Shown here piece after piece: positions 1-44,075 of a stretch of DNA of 44,075 nucleotides. The first letter of the stretch is position 1. Every line of letters begins with the position of its first letter. The translations under genes were made by a program, and so were the position numbers. Under the pieces are notes generated by a model. The model worked only from the letters and a program-made list of their open reading frames with translations, was not told where the DNA came from and did no database searches. Source of the DNA: Bacteroidales bacterium (GTDB taxonomy: Bacteria; Bacteroidota; Bacteroidia; Bacteroidales; UBA932); the NCBI GenBank assembly GCA_016284265.1, contig JAEEOM010000076.1:68522-112596 (forward strand), written 5' to 3'.

Positions 1-1
1 C

Positions 2-1327
2 AATCTGAAGCTGCCCCTGGGTGGCACGCAACTGGAGATTCAGGCGGGAGCCCGCATGGGAACGGTGCTGGCTTCCGGCGTGGAAACGGGCGCGTTCTTC
101 GGTGTGGAGCCCCGCGTCAATGGGCGTTATGTCGTAGTCAAACGCTCTTCCGGCCTTCGGGAACTGGTGCTCCGCGGTGGCTGGGGTATCACCCGCAAGA
201 TGCCGTCGATGATCTATCTTTATCCGGAACCGGCGTTCAAAGACATGGTGTCGTTCTATTACAATGACTTTGACGCCTCCGGTAAAGGCTTGGCCGTCGT
301 GACGACGAAGCGGGAGGAGACGGACAATCCCGTCCTCCGCCTGCAGCGCAGCCGCAATGTCGAGGCGGGCCTGGAATTCGAGACCGACGCCGTCAACGGA
401 TCGCTGGTCTGGTTCGACGAGAAAATGACCGACGGTTACGGCTTCGCCACCGAATACGTACCGATGACCTATGCCCGCTATGGGTATACCTGGCAGAATG
501 GTGTGCCTGTGCAGCAGGTCCTGCCTTCGGGTGCCGACGTGACCTGGCGTATCGGCGGGGTAGCCGCCGACGGGCGTTCTCTGCCTGCTGTCACAGACAC
601 GACGTTCATGGCGCTATCCCGGCCCGTCAATAACGTGGACATGGATAAGTGGGGCGTGGAATTCACACTCGACGTGGCCAAGATTCCGGCACTGGAAACT
701 TCCATCAACATCAGCGGTGCCTATATGCAGGTGACCACACGCAATACGGGCTATGTGCACCGGCTGTATGCGGGATCCGCAAATGGACGCACCTTCCCGT
801 ATGTGGGTATTTACGGCGGCTCCTCGACGACCTCGAACGGTTCGGTGAAAGAGCGCTTTAATACGAATGTGCGTTTCATCACGCATATTCCGCGGCTGGC
901 GATGGTCGTGACCCTGTCCGCGCAAATGGTCTTCTTCGAATCCACGCGGAACCTCTGCCGTTTCGACGGAGAAGACCGGGCTTATTTCAGCGAAACAGCG
1001 GGTACCTGGTGTGTCGATCCGCGCTATATCCTGGACCGCGCAGGCCGGATGTTCCCTTTTACAGCTGAGATGGCGCGTGATCCGCAGTACCGTAACCTCA
1101 TCCTGACCACCAATACGGAAACCTTCTATGTGCGGCAGGTCTATCCGTTCTACGGCATGCTGAATCTCCGTCTGTCGAAAGAGATCGGGCGCATGGCGAC
1201 CGTCTCCTTCTATGCCAACAACTTCTTGAATCTCCGTGGCCGGGTCCGCAACTCGGTCACACATTATCCGAACGACCGGAATACACCGTTGTATTTCGGT
1301 GCGGAAGTCAAACTTTCCATCCGCTGA
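2..1327 (+). CDS. TonB-dependent receptor, C-terminal beta-barrel part (5'-truncated by window)
   Basis: Frame 2 is open from the window start (NLKLPLGGTQLEIQAGARMGTV...), so ATG 56 is probably internal; barrel-like strands and terminal ...LYFGAEVKLSIR; followed closely by DUF4876-like and DUF6850-like partners. Confidence 0.75.
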   Translation, partial: NLKLPLGGTQLEIQAGARMGTVLASGVETGAFFGVEPRVNGRYVVVKRSSGLRELVLRGGWGITRKMPSMIYLYPEPAFKDMVSFYYNDFDASGKGLAVVTTKREETDNPVLRLQRSRNVEAGLEFETDAVNGSLVWFDEKMTDGYGFATEYVPMTYARYGYTWQNGVPVQQVLPSGADVTWRIGGVAADGRSLPAVTDTTFMALSRPVNNVDMDKWGVEFTLDVAKIPALETSINISGAYMQVTTRNTGYVHRLYAGSANGRTFPYVGIYGGSSTTSNGSVKERFNTNVRFITHIPRLAMVVTLSAQMVFFESTRNLCRFDGEDRAYFSETAGTWCVDPRYILDRAGRMFPFTAEMARDPQYRNLILTTNTETFYVRQVYPFYGMLNLRLSKEIGRMATVSFYANNFLNLRGRVRNSVTHYPNDRNTPLYFGAEVKLSIR

Positions 1328-1333
1328 TCCGCC

Positions 1334-2500
1334 ATGAAACGCTTGCTTTTCCTTCTTTGTCTGGCTCTGCCGCTGCTTCCGGCCTGTTTCCGGGAGATTC
1401 CCAGCGTGGGCGTCGTGACGGTGCAGCTTCGGCTAGACGGGGAACCGTCCGTGCCGGTCGATTTGACCGAACTGGAAGTGCGGTTGCAGAACAAGAGCGC
1501 TGAGTTCTCCTATACGGTGCATCCCGACGCCGACGGCCGGGCGGTCTTCGAAGTGCAACCCGGCAAATATGACGTAGTGGCCTCCGCCTGGTTCCCTGCC
1601 ACCCGCGTGGCGGTCAACGGGGCCAGCGGGGAGTTCCTGCTGACCGATGCGGTCATGGTCGAGATTCCGCTCCACGTGGCCGTCCCCAATCCGTTGATCA
1701 TCCGGGAGTTGTATTTTCATGGCTCGTCGACACTCGAAGGAGCCAATTACACAAAAGATACCTACATTGAGATCTACAACAACGCCGGCCCGGGCGGCCA
1801 GACGCAGTATCTCGATTCCCTCTGCCTGGCCGAAATCTTCCCGTATAACTCGACCACGGGCAACAATGCCTGGGCGGGACGCGACACCATCGCGATTGCC
1901 CAGATGTACTGGATGTTTCCGGGCGACGGGCACAGCTATCCGCTGGCGCCTGGCGAATCGGCCGTGGTCGCCTGTATCGCTGCGGTGGACCACAGCGGCC
2001 GTGCTACGTCCGGCCTGGCGTTGAACCGGGCCCATTTCGGCTGCTGGTCGGAAATCCTGCCGCGTCATGAAATCGCGGCGGGTGTCGTCCCGATGGTCCT
2101 GAACATGACGGGCCAGGGCAACGCCTGGGCGCTGTCGGTCACCAGTCCGGCCGTTGTGATCTTCCGGCCGTCGATCGGCGTAGCTGCCTGGCAGTCTCAG
2201 GCCGCCGTATGGGAGGACTTCGAACCCGGGAAATCTTCCGGCTCGAAATACTGGCACATCGACAAAGACTGGATCCTCGACGGTGTCGAGTGTGTGGATT
2301 CTCCTTCCTCGGCAATCAAGCGTCTGCCCGGGACGGTCGACGCATCTTATGTCTGGTTGCGGTCGGGTCATTACTCGGGCAAATGCGTTACGCGCAGGCT
2401 CGATTTTACGGAAGACGGCATCGACGTTTTCCAGGATACGAACAATTCGGATGCTGATTTCATTCCCGACAGCACCCCTTCCCCCCGGTTGAAGCCATGA
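1334..2500 (+). CDS. DUF4876-like lipoprotein
   Basis: Lipobox LLPAC; NPLIIRELYFHGSSTLEGANYTKDTYIEIYNN segment typical of the family; 6 bp after the receptor stop. Confidence 0.75.
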   Translation: MKRLLFLLCLALPLLPACFREIPSVGVVTVQLRLDGEPSVPVDLTELEVRLQNKSAEFSYTVHPDADGRAVFEVQPGKYDVVASAWFPATRVAVNGASGEFLLTDAVMVEIPLHVAVPNPLIIRELYFHGSSTLEGANYTKDTYIEIYNNAGPGGQTQYLDSLCLAEIFPYNSTTGNNAWAGRDTIAIAQMYWMFPGDGHSYPLAPGESAVVACIAAVDHSGRATSGLALNRAHFGCWSEILPRHEIAAGVVPMVLNMTGQGNAWALSVTSPAVVIFRPSIGVAAWQSQAAVWEDFEPGKSSGSKYWHIDKDWILDGVECVDSPSSAIKRLPGTVDASYVWLRSGHYSGKCVTRRLDFTEDGIDVFQDTNNSDADFIPDSTPSPRLKP

Positions 2501-3915
2501 AAACGCGCCTTGTCATCCTCTGTCTGCTGCTTGTCGTGACGGCGGGCGCCCAGGAACACAACATGGCGCGCCTGACGCAGTCGGATACGAGTTATGTCGA
2601 TGTTTCGATGGGACTGTCCGGAGAGACCGGCCGGTTGAAAGATGTGTATCAACCCGACAAACTGGTTGCGGGAACGCTGGATGCCCGTTCTCGGCGGAAG
2701 CTCGGCCGTGTGAATCTTTTCGGCCATTTCGGCTACGGTTATTCCTATGCAACGGGCAGTACCTGGCGGGGTTGGATCGATCCCTATGAAACGCCGTTCA
2801 TGCTGGCCGATTCGATTGCGGGCAACTTGTCGATGGAACGGTATCGGTTGCAGGCCGGTGCGGGTGTGCCGCTGGCCGGCGGCTGGTCGGCCGGCCTCGA
2901 CCTGGCCTACGATGTGGCGCTGATGGCCAAGCACAAGGATTTACGCAACAAGAACACGGGTATGACCTTCCGTGTGGCGCCCGGTATCTTCTGGCAGGGC
3001 AGTCATGTGGGCGTCGGCTTGGATGCCGGATACGAATATGGCACCGAAAAGGTGGAGTATCTGCAGGTTTCTGAAAACCTGGAACATGTGCTGTTCGACC
3101 TTTATGGTGTCTGGCTGTATCGCGCCAGCGGATTCGGGAGTGCGGAGACGCGCCGGCTCAAGACAAGCGGCCGCGTGTTCGCCGATTTCCAGTTGGGTTT
3201 CCAATGGGGTGAAACGTCGGTCCACAACAATTTCCGGGGTGAATTCGGCCGGAATGCCCAGACGGAGACAGGCTACAACAACCTCCGTCACGGCGATGTC
3301 CGCTCTCTGGCCTGGAGCGACGAACTCTCGGTAGAAATCGGCGACAGTCACCAAATTGAGCTTTCCGGCGAATTTTCCACGATGCAGGGCTTCCGGCCGT
3401 TGCAGCAGCAGGAACTCGATCCCGATTCCCGCATCCGCATCTGGGTGACGTACGGAGATCCCGTGTTCTGCTATTATCGCCGGACCCATCGGGAACAGTT
3501 TGAGTATACATATCTGTCTGCGCAGGATTGGGAGCTGGTGCTGGGCGTGGAAAATGAGGGCATGATGCACGCATATACCGAGTATCCGCGGCGTTTTGCG
3601 CAGCAATTCTCTTCGGTGACGCCGTACCTGGGCGGGAAGATTCCCGTTGGCAAGGCAGGCTCTTTGACCGCCCGGATCGGCTATGCCCATACATACGGGA
3701 CTGAAAACGACGTCTCTGAATGGCAGTTGGCTGAACCGTTGCTGGAGCAATGGGATTATTGGGACGGAGATTCGGTCTTGGCTGGGATCGCCGCAGCGTG
3801 GCGCAAGGACCGGATGTACGTCCAGGCTCGCTATAACATTGTAATTTCCGCCTCTGCCGCTGATAATGACGGCACGCGTCAAGTCGCCGGCCTGACCGTC
3901 GGTTTTATCTTTTAA
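2497..3915 (+). CDS. DUF6850-like outer-membrane beta-barrel protein
   Basis: Signal peptide ...VVTAGAQ; alternating aromatic/Gly strands; ATGA overlap with the upstream gene; neighbour of the DUF4876-like gene. Confidence 0.65.
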   Translation: MKTRLVILCLLLVVTAGAQEHNMARLTQSDTSYVDVSMGLSGETGRLKDVYQPDKLVAGTLDARSRRKLGRVNLFGHFGYGYSYATGSTWRGWIDPYETPFMLADSIAGNLSMERYRLQAGAGVPLAGGWSAGLDLAYDVALMAKHKDLRNKNTGMTFRVAPGIFWQGSHVGVGLDAGYEYGTEKVEYLQVSENLEHVLFDLYGVWLYRASGFGSAETRRLKTSGRVFADFQLGFQWGETSVHNNFRGEFGRNAQTETGYNNLRHGDVRSLAWSDELSVEIGDSHQIELSGEFSTMQGFRPLQQQELDPDSRIRIWVTYGDPVFCYYRRTHREQFEYTYLSAQDWELVLGVENEGMMHAYTEYPRRFAQQFSSVTPYLGGKIPVGKAGSLTARIGYAHTYGTENDVSEWQLAEPLLEQWDYWDGDSVLAGIAAAWRKDRMYVQARYNIVISASAADNDGTRQVAGLTVGFIF

Positions 3916-3920
3916 CCGTT

Positions 3921-5888
3921 ATGAAAAAGTTTCTGTTCGCAGCCATGCTGCTGCTCTGTGCTTCCGGCGCATACGCCGACGAAGGCATGTGGATGATCAA
4001 TACGATCGACCGGGTCCTTGAAAAAAAGATGAAGGCTGGCGGCCTGAAGCTCGACGGCCGGATGATTTACGATGAAGAAAAGGAAAGCCTTTCCGACGCC
4101 GTGGTGGCGCTGGCTTTCAGCTGCACAGGCAGCATGATATCGGACGACGGTCTGATGATTACCAACCACCATTGCGCCTACAGCGACATCCACGCACTCA
4201 GCACGATGGACCACAACTACCTCGAAGACGGTTTCTGGGCAATGACCCGCGAAGAAGAACTTCCCGTCAAAGGGCAGGCAATCTATTTTCTCAAAAAGAT
4301 CTTCGACGTGACAGGAGAGGTGCAGCGGCTGCGCGACTCTCTCGACGTAGCCACCCGTCCGATGGCGATGCGCCGGGTTTACAAGCTGATCGAAGACAAG
4401 TACGCGGTTCTCTATCAAGGGCAGGGAGAGCTTATCTGTTCATCGTATTACAACGGGAACCGCTATTATATGGCGCTTTATCAGGTGTATCGCGACGTGC
4501 GCCTGGTCGCCGCTCCGCCGGTGTGCCTGGCTTCTTTCGGCGGCGATACCGACAATTGGGAGTGGCCTCAGCACAAGGGCGATTTTGCCATTTACCGCAT
4601 CTATACCGCACCTGACGGCTCTCCGGCCGAGTATGCGCCCGGCAACGTGCCGATGCATCCGAAGAAGATCCTGAAGATTGCGCAGAATGGTGTGCGTGAC
4701 GGCGATTTTGCGATGGTCATCGGCTATCCGGGCCGGACCAACCGTTATGCTTCTTCCTATGCCGTCGAGGAGATCCTGCATATCCAGAATCCCATTCAGG
4801 CACAGTTCCGCATGGACCAGATGAAGATTCTGGAGAAGTGGATGAACGAAGAGGCGGACGTACGGCTCAAATATGCCGACAAGTATTTCGGCCTGAGCAA
4901 CGTGCAGGAGATCCGCGAAGGCGAGATTTACTGTTACAACCGTTTCGATGTGGTGGAAGCCAAGCGTGCCGGAGAGCAGCGGCTCCAGAAATGGTTGGGC
5001 GATTCGGACCTCATCTATCAGCTGGGCCGCAAATACGAAGACGTCGCGGCCATTAATCAGCAGATCGTCTATTTTCAGGAAACGATGGTTCGCGGCACGA
5101 ATCTGCACCGTTACGCGAATGCGCTCTCACGCGGCGACACGGTCCTGGCGGCCAAAGAACTGGCGAAACTCGACATGCGGGTGGAGCGCGACCTGCTGCG
5201 CTACAGCCTCCGCCAGTTCTACAAGTATGTGCACCGGGAATACTGGGGCGATTACCTGACGCAAGTCTATGACCGTACCGGCGGCAATGTCGATGCGGTG
5301 CTGAACGACGTCTTCGACGGACATATCCGTGACGCGCTCATCTCCTGCAAGATCGGACCTTTCAACGAAAAGCGCGACAAGATCGAGGCCGGTGTGAGCA
5401 AGAATCAGCTGGAACGGGATTACAAAGATGCGGTGTACCGGATGAAGCTGGCCGGGAACCAGCCCATGTATCCCGACGCAAACTCCACCATGCGTTTGAC
5501 CTACGGGAAAGTCTGTCCGCTTTCCCCGCGCGATGCGGTGACGCTGGCCTCCCTGACCACGACCGCCGGCATTCTGGAGAAGTATAATCCTGACGATTAT
5601 GATTTCTCCCTGAAGCCCGAGGTACGGGATCTGTTGGAGAAACATCCGGGCATTCCGGTGAATTTCTTGACGGACAATGATATCACCGGTGGAAATTCCG
5701 GATCTCCGGTGCTCAATGCCCGGGGCGAACTGATTGGACTGGCTTTTGACGGCAATAAGGAATCCCTGGCCGGCGACACATATTATGTCGAAGCCATGAA
5801 CCGCTGCATCTGTGTCGATATCCGCTACGTTCTTTGGATTCTCCGCGAATACGCGCACGCCGACAATCTGCTGGCAGAAATCCTCTGA
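3921..5888 (+). CDS. S46 family dipeptidyl-peptidase (DPP7/DPP11 family)
   Basis: TNHHCAY (His), DTDNWEWPQHKGDFAIYRIY (Asp), GGNSGSPVLNARGELIGLAFDGN (Ser) signatures; signal peptide. Confidence 0.93.
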   Translation: MKKFLFAAMLLLCASGAYADEGMWMINTIDRVLEKKMKAGGLKLDGRMIYDEEKESLSDAVVALAFSCTGSMISDDGLMITNHHCAYSDIHALSTMDHNYLEDGFWAMTREEELPVKGQAIYFLKKIFDVTGEVQRLRDSLDVATRPMAMRRVYKLIEDKYAVLYQGQGELICSSYYNGNRYYMALYQVYRDVRLVAAPPVCLASFGGDTDNWEWPQHKGDFAIYRIYTAPDGSPAEYAPGNVPMHPKKILKIAQNGVRDGDFAMVIGYPGRTNRYASSYAVEEILHIQNPIQAQFRMDQMKILEKWMNEEADVRLKYADKYFGLSNVQEIREGEIYCYNRFDVVEAKRAGEQRLQKWLGDSDLIYQLGRKYEDVAAINQQIVYFQETMVRGTNLHRYANALSRGDTVLAAKELAKLDMRVERDLLRYSLRQFYKYVHREYWGDYLTQVYDRTGGNVDAVLNDVFDGHIRDALISCKIGPFNEKRDKIEAGVSKNQLERDYKDAVYRMKLAGNQPMYPDANSTMRLTYGKVCPLSPRDAVTLASLTTTAGILEKYNPDDYDFSLKPEVRDLLEKHPGIPVNFLTDNDITGGNSGSPVLNARGELIGLAFDGNKESLAGDTYYVEAMNRCICVDIRYVLWILREYAHADNLLAEIL

Positions 5889-5909
5889 CAGCTGTATCCC
5901 GGACAAGTG

Positions 5910-6665
5910 TCAGCCGCCGGCGAAAGCCAGCGTGGCACAGTTCACACGGAAACCGGCCTGGAGGAGCGGATCGGCGGAAGCCGCGAGGGTGGAGCCGGTG
6001 GTGAGGACGTCGTCAATCAAAAGCAAGTGGCGGATGCCGGCTTTTTGGAGCCGGGCTGTACTGACCGGCTGTAGCTGGAAGGCGCCTTGCACATTTTTCG
6101 TTTTGGCGTCACCGCGAAGACGGGTTTGCGTCCGGGTGTAACGGCAACGTTGGAGTAGCGTGGTTTCCAGCGGCAGGTCCATCGCCGACGCGACGCCCCG
6201 GGCGATCTCTTCTGCCTGGTTGTAGCCGCGCTTCCAGCGGCGCAGGGGATGAAGGGGGACCGGCACAACGGCCTGGCAGCGGCTGAACATCCGGCTGCCG
6301 GCCAACTGGGTTCCCAGTAGCCGGCCCATCCGATATCCAAGCTGACACCGGCCGCTGTATTTGATTGCATAGAGTATTTTCCGGTAGTCGCTTTCCGACC
6401 CGAAAAACAGGAGCGCGGCTACCCCTTCCACTTCGAACCGGCGCGCCAGCCGCTCAAATGCTGCATTCTGTCCGATTTCCCATTGATAGGTCAGAGGAAT
6501 CCCCGATAGACAATCTGCGCAGAGGTCCTGCTCTTCAATTGACAGAAACCGACCGCATACGACACACCGCCGTGGAAAGAAGAGTTCCCGCAGCCCCAGG
6601 ATGCCCGAAAGAAAAGGATTGGAAAAGCCCTTGCACATATCGCCCGCCTCAAATAACCCTCGCAA
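5910..6665 (-). CDS. comF: ComF family protein (Zn-ribbon + phosphoribosyltransferase-like)
   Basis: CVVCGRFL...LCADC cysteine pairs; PVPLHPLRRWKRGYNQAEEIARG; LLIDDVLTTGSTL PRPP loop. Start may instead be Met at 6638. Confidence 0.88.
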   Translation of the reverse strand: MRGLFEAGDMCKGFSNPFLSGILGLRELFFPRRCVVCGRFLSIEEQDLCADCLSGIPLTYQWEIGQNAAFERLARRFEVEGVAALLFFGSESDYRKILYAIKYSGRCQLGYRMGRLLGTQLAGSRMFSRCQAVVPVPLHPLRRWKRGYNQAEEIARGVASAMDLPLETTLLQRCRYTRTQTRLRGDAKTKNVQGAFQLQPVSTARLQKAGIRHLLLIDDVLTTGSTLAASADPLLQAGFRVNCATLAFAGG

Positions 6666-6681
6666 GTTAAAAATAAATGGC

Positions 6682-6689
6682 TACTTTTG
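6682..6689 (+). promoter_or_regulatory. Bacteroidetes -7 box TACTTTTG, 7 nt before ATG 6697
   Basis: Matches TAnnTTTG. Confidence 0.65.
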
Positions 6690-6696
6690 CAAGTGT

Positions 6697-7140
6697 ATGA
6701 TCGACCAGCGGATATTGGATTTTATCGGGGAGCACCATGTGCTGACCGTGGCGTGCGCCTCGAAGGAAGGAGACCTGTGGTGTGCCAATGCTTTTTATGT
6801 CTTTGACGAGCAGGAAGAAGGGTTCATTATCACTTCGGAGGAGAAAACGCACCATGCGCAATTGTTCCTGGAAAATCCGGAGGTGACGGGTTCCGTCGTG
6901 CTGGAAACGGAGGAGATCGGGAAAATCCGTGGCCTGCAATTCACCGGAACGGTGCGGCGCTGCGACGGTGGTCTTTTTGACCGCTGCCGCCTGAAATACC
7001 TGCGTCGTTTCCCGTATGCCGTGTTCAAGGGCGGGGACGTATGGCTGATTACGCTCGACCGGGCGAAATATACCGACAACCGGCTGGGCTTCGGCAAGAA
7101 GCTCTTGTGGGAACGAGATACCCAGTCAAGCCAGGCATGA
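6697..7140 (+). CDS. Pyridoxamine 5'-phosphate oxidase-like / YhbP-like protein
   Basis: HHVLTVACASKEGDLWCANAFYVFDE...LGFGKKLLWER; start set at the MIDQR Met downstream of the -7 box. Confidence 0.75.
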   Translation: MIDQRILDFIGEHHVLTVACASKEGDLWCANAFYVFDEQEEGFIITSEEKTHHAQLFLENPEVTGSVVLETEEIGKIRGLQFTGTVRRCDGGLFDRCRLKYLRRFPYAVFKGGDVWLITLDRAKYTDNRLGFGKKLLWERDTQSSQA

Positions 7141-7141
7141 C
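7115..7141 (-). repeat. Dispersed 27-bp hairpin repeat, copy A (gagatacccagtcaagccaggcatgac on +)
   Basis: 22/27 identical to copy B; contains the stop codon of the PNPOx-like gene. Confidence 0.6.
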
Positions 7142-7212
7142 GAAAGGTGACAAATAACGGCCGATGAGGGCAGAACTGCGAGTGGCGCCCGGGATATTAT
7201 GCAAATTATTGC

Positions 7213-7220
7213 TATCTTTG
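7213..7220 (+). promoter_or_regulatory. -7 box TATCTTTG, 7 nt before ATG 7228 (cdaA)
   Basis: Matches TAnnTTTG. Confidence 0.7.
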
Positions 7221-7227
7221 TTCGATA

Positions 7228-8007
7228 ATGTTCGATTTCATCGATATCACTTTCATCGACGTGCTGGACATCCTGATGGTCGGCCTGCTTATTTATTGGC
7301 TGATCCGGGTGGTCCGCGGGACGTCGGCGGTCAGCATTTTCCTGGGAATCCTGCTGCTTTATGTAATCTGGATCGCTTCGCGGGCACTGGGCATGAAGTT
7401 GCTCTCTTTCATTCTGGGACAAGTGCTGGGCGTGGGCGTGGTGGCGCTGCTGGTCATCTTCCAACCGGAGATCCGGCGCTTCCTGCTGCGCATCAGTTCC
7501 AGTACGACGGCCGCTCAGAAAGGCGTGTTCAACAAGTTGTTCCGACATGCCCGCCCGGGCGGGATGGCGACGCGTGAACTTGAGGAGTTGACGGCCGCCT
7601 GCCGTAAGATGGCGGAGACAAAGACCGGCGCCCTGATCGTGCTCCGGCACGGATCGGCACTGGGTGATATCCTCGACACAGGCGATGAAGTTGACGCCCG
7701 CATCAACCGGCGTCTGATCGAAAATATCTTCTTCAAGAATTCTCCGCTCCACGACGGGGCGATGATTCTGTCGGAAGACCGGATCCTGGCGGCCCGTTGC
7801 ACGCTGCCGATTACCCAGCGGCAGGATATTCCGGCCCATTACGGGATGCGGCATCGTGCAGCCCTCGGCATTGCGGAAGTCTCGGACGCTTCGGTGATCG
7901 TGGTTTCAGAAGAAACGGGGAACATCTCATTCGTGCAGGAAAACCAGATCCGCACGATGAGCAGCATCACGGAACTCCGTCTGGCCATCGAGAAATCCTA
8001 TCAATAA
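7228..8007 (+). CDS. cdaA: Diadenylate cyclase (membrane-anchored DAC domain)
   Basis: N-terminal TM segments; LVIFQPEIRRFLLRI; NSPLHDGAMI and GMRHRAALGI DAC motifs. Confidence 0.92.
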   Translation: MFDFIDITFIDVLDILMVGLLIYWLIRVVRGTSAVSIFLGILLLYVIWIASRALGMKLLSFILGQVLGVGVVALLVIFQPEIRRFLLRISSSTTAAQKGVFNKLFRHARPGGMATRELEELTAACRKMAETKTGALIVLRHGSALGDILDTGDEVDARINRRLIENIFFKNSPLHDGAMILSEDRILAARCTLPITQRQDIPAHYGMRHRAALGIAEVSDASVIVVSEETGNISFVQENQIRTMSSITELRLAIEKSYQ

Positions 8008-8025
8008 TCACGGAGGAACCGGCGC

Positions 8026-10554
8026 ATGGTATTGGAACAGAAGATTGGCTTTGACATTGTCCGGGAGAAGATTTCCGCCAAGTGCGCCACGCAGTATGCC
8101 GTGAAGAAGGTGGCGGCCGAGCAGATTTCGCGCGATCCCTCCGAGATTATGTTCCGGCTGCGGCTGACCGACGAGATGCGGCTTATCTGTTTGTTTGAAG
8201 ACAGTTTTCCGGCCGGCGGCTATCTCGATACCAAGGCTTTCCTGCTGCCGCTCCAGGCCGAGAACACGACAATCGATCTGCCGTCACTACGGATGCTCCG
8301 CACCAGCCTCGACACACTTCGCCGGATTCTGGCCTTTTTCCGCGAGTGCAAGGACGATCTCTATCCTACACTCCGACAGATTTCCGCGACGGTCAGCTAC
8401 GAGCCGGAGATCGGTCGGCGGATCGAAACGATTCTCGACCGTACCGGCGAGGTTCGTGACACGGCTTCTCCCGAACTCGGTGAGATCCGCAGGGCGCTCC
8501 GTTCAAAGGAAGGACAGGTCTCCCGACGCATCAACGCCATTCTCGGCACGGCCAAAGGGGAAGGACTGGTCGAAACCGACGCCGAAGTCGTGGTGCGCGA
8601 CGGCCGCGTGCTCATCCCGGTGCCGGCCGGATCCAAGAAGAAACTGCCCGGTATCGTTTACGACGAGTCGGCCAGCGGCAAGACGGCCTTCATCGAACCG
8701 CTCGAGATCGTGGAACTGGGCAACCAGATTCGCGAACTCCAGTTCGAGGAGCAGCGCGAAATTTCCCGTATTCTCTTTGTTTTTACCGAATTTCTGCGGC
8801 CATACCTGACAGGGCTTATTGCCGCTTCCGAATATATCGGCGAGATTGACTTCATCCGGGCAAAAGCCCTGGTGGCCCTCGACATGATCGCCGGGATGCC
8901 CATTCTTTCCGAGAACGGGGAATTCAACCTTCGCAGGGCCCGCCACCCGCTTCTCGAGGCTTCCCTGCGCAGGGAGAAGAAAGAGATCGTCCCGCTGACC
9001 CTGACGCTCACGAAAGAGAAGCACATCCTGCTGATCTCCGGCCCGAACGCTGGTGGTAAGTCGGTGTGCCTCAAGACGGTCGGCTTATTACAGTACATGT
9101 TCCAGTGGGGTATGCTCATCCCGACGTCCGAGGTGAGCGAGCTCATGATCTTCGACAGCATCTTCATTGACATCGGCGACGACCAGTCGCTGGAGAACGA
9201 CCTGAGCACCTACAGTTCGCATCTGCAGAACATGCGCGAGATCCTCACGCATGCCACGGCCTCTTCGCTCGTGCTGATCGACGAGTTCGGCAGCGGTACG
9301 GAGCCTGCCGCCGGCGGCGCCATCGCGGAAGCAGTTCTGGCCCGGCTCGATGAAATGGGCGCTTACGGCGTAATCACGACCCACTACACCAACCTCAAAC
9401 TCTATGCGGACAAGAGTTCCGGCGTGGTCAACGGCGCGATGCTTTTCGACGGGGCAGCCATCAAGCCGCTGTTCCAGCTACAGCAGGGCATGCCCGGCAA
9501 TTCCTTCGCTTTCGAGCTGGCCCGCAAAATGGGTCTTCCGGCCGATGTGGTCAAAGATGCCGAGGAGCGTGCAGGCAGCGAATATGTCAACATCGAGCGG
9601 AATCTGCGGCAGATCGCCCGCAGCCGTCGGGTGCTCGATGAGAAACTGGCCCGCATCAAGAGCACGGACAAGACGCTCGAGAGTCTGACCGACAAGTATC
9701 AGAAAGAGCTTGGTGAGGTCAAGGCTTTGAAAAAGAGTATCTTGGAAGAGGCTAAACGGGAGGCGCAGGAGATTCTCGACGAAGCCAACCGGCAGGTGGA
9801 GCGCACCATCCGCGAAATCCGGGAGGCCCAGGCCGAACGCGACAAGACCAAGGTGGCCCGGGAGCAGCTCACGAAATTCAAGGAGGAGCTTCAGCACGAG
9901 AAACCGAGTGAGAACGACGCGGCCATCGAGCGCAAGATGCAGCAGATTGTCGCCCGCAAGGAACGTGAACGTGCCCGCAAGGAGAAACGGGGCGAGATTC
10001 CCGGTCAGGCCGGGAATGACGCGAGAGCCGCAAGTGACGCAAAAGCCGGTGCCCGCAAGGAAAAAGCCGTCGATGATACGCCTTTGCGCGTGGGCGACAA
10101 AGTCCGGCTCAAAGACAACGACATGGTGGGCGAGGTGACACAGATCGCTGCCAAATACATCTCGGTTTCGATCGGCAGCATCATCTCGAAGATTGCCCCC
10201 GGCAAGGTCGAGAAGATCTCGAACCAGCAGTACAAAGAGAAAGCCCGCAGCACCTTCCGTCCCGTGATCCACTATGACAGCGACTCCATCAGCCGCCGCA
10301 AGCTGGAATTCCGCCCCACGATCGACATTCGCGGCGAACGCCTGAACGACGCCCTCGAGATCGTGATGCATTTCATCGACGACGCGACGATGGTCGGTGT
10401 GGGGCAGGTGAAAATCCTGCACGGCAAGGGAAACGGTGTGCTTCGCGAAGAAATCCGCAAATACCTCAGGACCGTGCCCGCGGTCAAGTCGCTGCGCGAC
10501 GAAGCCATCCAGCAGGGCGGTGCGGGCATCACGGTTGTTGAAATGGATATCTAG
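8026..10554 (+). CDS. mutS2: MutS2 family protein with C-terminal Smr domain
   Basis: Walker A ISGPNAGGKSVCLKT; LIDEFGSGTEPAAGGAIAEA; Smr TIDIRGERLNDAL...ILHGKGNGVLR. Confidence 0.93.
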   Translation: MVLEQKIGFDIVREKISAKCATQYAVKKVAAEQISRDPSEIMFRLRLTDEMRLICLFEDSFPAGGYLDTKAFLLPLQAENTTIDLPSLRMLRTSLDTLRRILAFFRECKDDLYPTLRQISATVSYEPEIGRRIETILDRTGEVRDTASPELGEIRRALRSKEGQVSRRINAILGTAKGEGLVETDAEVVVRDGRVLIPVPAGSKKKLPGIVYDESASGKTAFIEPLEIVELGNQIRELQFEEQREISRILFVFTEFLRPYLTGLIAASEYIGEIDFIRAKALVALDMIAGMPILSENGEFNLRRARHPLLEASLRREKKEIVPLTLTLTKEKHILLISGPNAGGKSVCLKTVGLLQYMFQWGMLIPTSEVSELMIFDSIFIDIGDDQSLENDLSTYSSHLQNMREILTHATASSLVLIDEFGSGTEPAAGGAIAEAVLARLDEMGAYGVITTHYTNLKLYADKSSGVVNGAMLFDGAAIKPLFQLQQGMPGNSFAFELARKMGLPADVVKDAEERAGSEYVNIERNLRQIARSRRVLDEKLARIKSTDKTLESLTDKYQKELGEVKALKKSILEEAKREAQEILDEANRQVERTIREIREAQAERDKTKVAREQLTKFKEELQHEKPSENDAAIERKMQQIVARKERERARKEKRGEIPGQAGNDARAASDAKAGARKEKAVDDTPLRVGDKVRLKDNDMVGEVTQIAAKYISVSIGSIISKIAPGKVEKISNQQYKEKARSTFRPVIHYDSDSISRRKLEFRPTIDIRGERLNDALEIVMHFIDDATMVGVGQVKILHGKGNGVLREEIRKYLRTVPAVKSLRDEAIQQGGAGITVVEMDI
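9994..10020 (-). repeat. Dispersed 27-bp hairpin repeat, copy B (gagattcccggtcaggccgggaatgac on +), in mutS2
   Basis: Perfect 8-bp stem ATTCCCGG/CCGGGAAT with 5-nt loop; encodes EIPGQAGND in a linker. Confidence 0.7.
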
Positions 10555-10557
10555 CCT

Positions 10558-10959
10558 ATGAAAAAGATCCTGTTCCGCGCGCTTCTGGCGCTCTGCTTTT
10601 TTGCGTTACCTGCCTGCCAGTCGACTGACAAACGGGTCCGTGGCACGGCGCAGCAGTTTCTGAAAGCCTATTACTCAGCCGACTATGCTGCTGCGGCGAC
10701 GTTGTGTACTCCCGCTTTTGCCGGCCGGGTTTCCAAAGGCGCCGAAGCGCAGGCGCGTGTTCCGGAAGAAATTGCACAAAAAATGAAAGAGGCCGTGTCC
10801 CAGACCTCTTTCAACATCGTTTCCGTGGAAGTGGACAAGGAGGCCGCCCGGGCCGTTGTCCGCTATGAACTTGCAGTACCGATGCTCGAACGGCCGGTAC
10901 CCAAGCAGCTCCTGCTACAGTTGGAAGGCCGCACGGCAGCGGTCGACGGCATCGAGTAA
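10558..10959 (+). CDS. Small lipoprotein, DUF4878/NTF2-like
   Basis: Lipobox [32 protein letters not shown]...; 3 bp after the mutS2 stop. Confidence 0.6.
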
Positions 10960-12156
10960 TTCCCAACCGAAGAATTGGACCTTGCGCCGGACGGTCTTTC
11001 CGTCGCGGATCATCTCGACTTCCTGTTCATAGGGGTCGCGGCCCATGTGGCCGTAGGCCGCCGTGGGCTCGTAGATCGGGTTGGTAAGGCCGAATTGTTC
11101 GATGATGGCTGCGGGCCGCAGGTCGAAGAGTTCACCCACCTTGTCCGCGATTTGGCCGTCGGTCAGGGCGACGTGTGCCGTGCCGTAGGTATTGACGAAA
11201 AGGCTGACCGGCCGTGCCACGCCGATGGCGTAGGAAACTTGTACGAGGATTTCGTCGGCCACGCCGGCCGCCACCAGGTTCTTGGCGATGTGGCGGGCTG
11301 CGTAGGCGGCGCTGCGGTCCACCTTGCTGGGGTCCTTGCCAGAGAATGCGCCGCCGCCGTGGGCGCCGCGGCCGCCGTAGGTGTCGACAATGATCTTGCG
11401 GCCGGTCAGGCCGGTGTCACCGTGCGGGCCGCCGATGATGAACTGTCCCGTCGGATTGACGTGCAGGATCATGCCCTCCCGGAACAGGGCGGCGTTCGCT
11501 GCGCTGAGACGGGCCTTGACGCGCGGGAGGAGGATCTGTTCGACATCCTGTCGGATGCGGGCCTGATCGACGTCGGGATCGTGCTGGGTGGAGAGTACGA
11601 GCGTGTGGACGCGACGCGGCGTGTGGTCGTCTTCGTATTCAAGGGTGTACTGGCACTTGGCGTCGGGTCGGAGGTAAGGCATCGGGGAGGGACTCTCCCG
11701 GCGGATGCGGGCCAGTTCGATGAGGGTCACGTGTGCCAGAGTGAGCGGGAGCGGCATGTATTCCGGTGTCTCGTTGCAGGCGTAGCCGAACATCATGCCC
11801 TGATCGCCGGCACCCTGCTCCTCTTTCGTGGCGCGGTTCACGCCCCGGGCGATGTCGGCGCTCTGCTCGTGCAGGGCGGAGAGAATGGCGCAGGACTCCG
11901 CATCGAAATGGTATTCGCCCTTGGTATAGCCGATACGCCGGATCGTCCGGCGGACAACGCTCTGGATATCGACCCAGGCATCGCGGGAAGCGGCTTCACC
12001 GCAGATAACGGCAAGGCCGGTACTTACAAAGGTTTCACAAGCGACGTGTGCGGCAGGATCCTGCCGGAGGAAGTCGTCGAGAATAGCATCGGAAATCTGG
12101 TCGGCCACTTTGTCCGGGTGGCCCTCTGAAACGGATTCAGAAGTGAAAAGATACAT
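10915..12156 (-). CDS. metK: S-adenosylmethionine synthetase
   Basis: [67 protein letters not shown]. Confidence 0.97.
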
Positions 12157-12159
12157 AAT

Positions 12160-12207
12160 TTTAGCCTTTTTTTAGCGTGGTTGGCAAGCAGTCAAATCCA
12201 TCCACAG
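12160..12207 (-). promoter_or_regulatory. Putative SAM-II-class riboswitch in the metK leader
   Basis: RNA CUGUGGAUGGAUUUGACUGCUUGCCAACCACGCUAAAAAAAGGCUAAA: P1 GUGG/CCAC, GAUUUG in L1, UUGCC able to pair with GGCUAA as an H-type pseudoknot, A-rich L3, AUG 3 nt downstream. Confidence 0.8.
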
Positions 12208-12219
12208 GGTTTAGGGCGG

Positions 12220-12227
12220 CAAAGGTA
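12220..12227 (-). promoter_or_regulatory. -7 box TACCTTTG for metK
   Basis: Matches TAnnTTTG on the minus strand, just upstream of the riboswitch. Confidence 0.7.
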
Positions 12228-12258
12228 GGATATTATTTTAAGATACAAAAAATATTGC

Positions 12259-12266
12259 TACTTTTG
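12259..12266 (+). promoter_or_regulatory. -7 box TACTTTTG for the nuclease gene at 12284
   Basis: Matches TAnnTTTG, 17 nt before the ATG; divergent from the metK promoter. Confidence 0.65.
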
Positions 12267-12283
12267 CAGCGTCGTTTGGATTC

Positions 12284-14356
12284 ATGGAGATGAAATTTCC
12301 GAGACTGCTGACCGTGCTTGCCGCAGTGATGCTTCTGCTGGTATCCTGTGACAAACCCGAACCCGAGAAGGAGACCGTCACGGTGTCCGTCTCGCCGGTG
12401 TCCCTATCGTTCCCCACGGAAGGCGGGACCGAAACGATCTCTGTCACTTCCAATGGTTTATGGTATGCAAAAGCCGAGGGATCCTGGCTGATTCTCTCCG
12501 CCACTTCCGGTTCCGGGAACGGCAGCATCCAGGTAACTGCCTCCGCCAATGCAGGAGACGCCCGGAACGGCCAGGTGATCTTCGAGACCGCCGACAATAA
12601 GACCACGGTCAATGTCTCCCAACTGATGTACGTCAAGCCTGATCCGGTGCAGCGCAGCATCAAGGAGGTCCGCGCCCTTTACAAAGGGACCGACTACAAG
12701 ATCACAGACGACATATTCATGGAAGGCACGGTCATCAGTGATTATCGCCGCGACACCGACGGTGGCCTGAACAACTATACTTCAGCCAAGACCATCGTCA
12801 TCTCAGACGGCGAGGCCGGCCTGATGCTCTACTGTTCGGGCGACAACAAGACGTTCGCCCGTGGCCAGAAGGTGCGGGTGCGCCTGCTCGACCAGACCCT
12901 TTCGGTCTACGGCCAGGGTGTGGTCCAGGTCAATGGGCTGCCGCTCGACAATATCCAGTATCTGGGCACGGAAACGCCCCAGGCCAAGGAGATTACCGCC
13001 CTGGAGCTGGTAAGCGGTCAATATGAATGTATGTACGTGGCTGTCAAAGATGTACAGGTCCTCGACGAAGATCTTGGCAAAACTTTCGCTTCCGACTCCG
13101 AGAATACGAGCCTGGCCTTCTCCGACAAGGACGGTGTGAGTTTCGACCTGTTCACCTCGCGCTATGCAACCTTCCGCAGCGAGACCGTTCCTTCGGGCAG
13201 CGGCGTGCTGAAAGGCATCGCCGGCAAGTACGGAGCCCGTTATCAGCTGTCCATTTCCGAAAAGGCCGACTATGCCGGCCTGACCGGTACGCGTTTCTCT
13301 TCGGCGAACTACTTCTACCTGGAGTCGACCGACCGGACGGTCAGCGGCGACGCCGGTACTTTCAACATCAGCCTGGTTTCGTCCGTGGCATGGAAAGCCT
13401 CCTGTTCCAATTCGTCTTTCAGTGTTTCGCCTGCTTCCGGTACCGGCTCCGCGCAGGTCACGGTGACCTACGGTGACAATCCGAGTTCTTCGGAATACCG
13501 CACGGCCGTGATCCGCTTCACCACGGATGATGCATCCGTGACGGACAAGGAACTTCTTCTTACTGTGGTCCAGCAGCCTTTCGAGATGCTGGTCCAGAGC
13601 GAAGTGAAGCCCTGGCTCGAAATGCCTGCCGTCAAGAATGAGGAGGGCAAGGCTTTCTTCAGTCACGACATGACCTGGAAAAACCAGGTTGTGCGCAACT
13701 ATTCTTTCTGGTATGATCTCTCTGGCCGCGTGGCGCTCTGGGTGGCCTATCCGCTCTACAGGGGCATGCTCTCCGGCGTCAAGCGTACCGATAAGTGGGA
13801 ATATGATCCGCTGGTGCCCAAGCGCTATCAGGGAGTCGTGTATACCAGTTACGGAGGCTACGACCGCGGCCATCAGCTGCCGTCTGCCGACCGGCTCTGC
13901 AATGTAGCGGCCAACGAACAGACCTTCTATTTCACGAACATCACGCCGCAGAACGCCGACTTGAACCAGGGGCTCTGGGAACGGCTCGAGGCCCATGTCC
14001 GCGACCGGGTGAATACCTGTGACACACTCTATGTGGTGACGGGCTGTGTGCTGACCACGGAATCCGACCCCACGCCGCAGTATATCAAAGACAACAACGG
14101 CAACGACGTGGCCATCCCCAAGGCTTATTACAAGGTGCTGCTCCGGTATAAGGCCGGGGAAGCCACCGGCGGCTATTCCGCCATCGGCTTCTGGATGGAA
14201 AACAAGCGTTACGGCGACACGTCTCTCTCGAAAGCTTTCGCCCGGACTGTCGACGAGATCGAAACCCTGACGGGCATCGACTTTTTCGTCAATCTGAAAG
14301 ACGAGTACGAAAAGGAAATAGAAGCGAAATACGATGCTACGGCATGGGGGCTATGA
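12284..14356 (+). CDS. BACON / DUF5689-like / BACON / DNA-RNA non-specific endonuclease (NUC1) lipoprotein
   Basis: Lipobox LLVSC; BACON-type repeats (VSPVSLSFPTEGGTETISVTSNGLW...); SIKEVRALYKG...FMEGTVISD; YDRGHQLPSADR catalytic motif and FYFTNITPQNADLNQGLW. Confidence 0.88.
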   Translation: MEMKFPRLLTVLAAVMLLLVSCDKPEPEKETVTVSVSPVSLSFPTEGGTETISVTSNGLWYAKAEGSWLILSATSGSGNGSIQVTASANAGDARNGQVIFETADNKTTVNVSQLMYVKPDPVQRSIKEVRALYKGTDYKITDDIFMEGTVISDYRRDTDGGLNNYTSAKTIVISDGEAGLMLYCSGDNKTFARGQKVRVRLLDQTLSVYGQGVVQVNGLPLDNIQYLGTETPQAKEITALELVSGQYECMYVAVKDVQVLDEDLGKTFASDSENTSLAFSDKDGVSFDLFTSRYATFRSETVPSGSGVLKGIAGKYGARYQLSISEKADYAGLTGTRFSSANYFYLESTDRTVSGDAGTFNISLVSSVAWKASCSNSSFSVSPASGTGSAQVTVTYGDNPSSSEYRTAVIRFTTDDASVTDKELLLTVVQQPFEMLVQSEVKPWLEMPAVKNEEGKAFFSHDMTWKNQVVRNYSFWYDLSGRVALWVAYPLYRGMLSGVKRTDKWEYDPLVPKRYQGVVYTSYGGYDRGHQLPSADRLCNVAANEQTFYFTNITPQNADLNQGLWERLEAHVRDRVNTCDTLYVVTGCVLTTESDPTPQYIKDNNGNDVAIPKAYYKVLLRYKAGEATGGYSAIGFWMENKRYGDTSLSKAFARTVDEIETLTGIDFFVNLKDEYEKEIEAKYDATAWGL

Positions 14357-14400
14357 TGAAAATCAACTATTTACTATATTAAAAACAACCTTTAGACTTT

Positions 14401-17400
14401 ATGAAAAAAACATTTAAGTGTTTTCTGGCGGTCGCAGCTTTCCTGCTGATGATCGTTCCGGCAATGGCCCAGGTGACCACTTCGAGCCTCGCCGGCCAGA
14501 TCGTCGATGAGAGCGGCGAACCGCTCATCGGCGTGGCTGTCGTGGCCGTCCACACGCCTTCCGGCACGCAGTACTACGCTGTGACCAACGAAGACGGACG
14601 CTATGCCATCCAGGGTATGCGTACCGGTGGCCCTTACGAGCTCACCATGTCCCTGATCGGCTGCCAGACGGTGGTCGTTCCCGACATCGTCCTTTCGTTG
14701 GCTGAGACCTACCAGCAGAACGCCGTTCTCAAGACGGCTACCGAGCAGCTGACCGAGGCGATCGTCGTTGCTTCCGCCCTGTCGAAATTCTCCACCGAGA
14801 AGACAGGTGCTGCCACCAACATCACCAACCAGCAGATCACCAACCTGCCGAGTGTGAGCCGCGCCATCACCGACGTTACCCGTCTGTCGCCGTACGGTGG
14901 CAACGGCATGAGCTTCGCCGGTGCCGACGGCCGTACCGCCAACTTCACCGTTGACGGTGCCAACTTCAACAACAACTTCGGTCTGAGTTCCAGCCTGCCT
15001 GGTGGCGGCAACCCGATCTCCATCGACGCCATCGAGGAACTCCAGGTCGTGATCTCGCCCTATGATGTGCGCCAGACCAACTTCATCGGTGGCGGTGTGA
15101 ACGCCATCACCAAATCCGGTACGAACACCTTCAAGGGCAGTGCCTATATCTATCACCGCAACGAATTCCTCCGTGGCGACACCGTGGAAGGCGAGCAGAT
15201 CGGCGGCGCCCGCGCCAAGGACCGCAGCACCACCTACGGCTTCACCCTCGGCGGACCGATCGTGAAGAACAAACTCTTCTTCTTCGTCAACGCCGAATAT
15301 ATCAAGGTTCCGACCATCGTCAACCGCTGGCAAGGTTCCGCCAATGGTGTGGCTGACGCGACCAACTACATCTCCCGCACGAAACTCTCCGACCTGCAGC
15401 GCGCTTCTGAGTTCGTGAAGAGCAAATACGGCTATGACACGGGTTCCTGGACCGACTTCCCGGCCAACGAGAACAACATGAAGATCCTGGCCCGCATCGA
15501 CTGGAACATCAACAACATGCACAAGCTCGCCCTCCGCTACAACTACACGAAGAACAACGTGTGGAATTCGCCGAACGGCAGCTCCATGGACGGTGGCACG
15601 CGTATGAGCGGCGCCCGTATGTCGCAGTACTCGATGTCCTTCGCCAACTCGATGTATTCGATGAACAACCTGGTGAATACCTGGTCTCTTGACCTCAACA
15701 GCCGCCTGAGCGACAACCTGTCCAACCAGTTCCTTGCCACGTTCTCGAAACTGGATGACGTGCGCGGTACCAACTCCGAAGAGTTCCCGTTCATCGACAT
15801 CCTCGACGACACCAGCTCCAATAACTACATGGCCCTCGGCTATGAGCTGTTCACCTGGAACAACGCCGTCCACAACACCATCGCAAACGTGAAGGACGAC
15901 ATCACCTGGTATAAGGGTTCCCACAAGGTGACCTTCGGTGCCAACTACGAGTATCAGATGGCTGACAACCAGTATATGCGCAATGGTTCTGGCTATTACC
16001 GCTACAAGACACTCGATGACTTCCTGAACGGCCGTATCCCCGAGGTCGTCTGCTTGACCTACGGCTATGACGGCGAGCAGTATCCTGCAGCCCGCGTCCA
16101 GTTCCACAAGGCCGGTGTCTATGCCCAGGATGACTGGAACGTGACCGACCGCTTCAAGCTGACCTACGGTCTCCGCATTGACGGTCTGTTCTTCGACAAT
16201 GGCGACCTGATGACCAATGAGGCCATCATGAAGCTGAGCTACTATCCCAGGAAGTACAACTACGAGGAAACCCATATCGATACCGGCAAATGGCCCAACT
16301 CCAGCGTGACCTTCTCGCCGCGCGTGGGCTTCAGCTGGGATGTCTTCGGTGACAAGAGCCTCAAGGTCCGTGGTGGTACGGGTCTGTTCTCCGGCCGTCT
16401 GCCGCTCGTGTTCTTCACCAACATGCCGACCAACGGCGGTCTGGTGCAGTACCAGGCGCAGATCAATGCCAAGAACGCCGCTTCCAGAGGCTTCTCGATG
16501 AATGTGTTCGACGGCGGTCTCGTGACCGATTCCAACGGCAAGGCCACCATCGAGGCGCTCTACAACAAACTGATCAGTCTCGGTTATCCGAGCACGGTTT
16601 CGCCGAAGGACGGTACGGTTCCTTCCGCAGTCAACGGTGTCGATCCGAAGTTCAAGATGCCGCAGGTCTGGAAGTCCTCGCTGGCGTTCGACTACAGCTT
16701 CCCTACCTCCTTCCCGTTCACCTTCTCGGCTGAAGGTATCTTCAACAAGACCATCAATGCAGTGGCCATCTCCGACTGGAGCATGAAGGATGTAGCCGGT
16801 TTCGCCCGCTTCAACGGTGCCGACAACCGTCCGATCTACCCGAGCAACTTCCGCAGCACCACCAAGGCCTTCGTTCTGGAGAATACGGACCAGGGCTACG
16901 GCTGGTCGGCCAGCGCCCAGATCAACGTGCGTCCGATCGAGAGCCTGAATTTCATGGCGGCCTACACGCACACCGTGAACAAGGAAATCACCGGTATGCC
17001 GGGTTCCGCTGCTGAATCGGCTTTCACCTATGTGCCTACCAACGAAGGCCCGAACTACATCAAACTGCACAACTCGCAGTATGTAACCCCTGACCGCGTG
17101 GTCGCTTCCCTCACGCACCACGACAAGAGCGGCAACCACTATAGCTTCATTTATGAGGCATGGCGTGGCGGTTACAATTACAGCTACATGACTTCCAACG
17201 ACATGAACGGCGACGGCTACAACTACGATGCCCTCTATATCCCGACCGACGAGGAAGTCAGCACCCGTAACTTCCGCTTCGTCTCGGCCGACGACCAGTC
17301 CCGTTTCATGGACTTTGTCCACAACGACAAATACCTGAGCACGCACCAGGGCCAGTATGCCGAAGGTTACAGCGTGTACAGCCCGTGGGTCCACCGCGTG

Positions 17401-17703
17401 GACTTCAGCTACAAGCACGACTTCACGGTGAAGTGTGGCAAGAACACCAACACCCTGCAGCTCTGCCTCGACCTGAAGAACGTCCTCAACCTGTTCAACT
17501 CCAGCTGGGGTGTGAGCAAGTACCTCAACCCGTCCATCGGTTCCGATGCCCGCATCCTGAAGTATGAAGGTGTCGATGCGGAAGGTTATGCTACCTTCTC
17601 CACACCGGCCGCCATCAGCGGCAGCACCCAGACCTTCGTCCCGAACCACGCGCTCGGACAGTGCTGGTATGCTTCTGTCGGTATCAAGTATCTGTTTAAC
17701 TAA
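14401..17703 (+). CDS. Oar-like TonB-dependent receptor with N-terminal carboxypeptidase-regulatory-like domain
   Basis: Signal peptide; QVTTSSLAGQIVDESGEPLIGVAVVAVHTPSGTQYYAVTNEDGRYAIQGM; plug ITNLPSVSRAITDVTRLSPYGG...FTVDGANFNNNFG; long barrel. Confidence 0.92.
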   Translation: MKKTFKCFLAVAAFLLMIVPAMAQVTTSSLAGQIVDESGEPLIGVAVVAVHTPSGTQYYAVTNEDGRYAIQGMRTGGPYELTMSLIGCQTVVVPDIVLSLAETYQQNAVLKTATEQLTEAIVVASALSKFSTEKTGAATNITNQQITNLPSVSRAITDVTRLSPYGGNGMSFAGADGRTANFTVDGANFNNNFGLSSSLPGGGNPISIDAIEELQVVISPYDVRQTNFIGGGVNAITKSGTNTFKGSAYIYHRNEFLRGDTVEGEQIGGARAKDRSTTYGFTLGGPIVKNKLFFFVNAEYIKVPTIVNRWQGSANGVADATNYISRTKLSDLQRASEFVKSKYGYDTGSWTDFPANENNMKILARIDWNINNMHKLALRYNYTKNNVWNSPNGSSMDGGTRMSGARMSQYSMSFANSMYSMNNLVNTWSLDLNSRLSDNLSNQFLATFSKLDDVRGTNSEEFPFIDILDDTSSNNYMALGYELFTWNNAVHNTIANVKDDITWYKGSHKVTFGANYEYQMADNQYMRNGSGYYRYKTLDDFLNGRIPEVVCLTYGYDGEQYPAARVQFHKAGVYAQDDWNVTDRFKLTYGLRIDGLFFDNGDLMTNEAIMKLSYYPRKYNYEETHIDTGKWPNSSVTFSPRVGFSWDVFGDKSLKVRGGTGLFSGRLPLVFFTNMPTNGGLVQYQAQINAKNAASRGFSMNVFDGGLVTDSNGKATIEALYNKLISLGYPSTVSPKDGTVPSAVNGVDPKFKMPQVWKSSLAFDYSFPTSFPFTFSAEGIFNKTINAVAISDWSMKDVAGFARFNGADNRPIYPSNFRSTTKAFVLENTDQGYGWSASAQINVRPIESLNFMAAYTHTVNKEITGMPGSAAESAFTYVPTNEGPNYIKLHNSQYVTPDRVVASLTHHDKSGNHYSFIYEAWRGGYNYSYMTSNDMNGDGYNYDALYIPTDEEVSTRNFRFVSADDQSRFMDFVHNDKYLSTHQGQYAEGYSVYSPWVHRVDFSYKHDFTVKCGKNTNTLQLCLDLKNVLNLFNSSWGVSKYLNPSIGSDARILKYEGVDAEGYATFSTPAAISGSTQTFVPNHALGQCWYASVGIKYLFN

Positions 17704-17720
17704 TCCATAGACGATCCGAT

Positions 17721-19217
17721 ATGAAAATCAAAAATATCATTGCAGCTCTTCTCGCAGTGCTCGCCATCACCGTCTCCTGTGCGGTTGAGGAAGATCACTA
17801 TCTGAGCCAGGTCAAGTTGTCTACGACGTACGTGGCCATTTCCATGGGCGGCGGTTCCACGCCTGTCACGATTGACGCCACTGACAGCTGGTCCATCACC
17901 GGTATGCCTTCCTGGCTGACCGTCAGCCCTGCTTCCGGTTCGGCCGGCAGCGGCAACATTTCTTTCTCCGCGGGTTCTACGCTCGACGGCCGTACGGCCG
18001 AACTCGTGCTGACTTGCGGAGGCAAGACCCAGAACATCAACGTGATCCAGGGTCTGGCCACGGTCTCCAAAGCTACTTGCGCCGAAGTGATTGCCGGCCC
18101 CGAGTCCAAGACCTACCTGGTGACAGGTATCTGCACGCGGATTGCCAACACGAACTATGGCAACTGGTATCTCGACGACGGCACGGGTGAGATCTACATC
18201 TATGGTACGGTCAATGCCGCCGGCAACTACTCCTGGTCGAGCTTCAACATCGAGGTCGGTGACGAGGTAACGGTCCAGGGCCCGAAGACCGTTTACAACG
18301 GAACGGTCGAGCTGGTCGACGCCACGTTCATCAGCATCAACAAGTCGCTCATCAAGATCGCGGAAATCGACCCTGCGGACGCTGTCCTGCCGATTGAAGG
18401 CGGCGATTTTACGGTGAAACTCAACAACAAGGGTACCGGTCTGTATATCGACATTCCCGAGAATGCGAAGTCCTGGCTTTCCATCGCCTCGATCTCCGGC
18501 AACACCGTGAAGTTCCACGCGGCTCCCAACGAAGGCGGCGACCGTGGAACGACGCTTGTGCTCAAAACGAAGAGCGGCAGCAAGGAATATACCTGCGAGC
18601 AGGCGCTCACCCAGAAGGGTGCGATTATCCAGTGCTCTATCGCCGATTTCCTCTCCGCTGCTGTCGGTGATACGCAGTATCGCCTGACCGGTGTGATTAC
18701 CAGCGTGGCCAACACCAACTATGGCAATGTCTACATCCGCGACTGGTCGGGTGAGACCTATGTCTATGGCATCGGCGCCAAGGGTGACTTTACGACTCTC
18801 GGCCTCAAGGTCGGTGACGTCGTGACGCTCGTCGGCAAACGGGGTGCTCACAACGGCAATCCGCAAATGACCGGCGGCCAGCATGAAAGCCACATTTCAG
18901 TCACGGAAGTAACCATCGCGGAGTTCCTGAGCAAACCGGACGACAAGAACGTTTACTACATGGTGACCGGTACACTCGACGAGATCGCCAACGCCACCTA
19001 TGGTAACGTTTACATCAAGGACGCCGAGGGCAACCGCCTCTATTCCTACGGCTGCTATCCGGGTTGGGGTGCCACCGGCGATGCCCGCAAGAACGCCATC
19101 GCCAATCTGGACATCCACGTGGGTGACCAGTTGACCATCATTGGTGCGAAGACCACCCACAACGATCAGCCTCAGATCAACAACGGTGTCTACTTCAGCC
19201 ACGTGCCGGCGAACTAG
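17721..19217 (+). CDS. BACON-domain lipoprotein with three OB-fold-like (DUF5689/YhcR-like) repeats
   Basis: Lipobox ITVSC; BACON-like N-terminus; repeats YLVTGICTRIANTNYGNWYLDDGTG / YRLTGVITSVANTNYGNVYIRDWSG / YMVTGTLDEIANATYGNVYIKDAEG, each followed by VGD..T..G. Confidence 0.8.
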   Translation: MKIKNIIAALLAVLAITVSCAVEEDHYLSQVKLSTTYVAISMGGGSTPVTIDATDSWSITGMPSWLTVSPASGSAGSGNISFSAGSTLDGRTAELVLTCGGKTQNINVIQGLATVSKATCAEVIAGPESKTYLVTGICTRIANTNYGNWYLDDGTGEIYIYGTVNAAGNYSWSSFNIEVGDEVTVQGPKTVYNGTVELVDATFISINKSLIKIAEIDPADAVLPIEGGDFTVKLNNKGTGLYIDIPENAKSWLSIASISGNTVKFHAAPNEGGDRGTTLVLKTKSGSKEYTCEQALTQKGAIIQCSIADFLSAAVGDTQYRLTGVITSVANTNYGNVYIRDWSGETYVYGIGAKGDFTTLGLKVGDVVTLVGKRGAHNGNPQMTGGQHESHISVTEVTIAEFLSKPDDKNVYYMVTGTLDEIANATYGNVYIKDAEGNRLYSYGCYPGWGATGDARKNAIANLDIHVGDQLTIIGAKTTHNDQPQINNGVYFSHVPAN

Positions 19218-19244
19218 TTGGTTGTAGCAAGCGCATTATGTAAT

Positions 19245-19279
19245 CTCATCCCCCTCACCGCGAGGGGGATGAGTTTTTT
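19245..19279 (+). terminator. Intrinsic terminator
   Basis: CTCATCCCCCTC-accgc-GAGGGGGATGAG-TTTTTT, perfect 12-bp stem. Confidence 0.9.
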
Positions 19280-19325
19280 GTAAACACCTGACAGTCAAGT
19301 GTGTCCGTTGCGGCGAAAAAAGTGT

Positions 19326-19333
19326 TATCTTTG
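19326..19333 (+). promoter_or_regulatory. -7 box TATCTTTG, 7 nt before ATG 19341
   Basis: Matches TAnnTTTG. Confidence 0.7.
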
Positions 19334-19340
19334 TGGTACA

Positions 19341-20927
19341 ATGAAAAGGTTATTTTCTCTGGTCCTGCTGCTGCTCGCATTGCCGGTGGTGGCACAAGTG
19401 ACGACATCCTCGATCGGTGGTCAGATCGTGGACGATAACGGCCCGATCGAGGGCGTGACCGTGGTGGCCATCCACCAGCCTTCGAACACGCAGTATTATG
19501 CCACGACGAATGCCCGCGGCTGGTACCAGTTGCTGGACGTCCTGCCGGGCGGACCCTATACGATCCGGATCCACTATTTCAGCTATGATCCGCTGACCGT
19601 CCGAAACCTCTATACCTTTGCGGGCGAACTGATTGTGGTGGACGCCGATCTGGAGGCCGGAACAACCGATGTCCGCCGCGACGAGGCGGCAACCTCGCTC
19701 CGGATCGGATCCGATCTGGTCGGTGGTGTGGTTCCCGTAGCGCCCGGAACATACGATCTGGTAGGCCAGCGCGTCTATACGGCGGTTCCCTTCGACGTCC
19801 GGCAGGAGGCAGCGCTCGACGGAGTGTCCCGGCTGCAGATGACCCCCGTCGGAACCAATCGTTTCCACGGTTCGGCCTATGGTTATTTTGGTTCGGCCGG
19901 GTTGGCAGGAGCTACCGTATCGACGCCGCTTTTCAACGAAGATTTTGTCCTTTTCGGTGGACTGCAGTACGATTTTTCCGGTGTTTTTTCCGGCGCGGGC
20001 CGTATTGATGCACGATTGGGCTCCTCAAACCGACTGGATCTTTCCGGCGGCCGCCTGGCCGGTGAAAACTGGGCAATGGGTGGCTTCACCACGCAGATTG
20101 GCGACGGACGCGCATCCAACCGGTTGCAAGCTGGCTGGTCCGGCTCGCCGACAGCCAAGGCCTGGCACGCTTCCGACGATTTCACGCTGTCCGCTGGTTC
20201 CCAGCGCCTGCTCTTCGGCGTACAGACGACGTATGGCATGTTGCCGGATTCCACTTTCAACCGGATTGGCTTCTATCTGCAGGATGCCGTCCGTCTCGGG
20301 CGTCGGATGACATTGCAGGCAGGCTTGCGATTCGACTTTCCGTTCGCCTTTTCTCCCCGGGTGAGTCTGCGCTATGATGTGCTGGGCACCGGTGCCCTGG
20401 TGCTTCGCGCCGGCTCGGCAGTTTATGGCGTCCACGGCGAAGGAACCGTATGGAAGAATATGGCGGCGGCCGATTTCCGACTGCCCGCCCGCTTCGTGCT
20501 GTCGCTCGAGGGCGTTTATGGCCAGGCCTGGCGCAAGCCTTTCTACATTTCCACCCGCAACATCCTCGACAGCCGCTACGCCCTGACGGCCCGGCTGGAA
20601 CGGCCCTTCGCCGAGAATCTCTGGGCAGTCGCGTCCTATACCCGCAGTGACGGCGCGCTCTCCGACCGGGTAATCGGTGGCCTGTCCTACACGGCGAACT
20701 ATCTCGGTCATCTGGCCACAACCCTGGCTGTCCTTTACTACGGAAACAACTACGTCGATAACTTCTCTCCCGCTTCCGTCTCCTGGACCAACAGCGTTGA
20801 GGCCCGCTTGACGCAAGACTTGATCCTCTCCCTCGGCGGCCGCGACCACACCCTCCAACTCACCGGCTACTTCCGCAAAGCGCCCCTGGGCACCGAATGG
20901 CTCGCCGGCCTCCGCTATTATTTATAG
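19341..20927 (+). CDS. Plug-reduced TonB-receptor-like outer-membrane barrel, paralogue of 14401..17703
   Basis: QVTTSSIGGQIVDDNGPIEGVTVVAIHQPSNTQYYATTNARGWYQLLDV parallels the upstream receptor; PFDVRQ...TPVGTNRFHGSAYGYFGS parallels PYDVRQ...TKSGTNTFKGSAYIYHRN; most of the plug is missing. Confidence 0.75.
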   Translation: MKRLFSLVLLLLALPVVAQVTTSSIGGQIVDDNGPIEGVTVVAIHQPSNTQYYATTNARGWYQLLDVLPGGPYTIRIHYFSYDPLTVRNLYTFAGELIVVDADLEAGTTDVRRDEAATSLRIGSDLVGGVVPVAPGTYDLVGQRVYTAVPFDVRQEAALDGVSRLQMTPVGTNRFHGSAYGYFGSAGLAGATVSTPLFNEDFVLFGGLQYDFSGVFSGAGRIDARLGSSNRLDLSGGRLAGENWAMGGFTTQIGDGRASNRLQAGWSGSPTAKAWHASDDFTLSAGSQRLLFGVQTTYGMLPDSTFNRIGFYLQDAVRLGRRMTLQAGLRFDFPFAFSPRVSLRYDVLGTGALVLRAGSAVYGVHGEGTVWKNMAAADFRLPARFVLSLEGVYGQAWRKPFYISTRNILDSRYALTARLERPFAENLWAVASYTRSDGALSDRVIGGLSYTANYLGHLATTLAVLYYGNNYVDNFSPASVSWTNSVEARLTQDLILSLGGRDHTLQLTGYFRKAPLGTEWLAGLRYYL

Positions 20928-20962
20928 GCTTTTGTGCGCAGGCCTGATGGAGCGGCAGGTTC

Positions 20963-20994
20963 TTTTAAGCCAGGCCTTTGTGCCTGGCTTAAAA
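20963..20994. terminator. Bidirectional terminator between convergent genes
   Basis: TTTTAAGCCAGGC-ctttgt-GCCTGGCTTAAAA, perfect 13-bp stem with T/A flanks. Confidence 0.85.
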
Positions 20995-21026
20995 AGGTTC
21001 GGCCGCGCGTGGGCTAATCTCGTATA

Positions 21027-22052
21027 TTAAATCCAACGTTTCAACTCTTCGAGTTGTTCGGGCTGCGTAGCCCAGCTGGTGGCCAGACGGATGGCCGTAT
21101 GGTCGGCGTCGACGCGGTCCCACGGGTCGTAGGCGACGTGTTTGCCGAGCTCTTCGATCTTTTTGTTCTCCAATACGATAAACTGCTGGTTGGTGGGGGA
21201 GTCGATGAAGAAGGTGCAGTCTTTCTGCCGCAACAGTTCCTTGAGTTGCATCGCCATATTGATGGCGTGCCGGCTGATCTCGAAATAAAGATTGTCGGTA
21301 AAGAGTGTGTCAAACTGGATGCCGAGCACCCGGCCTTTGGCCAGCATCGCCCCGTGCTGCTTGGTGATGGTGTAAAAATGCTTGGGCGCATTGCCGCGGG
21401 GGAAGACCACCGCCTCGCCGCAAAGACACCCCACCTTCGTGCCGCCAATGTAGAATACCTCGCACAAGGAGGCGAGCTCCGGCAACGTAAGATCGCAGGC
21501 CGGACTGGCCAGTCCGTAGCCCAGCCGGGCCCCGTCAATCATCAGCGGCAGGCCATGATGAGCGGCAATTCCGTGGATTTCCTCCAATTCTGCCTTCGAA
21601 TAGATCGTACCGTACTCCGTGGGGAAGGAGATATAGACCATTCCCGGGAAAACCATATGCTCATAGTTCGGATCGGTCGTGGCCGCTTCCAGATAGTCCC
21701 GCAGCTCTTTCGGATCGACTTTTCCGTGGTGTGACGGAATCGTCAGCACCTTATGCCCCGTATATTCCACGGCACCGGCCTCGTGTACGCCGATATGGCC
21801 GGTTTCGGCCGAGACCACGCCTTCGTAATCCGCCAGCATGGCGGCGATGATCGTTGAATTGGTCTGTGTGCCGCCCACCAGGAAGAATACTTCCGCTTCG
21901 GGCGTCCCGCACGCCGCGCGGATTTTCGCTTTGGCGCTTTCGCAATAGTGGTCGGTTCCGTAGCCGGGAAGCTGTTCGAAATTGGTGGCGGTCAGGCGCT
22001 CCAGAATCTTCGGATGGGCGCCTTCCGAATAGTCGCAAGTGAAGGAAATCAT
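21027..22052 (-). CDS. Low-specificity L-threonine aldolase / beta-eliminating lyase family
   Basis: FTCDYSEGAHPKILERL; FLVGGTQTNSTIIAAML; HIGVHEAGAVEYTGHKVL; MIDGARLGYGL; YIGGTKVGCLCGEAVVF. Start set at MISFTCDY. Confidence 0.88.
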   Translation of the reverse strand: MISFTCDYSEGAHPKILERLTATNFEQLPGYGTDHYCESAKAKIRAACGTPEAEVFFLVGGTQTNSTIIAAMLADYEGVVSAETGHIGVHEAGAVEYTGHKVLTIPSHHGKVDPKELRDYLEAATTDPNYEHMVFPGMVYISFPTEYGTIYSKAELEEIHGIAAHHGLPLMIDGARLGYGLASPACDLTLPELASLCEVFYIGGTKVGCLCGEAVVFPRGNAPKHFYTITKQHGAMLAKGRVLGIQFDTLFTDNLYFEISRHAINMAMQLKELLRQKDCTFFIDSPTNQQFIVLENKKIEELGKHVAYDPWDRVDADHTAIRLATSWATQPEQLEELKRWI

Positions 22053-22075
22053 GGCCTTAAAGAGGGTTTGTCCTA

Positions 22076-22083
22076 CAAACTTA
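22076..22083 (-). promoter_or_regulatory. -7 box TAAGTTTG for the aldolase gene
   Basis: Matches TAnnTTTG on the minus strand, 23 nt before the ATG. Confidence 0.5.
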
Positions 22084-22146
22084 CGCAATTATTTCGTATC
22101 TTTCCCGAATCTATTGAATCGTTACGAAAAAACAACTGCAAAAAAC

Positions 22147-25100
22147 ATGAAAAGGACAATTACCTTCCTGCTTCTTGCGATCTTCGGACTGATGACCGCA
22201 ACCGCGCAGGAAACACCTCGCTGGCTTCGCAAGAATGCCATCTCTCCCGATGGAAAACAAGTCGTCTTTTCCTATAAGGGCGATTTATATGTGGTTGGGA
22301 TCCAAGGTGGTACTGCACGTGCGCTGACCACCAATCCGGCCTATGACTCTGATCCGGTCTGGACGCCTGACGGCACGCAGATCTACTTCAGTTCCTACCG
22401 TGAAGGCAGCAAGGACATCTACCGTGTCGCGGCCGAAGGCGGCACGCCGAAGCGCATCACCAATTATCCCGGCAACGAGACGCCGAAGGCTGTGCTTCCC
22501 GACGGACGCATCGCTTTCACGGCCAATCTGCAGCCCGACGTTCATTTCGACGGCTTTCCGGGTGATCCGCAAGTCTGGGCCGTAGGAGAGGGAGGCGGCC
22601 GTCCCGAACTCGTGACTTCCGTCACGATGTCGGAGATGAGTGTCCGCCCCGACGGCGCTATCCTCTATGAAGATTACAAAGGCTATGAGGATCCGCTTCG
22701 GAAACACCACACCTCTTCGGTGACCCGGGACATCTGGTTCTGCCAGAACGGCGTGTTCACGCAGCTGTCCAAGTTCAACGGAGAAGACCGTCAGCCGGTC
22801 TGGGCCGCTGACGGCGATACGTTCTACTATCTCAGCGAACAGGGCGGCAAGACGATCAACCTCTTCAAAAGCAGCGTCAGCAACCCGGGACGGACCGTCC
22901 AGCTGACCCGTTACGAGAAGGATCCGGTACGTTACGTCTCGGTGGCTTCCGACGGCACACTGACCTATTCCCAGAACGGCGACCTTTATGTGCTCAAGGA
23001 GGGTGGCCAGCCGCGCAAGTTGGAAATCACAGTGCTGCGTGACGAAAACGAACGCGACCTGGTGAAGATGAATTACACGGGCGGAGCCACGGCCATGGCT
23101 GTTTCGCCCGACGGCAAAGAGATTGCGGTGGTCCTGCGTGGTGACGTCTTCGTGACCTCCACGGAATACAATACCACGCGCCGTATCACCAACACGCCGG
23201 AACAGGAGCGTGGCGTGAGTTTCTCGAAGGACGGCCGGGAACTCTATTATGCGGCCGAGCGCGGTGGATGCTGGGGCATCTGGCGCACTGTCCTGACCGA
23301 AAAGAACGATAAACTCTTCACCTACGCTGTCAAAACGAAAGAAGAGCTTTTCTCCGAGCCCGGCGAGACCAGCTTCCAGCCGGTCGTTTCACCCGACGGC
23401 AAATGGGTGGCCTACCTGCGCGACCGCACGGAGCTGGTCATCAAGTCCACCAAGGGCGGCAAGGTCAAGTCGCTGCTCAAAGGGGTCAACTACTCCTACA
23501 GCGACGGAGACCAGAGTTTCTCCTGGAGCCCTGACAGCGAATATTTGCTGGCGACCGACATGGCCGACGGCGGCTGGAACAACGTGGATATCGCCCTGAT
23601 CGAGATCGAGAACGGCAAGGTGACCGACCTGACGCAGAGCGGCTACAACGACGGTGGTTTCCGCTGGGCCCTCGGCGGTAAGGCCATGACCTGGGAATCC
23701 GACAAGAACGGCTACCGCAGCCACGGCAGCTGGGGTGCGCACGACGACATCTACATCATGTTCTTCGACGGCAAGGAGATGACGCGCTTCAACCAGGACA
23801 AGGAGGACGAAGAAATTGAGAAACTGCTCAGCGGCAAGAGCGAAAAGCAGCTGGCCAAAGAGGAGAAGAAAGATTCCCTGGCGCAGGAGAAGCCCAAAAA
23901 ACTGGAACTGCTGCTCACGGACCGCGAGTACCGTGTCAAACGGCTTACGGGTTCGAGTGCCGCTTACGGGGACCATTTCCTCTCGAAAGACGGACGGAAG
24001 CTGTACTACATCACCCCGCTTGAAAGTGGGATGGGTCTCTGTGTGAAGGATCTTCGGGAAGGCAGCGTGAAGGTGCTCGCACGCGGCGTGACGGGCCGTA
24101 TCACCCCTTCGTCTGATGGCAGTGAAATCTATGTCTTCTCGGGCCGCGGCATCACGAAGGTGACATTGGCCAGTGGACAGACCAAACAGATCAGCTTCTC
24201 GGGCGATTTCGAATTCAAACCCAAAGCCGAACGCGAATACATGTTCGGACACATCTGGAAGCAGGTGAAGGAGAAGTTCTACGATCCGAACCTCCACGGC
24301 GCGGACTGGGACTATTATCGTGAGAATTATGCACAGTTCCTGCCTTACATCGACAACTATTTCGACTTCCAGGAACTGCTTTCCGAAATGCTGGGTGAAC
24401 TCAACGGCTCGCACACCGGAGCGCGCTACCGTCCGCAGGGCGGTGAAACACTCGGCCGGCTGGGCGTGATCTATGACCTGGCCTATGCGGGTGACGGCCT
24501 TCGGATTGCCGAGGTGCTGCCGGGCGGTGTCCTGAACCTGGCAGACAGTGGGATCAAAGCCGGTGACATGATTGTGGCTATCGATGGCCACGCTATCCGC
24601 TCAGGCGAGAACTGGTTCCCGCTTCTGGCAGGCAAAGCCGGAAAGAAGATCGGGGTGACGGTCCGTAGCGAAGGCAAGGACAAGGATCTGATTGTCAAGC
24701 CGGTCGCCAACGAATCGGCGTTGCTCTACCGTCGCTGGGTCCGTCAGCGTGAAGACATGGTGGAACGACTCTCCGGCGGCCGCATCGGTTACGTCCACGT
24801 GGAAGGAATGGATTCGCCTTCGTTCCGGGAAGTCTATGCCAAGGCCTTGGGCAAATACCGGACGTGTGACGCCCTGATCGTGGATATCCGTCACAATGGC
24901 GGCGGTTGGCTCCACGATGACCTGGTGACCTTCCTGGGAGGCCAGGCCTATGTGGAGTGGCGTCCGCGGGGCCAGTACATCGGCACGGAACCTTACAGCA
25001 AGTGGACGAAGCCTTCATGCGTCCTGATGGGCGAGGACTGCTACTCCGACGCTTCGGGCTTTCCGTATGCCTATCGGGCGCTGAAACTCGGCAAACTCAT

Positions 25101-25335
25101 CGGCATGCCCGTTCCGGGAACGATGACAGCTGTCTGGTGGGAGACGCAGATCCATCCGCAGATTGTCTTCGGCATTCCGCAGGTGGGCGGCTGGGTGCCT
25201 GCGCAGTACTATATGGAGAACCACCAGATTGAACCCGACATCCGGGTGGCGAACGATCCTGCGTCAATCCTGCGGGGTGAGGACAAACAGTTGGAAGCTG
25301 CCGTCCAGGAAATGCTTCGTACGGCAAATAAGTAG
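22147..25335 (+). CDS. Tricorn-like protease (PD40/WD-like propellers, PDZ, S41 domain)
   Basis: Signal peptide LLLAIFGLMTATAQ; repeated SPDGK/TPDGTQIYFSS propeller motifs; PDZ GVIYDLAYAGDGLRIAEVLPGGVLNLADSGIKAGDMIVAIDG; ALIVDIRHNGGGW; GEDCYSDASGFPYAYR. Confidence 0.92.
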   Translation: MKRTITFLLLAIFGLMTATAQETPRWLRKNAISPDGKQVVFSYKGDLYVVGIQGGTARALTTNPAYDSDPVWTPDGTQIYFSSYREGSKDIYRVAAEGGTPKRITNYPGNETPKAVLPDGRIAFTANLQPDVHFDGFPGDPQVWAVGEGGGRPELVTSVTMSEMSVRPDGAILYEDYKGYEDPLRKHHTSSVTRDIWFCQNGVFTQLSKFNGEDRQPVWAADGDTFYYLSEQGGKTINLFKSSVSNPGRTVQLTRYEKDPVRYVSVASDGTLTYSQNGDLYVLKEGGQPRKLEITVLRDENERDLVKMNYTGGATAMAVSPDGKEIAVVLRGDVFVTSTEYNTTRRITNTPEQERGVSFSKDGRELYYAAERGGCWGIWRTVLTEKNDKLFTYAVKTKEELFSEPGETSFQPVVSPDGKWVAYLRDRTELVIKSTKGGKVKSLLKGVNYSYSDGDQSFSWSPDSEYLLATDMADGGWNNVDIALIEIENGKVTDLTQSGYNDGGFRWALGGKAMTWESDKNGYRSHGSWGAHDDIYIMFFDGKEMTRFNQDKEDEEIEKLLSGKSEKQLAKEEKKDSLAQEKPKKLELLLTDREYRVKRLTGSSAAYGDHFLSKDGRKLYYITPLESGMGLCVKDLREGSVKVLARGVTGRITPSSDGSEIYVFSGRGITKVTLASGQTKQISFSGDFEFKPKAEREYMFGHIWKQVKEKFYDPNLHGADWDYYRENYAQFLPYIDNYFDFQELLSEMLGELNGSHTGARYRPQGGETLGRLGVIYDLAYAGDGLRIAEVLPGGVLNLADSGIKAGDMIVAIDGHAIRSGENWFPLLAGKAGKKIGVTVRSEGKDKDLIVKPVANESALLYRRWVRQREDMVERLSGGRIGYVHVEGMDSPSFREVYAKALGKYRTCDALIVDIRHNGGGWLHDDLVTFLGGQAYVEWRPRGQYIGTEPYSKWTKPSCVLMGEDCYSDASGFPYAYRALKLGKLIGMPVPGTMTAVWWETQIHPQIVFGIPQVGGWVPAQYYMENHQIEPDIRVANDPASILRGEDKQLEAAVQEMLRTANK

Positions 25336-25355
25336 GAAATAAACGCCGGATTTTG

Positions 25356-25363
25356 TATCTTTG
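25356..25363 (+). promoter_or_regulatory. -7 box TATCTTTG for guaB
   Basis: Matches TAnnTTTG, 30 nt before ATG 25394. Confidence 0.7.
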
Positions 25364-25393
25364 CCGAAATATATCCCATAAAATCAGCGCGTG

Positions 25394-26860
25394 ATGAATA
25401 CCGACAAGATTGTCATGGAGGGACTGACCTACGACGACGTACTGCTCATTCCTGCCCGCTCCGAAGTGCTACCCCGCGAGGTTGACATCCAGACCCGGTT
25501 TACCCGGGACATTTCGATCCAGGTGCCGATCGTTTCGGCGGCCATGGATACTGTGACCGACGCCAACCTGGCCATCGCCATCGCCCGGGAGGGCGGTATC
25601 GGCGTTATTCACAAGAATATGCCGATTGAAGCCCAGATGGAGCATGTCCGCAAGGTCAAGCGCGCTGAAAACGGCATGATCTACGATCCGGTAACCATCC
25701 CCGTAGAGGGTTGCGTGGGCGATGCACTCCGGCTGATGGCTCAGTACCATATCGGCGGCATCCCGGTGGTCGATCCCGCCGGCCACCTGATCGGCATCGT
25801 CACCAACCGCGATCTCCGATTCCAGGACAATCCTGCCAAGCCTATCCGCGAGGTCATGACCTCAGAGCGGCTGATTACGGTCGGTCCGTCCACCACCATC
25901 CCCGAGGCGACCGAAGTACTGCGCAAGTACCGCATCGAGAAGCTTCCCGTGGTGGACGAACAGAACCGTCTCGTCGGCCTGATCACCTACCGCGACATCA
26001 CCAAGATCAAGGACAATCCCAAGGCCAGCAAGGACAGTCTCGGCCGTCTCCGCGTGGCGGCGGCCGTGGGCATCAACTCCCACAGCCTTGAAGATGTGGA
26101 GCGGCTGGTGAGCGTCCATACCGACGCCGTGGTGCTCGACACCGCGCACGGCCATTCGGCCGGTGTGTTGAAAACCATCCGGAAAATCCGGGATGCCTTC
26201 CCCGACCTGCAGATCGTGGCCGGTAACATCGCTACGGCCGAAGCGGCCATCGCCCTCAAGGAATGTGGCGTCGATGCCGTCAAAGTGGGCATCGGTCCCG
26301 GTTCCATCTGCACCACCCGTATCATTGCGGGCATCGGTGTTCCGCAGTTGACGGCGGTGATGAACACTTCGGAAGCGCTCAAGGGCACCGGTATTCCGGT
26401 GATTGCCGACGGCGGCATCCGCTATTCGGGCGACATCGTCAAGGCCCTGGCGGCGGGCGCCAGCACCATCATGGCGGGTTCGCTCTTTGCGGGTGTCGAG
26501 GAAGCGCCGGGCGAGGCAATCATCCTCAACGGCCGAAAGTTCAAGTCCTATCGCGGCATGGGTTCGCTCGAGGCGATGCAGAAGGGGTCGAAAGACCGCT
26601 ACTTCCAGGATATGGAAGAAGACATCAAGAAACTTGTCCCCGAGGGCATCGTCGCCCAGGTGCCGTACAAAGGCACGCTTGCCGAGGTCATCTACCAGCT
26701 GGTCGGTGGTCTGCGCGCCGGCATGGGTTACTGCGGCGCGAAAGACCTGGCCGCATTGCGCGAAGCGAAATTCGTGAAGATCACGGCCGCCGGCATGGTG
26801 GAGAGCCATCCGCACGACGTGACCATCACCCGCGAAGCTCCGAACTACTCCACGCGCTAG
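25394..26860 (+). CDS. guaB: IMP dehydrogenase with CBS domain pair
   Basis: [68 protein letters not shown]. Confidence 0.97.
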
Positions 26861-26895
26861 TTTGGCGCGGGAGTTGCGGAGTTATGATTCTTGTT

Positions 26896-28260
26896 ATGAA
26901 GATGAAAATGAAGAAGATCTTTTCGGTTGTCCTGCTACTTTTGGCCATCCTCCCGGCGCAGGCCCAGCGATATGACGGCATCATCGAGAAAAGCGTCGCC
27001 CTGGTGGGCAATGATATCGTGATGCTTTCCGAGATCGAGGCAGAAGCGCAGATGGAGCGGGCCCGCGGCCTGGCAGTCGACAAAGCGGCCCGGTGCGAAA
27101 TTCTGGAGAATTTCCTCGTGTCAAAGCTTTTCCTCACGCAGGCCAAGCTTGACTCGCTGACGGTCAACGACGCCCAGGTGGCGGCGATGCTCGAGCAACG
27201 CATCAATGAAGTGATGAGCATGCTGGGCGGTGAGAAGCAGATGGAGGATTATTTCGGCAAACCGCTGTACAAGTTGCGCCAGGAATGGCGCCAGGCGTTC
27301 AGCGACCAGTCGCTCATCCAGGAGATGCAGCGCAATGTGGCACAGGATATCCCGAAGGTCACGCCGCGCGACGTCCAGAAATACGTCGATGAGACGCCGG
27401 CGGAAGACTTGCCGATGGTCAGCACGAAATACCGGATCCGGCAAATCGGCCTCTATCCCGACAAGGAAGCGGCCGAACTGGCCGTGAAGGAACAACTGAT
27501 CGGCTTGCGCGAACGCATCGTGAACGGAGAGAAATTCTCTACACTGGCCCGTCTTTATTCGCAGGATCCGGGCAGCATGTCCAAAGGCGGCGAACTCGGC
27601 ATGAACGCCAAGTCCATTTTCTGGCCGGCATTCTCCGACGCCGCCATGGCGCTCAAGGTGGGGCAGGTATCGCAGGTCGTGGAGACGCCCGACGGATTCC
27701 ACATCATCCAGCTTATCGAGCGGGATGGAGACAAGTTCAATGCCCGCCACATTCTCATCAAGCCGCAATACACTTCCGAAGACCGGGAGCGCGCTTTTCA
27801 CAAACTGGACAGCATCCGTAACCTCATCGTCGCAGACAGCCTGAGCTTCTTCGACGCAGCCCGCTCCTTCTCCGAGGAGAAGCACAGCGCTACCAACGGC
27901 GGCCTGATGGCCGATGAGTACACGGGTTCATCCTATTTCGAGAAAGACCAGCTTAAGCCGAACGACTACAACGTGTTGCGCAACATGCAGGAGGGCGATG
28001 TCTCCGAACCGTTCGAGTCGCTCGACAACGAAGGCCGCAACGGCAACACCATCTACAAGATTCTCTATCTGGAAAAGATCATCCCGGCCCATACCGCCAA
28101 CTTCAAGGAAGACTACAATACCCTGCTCGAGGAGGTCAACCAGAAGAATTCGCTCGCCGCGATCGACAAGTTCATCGAGGAGAAGCAGAAGACCACCTAC
28201 ATCGTCATCGATCCGATGTTCCAGGGTTGCGACTTCCAGCGGAAAGGCTGGGTCAAGTAG
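26896..28260 (+). CDS. SurA-like periplasmic peptidylprolyl isomerase (parvulin domains)
   Basis: Signal peptide; SLVGNDIVMLSEIE; FSTLARLYSQDPGSMSKGGELG; VGQVSQVVETPDGFHIIQLIERDG. In-frame upstream starts exist at 26884 and 26263. Confidence 0.88.
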   Translation: MKMKMKKIFSVVLLLLAILPAQAQRYDGIIEKSVALVGNDIVMLSEIEAEAQMERARGLAVDKAARCEILENFLVSKLFLTQAKLDSLTVNDAQVAAMLEQRINEVMSMLGGEKQMEDYFGKPLYKLRQEWRQAFSDQSLIQEMQRNVAQDIPKVTPRDVQKYVDETPAEDLPMVSTKYRIRQIGLYPDKEAAELAVKEQLIGLRERIVNGEKFSTLARLYSQDPGSMSKGGELGMNAKSIFWPAFSDAAMALKVGQVSQVVETPDGFHIIQLIERDGDKFNARHILIKPQYTSEDRERAFHKLDSIRNLIVADSLSFFDAARSFSEEKHSATNGGLMADEYTGSSYFEKDQLKPNDYNVLRNMQEGDVSEPFESLDNEGRNGNTIYKILYLEKIIPAHTANFKEDYNTLLEEVNQKNSLAAIDKFIEEKQKTTYIVIDPMFQGCDFQRKGWVK

Positions 28261-28261
28261 C

Positions 28262-30898
28262 ATGAAACCCTTCCGACGGATTACGCTTGCCGTGCTGCTG
28301 GCGCTGTGCTGCAGCACATTGTCCTGGGGGCAGAATGCCCCGAAGGACAGCGTGTTCCGTCTGGTTCAGGCCCAGCGGGCTGAACAGTACGAGAAGTACG
28401 GTCAGAATTACCGGCTCGTCCAGGGCCACGCCCGTTTTCTCCACAACGACACCTATCTGCTCTGCGACTCCGCTTCCTGGAACGTGGATGCCAAGTATAT
28501 CGAGGCCTACGGCAACGTGCAGATCATCCAGAACAAGACGATGCTCAAGAGCGAGGAGATGATGTACTGGATCGACGAGAGCCGGGCCGTTTTCCGCGGT
28601 CCGATGGTGGAACTGTTCGACAAGGACGGCAACCGGCTCCGGACGTCGAAGCTGACCTACAACACGAAAGACAGTGTCGCCGTCTTTGAATTCGGCGGAG
28701 CACTCAAGGACAAGGACGGCAACGTGATCGAGAGCGCCCGTGGCACGTACGACGGCAAGGAGAGTCTCTTCACCTTTGAGGAACGTGTGGAAATCTACAT
28801 GGATACGATCGAGATGAAGACACAGACCCTGCGCTACTTTACCGAAGAGGAGCGGGCTTATTTCGGAAAGAACACCTATGCCTGGAAAGACGAGGGATTC
28901 CTGCGGGCAGACGGCGGTTCGTACGACCGCGGGCAGCATATTGTCCGTTTTTCCGACCATGTCTTCCTGTTCGATCCCACCTACGACGCCTGGGCCGACG
29001 AGGTTGTTTACGATCAGTTGACCGGAGCTGCGGATCTCTACCAGAACGCACAGGTCCTAGATACGGCCAACAAGAGCATCTTCCTGGGTGATCATCTGCA
29101 GTACGCGCCTGCTACCGATTCTTTGACCGACCGGGGCTTGCTGACCGGTGACCCGGCCATCATCTATTATGGAGAGAATGAAAACCATGTAGTCGATACG
29201 CTTTATGTCCGGGCCGATACCTTCTATGTCTATGCCATACCGCGTTCCGATATTCCGGCCGCGGAACTGAAGGAGGCCCAGAAACGGATCGAGGATATCC
29301 GGTACGATGCCCTGTCCAAAAAACGGGAGGAGGATGCTGCCGCCCAGGAGCAGGAACGCATCAAGAAAATGCGCGAGGTAGGCAAGTTGCCGCCTGAATG
29401 GGTAGAAAAGGCGCAGAAGGCCACGGCGGATTCGCTTGCGGCGCTTTCCCGGCTCGATTCCCTGGTGACAGCGGGGGCCGTCGATTCGCTGGTTGCTGCC
29501 TCCGATTCTCTGCGGGCTTCACGGCAAGCCGTAGATTCTCTCCTCAAAGTCGGATTCGATTACATCAGTGCCCAGGAAGCGGCTGCTTCCGGTTCCGATT
29601 CAACCTCAGGCAAGCCTGGCTCCGATTCATCTGCCGTTACGCCTGCCGTTAAAGCAGATCCGCCCCGCGATACCACGCCTGTCCGGTATGTCCATGCCTG
29701 GAATCATGTCAAGCTGTTCCGCAGCGACCTGCAGGCTGTCTGCGACTCCATTGTCTTTACCGAAGTAGATTCTGTCGCTCGTCTCTACGGGTCGCCGGCC
29801 CTATGGAACGAAATCCGCAACCAGCTCACCGCCGAGGAGATGCATCTCCTGCTGCACGACGGGGCCCTCGAACGGGGCAGCATGATTACCAATGCCTGGC
29901 TGATTTCGGAGCAGGATACCGTCCACTACAACCAGATCAAGAGTACCGAGATGCAGGGCTGGTTCCGGGACAACAAACTCTTCCGTTTCGATGCCCTGGG
30001 CGGTGTCTCCGCCATCTTCTACATGGCCGAAGACGAGGTGATTACGACCATCAACGTTAAAGAATCGAAGTCGCTGACAGCGGCCCTTAAGGACAATAAG
30101 GCCCAGCGGCTGCTGTATGTCGATGCCATCAAGAGCGACGTTTATCCCGTAGGCGAGCTGGAGCCGTCCAAGCAGCGTCTCAAGGATTTCAAATGGCGGG
30201 GTGACGAACGGCCTGACTCGCCGCAGCAAATCACGCGACGGAAGGTGCGCCAGACGGAGCGCCCCCAGTATGAAGGGATGCGCCGGCCCCTCTACCGAGA
30301 GACCAACAAGTTTTTCGACAACTACATGCTCGAACTCTTCGAGAAGATCGACGCTGAGAAGAAAGCCGAATATGAACGCCGTCAGGCCGAACAGGACAGC
30401 TTGGCTCGCGTGGCTGAGCTTGCCCAACTGCAGGCCGCACGCGATTCCATCGTCGCAGCTGAAGCCGCCCTGACCCTTCGTGACAGCGTGGCGGTCATCG
30501 CTCTCAGCGACAGTACCCGCGTCGTGCCTGGCGATACGACGCACATCATGCCCGCTGATTCCGCTCTCGTCATGCCCGGCGTGACCGGGCATCCAGACAC
30601 TGATACCCTCGACATGCAGCGGGTGCTTCTCCCCGAGACTGATGCGGTTCGTCCGCCCCGCCCGCAACGTGATACTGCCGACAGGCACGTCGCTCCCGGT
30701 GCGACCGGGGATCTCGCCCCGGCCTCTCCCGAAACGGTCGTTCACACCGAGCAGCTCTCCCGCGCGGAAAAGCGCGCCATGCGCCGTGCTGAACGTCTGG
30801 CTCGCCGGGAAGCCCGCAAAGCCGCCCGTGCTGCCCGCCGGGCCGCTCGTGAGGCTGCCCGCATTGCCCGCCAGGCGGCAAAAACCGAAAAGAATTAA
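28262..30898 (+). CDS. OstA-like (LptA/LptD N-terminal-like) protein with low-complexity Arg/Ala-rich C-terminus
   Basis: YRLVQGHARFLHNDTYLLCDSASWNVDAKYIEAYGNVQIIQNKTMLKSEEMMYW; tail RAEKRAMRRAERLARREARKAARAARRAAREAARIARQAAK. Confidence 0.85.
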   Translation: MKPFRRITLAVLLALCCSTLSWGQNAPKDSVFRLVQAQRAEQYEKYGQNYRLVQGHARFLHNDTYLLCDSASWNVDAKYIEAYGNVQIIQNKTMLKSEEMMYWIDESRAVFRGPMVELFDKDGNRLRTSKLTYNTKDSVAVFEFGGALKDKDGNVIESARGTYDGKESLFTFEERVEIYMDTIEMKTQTLRYFTEEERAYFGKNTYAWKDEGFLRADGGSYDRGQHIVRFSDHVFLFDPTYDAWADEVVYDQLTGAADLYQNAQVLDTANKSIFLGDHLQYAPATDSLTDRGLLTGDPAIIYYGENENHVVDTLYVRADTFYVYAIPRSDIPAAELKEAQKRIEDIRYDALSKKREEDAAAQEQERIKKMREVGKLPPEWVEKAQKATADSLAALSRLDSLVTAGAVDSLVAASDSLRASRQAVDSLLKVGFDYISAQEAAASGSDSTSGKPGSDSSAVTPAVKADPPRDTTPVRYVHAWNHVKLFRSDLQAVCDSIVFTEVDSVARLYGSPALWNEIRNQLTAEEMHLLLHDGALERGSMITNAWLISEQDTVHYNQIKSTEMQGWFRDNKLFRFDALGGVSAIFYMAEDEVITTINVKESKSLTAALKDNKAQRLLYVDAIKSDVYPVGELEPSKQRLKDFKWRGDERPDSPQQITRRKVRQTERPQYEGMRRPLYRETNKFFDNYMLELFEKIDAEKKAEYERRQAEQDSLARVAELAQLQAARDSIVAAEAALTLRDSVAVIALSDSTRVVPGDTTHIMPADSALVMPGVTGHPDTDTLDMQRVLLPETDAVRPPRPQRDTADRHVAPGATGDLAPASPETVVHTEQLSRAEKRAMRRAERLARREARKAARAARRAAREAARIARQAAKTEKN
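30569..30595 (+). repeat. Dispersed 27-bp hairpin repeat, copy C (gtcatgcccggcgtgaccgggcatcca)
   Basis: Perfect 8-bp stem ATGCCCGG/CCGGGCAT; 22/27 to the reverse complement of copy B; encodes VMPGVTGHP. Confidence 0.6.
30689..30715 (+). repeat. Degenerate copy D of the hairpin repeat (gtcgctcccggtgcgaccggggatctc)
   Basis: 21/27 to the reverse complement of copy B; encodes VAPGATGDL. Confidence 0.45.
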
Positions 30899-30908
30899 TC
30901 TGATAACC

Positions 30909-31601
30909 ATGAGATACCGGTTTGTCATCTTGTTTTTATTGATCTGCAGTCTGCCTGCCGGAGCACAGAGTCGCGACACCATCCTGACCCGGATGAATGC
31001 CGTCAAACTCTATCCGGATTGTATCTACGGCTATTGCGCGCTCTCCAGTGCAGAGGATTCCCGGGCAGAGGCACTTGCAGACCTCGCCTGCCGTGTGGAG
31101 GCGTTCCTGAAGGAGAAAGGATTCCAGCACCTCCGCGACCTGTCCCAATGTCCCGACGGTATGGTGCAGACCCTGGTCTATACCAAGGGGACCGATTATT
31201 TCCGGACCCTGGTTTATGTGGATAAGGCGGCGCTCTCGCAGTTGGAAAGCGATCTTTCCCGGAAAAACGAAGCCCAGGGACAGTATCGGGCCGTCAGCAG
31301 TTTGAAAGAACGGCTGGCCGGCGTGACGACGTACGGGGAACTGGAAGCTTTGCTTGCAGACAAGGAGGTGGCTACGTCCGTGCTTCGGGGTCCACTGACC
31401 TTCGATACGCCCCAGGACTATGTGGACCGGGGCTATCTGGTGTATTACGATCACAAGACGAGCCGGATTCTCCGTGTCATGACGCCTCGCAACGATGACG
31501 GTATCCGCTTCGATGTGAAGACGGGCGCGCCGGGTCATCCCCGGATGGCGCCGCAGGGAGAGATCGAATGGATATGTTTCAAAGAACCGGTAAAAAAGTG
31601 A
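30909..31601 (+). CDS. Secreted protein of unknown function
   Basis: Signal peptide FLLICSLPAGAQ; adjacent to 31606 and 32574 genes on the same strand. Confidence 0.7.
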   Translation: MRYRFVILFLLICSLPAGAQSRDTILTRMNAVKLYPDCIYGYCALSSAEDSRAEALADLACRVEAFLKEKGFQHLRDLSQCPDGMVQTLVYTKGTDYFRTLVYVDKAALSQLESDLSRKNEAQGQYRAVSSLKERLAGVTTYGELEALLADKEVATSVLRGPLTFDTPQDYVDRGYLVYYDHKTSRILRVMTPRNDDGIRFDVKTGAPGHPRMAPQGEIEWICFKEPVKK

Positions 31602-31605
31602 GGCG

Positions 31606-32577
31606 ATGAAAAAGACACTCCTGATCGTTCTGCTATGGCTGGCTGCCGCTGCGGCGTGGGCACAGCCGGTGCGTTTTTTTGTCGGCGAGGGCATGGAAAA
31701 TGGCCCGCTGAAGGAAAAGGTCAACACCAACGTATCGTTGCTTTTGACGGAGATCAATGATGCCTATCATGCCTCGCGGGCTCTCGATCTCTCCGCTGTC
31801 TCCATCACCCCCAGGGCTGTCCGTCTGTTGTCGATGCTCTGGCGGAATCGCCCGTTCCATTGTGATGAACTCCGCGTGGTCGACCGGATTTTACGTACCT
31901 TCGATGGCGGGTATCAATTGCGGAACATCCCGATGGAAATGACGGAACCCGGCGGGAAAGTCCTCTATCCGGAACTGGTTGTCGAATTGGATGCCGGCGG
32001 AACCATCACGCTCGTCAATTTTGCCATCGAAGCCAATCTCTACCGGAAGGTTGTCCAGCCCGGTTCTGGAGAAAGGGAAATGAACCACCGGAAGATCATG
32101 CTCGACTACGTGGAACAATTCAGGACCTCCTACGACCGGAAGGACCTCAATTTCCTGGAGTTGTTTTTCTGCGATGACGCCCTGATCATTACCGGCAGGG
32201 TGGTCAAGAAGTATGTACGCGAGCCGGGTGCCATTTTGGAAAAAGCGGTCTTATACCCGCAATATGCCAATTCCGAATATCTGGCCAATCTCCGGCGTGT
32301 CTTTTCACAGATCCGGTACAGCCGGACGTATTTCAAAGACATCCAAGTGACCCGTCATCCTGTGGAGGAGGGTGTTTACGGTGTCAATATCAAAATGGGA
32401 TACGAGTCCGCGGTGGATTCTGACGAGGGTTGCGTATTCCTGCTTTGGGACTTCCGCGACGGAAACCGTCCCCAGATTCTTGTCCGTACCTGGCAGCCCC
32501 GCTGGCTGGATGATGCACACATCCAGGCACTCAGCGAAAGTCAGATTATCAACGTCAACAGTTTCAAGTTTCCATGA
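31606..32577 (+). CDS. Secreted protein with NTF2-like domain
   Basis: Signal peptide AAAAAWAQ; RKIMLDYVEQFRTSYDRKDLNFLELFFCDDALIITGRVV resembles NTF2/SnoaL-like domains. Confidence 0.65.
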   Translation: MKKTLLIVLLWLAAAAAWAQPVRFFVGEGMENGPLKEKVNTNVSLLLTEINDAYHASRALDLSAVSITPRAVRLLSMLWRNRPFHCDELRVVDRILRTFDGGYQLRNIPMEMTEPGGKVLYPELVVELDAGGTITLVNFAIEANLYRKVVQPGSGEREMNHRKIMLDYVEQFRTSYDRKDLNFLELFFCDDALIITGRVVKKYVREPGAILEKAVLYPQYANSEYLANLRRVFSQIRYSRTYFKDIQVTRHPVEEGVYGVNIKMGYESAVDSDEGCVFLLWDFRDGNRPQILVRTWQPRWLDDAHIQALSESQIINVNSFKFP

Positions 32578-33452
32578 AACGGTTTTTCTTCTTACTGGCC
32601 TTACTGGCCTTGCCGTTCCTGCTGCAGGCACAGGACAAGCGTCTTGTCGTCCGCCGTTTCGATATGAATCAGGGCGATTTGCGCGCCAAGGCCGATCCGG
32701 TCTATGACAAGACCCACAAACCAGCCGCCCTCGTCGAAATCGTTTTTACCGACAGGGATTCCATCCGCATCGAAGGGAATATCGTGGGGAACCCGGAACA
32801 TGACCCCGGGAAATGGGCAGTGTATATGCCGGAAGGCGCGCAGTGGATTGATTTGTCCGCGGCAGGATATGCTCCGGTCCGTTTCGCTTTTCCTGCGGAA
32901 ACCCCGCTGCTCTCGGCCCATACCTATCTGCTTGAGCTGGGCGTAAAAACAAGCCGGTCCAGTTCCGTCAATCCGATGTGGACGCTGGTAATGCCCACGT
33001 TCAGCTACAACCAGTCGCAGTTGTCTTACGGCTTGATGCTGGGCCTCGGCAGGAAAAACGGCGGCTACGTCCACGCCAAGACGGATTTCCACTTCGGGAT
33101 CAATCCTTCGCTTTCCTGCGATGCCGACGGTAATATCCAGGGTGTCAAGGGCTGGTTTTCCGGCGAACCTCACAAGAGCCGTTTTGCCGTTACGGCCGGA
33201 TATCTGCGCCAGCTTGTGCAACCGCTCTACGTCTTTGTGGGCGGCGGCTACGGCAGCCGCATTCTCGCCTGGGAGATGTACGGAGCCGAAGGCAGTTACG
33301 ATCTCGTACGGGTCGCCCCCAGTTCCTTTACCGGCGTTGAGGCCGAACTCGGCCTGATTTTCCGCCTTGGCGGGTTTGCCCTTTCCGCCGGCGTCCAGAC
33401 CAATCAGTTCCGATACTACGAAGCCAACGTGGGAATTGGCGTGATGTTCTAA
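32574..33452 (+). CDS. PEGA-like N-terminal domain + outer-membrane barrel-like protein
   Basis: Signal peptide LPFLLQAQ; ATGA overlap with previous gene; GGGYGSRILAWE..., terminal GIGVMF. Confidence 0.6.
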   Translation: MKRFFFLLALLALPFLLQAQDKRLVVRRFDMNQGDLRAKADPVYDKTHKPAALVEIVFTDRDSIRIEGNIVGNPEHDPGKWAVYMPEGAQWIDLSAAGYAPVRFAFPAETPLLSAHTYLLELGVKTSRSSSVNPMWTLVMPTFSYNQSQLSYGLMLGLGRKNGGYVHAKTDFHFGINPSLSCDADGNIQGVKGWFSGEPHKSRFAVTAGYLRQLVQPLYVFVGGGYGSRILAWEMYGAEGSYDLVRVAPSSFTGVEAELGLIFRLGGFALSAGVQTNQFRYYEANVGIGVMF

Positions 33453-33470
33453 CCCTTCTGCTTGACAGCC

Positions 33471-36005
33471 ATGAAACGATTCGTCTCTATTTATCTCATC
33501 CTTTTCTCCTTCTTCACTGTCTCCTGTCTCCAGGATCCGGCCATGCCCGACAGTGAGCCGGCGTCGCCGGTTGTGGAGGTCGAAAGCGGAAGCGTGACCC
33601 GGAAGTCTGTTACTGTGAAGGGATCCTTCACGGACAAATCATCAGGAATTACCGAATACGGCTTCCAGATGGCGGAAGGTTCGCCGGAGAACTGGCAGGT
33701 AATCGCCAAGAATCCGCCGAAAGACGGAGCCGGGAAATTCTCCTATACCGTCGATGGACTGGTTCAGGGACGCGATTATTACTTCCGTACGTATATTTCA
33801 AATGGCAGTACGGTCAAGTATTCCGCAGCCTCGGAAGCGGTCCGTACATTGCCCAATGCCGTGGCCAGCGTCACGGAGGTGACAATCAACGGCTGCATCC
33901 TGTCGGCTTCCATCGAAGATGACGGTGGCCGCGACATCCTTTCGGTGGGTTTCCTCGGCGGCCCTTCGTCAGATCTTAATATGCTCGTGCAGCAGGGCGT
34001 TGTCATTCCGGCCGTGCTCGATGCGGACGGCAAGCGTTTCTCTGCCCCTGTGGGCAATGATTTTACCTTGGGAGAGACGTGCTATTTCATTGCCTATGCC
34101 GAAAATGCGGAAGATGCCCAGCATACCTACAAAGGCTACAGTCCGAAAGCCTTGCCGGTGACGGTGACCGATGCGTTCCCGGCGAAGATTGCGGAGCCGG
34201 TGTTTGCAGAATATCTCTCCACTCATTTCGACAGTAACAAAGACGGCGTGTTCTCCTGGTCGGAACTTCGGACCATCAAGTCCATCGACGTAATCACGGA
34301 CCGGATAACGACGATACAGGAGATAGCCCTGATGCCGGAATTGCAGCATTTGTCCTGCCACGGTACGGCGCAAGGCTCCGGCAAACTGGCCGCTCTGGAT
34401 ATCAGTCAAAACGCCAAGCTGACCGCGCTCTTCTGCGACAACAACGAACTTGCAGAGCTCATCGTGGCTGGCAATCCGTCGCTGGATACCCTGTCGTGCG
34501 CGAACAACCAGCTTACCCAGCTCGAGGTTGAGAACAATACAGCGTTGCGTTACCTGGATATCAGTGGCAATCCTTTGACAAAGATCGATCTGTTTTCCTG
34601 TACGAAATTGCGGACTTTCGATGCGCGGAACTGCCCCGCGCTGCAGCGGATTTTTGTCTGGATGGGCTTTGACAAAGCCCGGTACCCGGGCTTCAAGAAA
34701 GAAGATGCCGCCGAATATGCGCCCAGTCCCTCATCCGCCGTTCCCTTTGCGGATGCGGCTTTCAGGGATTATTGTATTGCCCGTTTCGATTTGAACCGGA
34801 ACGGCGAAGTGTCTGTGAGCGAAGCGGAAGCAGTACAGGAAATCACGGTTTCTACCGAAGAAGTTGAGTCCCTGCAGGACCTGAAATATTTCACGGGTCT
34901 GCAGAAACTGTCTTGTTGCGGTCCAGAGGCGGGCGGACGCCTGACCTCGCTGGACCTCTCGTACAATCCGGGCCTCCAAACCTTGGACTGCCGCCGGAAC
35001 CAACTGACCCTGTTGGATATTTCTGCCAACACCCGGCTCTCGGAACTCGATTGTTCGGGCAACCCGTTACAGCGGATCGTGTTGGACCCCGATCAGACGA
35101 TCGCCTCGTTGAACAAGCCCGAAGAGACACCGTTGATTTACAAAATTACCGGATTGTCTCTCATGCCCACAGAAAGCATGATGACAAAAGATGAGAAACT
35201 GGCACTGGCTGTATCCATCCTCCCTGATAAAACGGTCAACGAGGCGTGCATCCGGGCAGGCATCACCTGGAGAAGCAGCAATGACAGAGTGGCCTCCGTC
35301 ACGCAGGAGGGCGTGGTTACTGCTGTATCGACGGGTCAGTGTACCATCACGGCTTCCTATGACGGAAAAACCGCCAGTTGCACCATTTCGGTCGTCATCC
35401 CGGTCACGGCGGTCAAACTGGAACCGACGGAAATCCATCTCCATGTCGGTGCAACCAAGACGATTATGGCGACGGTGCAACCGATCAACGCCACCGAGAA
35501 GACGATTGTTTGGGCGAGCGACAACGAGTCTGTCGCCACGGTATCCAGCCGGGGTGTCGTGACGGGCGTTTCCAGAGGTTCTTGTACGATTACTGCCACG
35601 GTAGGAGGATTAAGCGCCTCCTGTCTGGTCGAAGTCGGAGGTGTGTCGTTGACGGGCACTTATTTCCCGGATCCGGCATTCAGAAACCATATCTCGTCCC
35701 GATTCGATAAAAACAGGGACAATGTCCTTTCGGAAGAGGAACTGGCGGCGATCACGCAGATCGATCTGCCTGCGTCCGGCGTAACGACGGTCAAATCCAT
35801 GGCCGGCGTCGAATTCTTTACGGCACTGCAGTATCTCAATTGCAGCGGCAATCAGTTCAGAATTCTGGATGTCAGCGCGAATCCAGTGCTGGAAATGCTG
35901 GATTGCAGGTACAACCCCAATCTGAAGGAGATCTGGTTGAAGACAGGACAAACGATCGCAGTCCTGGAGTATGATACCGAGGTCGCGACGATTTACTACA
36001 AATAG
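33471..36005 (+). CDS. Surface lipoprotein: Fn3-like, three EF-hand-loop + LRR modules, two Big_2-like Ig domains
   Basis: Lipobox FTVSC; loops DSNKDGVFSWSE, DLNRNGEVSVSE, DKNRDNVLSEEE; LRRs (LDISQNAKLTALFCDNNELAEL...); Big_2 ITWRSSNDRVASVTQEGVVTAVSTGQCTITASYDGKTASCTISV and TIVWASDNESVATVSSRGVVTGVSRGSCTITA. Confidence 0.85.
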   Translation: MKRFVSIYLILFSFFTVSCLQDPAMPDSEPASPVVEVESGSVTRKSVTVKGSFTDKSSGITEYGFQMAEGSPENWQVIAKNPPKDGAGKFSYTVDGLVQGRDYYFRTYISNGSTVKYSAASEAVRTLPNAVASVTEVTINGCILSASIEDDGGRDILSVGFLGGPSSDLNMLVQQGVVIPAVLDADGKRFSAPVGNDFTLGETCYFIAYAENAEDAQHTYKGYSPKALPVTVTDAFPAKIAEPVFAEYLSTHFDSNKDGVFSWSELRTIKSIDVITDRITTIQEIALMPELQHLSCHGTAQGSGKLAALDISQNAKLTALFCDNNELAELIVAGNPSLDTLSCANNQLTQLEVENNTALRYLDISGNPLTKIDLFSCTKLRTFDARNCPALQRIFVWMGFDKARYPGFKKEDAAEYAPSPSSAVPFADAAFRDYCIARFDLNRNGEVSVSEAEAVQEITVSTEEVESLQDLKYFTGLQKLSCCGPEAGGRLTSLDLSYNPGLQTLDCRRNQLTLLDISANTRLSELDCSGNPLQRIVLDPDQTIASLNKPEETPLIYKITGLSLMPTESMMTKDEKLALAVSILPDKTVNEACIRAGITWRSSNDRVASVTQEGVVTAVSTGQCTITASYDGKTASCTISVVIPVTAVKLEPTEIHLHVGATKTIMATVQPINATEKTIVWASDNESVATVSSRGVVTGVSRGSCTITATVGGLSASCLVEVGGVSLTGTYFPDPAFRNHISSRFDKNRDNVLSEEELAAITQIDLPASGVTTVKSMAGVEFFTALQYLNCSGNQFRILDVSANPVLEMLDCRYNPNLKEIWLKTGQTIAVLEYDTEVATIYYK

Positions 36006-36029
36006 CATTGCTGGCTGACCGGCATAAAA

Positions 36030-36059
36030 GAACCGTCCATCTTTTCAGGTGGACGGTTC
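36030..36059. terminator. Bidirectional terminator between convergent genes
   Basis: aaaa-GAACCGTCCA-tcttttcagg-TGGACGGTTC-cttt, perfect 10-bp stem. Confidence 0.85.
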
Positions 36060-36081
36060 CTTTGTAAATGATCGACACAGA

Positions 36082-37563
36082 TCAGTCCTTGTAGCCCGGA
36101 TTCTGTTGGAGTTCGGGGTAAGTGACGCGTTCGTCGCTGGAGATCGGCATCACGGCTTTCGTGTCGCCGGGCTTCAGCGAGTGCTGGTAGGCGGCGCCGC
36201 CACGGAAGTCGTGCGGGTCGGCGGCCAGGTCGCTGTTGAACGAACCGCCGGTACGCATCACGTCGAAGAAACGGTGACCCTCGCCGATGAACTCTTTCTG
36301 GCGCTCAATCTGGATGAGTTCCTTCGTGGCGTTCACGTCCGTGGCCGAGTTGTCAGCGCGTTTGCGCACGGCGTTGAGATAACTGTTGGCGGCGGCGGAG
36401 TTGCCCGATTCAAGGGCGGCTTCGGCGGCGATCAGGTAGGCTTCGGTGATACGCATCACGCGCGGATTGTTGCGGCGGAAGGTGTAGCCCTGGTCCTTGT
36501 TGCCGATGAACTTGCGGAGCCAGTATTCCCCGGTCTTCTTGGCGCCCGTTGACGGGTCGTCGTACTGGATCATCTGGCCGCGGATGTCATTCGGCGTGTC
36601 CTTGAACAGGTTGCGCCACTTCAGGGTCGGGATCAGGCTGGCGCCGGCGTTCGGATCGTCGAACCAGAGGTTGTGGTACATCGTGTAGAAGCCACCGTCG
36701 GAGTCGATATCGCCCTGGACGGAAACGAGCAGTTCAAGCACCGATTCGAGGTTGCCTTCCTGGCCCCAGTAGCTCGCGTAGCCTTCGCGGCTGACCATGC
36801 TGTAGGGTGAGTTGTTGATCACGTCGGTGGCGGCGGTCAGCGCCTCGGACCATTTGCCCATGTACAGATAGACACGAGCCTCGAGCAGCCGGGCCGCCCA
36901 GTAGTTGAAGTGGCCCAGATTCGGGTTGGTCGAAAGCAGCGGCTTGGCCGTAGCTAGGTCGGACAGTACCTGCGCATAGGTTTCGGCCACGGTGCTGCGC
37001 GGCTGGCGGGCTTCCTTCGGACCGACGGTCTCGGTAAGCAGCACGGCTCCGAGCGAGGCACCGTTGTCATAGGTGTAGGTCTGGCCATAGAGGCGGGCCA
37101 GGTCGAAGTAGCACAGGGCGCGCACGGCGTAGGCCTGGCCGGTGTAGTCGTCCTTCCTGGCGATGTCGCTGCTGGAGGTCGCTTCGCAGGCATCGATGTT
37201 CTCGATGAAGGTGTTGCAGCGCATGATCACGTTGTAGTAGTTCTCCCACAGGGTTCCGAAATAGGAACTCTGGGTGGATTCATACTGCCAGGTGTAGATC
37301 ACGCTGCCGGTTCCGTCGGCGGTACGCGGGTAGATGTTGTCGGCGCGCAGGTCGCCCATATACGGAATGTAGGTACCGTAGAGGGTATAGTACTTCAGCG
37401 GGGTGTAGAGGCCGTTGCAGGCGACGCCCGCATCGGCGAGGGTTACCATCGCGTTCTTGTCCACCACGGAGTCGGTCGGCGTCGTGTCGAGAAATCCCTC
37501 GCAGGCGGTCAGGCCGAGAAGCAGGACCGCTGCAATCGCAAGATGTTGAATATAGCGTTTCAT
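36082..37563 (-). CDS. SusD/RagB-like nutrient-binding lipoprotein
   Basis: Lipobox LGLTACEGFLDTTPTDSV; AYAVRALCYFDLARLYGQTYTYD; RKRADN...IQIERQKEFIGEGHRFFDVMRTG. Confidence 0.94.
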   Translation of the reverse strand: MKRYIQHLAIAAVLLLGLTACEGFLDTTPTDSVVDKNAMVTLADAGVACNGLYTPLKYYTLYGTYIPYMGDLRADNIYPRTADGTGSVIYTWQYESTQSSYFGTLWENYYNVIMRCNTFIENIDACEATSSSDIARKDDYTGQAYAVRALCYFDLARLYGQTYTYDNGASLGAVLLTETVGPKEARQPRSTVAETYAQVLSDLATAKPLLSTNPNLGHFNYWAARLLEARVYLYMGKWSEALTAATDVINNSPYSMVSREGYASYWGQEGNLESVLELLVSVQGDIDSDGGFYTMYHNLWFDDPNAGASLIPTLKWRNLFKDTPNDIRGQMIQYDDPSTGAKKTGEYWLRKFIGNKDQGYTFRRNNPRVMRITEAYLIAAEAALESGNSAAANSYLNAVRKRADNSATDVNATKELIQIERQKEFIGEGHRFFDVMRTGGSFNSDLAADPHDFRGGAAYQHSLKPGDTKAVMPISSDERVTYPELQQNPGYKD

Positions 37564-37582
37564 CTCTTTCTGATTTTTGAGG

Positions 37583-40500
37583 TTAGAAGGTCAGGTCGAG
37601 GCCCAGGGTGACGGTCCGCATGGCGGGCATCGCATAGTAGTAGTAGCCGTTCGACTGGATCTCGGGGTCGATGTTCAGACCCGAGAAGGTCAGCAGGTTA
37701 GCGCCGGCCACGTAGATACGGGCGTTGCTCAGGCCGATCTTGCTGCCCGCGTTGCGAGGCAGGGTGTACGAAAGAGTGAGGTTCTTCAGACGGAGGAAGT
37801 CACCTTTCTTGAGGTAGCGGCTCGAATAGTAGTAACCGCCCTGGCCGTTGTCGGCGATACGGCGCGGCACATTGGTGTTGGTGTTGGTCTCGGTCCAGGC
37901 GTTGAGCTGGTCCTTGGCGATGTTGCGGTGCGCCCAGTAGTAACCGTCGCTTTCCATCTGCTCCACGCCTTCGTCCCAGATGTAGTGGCCGTACTTGTAC
38001 GACCAGGCCATGTCGAGGTTGATACCTTTCCAGCCCACGTTGAGGTTGAAGCCACCGAAGCCCTTCGGGATGGCGGTCATGCCTTCGAGGATCATGTTGC
38101 TGGCGTTCTGGCGGTTGGTCGGGTAGTGGTTCCAGGTGTCTTCGGGAACCGTGCCGCCTTCCGGAATGACGGTACCGTCTTTCAGGACGACGGTCATGTC
38201 GGCGATTTCGCCCTTCTCGTAGAAGGAACCTTCGGCGTACATCGGGTTACCTGCGTACAGGCGGCTGTTGCCCATATAGCCGTCTTCCTGGCAGACGCCC
38301 AGGTATTTGCGGGTGCGGTACTGGTAGAAGGCGTAGCCCTGCTGCCAGACCCACGGCGTGTCGACGATCGATTCACCCTCTTCGGAGAGCGCGAGCACTT
38401 CGTTGTGGACATGCGACCAGTTGGCACCGACCGACAGGTTCCAGCCGTTCTTGTTGCGGAGGATGTCGGCGTTCACGGCGATTTCCCAGCCGCGGTTGAC
38501 CATCGAGCCGATGTTCATCAGCGTGGAGGAGAAACCGGTGGTGGAAGGGACGGTGGCGTCGAGCAACAGGTCGGTGGTGAGCTTGTTGTAATACTCGACC
38601 GTTACACCCAGCACATCGAACAGGCGCAGGTCAAGACCGATGTTCCAGTTCTTGTTTTTCTCCCAAGACAGGTCGGAGTTGGCCAGGTTGCCCGGGTAGC
38701 TGGCGCCGATGTTGCCGTAGCTCGTGTAGTCGTAGACCGACATGTAGCCGAAATAAGAGGACGGCAGCGTACCGGAGGTACCGTAGGAAGCACGGATCTT
38801 ACCGTCAGTGAGCCAGTTCGCTCCCTCCAGGAAAGGTTCGTTGCTGAAGCGCCACGATCCGGAAACGGACCAGAAGTTACCCCAGCGGGTTTCCGGAGCA
38901 AGCTTCGAGCTGCCGTCACGACGGAACGTGCCCGTCAGATAGTAGCGGGCGCCGTAGTCGTAGCTCAGGCTGCCGAGCGCGGAGAGCAGGGTGCCCTGGC
39001 GGGTGTAGGTGTAGCCGTCGTCAAAGTTGGTGGCCAGGATCGACTGGGTCGCGCCCATGTAGGAGAAGTCGATCTTGTTGACGCAGGAAAGCTCGAATTG
39101 CTCATCCTCAGCTTCCCAGCCGGCCATGGCAGCGACGTGGTGGTCGCCCCAGGTCTTGTCGAAGTTCAAAGTCGTGGAACTGACCAGGCGGCGAATATTG
39201 ATGTGGTGGTCGGCCATATAGCCGCCCGCGTCACTGTAGGCGTAGAAGTTCGGGTGGCCGTAGAGCCAGCCGAAACGGTCGTGGACATAGAGCCAGTCTT
39301 CGCTGACCGTCGATTTCAGGCGCAGCCAGTCGGTGAATTTGATTTCGCCCCAGCCCTTGAGGATCAGACGGTTCTGCCAGGCGTCATTGACCTGCTTCTC
39401 GTAGGTCTGTACCGGGTTGATGGTCGAGAAGCTCGGGCTCCAGGCATCGAGGTAGAGGTCGCCCGTGTCCTTATAGGCATACGGCCAGCGTTCGTTGAGG
39501 ACCACCTTCCAGATGAAGAACGGGTTGTCCTTGGAGGCCCAACCGTCCTGGTGACCGTCCTGGTACTGCCAGGAATACTGGGCCGTGCCGCCTACGCTCA
39601 GCCAGTTGTTGATCTTGGCATCGGCGTTGATGGTGGTGGAGAAGCGCTTCAGGTAGTCGATGGTAACCACGCCCTGCTGGTCGGTCCAGCCCACGGAGGC
39701 GTAAACCTTGCCCTTCTCGCCGCCGCCCGAGAGGCTCACTTCATAGTTCTGGGCGATACCGGTGCGGAAGAGGACGTCTTCCCAGTCTTTGTAGATATAC
39801 TTGCTTTCATCCCTGGCGGGATAGTATTGCTGCACGCGGTTGTTCACATAAGCATCGACGCTGCCGTAACTCTGCCAGACGGAAGGATTGTCGTTGGCGT
39901 AGTTGGTCCAGGACATGCGGTGCATGGCTTCCGATTCCGCATCGTTGCAAAGCGGATAGTTGTCGTAGGCGAAATACGAGAAACCGGCACTGGCCTTGAA
40001 GTTGGCGGTGATTTTGCCCGCCTTGCCCTTCTTGGTCGTGATCAGGATCACACCGTTGGAAGCGCGGGAGCCATAGAGCGAGGCGGCCGCGGCATCCTTC
40101 AGGATGGTGATGGACTCGATGTCACCCGGGTTGAGGAAGTTCATCGAACCGATGGAGAGGTTGCCCCAGCCTTGGTCCCGGCTGGTGGCAGGAACGCCGT
40201 CGATGACATAGAGCGGCTGGTTGCCGGCATTGAAGGAGCCGAAACCACGGATGTTGATTTCCGTGTCGGCACCGGGCTGGCCGGAGTAAGAAGCCACCTG
40301 GACACCGGGGGCCTTACCGGCTAGCACCTGTTCGAAACTGACGACAGGCGCATCCTTGATAGACTCCTGCTTGACCACGGCGGCGGATCCGGAGTAGGAT
40401 CCTTTCTTAACCGTACCGTAAGCCACGACCATCGCCTCTTCCAGGGATTCCCTGTCAGGGGAGAGAATGACGTTTACCACAGGCTCTCCATTGTACTGGA

Positions 40501-40741
40501 CTTCCTGGGTGAGGAAACCGACCGATGAAAACTCCAGAATGGCTCCGCGGGCAACTCCGGTCAACGTATAGGCGCCGTTGTCGTCCGTGGCTACGCCATT
40601 CATGGTCCCTTTCACCACGACACTGGCGAACGGGATACCGCTTCCATCTTCTGAAGTGGTGACGCGTCCCGTCACCCTGTTCTGCGCAAGCGCCGTGCTG
40701 CAGAGAAGCACCAGGAGCGCTGCAGTGAGTAGTTTCTTCAT
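37583..40741 (-). CDS. SusC/RagA-like TonB-linked outer-membrane protein
   Basis: VTGRVTTSEDGSGIPFASVVVKGTMNGVATDDNGAYTL; VVAYGTVKKGSYSGSAAVV; PLYVIDGVPA; SITILKDAAAASLYGSRASNGVILITTKKGK. Confidence 0.96.
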   Translation of the reverse strand: MKKLLTAALLVLLCSTALAQNRVTGRVTTSEDGSGIPFASVVVKGTMNGVATDDNGAYTLTGVARGAILEFSSVGFLTQEVQYNGEPVVNVILSPDRESLEEAMVVAYGTVKKGSYSGSAAVVKQESIKDAPVVSFEQVLAGKAPGVQVASYSGQPGADTEINIRGFGSFNAGNQPLYVIDGVPATSRDQGWGNLSIGSMNFLNPGDIESITILKDAAAASLYGSRASNGVILITTKKGKAGKITANFKASAGFSYFAYDNYPLCNDAESEAMHRMSWTNYANDNPSVWQSYGSVDAYVNNRVQQYYPARDESKYIYKDWEDVLFRTGIAQNYEVSLSGGGEKGKVYASVGWTDQQGVVTIDYLKRFSTTINADAKINNWLSVGGTAQYSWQYQDGHQDGWASKDNPFFIWKVVLNERWPYAYKDTGDLYLDAWSPSFSTINPVQTYEKQVNDAWQNRLILKGWGEIKFTDWLRLKSTVSEDWLYVHDRFGWLYGHPNFYAYSDAGGYMADHHINIRRLVSSTTLNFDKTWGDHHVAAMAGWEAEDEQFELSCVNKIDFSYMGATQSILATNFDDGYTYTRQGTLLSALGSLSYDYGARYYLTGTFRRDGSSKLAPETRWGNFWSVSGSWRFSNEPFLEGANWLTDGKIRASYGTSGTLPSSYFGYMSVYDYTSYGNIGASYPGNLANSDLSWEKNKNWNIGLDLRLFDVLGVTVEYYNKLTTDLLLDATVPSTTGFSSTLMNIGSMVNRGWEIAVNADILRNKNGWNLSVGANWSHVHNEVLALSEEGESIVDTPWVWQQGYAFYQYRTRKYLGVCQEDGYMGNSRLYAGNPMYAEGSFYEKGEIADMTVVLKDGTVIPEGGTVPEDTWNHYPTNRQNASNMILEGMTAIPKGFGGFNLNVGWKGINLDMAWSYKYGHYIWDEGVEQMESDGYYWAHRNIAKDQLNAWTETNTNTNVPRRIADNGQGGYYYSSRYLKKGDFLRLKNLTLSYTLPRNAGSKIGLSNARIYVAGANLLTFSGLNIDPEIQSNGYYYYAMPAMRTVTLGLDLTF

Positions 40742-40788
40742 AAGCGGAATATAATAGGTTGGTTAATCTTTCGGGCAATTGCTCTCCA

Positions 40789-40796
40789 CAAATTTA
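40789..40796 (-). promoter_or_regulatory. -7 box TAAATTTG for the minus-strand susC
   Basis: Matches TAnnTTTG; 47 nt before the ATG. Confidence 0.65.
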
Positions 40797-40860
40797 ATAA
40801 AAAAATGAATTAATTGAATTCCGTCGGGAAACTTAGCTGGCTTTTGCCGTTTTTTTTGTA

Positions 40861-40868
40861 TAAATTTG
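40861..40868 (+). promoter_or_regulatory. -7 box TAAATTTG for the plus-strand susC
   Basis: Matches TAnnTTTG; 47 nt before the ATG. Confidence 0.65.
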
Positions 40869-40915
40869 TAGAATTAAGCACAGATACCAATTATTCATCC
40901 TAAAATAATCAGCTT

Positions 40916-43900
40916 ATGAGGAAACTGAAACTTGTGTTTACCTGCCTGGCGGCCCTGCTGGTCTGCGGCGTTGCTTTCGCCCAGAACCGCTCGGTCAAAG
41001 GTACGGTGACAGATGCTCAGACCGGCGAGACGGTCCCTTTTGCCTCCATCCAGCTCAAAGGTACCATGACGGGTACCGCGACGGATGCCGACGGTAACTT
41101 CGTATTCGAAGTGCCCCGGAATGCCACCCTTATTTTCAGCTCGATCGGATACGTCACCCAGGAGGTGGCCGTCGAAGGTCGCTCTGTCATCAACGTCCTG
41201 CTCCGGCCCGACGCAGAAGCGCTGGAGGAGACCATCGTCGTCGCCTACGGTACGGCGAAGAAGGGAACTTACACCGGTGCGGCTTCGGTCGTCAGGCAGG
41301 AGGCCATCAAGGATGTGCCTTCCGTCTCTTTCGAACAGGCCCTCAACGGCAAGGTCGCCGGTATGTCGATTACCCAGTCTTCGGGTCAGGTCGGTTCCGC
41401 TTCCGCCATCCGCATCCGCGGTATCGGTTCCATGAACGCATCCAATGAACCGCTCTACGTCATCGACGGCGTTCCGACGGTGTCGGGTGATACCGGCCAG
41501 ATGGGCGACTATCTCTACACGTCCAACAACGTGATGGCTACCCTGAACTCGAATGATATCGAGTCCATCACCGTACTGAAGGACGCCGCTGCTTCCGCCC
41601 TGTACGGTTCCCGCGCCGCCAACGGCGTGATCCTGATCAACACCAAGCGGGGCCGTGAAGGCAAACCGACCATCACCTTCCGTGCTTCGGTCGGCCTGAC
41701 GCCCAGTTGGGCTTACGACAACTTCGAGACGGCTTCCGCGCAGGACAACGTCGACATGCTGTACCAGATCTTCTGGGACTACCGCGTGTCCGGCGGCCGT
41801 ACGCACCAGTACGCCAGCGAATATGCCCTCGGCCAGCTGAACAGCAAGTGGAACCAGTTCGGGTATGACCTGACCAAGGACGACACCGAACGCTACGGCC
41901 ACATCAAGATTTCGGCGAAGACCGACGGCAAGCTGAAACGCACCGACGCCAACGGCAACGTCATCTTCTTCGACTGGGACGACGCCTACTTCCGCACGGC
42001 CGTCTATCAGACCTACGACCTGAACGTCAGCGGCGGTACGAAAAACAGTACCTATTATACATCCTTCGCCTATACGAAGGAGCAGGGCCGCGTCTATGTG
42101 AACGGTTTCGACCGTATCAGCGGCCGCGTGAACCTCAACCAGAAGGTGGGCAAGCATTTTGAGCTGGCTACCAACGTAAGCCTGGCCAATACCAACAAGG
42201 AGGGCTATAACGATACCCGCAACACGGGTTCCAACTACTTCATGCAGACCCGCAACCTGTTGTGGCCGCTCTACTGGCCCGATGACTACAAGACCGGCGA
42301 GCCCTGGACGACCCGTTATGCTTCCCTGGCCCAGAACCAGTTGTACTACAACGATCTGTGGGAGAATAACTCCCGGACCCTCAAGGTCGCTGTAAGCGAG
42401 ACGGCCACCATCAAGTTCACCGACTGGCTGAACTTCCGTACGATCTTCTCCTATGATGACACGCGCGTCCGCGACCACATCTGGTACAGTGCCGAGCACT
42501 ACAACGGTACTTCGGTCAACGGCCAGGTGACGGAAATGATGACCAGCTACCAGAAGACGGTCTCGTCCTCCACGCTCAACTTCAACAAGGAATTCGGAAA
42601 GAGCACCCTGAGCGCCCTGGTCGGCTTCGAGGCCGAGAAGAACTACACCGAGTTCATGCGTTCCACGGGTAAGGACCTTCCCGTCAGCGCCCTCCACACG
42701 GTGGCGACCGCCGGTACGCTTGATGCGAACTCCTACTATTGGGGCAACACGATGATGTCTGTCCTCTCCCGTGCGGAATACAACTACGACAACAAGTACT
42801 ACCTGTCGGCAAGCTTCCGCCGTGACGGCAGCTCCCGCCTCGGTTCCGCATCCCGCTGGGGTAACTTCTGGTCGGTGGCCGGTTCCTGGCGCATCAGCAA
42901 CGAGGCGTTCCTCCAGAACCAGGATGTCCTGAGCAATCTCCGTCTCCGTGCCTCCTACGGTGTGAACGGTACGCTGCCGAGCAGCAACTACGGCTGGCGT
43001 TCGCTTGCCGGCTACGGTTATAAATATATGGAAAGCCCGGGCGGCGGCCTGATCAACGCGGCGGACGCCAATCTGTCCTGGGAGACCAGCTATACGACCA
43101 ACGTGGCCCTTGAGTTCGGCTTCTTCGACAACCGTCTCAGCGGCAGCGTCGAGTGGTTCAACCGCGACTCCAGGGACCTGCTGCAGGACGTGCCCATTTC
43201 CTACATCACCGGTTTCAGTTCCACACTGCAGAATGTCGGTTCCATCAACAACCACGGTATTGAATTCGAATTGAACGGCGACATCATCAAGAACTCCAAC
43301 TTCCGCTGGAGCCTCGGCGTCAACGGTTCCTTCCTGAAATCCACGGTTACCGAACTGTACGGTGGCCAGGACATCATCTGGTGGGACCCGACGGGCGGTG
43401 ACGACCGCGCGAAATTCATCTATCGCGAGGGTGAGTCCACGCTGGCCTTCTGGGGCCGTGAGTGGGCAGGCGTCGAGCCGACGACGGGTGCCAACCTGTG
43501 GTTCTCCAACAACGAGAACATGGACGCCACGGTCGACGGCCGCAACGTCGTGTACGACCTGACCGATGCCGATGAGGTGATCATCGGCAATGCCAACCCG
43601 TTCGTCTTCGGCGGTATCAACACCGACGTGGCCTGGAAGGGTCTGAGCCTGGCGCTGAACTTCAACTACAAGATCGGCGGCCAGCTGGCCAACGGTGCCT
43701 GGCGCGACGTGGCTGATGACGGTTACTACTGGAACCGTATCCGCGCCCAGGAATACTTCGAGAACATGTGGACCGAGACCAACACCTCCGGTACGGAGCC
43801 GAAGCTTCGCGGTACCGACCTGGAAGACGCCATGCAGCGCAGCTCCCGCCACCTGCACGACGCCACGTTCCTCCGTCTGAAGACCGTCACGCTCTCCTAC

Positions 43901-44074
43901 ACGTTCCCGACGGTCCTGACCAAGAAGATCTCCATCAACAACCTCCGCGTGTACTTCACCGGCGGCAATCTCCTGACGTTCGCCGCATACAAGGAGGCGG
44001 ACCCTGAAGTCAACCAGTTTGGTACCAGAGGCTGGGAAACCCCGATCGGAAAGACCTACACCTTTGGCCTTGAA
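40916..44074 (+). CDS. SusC/RagA-like TonB-linked outer-membrane protein (3'-truncated by window; absent from ORF track)
   Basis: MRKLKLVFTCLAALLVCGVAFAQNRSVKGTVTDAQTGETVPFASIQLKGTMTGTATDADGNFVFE...VVAYGTAKKGTYTGAASVV...PLYVIDGVPT...SITVLKDAAASALYGSRAANGVILINTKRGR; open to the window end. Confidence 0.96.
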   Translation, partial: MRKLKLVFTCLAALLVCGVAFAQNRSVKGTVTDAQTGETVPFASIQLKGTMTGTATDADGNFVFEVPRNATLIFSSIGYVTQEVAVEGRSVINVLLRPDAEALEETIVVAYGTAKKGTYTGAASVVRQEAIKDVPSVSFEQALNGKVAGMSITQSSGQVGSASAIRIRGIGSMNASNEPLYVIDGVPTVSGDTGQMGDYLYTSNNVMATLNSNDIESITVLKDAAASALYGSRAANGVILINTKRGREGKPTITFRASVGLTPSWAYDNFETASAQDNVDMLYQIFWDYRVSGGRTHQYASEYALGQLNSKWNQFGYDLTKDDTERYGHIKISAKTDGKLKRTDANGNVIFFDWDDAYFRTAVYQTYDLNVSGGTKNSTYYTSFAYTKEQGRVYVNGFDRISGRVNLNQKVGKHFELATNVSLANTNKEGYNDTRNTGSNYFMQTRNLLWPLYWPDDYKTGEPWTTRYASLAQNQLYYNDLWENNSRTLKVAVSETATIKFTDWLNFRTIFSYDDTRVRDHIWYSAEHYNGTSVNGQVTEMMTSYQKTVSSSTLNFNKEFGKSTLSALVGFEAEKNYTEFMRSTGKDLPVSALHTVATAGTLDANSYYWGNTMMSVLSRAEYNYDNKYYLSASFRRDGSSRLGSASRWGNFWSVAGSWRISNEAFLQNQDVLSNLRLRASYGVNGTLPSSNYGWRSLAGYGYKYMESPGGGLINAADANLSWETSYTTNVALEFGFFDNRLSGSVEWFNRDSRDLLQDVPISYITGFSSTLQNVGSINNHGIEFELNGDIIKNSNFRWSLGVNGSFLKSTVTELYGGQDIIWWDPTGGDDRAKFIYREGESTLAFWGREWAGVEPTTGANLWFSNNENMDATVDGRNVVYDLTDADEVIIGNANPFVFGGINTDVAWKGLSLALNFNYKIGGQLANGAWRDVADDGYYWNRIRAQEYFENMWTETNTSGTEPKLRGTDLEDAMQRSSRHLHDATFLRLKTVTLSYTFPTVLTKKISINNLRVYFTGGNLLTFAAYKEADPEVNQFGTRGWETPIGKTYTFGLE

Positions 44075-44075
44075 T

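Follow-up and report, generated by a model that had tools for sequence, protein, structure and literature searches.

A metK gene and its leader

The window (the whole stretch of DNA analysed here, 44,075 nucleotides from a Bacteroidales bacterium) carries on its minus strand a metK gene whose product is a TIGR01034 equivalog (514 bits versus a cut-off of 309), in agreement with a first-pass annotation that had placed a candidate riboswitch before a SAM synthetase gene. Read on the minus strand (12227 to 12154), the leader runs TACCTTTG-ccgcccuaaaccc-UGUGG-AUG-GAUUUG-ACUGC-UUGCC-AA-CCACG-CUAAAAAAA-GGCUAA-AAUU-AUG, and every leader part named in that annotation is present at its position in the sequence. 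The gene and its leader comprise the following features:

12246..12249 (−), TTTG, candidate −33 element, separated from the −7 element by 18 nt (sequence and consensus of PMC7366714)
12220..12227 (−), TACCTTTG, candidate −7 element (TAnnTTTG; sequence and consensus of PMC7366714)
12151..12211 (−), SAM-II long loop aptamer (RF01726 model positions 1-60)
12202..12206 (−), P1 5′ strand, UGUGG (RF01726 alignment)
12193..12198 (−), GAUUUG, conserved L1 segment (RF01726 alignment)
12183..12187 (−), P2 (pseudoknot) 5′ strand, UUGCC, in which UUGC is a defining motif
12176..12180 (−), P1 3′ strand, CCACG (RF01726 alignment and covariation)
12167..12175 (−), L3, A-rich, with an A run at 12173-12167 (−17 to −11 before the AUG)
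12161..12166 (−), P2 (pseudoknot) 3′ strand, GGCUAA, 4 nt before the AUG (positions −10 to −5)
10915..12156 (−), metK, S-adenosylmethionine synthetase, 413 amino acids, start AUG at 12156-12154

Given the candidate promoter elements, the 5′ end of the mRNA would lie near 12216-12212, for a predicted leader of roughly 56-60 nt. The genus's other compact leaders, in which the metK start codon follows the aptamer almost directly, have either TACCTTTG or TATCTTTG at the site of the candidate −7 element. A gene at 12284-14356 on the plus strand is divergent from metK, and TACTTTTG occurs on the plus strand shortly upstream of it (window 12246-12284); thus, the 127-bp gap seems to contain two back-to-back promoters. 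metK and a convergent small open reading frame (10558-10959, plus strand) overlap at their ends by 45 bases (10915-10959).

The leader belongs to the SAM-II long loop family

When the whole window was scanned against the 4227 families of Rfam 15, the sole match at gathering level was RF01726 (SAM-II long loop), which aligns over the full length of its model (1-60) to positions 12151-12211 of the minus strand with 53.2 bits against a cut-off of 44 and an E value, for the whole window, of 1.6e-7. The first-pass annotation had called for a search with Rfam models and had expected the alphaproteobacterial-type family RF00521 (SAM_alpha). That part of its proposal fails, as RF00521 scores 14.3 bits on the leader against a cut-off of 36 (E value of 1.8 in 801 bases) and membership is ruled out by score, whereas RF01726 is the matching family. 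We consider it highly improbable that the leader instead contains another small SAM-class aptamer. SAM-V, which is found in bacteroidetes, has the same pseudoknot and binding pocket as SAM-II (PMC6061858), and the SAM/SAH riboswitch also precedes metK (PMC2864571), but the scan of all 4227 families with E values up to 10 returned only RF01726 and the sub-threshold RF00521 match, and neither SAM-V nor SAM/SAH.

RF01726 was defined in 2010 and reported from Bacteroidetes and marine sequences (PMC2864571), and therefore the window aptamer belongs to a known kind; SAM-II RNAs in the Bacteroides group have been known since 2005 (PMC1273637). In the open-access literature, the RF01726 or SAM-II long loop name was found only in PMC2864571. 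The window resembles the published family (PMC2864571) in aptamer sequence, P1, pseudoknot, A-rich L3, Bacteroidetes host and metK context, and the location expected of RF01726, upstream of a SAM or methionine gene, is here filled by metK. The window differs in its short L3, which lacks the hairpin inserted there in many class-level relatives, in not keeping the P2a stem, and in an AUG that lies 4 nt rather than at least 55 nt behind the aptamer. RF00521 (metA/SAM_alpha; PMC1273637) has the same fold, the same GAUUUG, UUGC and GCUAA motifs and a proposed OFF function; many of its members carry terminators (PMC1273637), and P2a of SAM-II RNAs is often longer (PMC6061858).

RF01726 recurs widely among relatives of the window. 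It was found in 129 of 150 genomes of the same bacterial family, in 197 of the 295 genomes sampled from the order and in 39 of 248 from the phylum, most of the sampled genomes being draft assemblies, and it stands before metK in nearly all loci read. In the genome of the window itself, a draft of 206 contigs with about 88% completeness, one metK copy and one aptamer copy were found. The window's compact type is matched exactly in 15 named genomes, all uncultured Bacteroidales or Bacteroidia assemblies and many of them ruminant-derived. The covariance-model score, the recurrence upstream of metK across order and class, and the covariation described below uphold the earlier proposal of a compact SAM-II-class riboswitch before metK. 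Judged by its sequence, the metK leader of the window is a SAM-II long loop riboswitch, a further member of a described family.

Covariation of P1 and the pseudoknot

Pairing was assessed in 131 unique aptamers, for which P1 pairs 1-4, UUGC and GCUAA were requirements for collection. Invariance of these P1 pairs and of the P2 core consequently carries no evidence, because it was imposed at parsing, and support must come from compensated changes and from freely scored positions. At the third P1 pair, 124 aptamers have U-A and 7 have A-U, a compensated variation (GUGG/CCAC, GAGG/CCUC) that supports pairing. The fifth P1 pair, which was freely scored, lies above all 2000 shuffles. When P1 was not required, its four pairs could form in 161 of 162 unique motif instances, compared with 0-33 of 162 for slid controls. 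Similarly, the pair that extends the pseudoknot is A-U in 112 aptamers, C-G in 11, U-G or G-U in 5 and mismatched in 3, so that it is paired in 128 of 131, a value that no shuffle reaches. All 11 C-G cases belong to the window subclade, where the extra C of UUGCC pairs with an extra G (12166 in the window) in place of the A-U pair of most relatives.

These patterns sustain both helices that had been proposed from the window alone. The P1 pairing GUGG/CCAC is backed by the RF01726 alignment, by compensated changes and by 161 of 162 relatives, and the UUGC(C)/(G)GCUAA pseudoknot by its covarying extension pair. The alignment of relatives' metK leaders that the first-pass annotation had suggested thus finds that both the UUGC/GCUAA extension pair and P1 covary.

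P2a (CUG/CAG in the RF01726 consensus) is not conserved in the window subclade, where its three pairs form in 8, 0 and 2 of 11 aptamers. The corresponding counts are 33, 31 and 31 of 35 in other families, 20, 12 and 7 of 28 in compact leaders, and 55, 52 and 14 of 68 in long leaders from the same bacterial family as the window, where P2a is already weak. We counted P2a as a variable, non-defining part, as it lies outside the nested structure of RF01726 and is weak in translational relatives (PMC6061858).

Extending P1 to GUGGaUGG/CCAaCCAC changes its predicted stability from −2.9 to −7.8 kcal/mol (ViennaRNA), a gain of about 4.9 kcal/mol, and would sequester the CC of UUGCC. The extension is possible only in the window subclade, other compact clades having AA-CCAC without the extra C, and this C equally strengthens the pseudoknot. 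The SAM-free conformer proposed earlier on the basis of this longer stem is a candidate that is possible on energetic grounds but confined to the window subclade. RNAfold, which does not consider pseudoknots, leaves the UAAAAUUAUG part mostly unpaired (roughly 0.7-1.0). A small GCU/GGC hairpin that it predicts within L3 is absent from sister species and was rejected. Another predicted fold pairs P1 with metK codons 2-6; these are conserved as coding sequence, and their conservation is therefore no evidence for the fold.

Two expression platforms in one genus

Counted from GCUAA, the metK AUG lies either 1-5 nt away (12 nt in one case) or at least 55 nt away, a bimodal distribution. In the window, the AUG lies 4 nt past the pseudoknot strand GGCUAA. 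All 12 long leaders of the genus that were scored for terminators carry one, typically of the form GTCAAATC...GATTTGAC-TTTTT, with a 5′ arm exactly complementary to the aptamer segment GAUUUGAC. The stretch GTCAAATC, which is the complement of the GAUUUG segment, forms the terminator 5′ arm in most long leaders of the genus. In such leaders, the arm would pair with the aptamer when SAM is absent, and SAM binding would free it to form the terminator. These terminator-type leaders (L076, L081, L084, L085 and others) share gene, aptamer and genus with the window but possess a platform of 67-94 nt that the window lacks. The window subclade (15 species seen) has no terminator stretch, only AAUU or a close variant before the AUG, and a search from the aptamer to codon 30 found no stable hairpin with a T run in any of 28 compact leaders.

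More distant relatives also have long leaders. Those of the class-level loci L206, L216 and L219-L224, several with an L3 hairpin insert, show no obvious terminator; several contain CTTTAG and GCAAT, the complements of the pseudoknot 3′ strand CTAAAG and of ATTGC, respectively, which could possibly be partners in a SAM-free state. Leaders of L013, L019, L092 and other Bacteroidales outside the family carry CAATCAA-like stretches complementary to the aptamer TTGATTG, and no terminator was detected in them.

A maximum-likelihood tree was built from 110 MetK proteins with a simple model and with bootstrapping not fully settled; on it, five changes (bootstrap range 5-6) are required to account for the compact leaders. 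Five compact clades are supported: the window subclade (100/99), g197 (98/97), g2 (100/96), g203+g199 (100/96) and g204+g206 (95/90). Compaction would thus have arisen about five times inside one family, and the pairing of the compact aptamer is maintained across these roughly five separate clades. No compact leader was found in the order's other families sampled or in the class-level loci read, and long leaders are therefore the likely ancestral state. Pattern matches for compact leaders occur in 9 of 295 order genomes; other than the window genome, these were rejected as chance ATGs inside long leaders, a verdict that rests on the located metK start (L101 has none in the stretch covered). 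Similar chance ATGs were excluded from the family search, and L129, which lies away from metK, matched by chance.

A proposed translational switch

The compact leader is best read as controlling translation, because the terminator is absent and 4 nt separate the pseudoknot strand from the AUG; the first-pass annotation had likewise suggested control at translation initiation. We consider it likely that this compact-platform riboswitch acts directly on the metK translation start, probably as an OFF switch. A limit of 15 nt between aptamer core and start codon has been used to recognize direct translation control (PMC2258182), and the 4 nt that follow GCUAA in the window fall within it. A strong P2a goes with transcriptional SAM-II switches and a weak one with translational switches (PMC6061858), and the weak P2a of compact leaders is consistent with a shift to translational control.

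The start region has features expected to matter for such control. Bacteroidota ribosomes do not use Shine-Dalgarno sequences (PMC6847099, PMC9976891), and in Flavobacterium initiation is aided by A residues at −3, −6, −12 and −13 and by an unstructured start (PMC6847099). Compact leaders of the genus have A at these four positions in 91-100% of cases, and the window has A at all four, with A at −3, −6 and −11 to −17. With ligand bound, SAM-II RNAs fold into a pseudoknot that contains a triplex (PMC6061858). The A run of L3 and the pseudoknot 3′ strand lie in the start region, and RNAfold leaves the UAAAAUUAUG part mostly unpaired; formation of the pseudoknot upon SAM binding would therefore mask the loading site itself.

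We infer from these features that SAM is bound, that binding turns expression off and that the ribosome is blocked. When SAM is absent, the A-rich stretch ahead of the start codon would be largely unpaired, as would the AUG itself, permitting 30S loading on a start region devoid of a Shine-Dalgarno sequence. Abundant SAM would stabilize the UUGCC/GGCUAA pseudoknot with L3 folded onto it, which would bury positions around −17 to −5 and prevent initiation. In this way, SAM would repress its own synthetase.

Most SAM-II switches are transcriptional (PMC6061858), and leaders of sister genus members use an intrinsic terminator set against the aptamer GAUUUGAC; the window riboswitch could likewise act on transcription, by means of a terminator early in metK that escaped detection or by means of Rho, to which an early block of translation could expose the mRNA. 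Such a mechanism appears unlikely, given that none of the 28 compact leaders has a stable hairpin and T run between aptamer and codon 30 and that just 4 nt separate P2 from the AUG. Somewhat less probable again is a relic aptamer that still binds SAM after loss of the terminator while metK goes unregulated. Control can evidently be lost, as in two species of the genus (L079 in G372 and L082 in G443) metK directly follows another coding sequence and lacks the aptamer altogether. However, UUGCC/GGCUAA and P1 are kept in all 15 species seen of the compact subclade while the leader outside the aptamer varies, GUGG/CCAC has changed to GAGG/CCUC with compensation within this subclade, and some five clades converge on one geometry. 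A further counterpoint to translational control comes from S. meliloti, in which a predicted start just behind a SAM-II aptamer is not the real start (PMC9373788). In the window, however, the conserved MetK N terminus begins at the AUG behind the aptamer.

For the metX SAM-II, S. meliloti metA and SAM-V RNAs (PMC6061858, PMC9373788), a ligand-stabilized pseudoknot over the start has been proposed and P2a is short or weak, as in the window. Those RNAs cover a Shine-Dalgarno sequence, whereas the window RNA would cover an A-rich region beside the AUG. It may be, with about equal weight for and against, that the output was swapped some five times in one family by deletion of the terminator-based or other long platform, moving the pseudoknot onto the start codon, and that the A-rich L3 doubles as a ribosome-loading signal free of Shine-Dalgarno pairing. 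If so, ligand binding would mask a start without any Shine-Dalgarno sequence, a natural case of riboswitch translational control in a phylum whose ribosomes ignore such sequences. The aptamer is of an already described kind, and what merits following is how the platform changed repeatedly: the same aptamer before the same gene in close relatives with two outputs makes expression-platform exchange both traceable and testable. In two assemblies, compact and long metK loci occur together (L147 and L148 in G370; L151 and L152 in G300), through either duplication or mixed bins.

Follow-up and report, generated by a model that had tools for sequence, protein, structure and literature searches.

The locus described here comprises four consecutive plus-strand genes of the window (the whole 44,075-nucleotide stretch of Bacteroidales DNA that was analysed), all of which are open reading frames at the coordinates given by the first-pass annotation. 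The first (12284-14356) codes for a nuclease lipoprotein of 690 amino acids (lipobox LVSC(22)DKPEPEKE, BACON, DUF5689, BACON, NUC1), the second (14401-17703) for Oar1, a TonB-dependent receptor of 1100 amino acids (signal peptide, CarboxypepD_reg, TonB-box-like segment, plug, barrel), the third (17721-19217) for an OB lipoprotein of 498 amino acids (lipobox TVSC(20)AVEEDH, BACON, OB1, BACON, OB2, OB3) and the fourth for Oar2, a plug-less, genus-restricted paralogue of Oar1. Upstream of the nuclease gene a Bacteroidetes-type -7 promoter box, TACTTTTG, can be read at 12259-12266 (+), and a TANNTTTG box lies 25-34 nt 5' of the nuclease start in the window and in seven relatives. The OB gene is followed by a strong intrinsic terminator (19245-19279, +; 12-pair stem, T6 tail), and most relatives carry a similar hairpin and T run. 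The longest reading frame of Oar2 begins at GTG 19299; a TANNTTTG box immediately 5' of ATG 19341, read as TATCTTTG at 19326-19333 (+), would be the -7 box of a separate Oar2 promoter, and boxes are found at that place in most relatives. ATG 19341 is the more likely start (19341-20927, 528 amino acids). With this terminator on one side and the TANNTTTG box before 19341 on the other, we read the nuclease, Oar1 and OB genes as one transcription unit that excludes Oar2. A single four-gene operon is ruled out by this terminator and the new promoter, and the earlier grouping of the four genes is not supported in its original form: Oar2 forms a separate unit, and the nuclease is accessory, most Oar1-OB loci having none. 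An EEP nuclease in the window operon was ruled out as well, the nearest EEP of the same genome lying ~17 kb upstream.

The nuclease lipoprotein matches the Pfam families BACON, DUF5689 (5.7e-32; residues 125-329, 12656-13270, +), again BACON, and Endonuclease_NS (1.5e-47; residues 468-673, 13685-14302, +, with a DRGH motif at 527-530). Its NUC1 domain (PF01223) is complete (162.5 bits against a curated cut-off of 23), aligns with Anabaena NucA (6.4e-22) and has the NucA, Serratia, EXOG and EndoG nucleases as PDB relatives. R528, G529, H530, N552 (of TN..PQ) and E569 (of LE), all catalytic-type residues, are invariant in 17 NUC1 sequences. The Pfam matches confirm the domain order first proposed for this protein. 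A DUF5689 domain also occurs in the Riemerella M949_1556 lipoprotein family; in the window nuclease residues 203-341 additionally match NCBIfam NF052645 (3.5e-8), far under the family cut-off.

Oar1 matches the OMP_b-brl_4 barrel (PF25183; 2.5e-51, 175.5 bits against a cut-off of 30) and CarboxypepD_reg. Its Pfam Plug match is weak (19.1 bits against a cut-off of 23.9) and a single-sequence PDB search gave no match; in a profile search, plug and first strands match the colicin I receptor at 1.3e-5. The segment TEAIVVA (residues 118-124, 14752-14772, +), absent from Oar2, looks by eye like a TonB box, and L117, E119, V122 and A124 are nearly invariant among 25 sequences. With a barrel above cut-off, a plug and a TonB-box-like segment, the designation as an Oar-like TonB receptor is upheld. 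The Oar2 reading frame (19299-20927) matches CarboxypepD_reg and, weakly, barrel families; it has lost most of the plug together with the TonB-box-like segment and is clearly homologous to Oar1 in the barrel part (3e-37), as expected of the plug-reduced paralogue it had been taken for. Oar2 thus lacks both features expected of a TonB-dependent receptor, a plug domain and a TonB box.

Three OB repeats follow one another in the OB lipoprotein: OB1 (residues 117-208, 18069-18344, +), OB2 (residues 301-392, 18621-18896, +; RMI2 and tRNA_anti matches in relatives) and OB3 (residues 393-498, 18897-19214, +). Pfam recognises BACON and, in OB1 over residues 150-199, tRNA_anti-codon (9.8e-6, 25.9 bits against a cut-off of 27), and the OB–NUC1–EEP relatives exceed the OB family cut-off (39.7 and 44.8 bits). 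The repeats are mutually homologous (1e-17 to 1e-23). The three OB-fold-like repeats of the original description stand, and its single BACON domain is to be replaced by two. OB2 matches archaeal RPA32 marginally (E 0.0013, weakening to 0.03 with a wider profile). The structure prediction that had been suggested gave tandem beta domains for the OB lipoprotein (pLDDT 85.8) and an unusable AlphaFold model for Oar2 (pLDDT 39, 12 sequences). In Foldseek the best matches of the whole OB model are long multi-domain chains with an rmsd of ~20 Å or more; second in rank is a dsDNA-bound HIN protein, made of tandem OB folds, with a TM score of 0.18 that gives a hint at most. The OB lipoprotein is acidic (pI 4.9 overall, 4.3 in OB1), and non-specific electrostatic binding of nucleic acids is therefore unlikely.

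Across Bacteroidales Oar1 is 66–91% identical over its full length. Among 80 Oar1 loci of the order 77 have a linked OB gene (two of the three exceptions are contig ends), and it starts ~17 nt after Oar1 in 77 of the 78 loci where this is visible. The true conserved unit outside the window is thus Oar1–OB. Conservation extends to the genus for the arrangement of the window and to the order for the core pair, so the locus is not a product of chance. A lack of co-occurrence in relatives had been named beforehand as refuting, and the locus withstands this test: the pair is linked order-wide, and in the genus each of the 15 genomes with an Oar1 of 87% identity or more has the nuclease adjoining that gene. 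As a conserved core component the nuclease is ruled out, because most Oar1-OB loci are without it; it is a lineage-specific accessory partner of a core that lies elsewhere, in Oar1-OB.

In different lineages the pair has nucleic-acid- or nucleotide-cutting enzymes as neighbours. NUC1 is placed upstream in the clade of the window and downstream elsewhere, often with an EEP nuclease; other loci have Endonuclease I (Endonuclease_1) or a nucleotide pyrophosphatase/phosphodiesterase (Phosphodiest), a family acting on many substrates. Only nuclease and nucleotidase families were recognised beside the pair, and no glycan-active enzyme adjoins it; at about 50 of the 80 loci none of its neighbours is a recognised enzyme, and the enrichment is one of raw counts, irrespective of phylogeny. 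BACON-OB and NUC1 are joined in a single protein at four loci (L067, L123, L068, L074). Six genus genomes carry OB–NUC1–EEP modules at loci of their own, and all six lack the Oar1-linked nuclease; OB modules are also swapped among relatives. A single origin of all nuclease placements was weighed on the NUC1 tree. In it the fused form of the window is one clade, which includes one NUC1 adjoining a DUF5689/DUF5017 gene, and the downstream form requires several changes; with 15 of 46 branches open, the tree does not set how many recruitments were independent.

A further operon (L163), from a sister genus, reads Oar–OB–NUC1–EEP–CarboxypepD_reg barrel–DUF5689, and a member of the family of its DUF5689 gene, a DUF5689/choice-of-anchor-J gene at L125, lies directly upstream of Oar1-OB. 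Close counterparts of the last two L163 genes are paired in Flavobacteriia, usually adjoining EEP, and by domain content, NF052645 family and gene order they fit the description of RA0C_RS04915/RS04920 of Riemerella anatipestifer. Clean deletions of this barrel and DUF5689 lipoprotein abolish DNA uptake by transformation (PMC8459023), and tonB mutants likewise lower transformation (PMC8383284); the pair was proposed as a DNA-uptake gate. Like the window locus, the Riemerella pair joins a CarboxypepD_reg outer-membrane barrel and a lipoprotein in an operon. An EEP nuclease is often adjacent to such pairs, the window nuclease shares their DUF5689 domain, and counterparts of the pair are co-operonic with Oar-OB-NUC1 in L163. 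Unlike the OB lipoprotein, the Riemerella-type lipoprotein consists of DUF5689 and choice-of-anchor J without BACON or OB repeats, and its demonstrated role is transformation. In the window DUF5689 occurs inside the nuclease lipoprotein instead of forming a lipoprotein of its own; the RS04915-type barrel family, present in L163, was not detected in genome G000. Good alignment between Oar1 and the Riemerella-type barrel is limited to the CarboxypepD_reg region plus some of the plug; beyond the N-terminal part the two are different barrel families, and the precedent is therefore one of analogy and co-location.

Taken together, the Oar1-OB locus probably encodes a machine that captures, cuts and imports nucleic acids. 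With moderate confidence we favour a mainly nutritional system of surface capture, cutting and TonB-powered import. The OB lipoprotein, presumably anchored at the surface next to Oar1, would capture DNA, RNA or their fragments through its OB repeats and pass them on, and Oar1, as a TonB-dependent channel, would carry them to the periplasm. Long polymers would be cut by the tethered NUC1 lipoprotein and so become able to enter; other lineages may substitute Endonuclease I, an EEP nuclease or a nucleotide pyrophosphatase, and the plug-less, separately transcribed Oar2 would be accessory. The likely benefit is a supply of phosphorus, nitrogen and nucleosides, scavenged in the herbivore gut from cells that have lysed. 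The first-pass annotation holds up in large part; its nucleic-acid reading gains from enzyme recruitment in other lineages, from the BACON-OB–NUC1 fusions and from the Riemerella genes, and it loses the nuclease as a core part.

Several known systems resemble this design in part. As in SusC/SusD loci, a CarboxypepD_reg-bearing TonB-dependent barrel is followed by a surface lipoprotein and joined by a surface endo-acting hydrolase. In contrast to them, the window locus has no SusD-family protein, SusC-family match or glycoside hydrolase, its lipoprotein is built of BACON and OB domains and its enzymes are predicted nucleic-acid cutters. No SusD-like match was obtained among the four proteins or the scanned neighbours, in line with the first reading; the OB lipoprotein may take SusD's place, in agreement with its position and conservation. 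Extracellular nucleases of the ExeM/NucH type combine OB-type and catalytic domains; in contrast to the window system each works as a lone secreted enzyme with no receptor of its own, and one relative has a weak match to them in its DUF5689 region. BtuB-BtuG also pairs a receptor with a surface lipoprotein unrelated to SusD, whereas its lipoprotein fold and ligand are unrelated to ours and no such enzymes adjoin it (PMC10404256). In sediment Bacteroidota extracellular nucleases are prevalent and isotope probing has shown DNA to be a nutrient; that study describes no outer-membrane import system, and TonB and SusC are unmentioned in its text (PMC8289736).

By analogy with Riemerella, the OB lipoprotein and Oar1 might serve natural transformation, passing long DNA to the periplasm for ComEC while the nuclease makes entry ends. 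The Riemerella deletions (PMC8459023), the co-location of homologous genes in L163 and L125 and a ComF-like gene in the window (5910-6665) speak for such a gate. We nevertheless consider it unlikely: transforming DNA would not survive a strong non-specific nuclease at the surface, the scanned part of the window shows no competence gene beyond the ComF-like one, the window's own assembly (88% complete) has no ComEC match, and the ComEC-matching reading frame of most genus genomes is short (~350-390 amino acids vs ~700 in other families). It is likewise improbable that the pair imports a different ligand (a glycan, vitamin or metal complex) via the OB/BACON protein, the enzymes being chance or regional neighbours. 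OB folds bind sugars and proteins too, OB and BACON domains are able to bind glycans, the OB protein is acidic and the majority of loci lack an enzyme neighbour; chance, however, hardly brings several nucleic-acid-related enzyme families to one place, nor does it readily produce BACON-OB–NUC1 fusions and the independent L163 operon.

The family namesake, Oar of Myxococcus xanthus, is also a plug-containing TonB-dependent barrel, yet it is needed for export: secretion of the protease PopC requires Oar and TonB/ExbB/ExbD, and an OB lipoprotein partner was not reported (PMC6434023). By this analogy Oar1, which lies within the same OMP_b-brl_4 (Oar-type) barrel family, might act as the exporter that places the OB lipoprotein or the nuclease on the surface. 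This is very unlikely, as both carry ordinary lipoprotein signals with acidic residues following the cysteine, the enzyme beside the pair in L118/L120 bears its own T9SS tail and most genomes have Oar1-OB without a nuclease. A surface defence or matrix system, in which the predicted tethered non-specific nuclease destroys phage or competitor DNA or biofilm extracellular DNA and the OB protein is an adhesin, would accord with the module swapping, frequent in adhesins and defence genes. Yet Oar1 equals the housekeeping gene metK in conservation (88-92% vs 82-92%), unlike a defence gene, such a role needs no TonB receptor, and the surroundings hold no recognised defence genes; we regard it as extremely unlikely, and the defensive use once suggested for the nuclease found no specific support.

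Passage of DNA and RNA across the outer membrane of Bacteroidota is largely unexplained; one transposon screen named two genes and no mechanism. Our search of the published open-access literature found no Bacteroidales nucleic-acid utilisation locus. It is possible, and we put it forward tentatively, that Oar1-OB is a dedicated Bacteroidales outer-membrane nucleic-acid importer that draws its power from TonB, in which an OB-repeat lipoprotein replaces SusD, to which several nuclease families were added independently and whose logic is shared with the Riemerella gate: a nucleic-acid counterpart of the PUL. The locus supplies a conserved receptor-lipoprotein pair amenable to direct study of uptake, binding and structure, and cultured species carry it (Segatella albensis, Draconibacterium aestuarii, Carboxylicivirga sediminis). 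If the proposal is true, nucleic acids would join the substrates of SusCD-like pairs, and gut and sediment bacteria would possess a route for recycling phosphorus and nucleosides that is perhaps also relevant to gene uptake.

Four consecutive open reading frames on one strand were found where the first-pass annotation had placed them, and its domain assignments were largely borne out by Pfam. The first (12284-14356, +) encodes the nuclease, a lipoprotein with BACON, DUF5689, BACON and Endonuclease_NS (NUC1, 162.5 bits) domains. The second (14401-17703, +), Oar1, is the proposed Oar-like TonB receptor, with an Oar-type barrel (175.5 bits) and a CarboxypepD_reg domain. In the third (17721-19217, +), the OB lipoprotein, the three claimed OB-like repeats (OB1-OB3) are backed by an OB match, but the number of BACON domains is two. 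The fourth (19341-20927, +), Oar2, carries CarboxypepD_reg and weak barrel matches; it had rightly been called a plug-reduced paralogue, since its homology to Oar1 (E 3e-37) extends to about residue 663 of the latter and both the plug and the TonB-box-like segment are missing. Because Anabaena NucA, Serratia nuclease, EXOG and EndoG align along the entire length of the nuclease domain and 17 relatives all share R528, G529, H530, N552 and E569, the window nuclease is very probably catalytically active. The lipobox cysteine is followed by the acidic stretch DKPEPEKE in the nuclease and AVEEDH in the OB lipoprotein; acidic residues at this position fit surface display in Bacteroidetes.

A TANNTTTG box lies 25 nt ahead of the nuclease start (27-34 nt in seven relatives), and the spacing is 44 nt between nuclease and Oar1 and 17 nt between Oar1 and the OB gene. 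Since a 12-pair hairpin with a T6 tail follows the OB gene and, 3' of it, a second box directly precedes ATG 19341 of Oar2, nuclease, Oar1 and OB gene are predicted to form one transcription unit, with Oar2 separate. The same kind of hairpin follows the OB gene in most relatives; the exception is locus L032, where Oar2 starts only 6 nt past OB. Elsewhere in the window (2-3915), consecutive genes on one strand encode a TonB barrel and proteins with DUF4876 and DUF6850, in that order, and look like another receptor-lipoprotein operon; a peptidase S46 gene comes after them. Three consecutive + strand reading frames of about 300 aa (30642-33452) have no Pfam match at 0.001.

An order-wide scan of GTDB species genomes yielded at least 80 loci with an Oar1 that is 66-91% identical over its best-matching segment, which in nearly all of the 80 examined covers the full length; they span Prevotella/Segatella, Muribaculaceae, Proteiniphilum, Bacteroides sp. 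UBA939, Carboxylicivirga, Draconibacterium, Mariniphaga and others. The OB gene lies directly 3' of Oar1 in 77 of the 80 loci examined, typically after a gap of 15-28 nt. Two of the other three are contig ends; L101 (2925-6269) is a real exception, the sole Oar1 locus with enough downstream sequence yet without an OB lipoprotein. Across the order the OB protein keeps the canonical layout BACON-OB-BACON-OB-OB at 42-61% identity. This linkage and conservation identify Oar1-OB, rather than the nuclease, as the conserved core. When 119 genomes were drawn evenly, mostly one from each family, four of them, the window's organism among them, had the OB protein (E<1e-20), and three of these four also had a close Oar1 (at least 64%); the pair is therefore patchy yet tightly linked. 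Very large BACON/OB proteins (1279-1746 aa) adjoin the pair at L075:14977-22893 and L098:4577-9817.

Within the genus, the gene order metK (divergent), nuclease, Oar1, OB, Oar2, threonine-aldolase-like gene is largely retained. In the window's clade the identity of Oar1 (88-92%) is similar to that of metK (82-92%), with faster drift in the nuclease (about 59-70%), the OB protein (about 46-84%) and Oar2 (about 55-73%). The OB protein is modular: OB2/OB3 are replaced (17-30% identity) and OB1 kept at 76-85% in genomes G026, G004 and G034, and OB1 is replaced (36-38%) and the remainder kept in G003 and G022. In five OB lipoproteins (L039, L042, L043, L040, L041) the module at position 1, or those at positions 2-3, have been exchanged for another OB-like type next to an Oar1 that is still about 90% identical; such a mosaic may alter ligand preference. 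The nuclease adjoins Oar1 in all 15 genus genomes with an Oar1 at least 87% identical, and also in G025 at 65%. Six other genomes of the genus (G010, G013, G018, G021, G029, G031) carry an OB-NUC1-EEP (Exo_endo_phos_3) module at another site, and the Oar1-linked nuclease is absent from 6/6 of them; because they group by clade, this pattern of counts is only suggestive of replacement.

Across the order, NUC1 lies near the pair in 17 loci by scripted count, and in L060 and L098, which were missed by its distance rules and added separately. Endonuclease_1 stands by the pair in L118, L120 and L134 (with DUF5689 and a T9SS tail in the first two), and Phosphodiest in eight order-wide loci plus L165. 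An EEP gene is often found 3' of a downstream NUC1 (L066, L071, L072, L074, L079, L083, L094, L123). Few enzymes of these families were distant from the pair in the flanks examined (e.g. L082; a second one in L119). In L067, L123, L068 and L074 the nuclease itself includes BACON together with an OB repeat that belongs to the OB-lipoprotein family (E 1e-11 to 1e-27 for this repeat), a fusion that would unite both functions. In the NUC1 tree the window's fused form makes up one clade, which also encloses one further NUC1 (L154); the remaining placements are resolved only in part.

The operon at L163:3918-15534, from a sister genus (G061), comprises an Oar (36% identical), an OB lipoprotein, NUC1, EEP, a 1029-aa CarboxypepD_reg barrel and a DUF5689 protein, and so joins two otherwise separate systems. 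Relatives of this barrel occur elsewhere in the class (E down to 1e-131), with a DUF5689 lipoprotein partner in 8 of 9 loci inspected and EEP next door in six; four such partners of L163-type barrels have a choice-of-anchor J domain. The DUF5689 lipoprotein of L190 scores above the threshold for the NCBI family that takes its name from M949_1556, probably a Riemerella locus tag judging from the prefix. A protein of the same DUF5689 family is encoded immediately 5' of Oar1-OB in L125. In Riemerella anatipestifer, markerless deletions of RA0C_RS04915/RS04920, a CarboxypepD_reg barrel and a DUF5689 lipoprotein, abolish transformation (PMC8459023), and tonB mutants transform less (PMC8383284). Described domain content and gene order argue strongly that the L163-type pair is of this kind, although indirectly, because the comparison was with the published description. 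Oar1 itself is not a member of this transformation barrel family. At L154:5950-8689 a NUC1 lipoprotein adjoins a protein that combines DUF5689 and DUF5017, the same two domains that RA0C_RS04920 is reported to have.

The component parts of the locus are known families, and other pathways already provide examples of a TonB receptor paired with its own non-SusD lipoprotein, such as BtuB/BtuG (PMC10404256). The literature searched yielded no account of either an Oar-OB pair or a nucleic-acid utilisation locus from Bacteroidales. The locus would operate in the PUL-like manner proposed initially, but it is not a PUL member, because SusD and glycan enzymes are absent. Transformation is the less likely role for this organism: its assembly (88% complete) yielded no ComEC, and among the genus genomes G001-G023 the frame that matches ComEC (Competence domain) is in most cases only about 350-390 aa long, versus about 700 aa in other families. 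At 5910-6665 (-), 6 kb upstream of the nuclease, the window encodes a ComF-like phosphoribosyltransferase containing a double zinc ribbon. Oar1 could possibly be an exporter, in analogy to Myxococcus Oar and its cargo PopC (PMC6434023), but export would leave the enzyme pattern beside the pair unexplained. Counting against any nucleic-acid reading are the acidic nature of the OB protein, its marginal RPA match and the many Oar1-OB loci with no recognised enzyme. The best reading is nevertheless that the OB lipoprotein would capture nucleic acid, the tethered nuclease would cut it and Oar1 would import it, driven by TonB, for nutrition.
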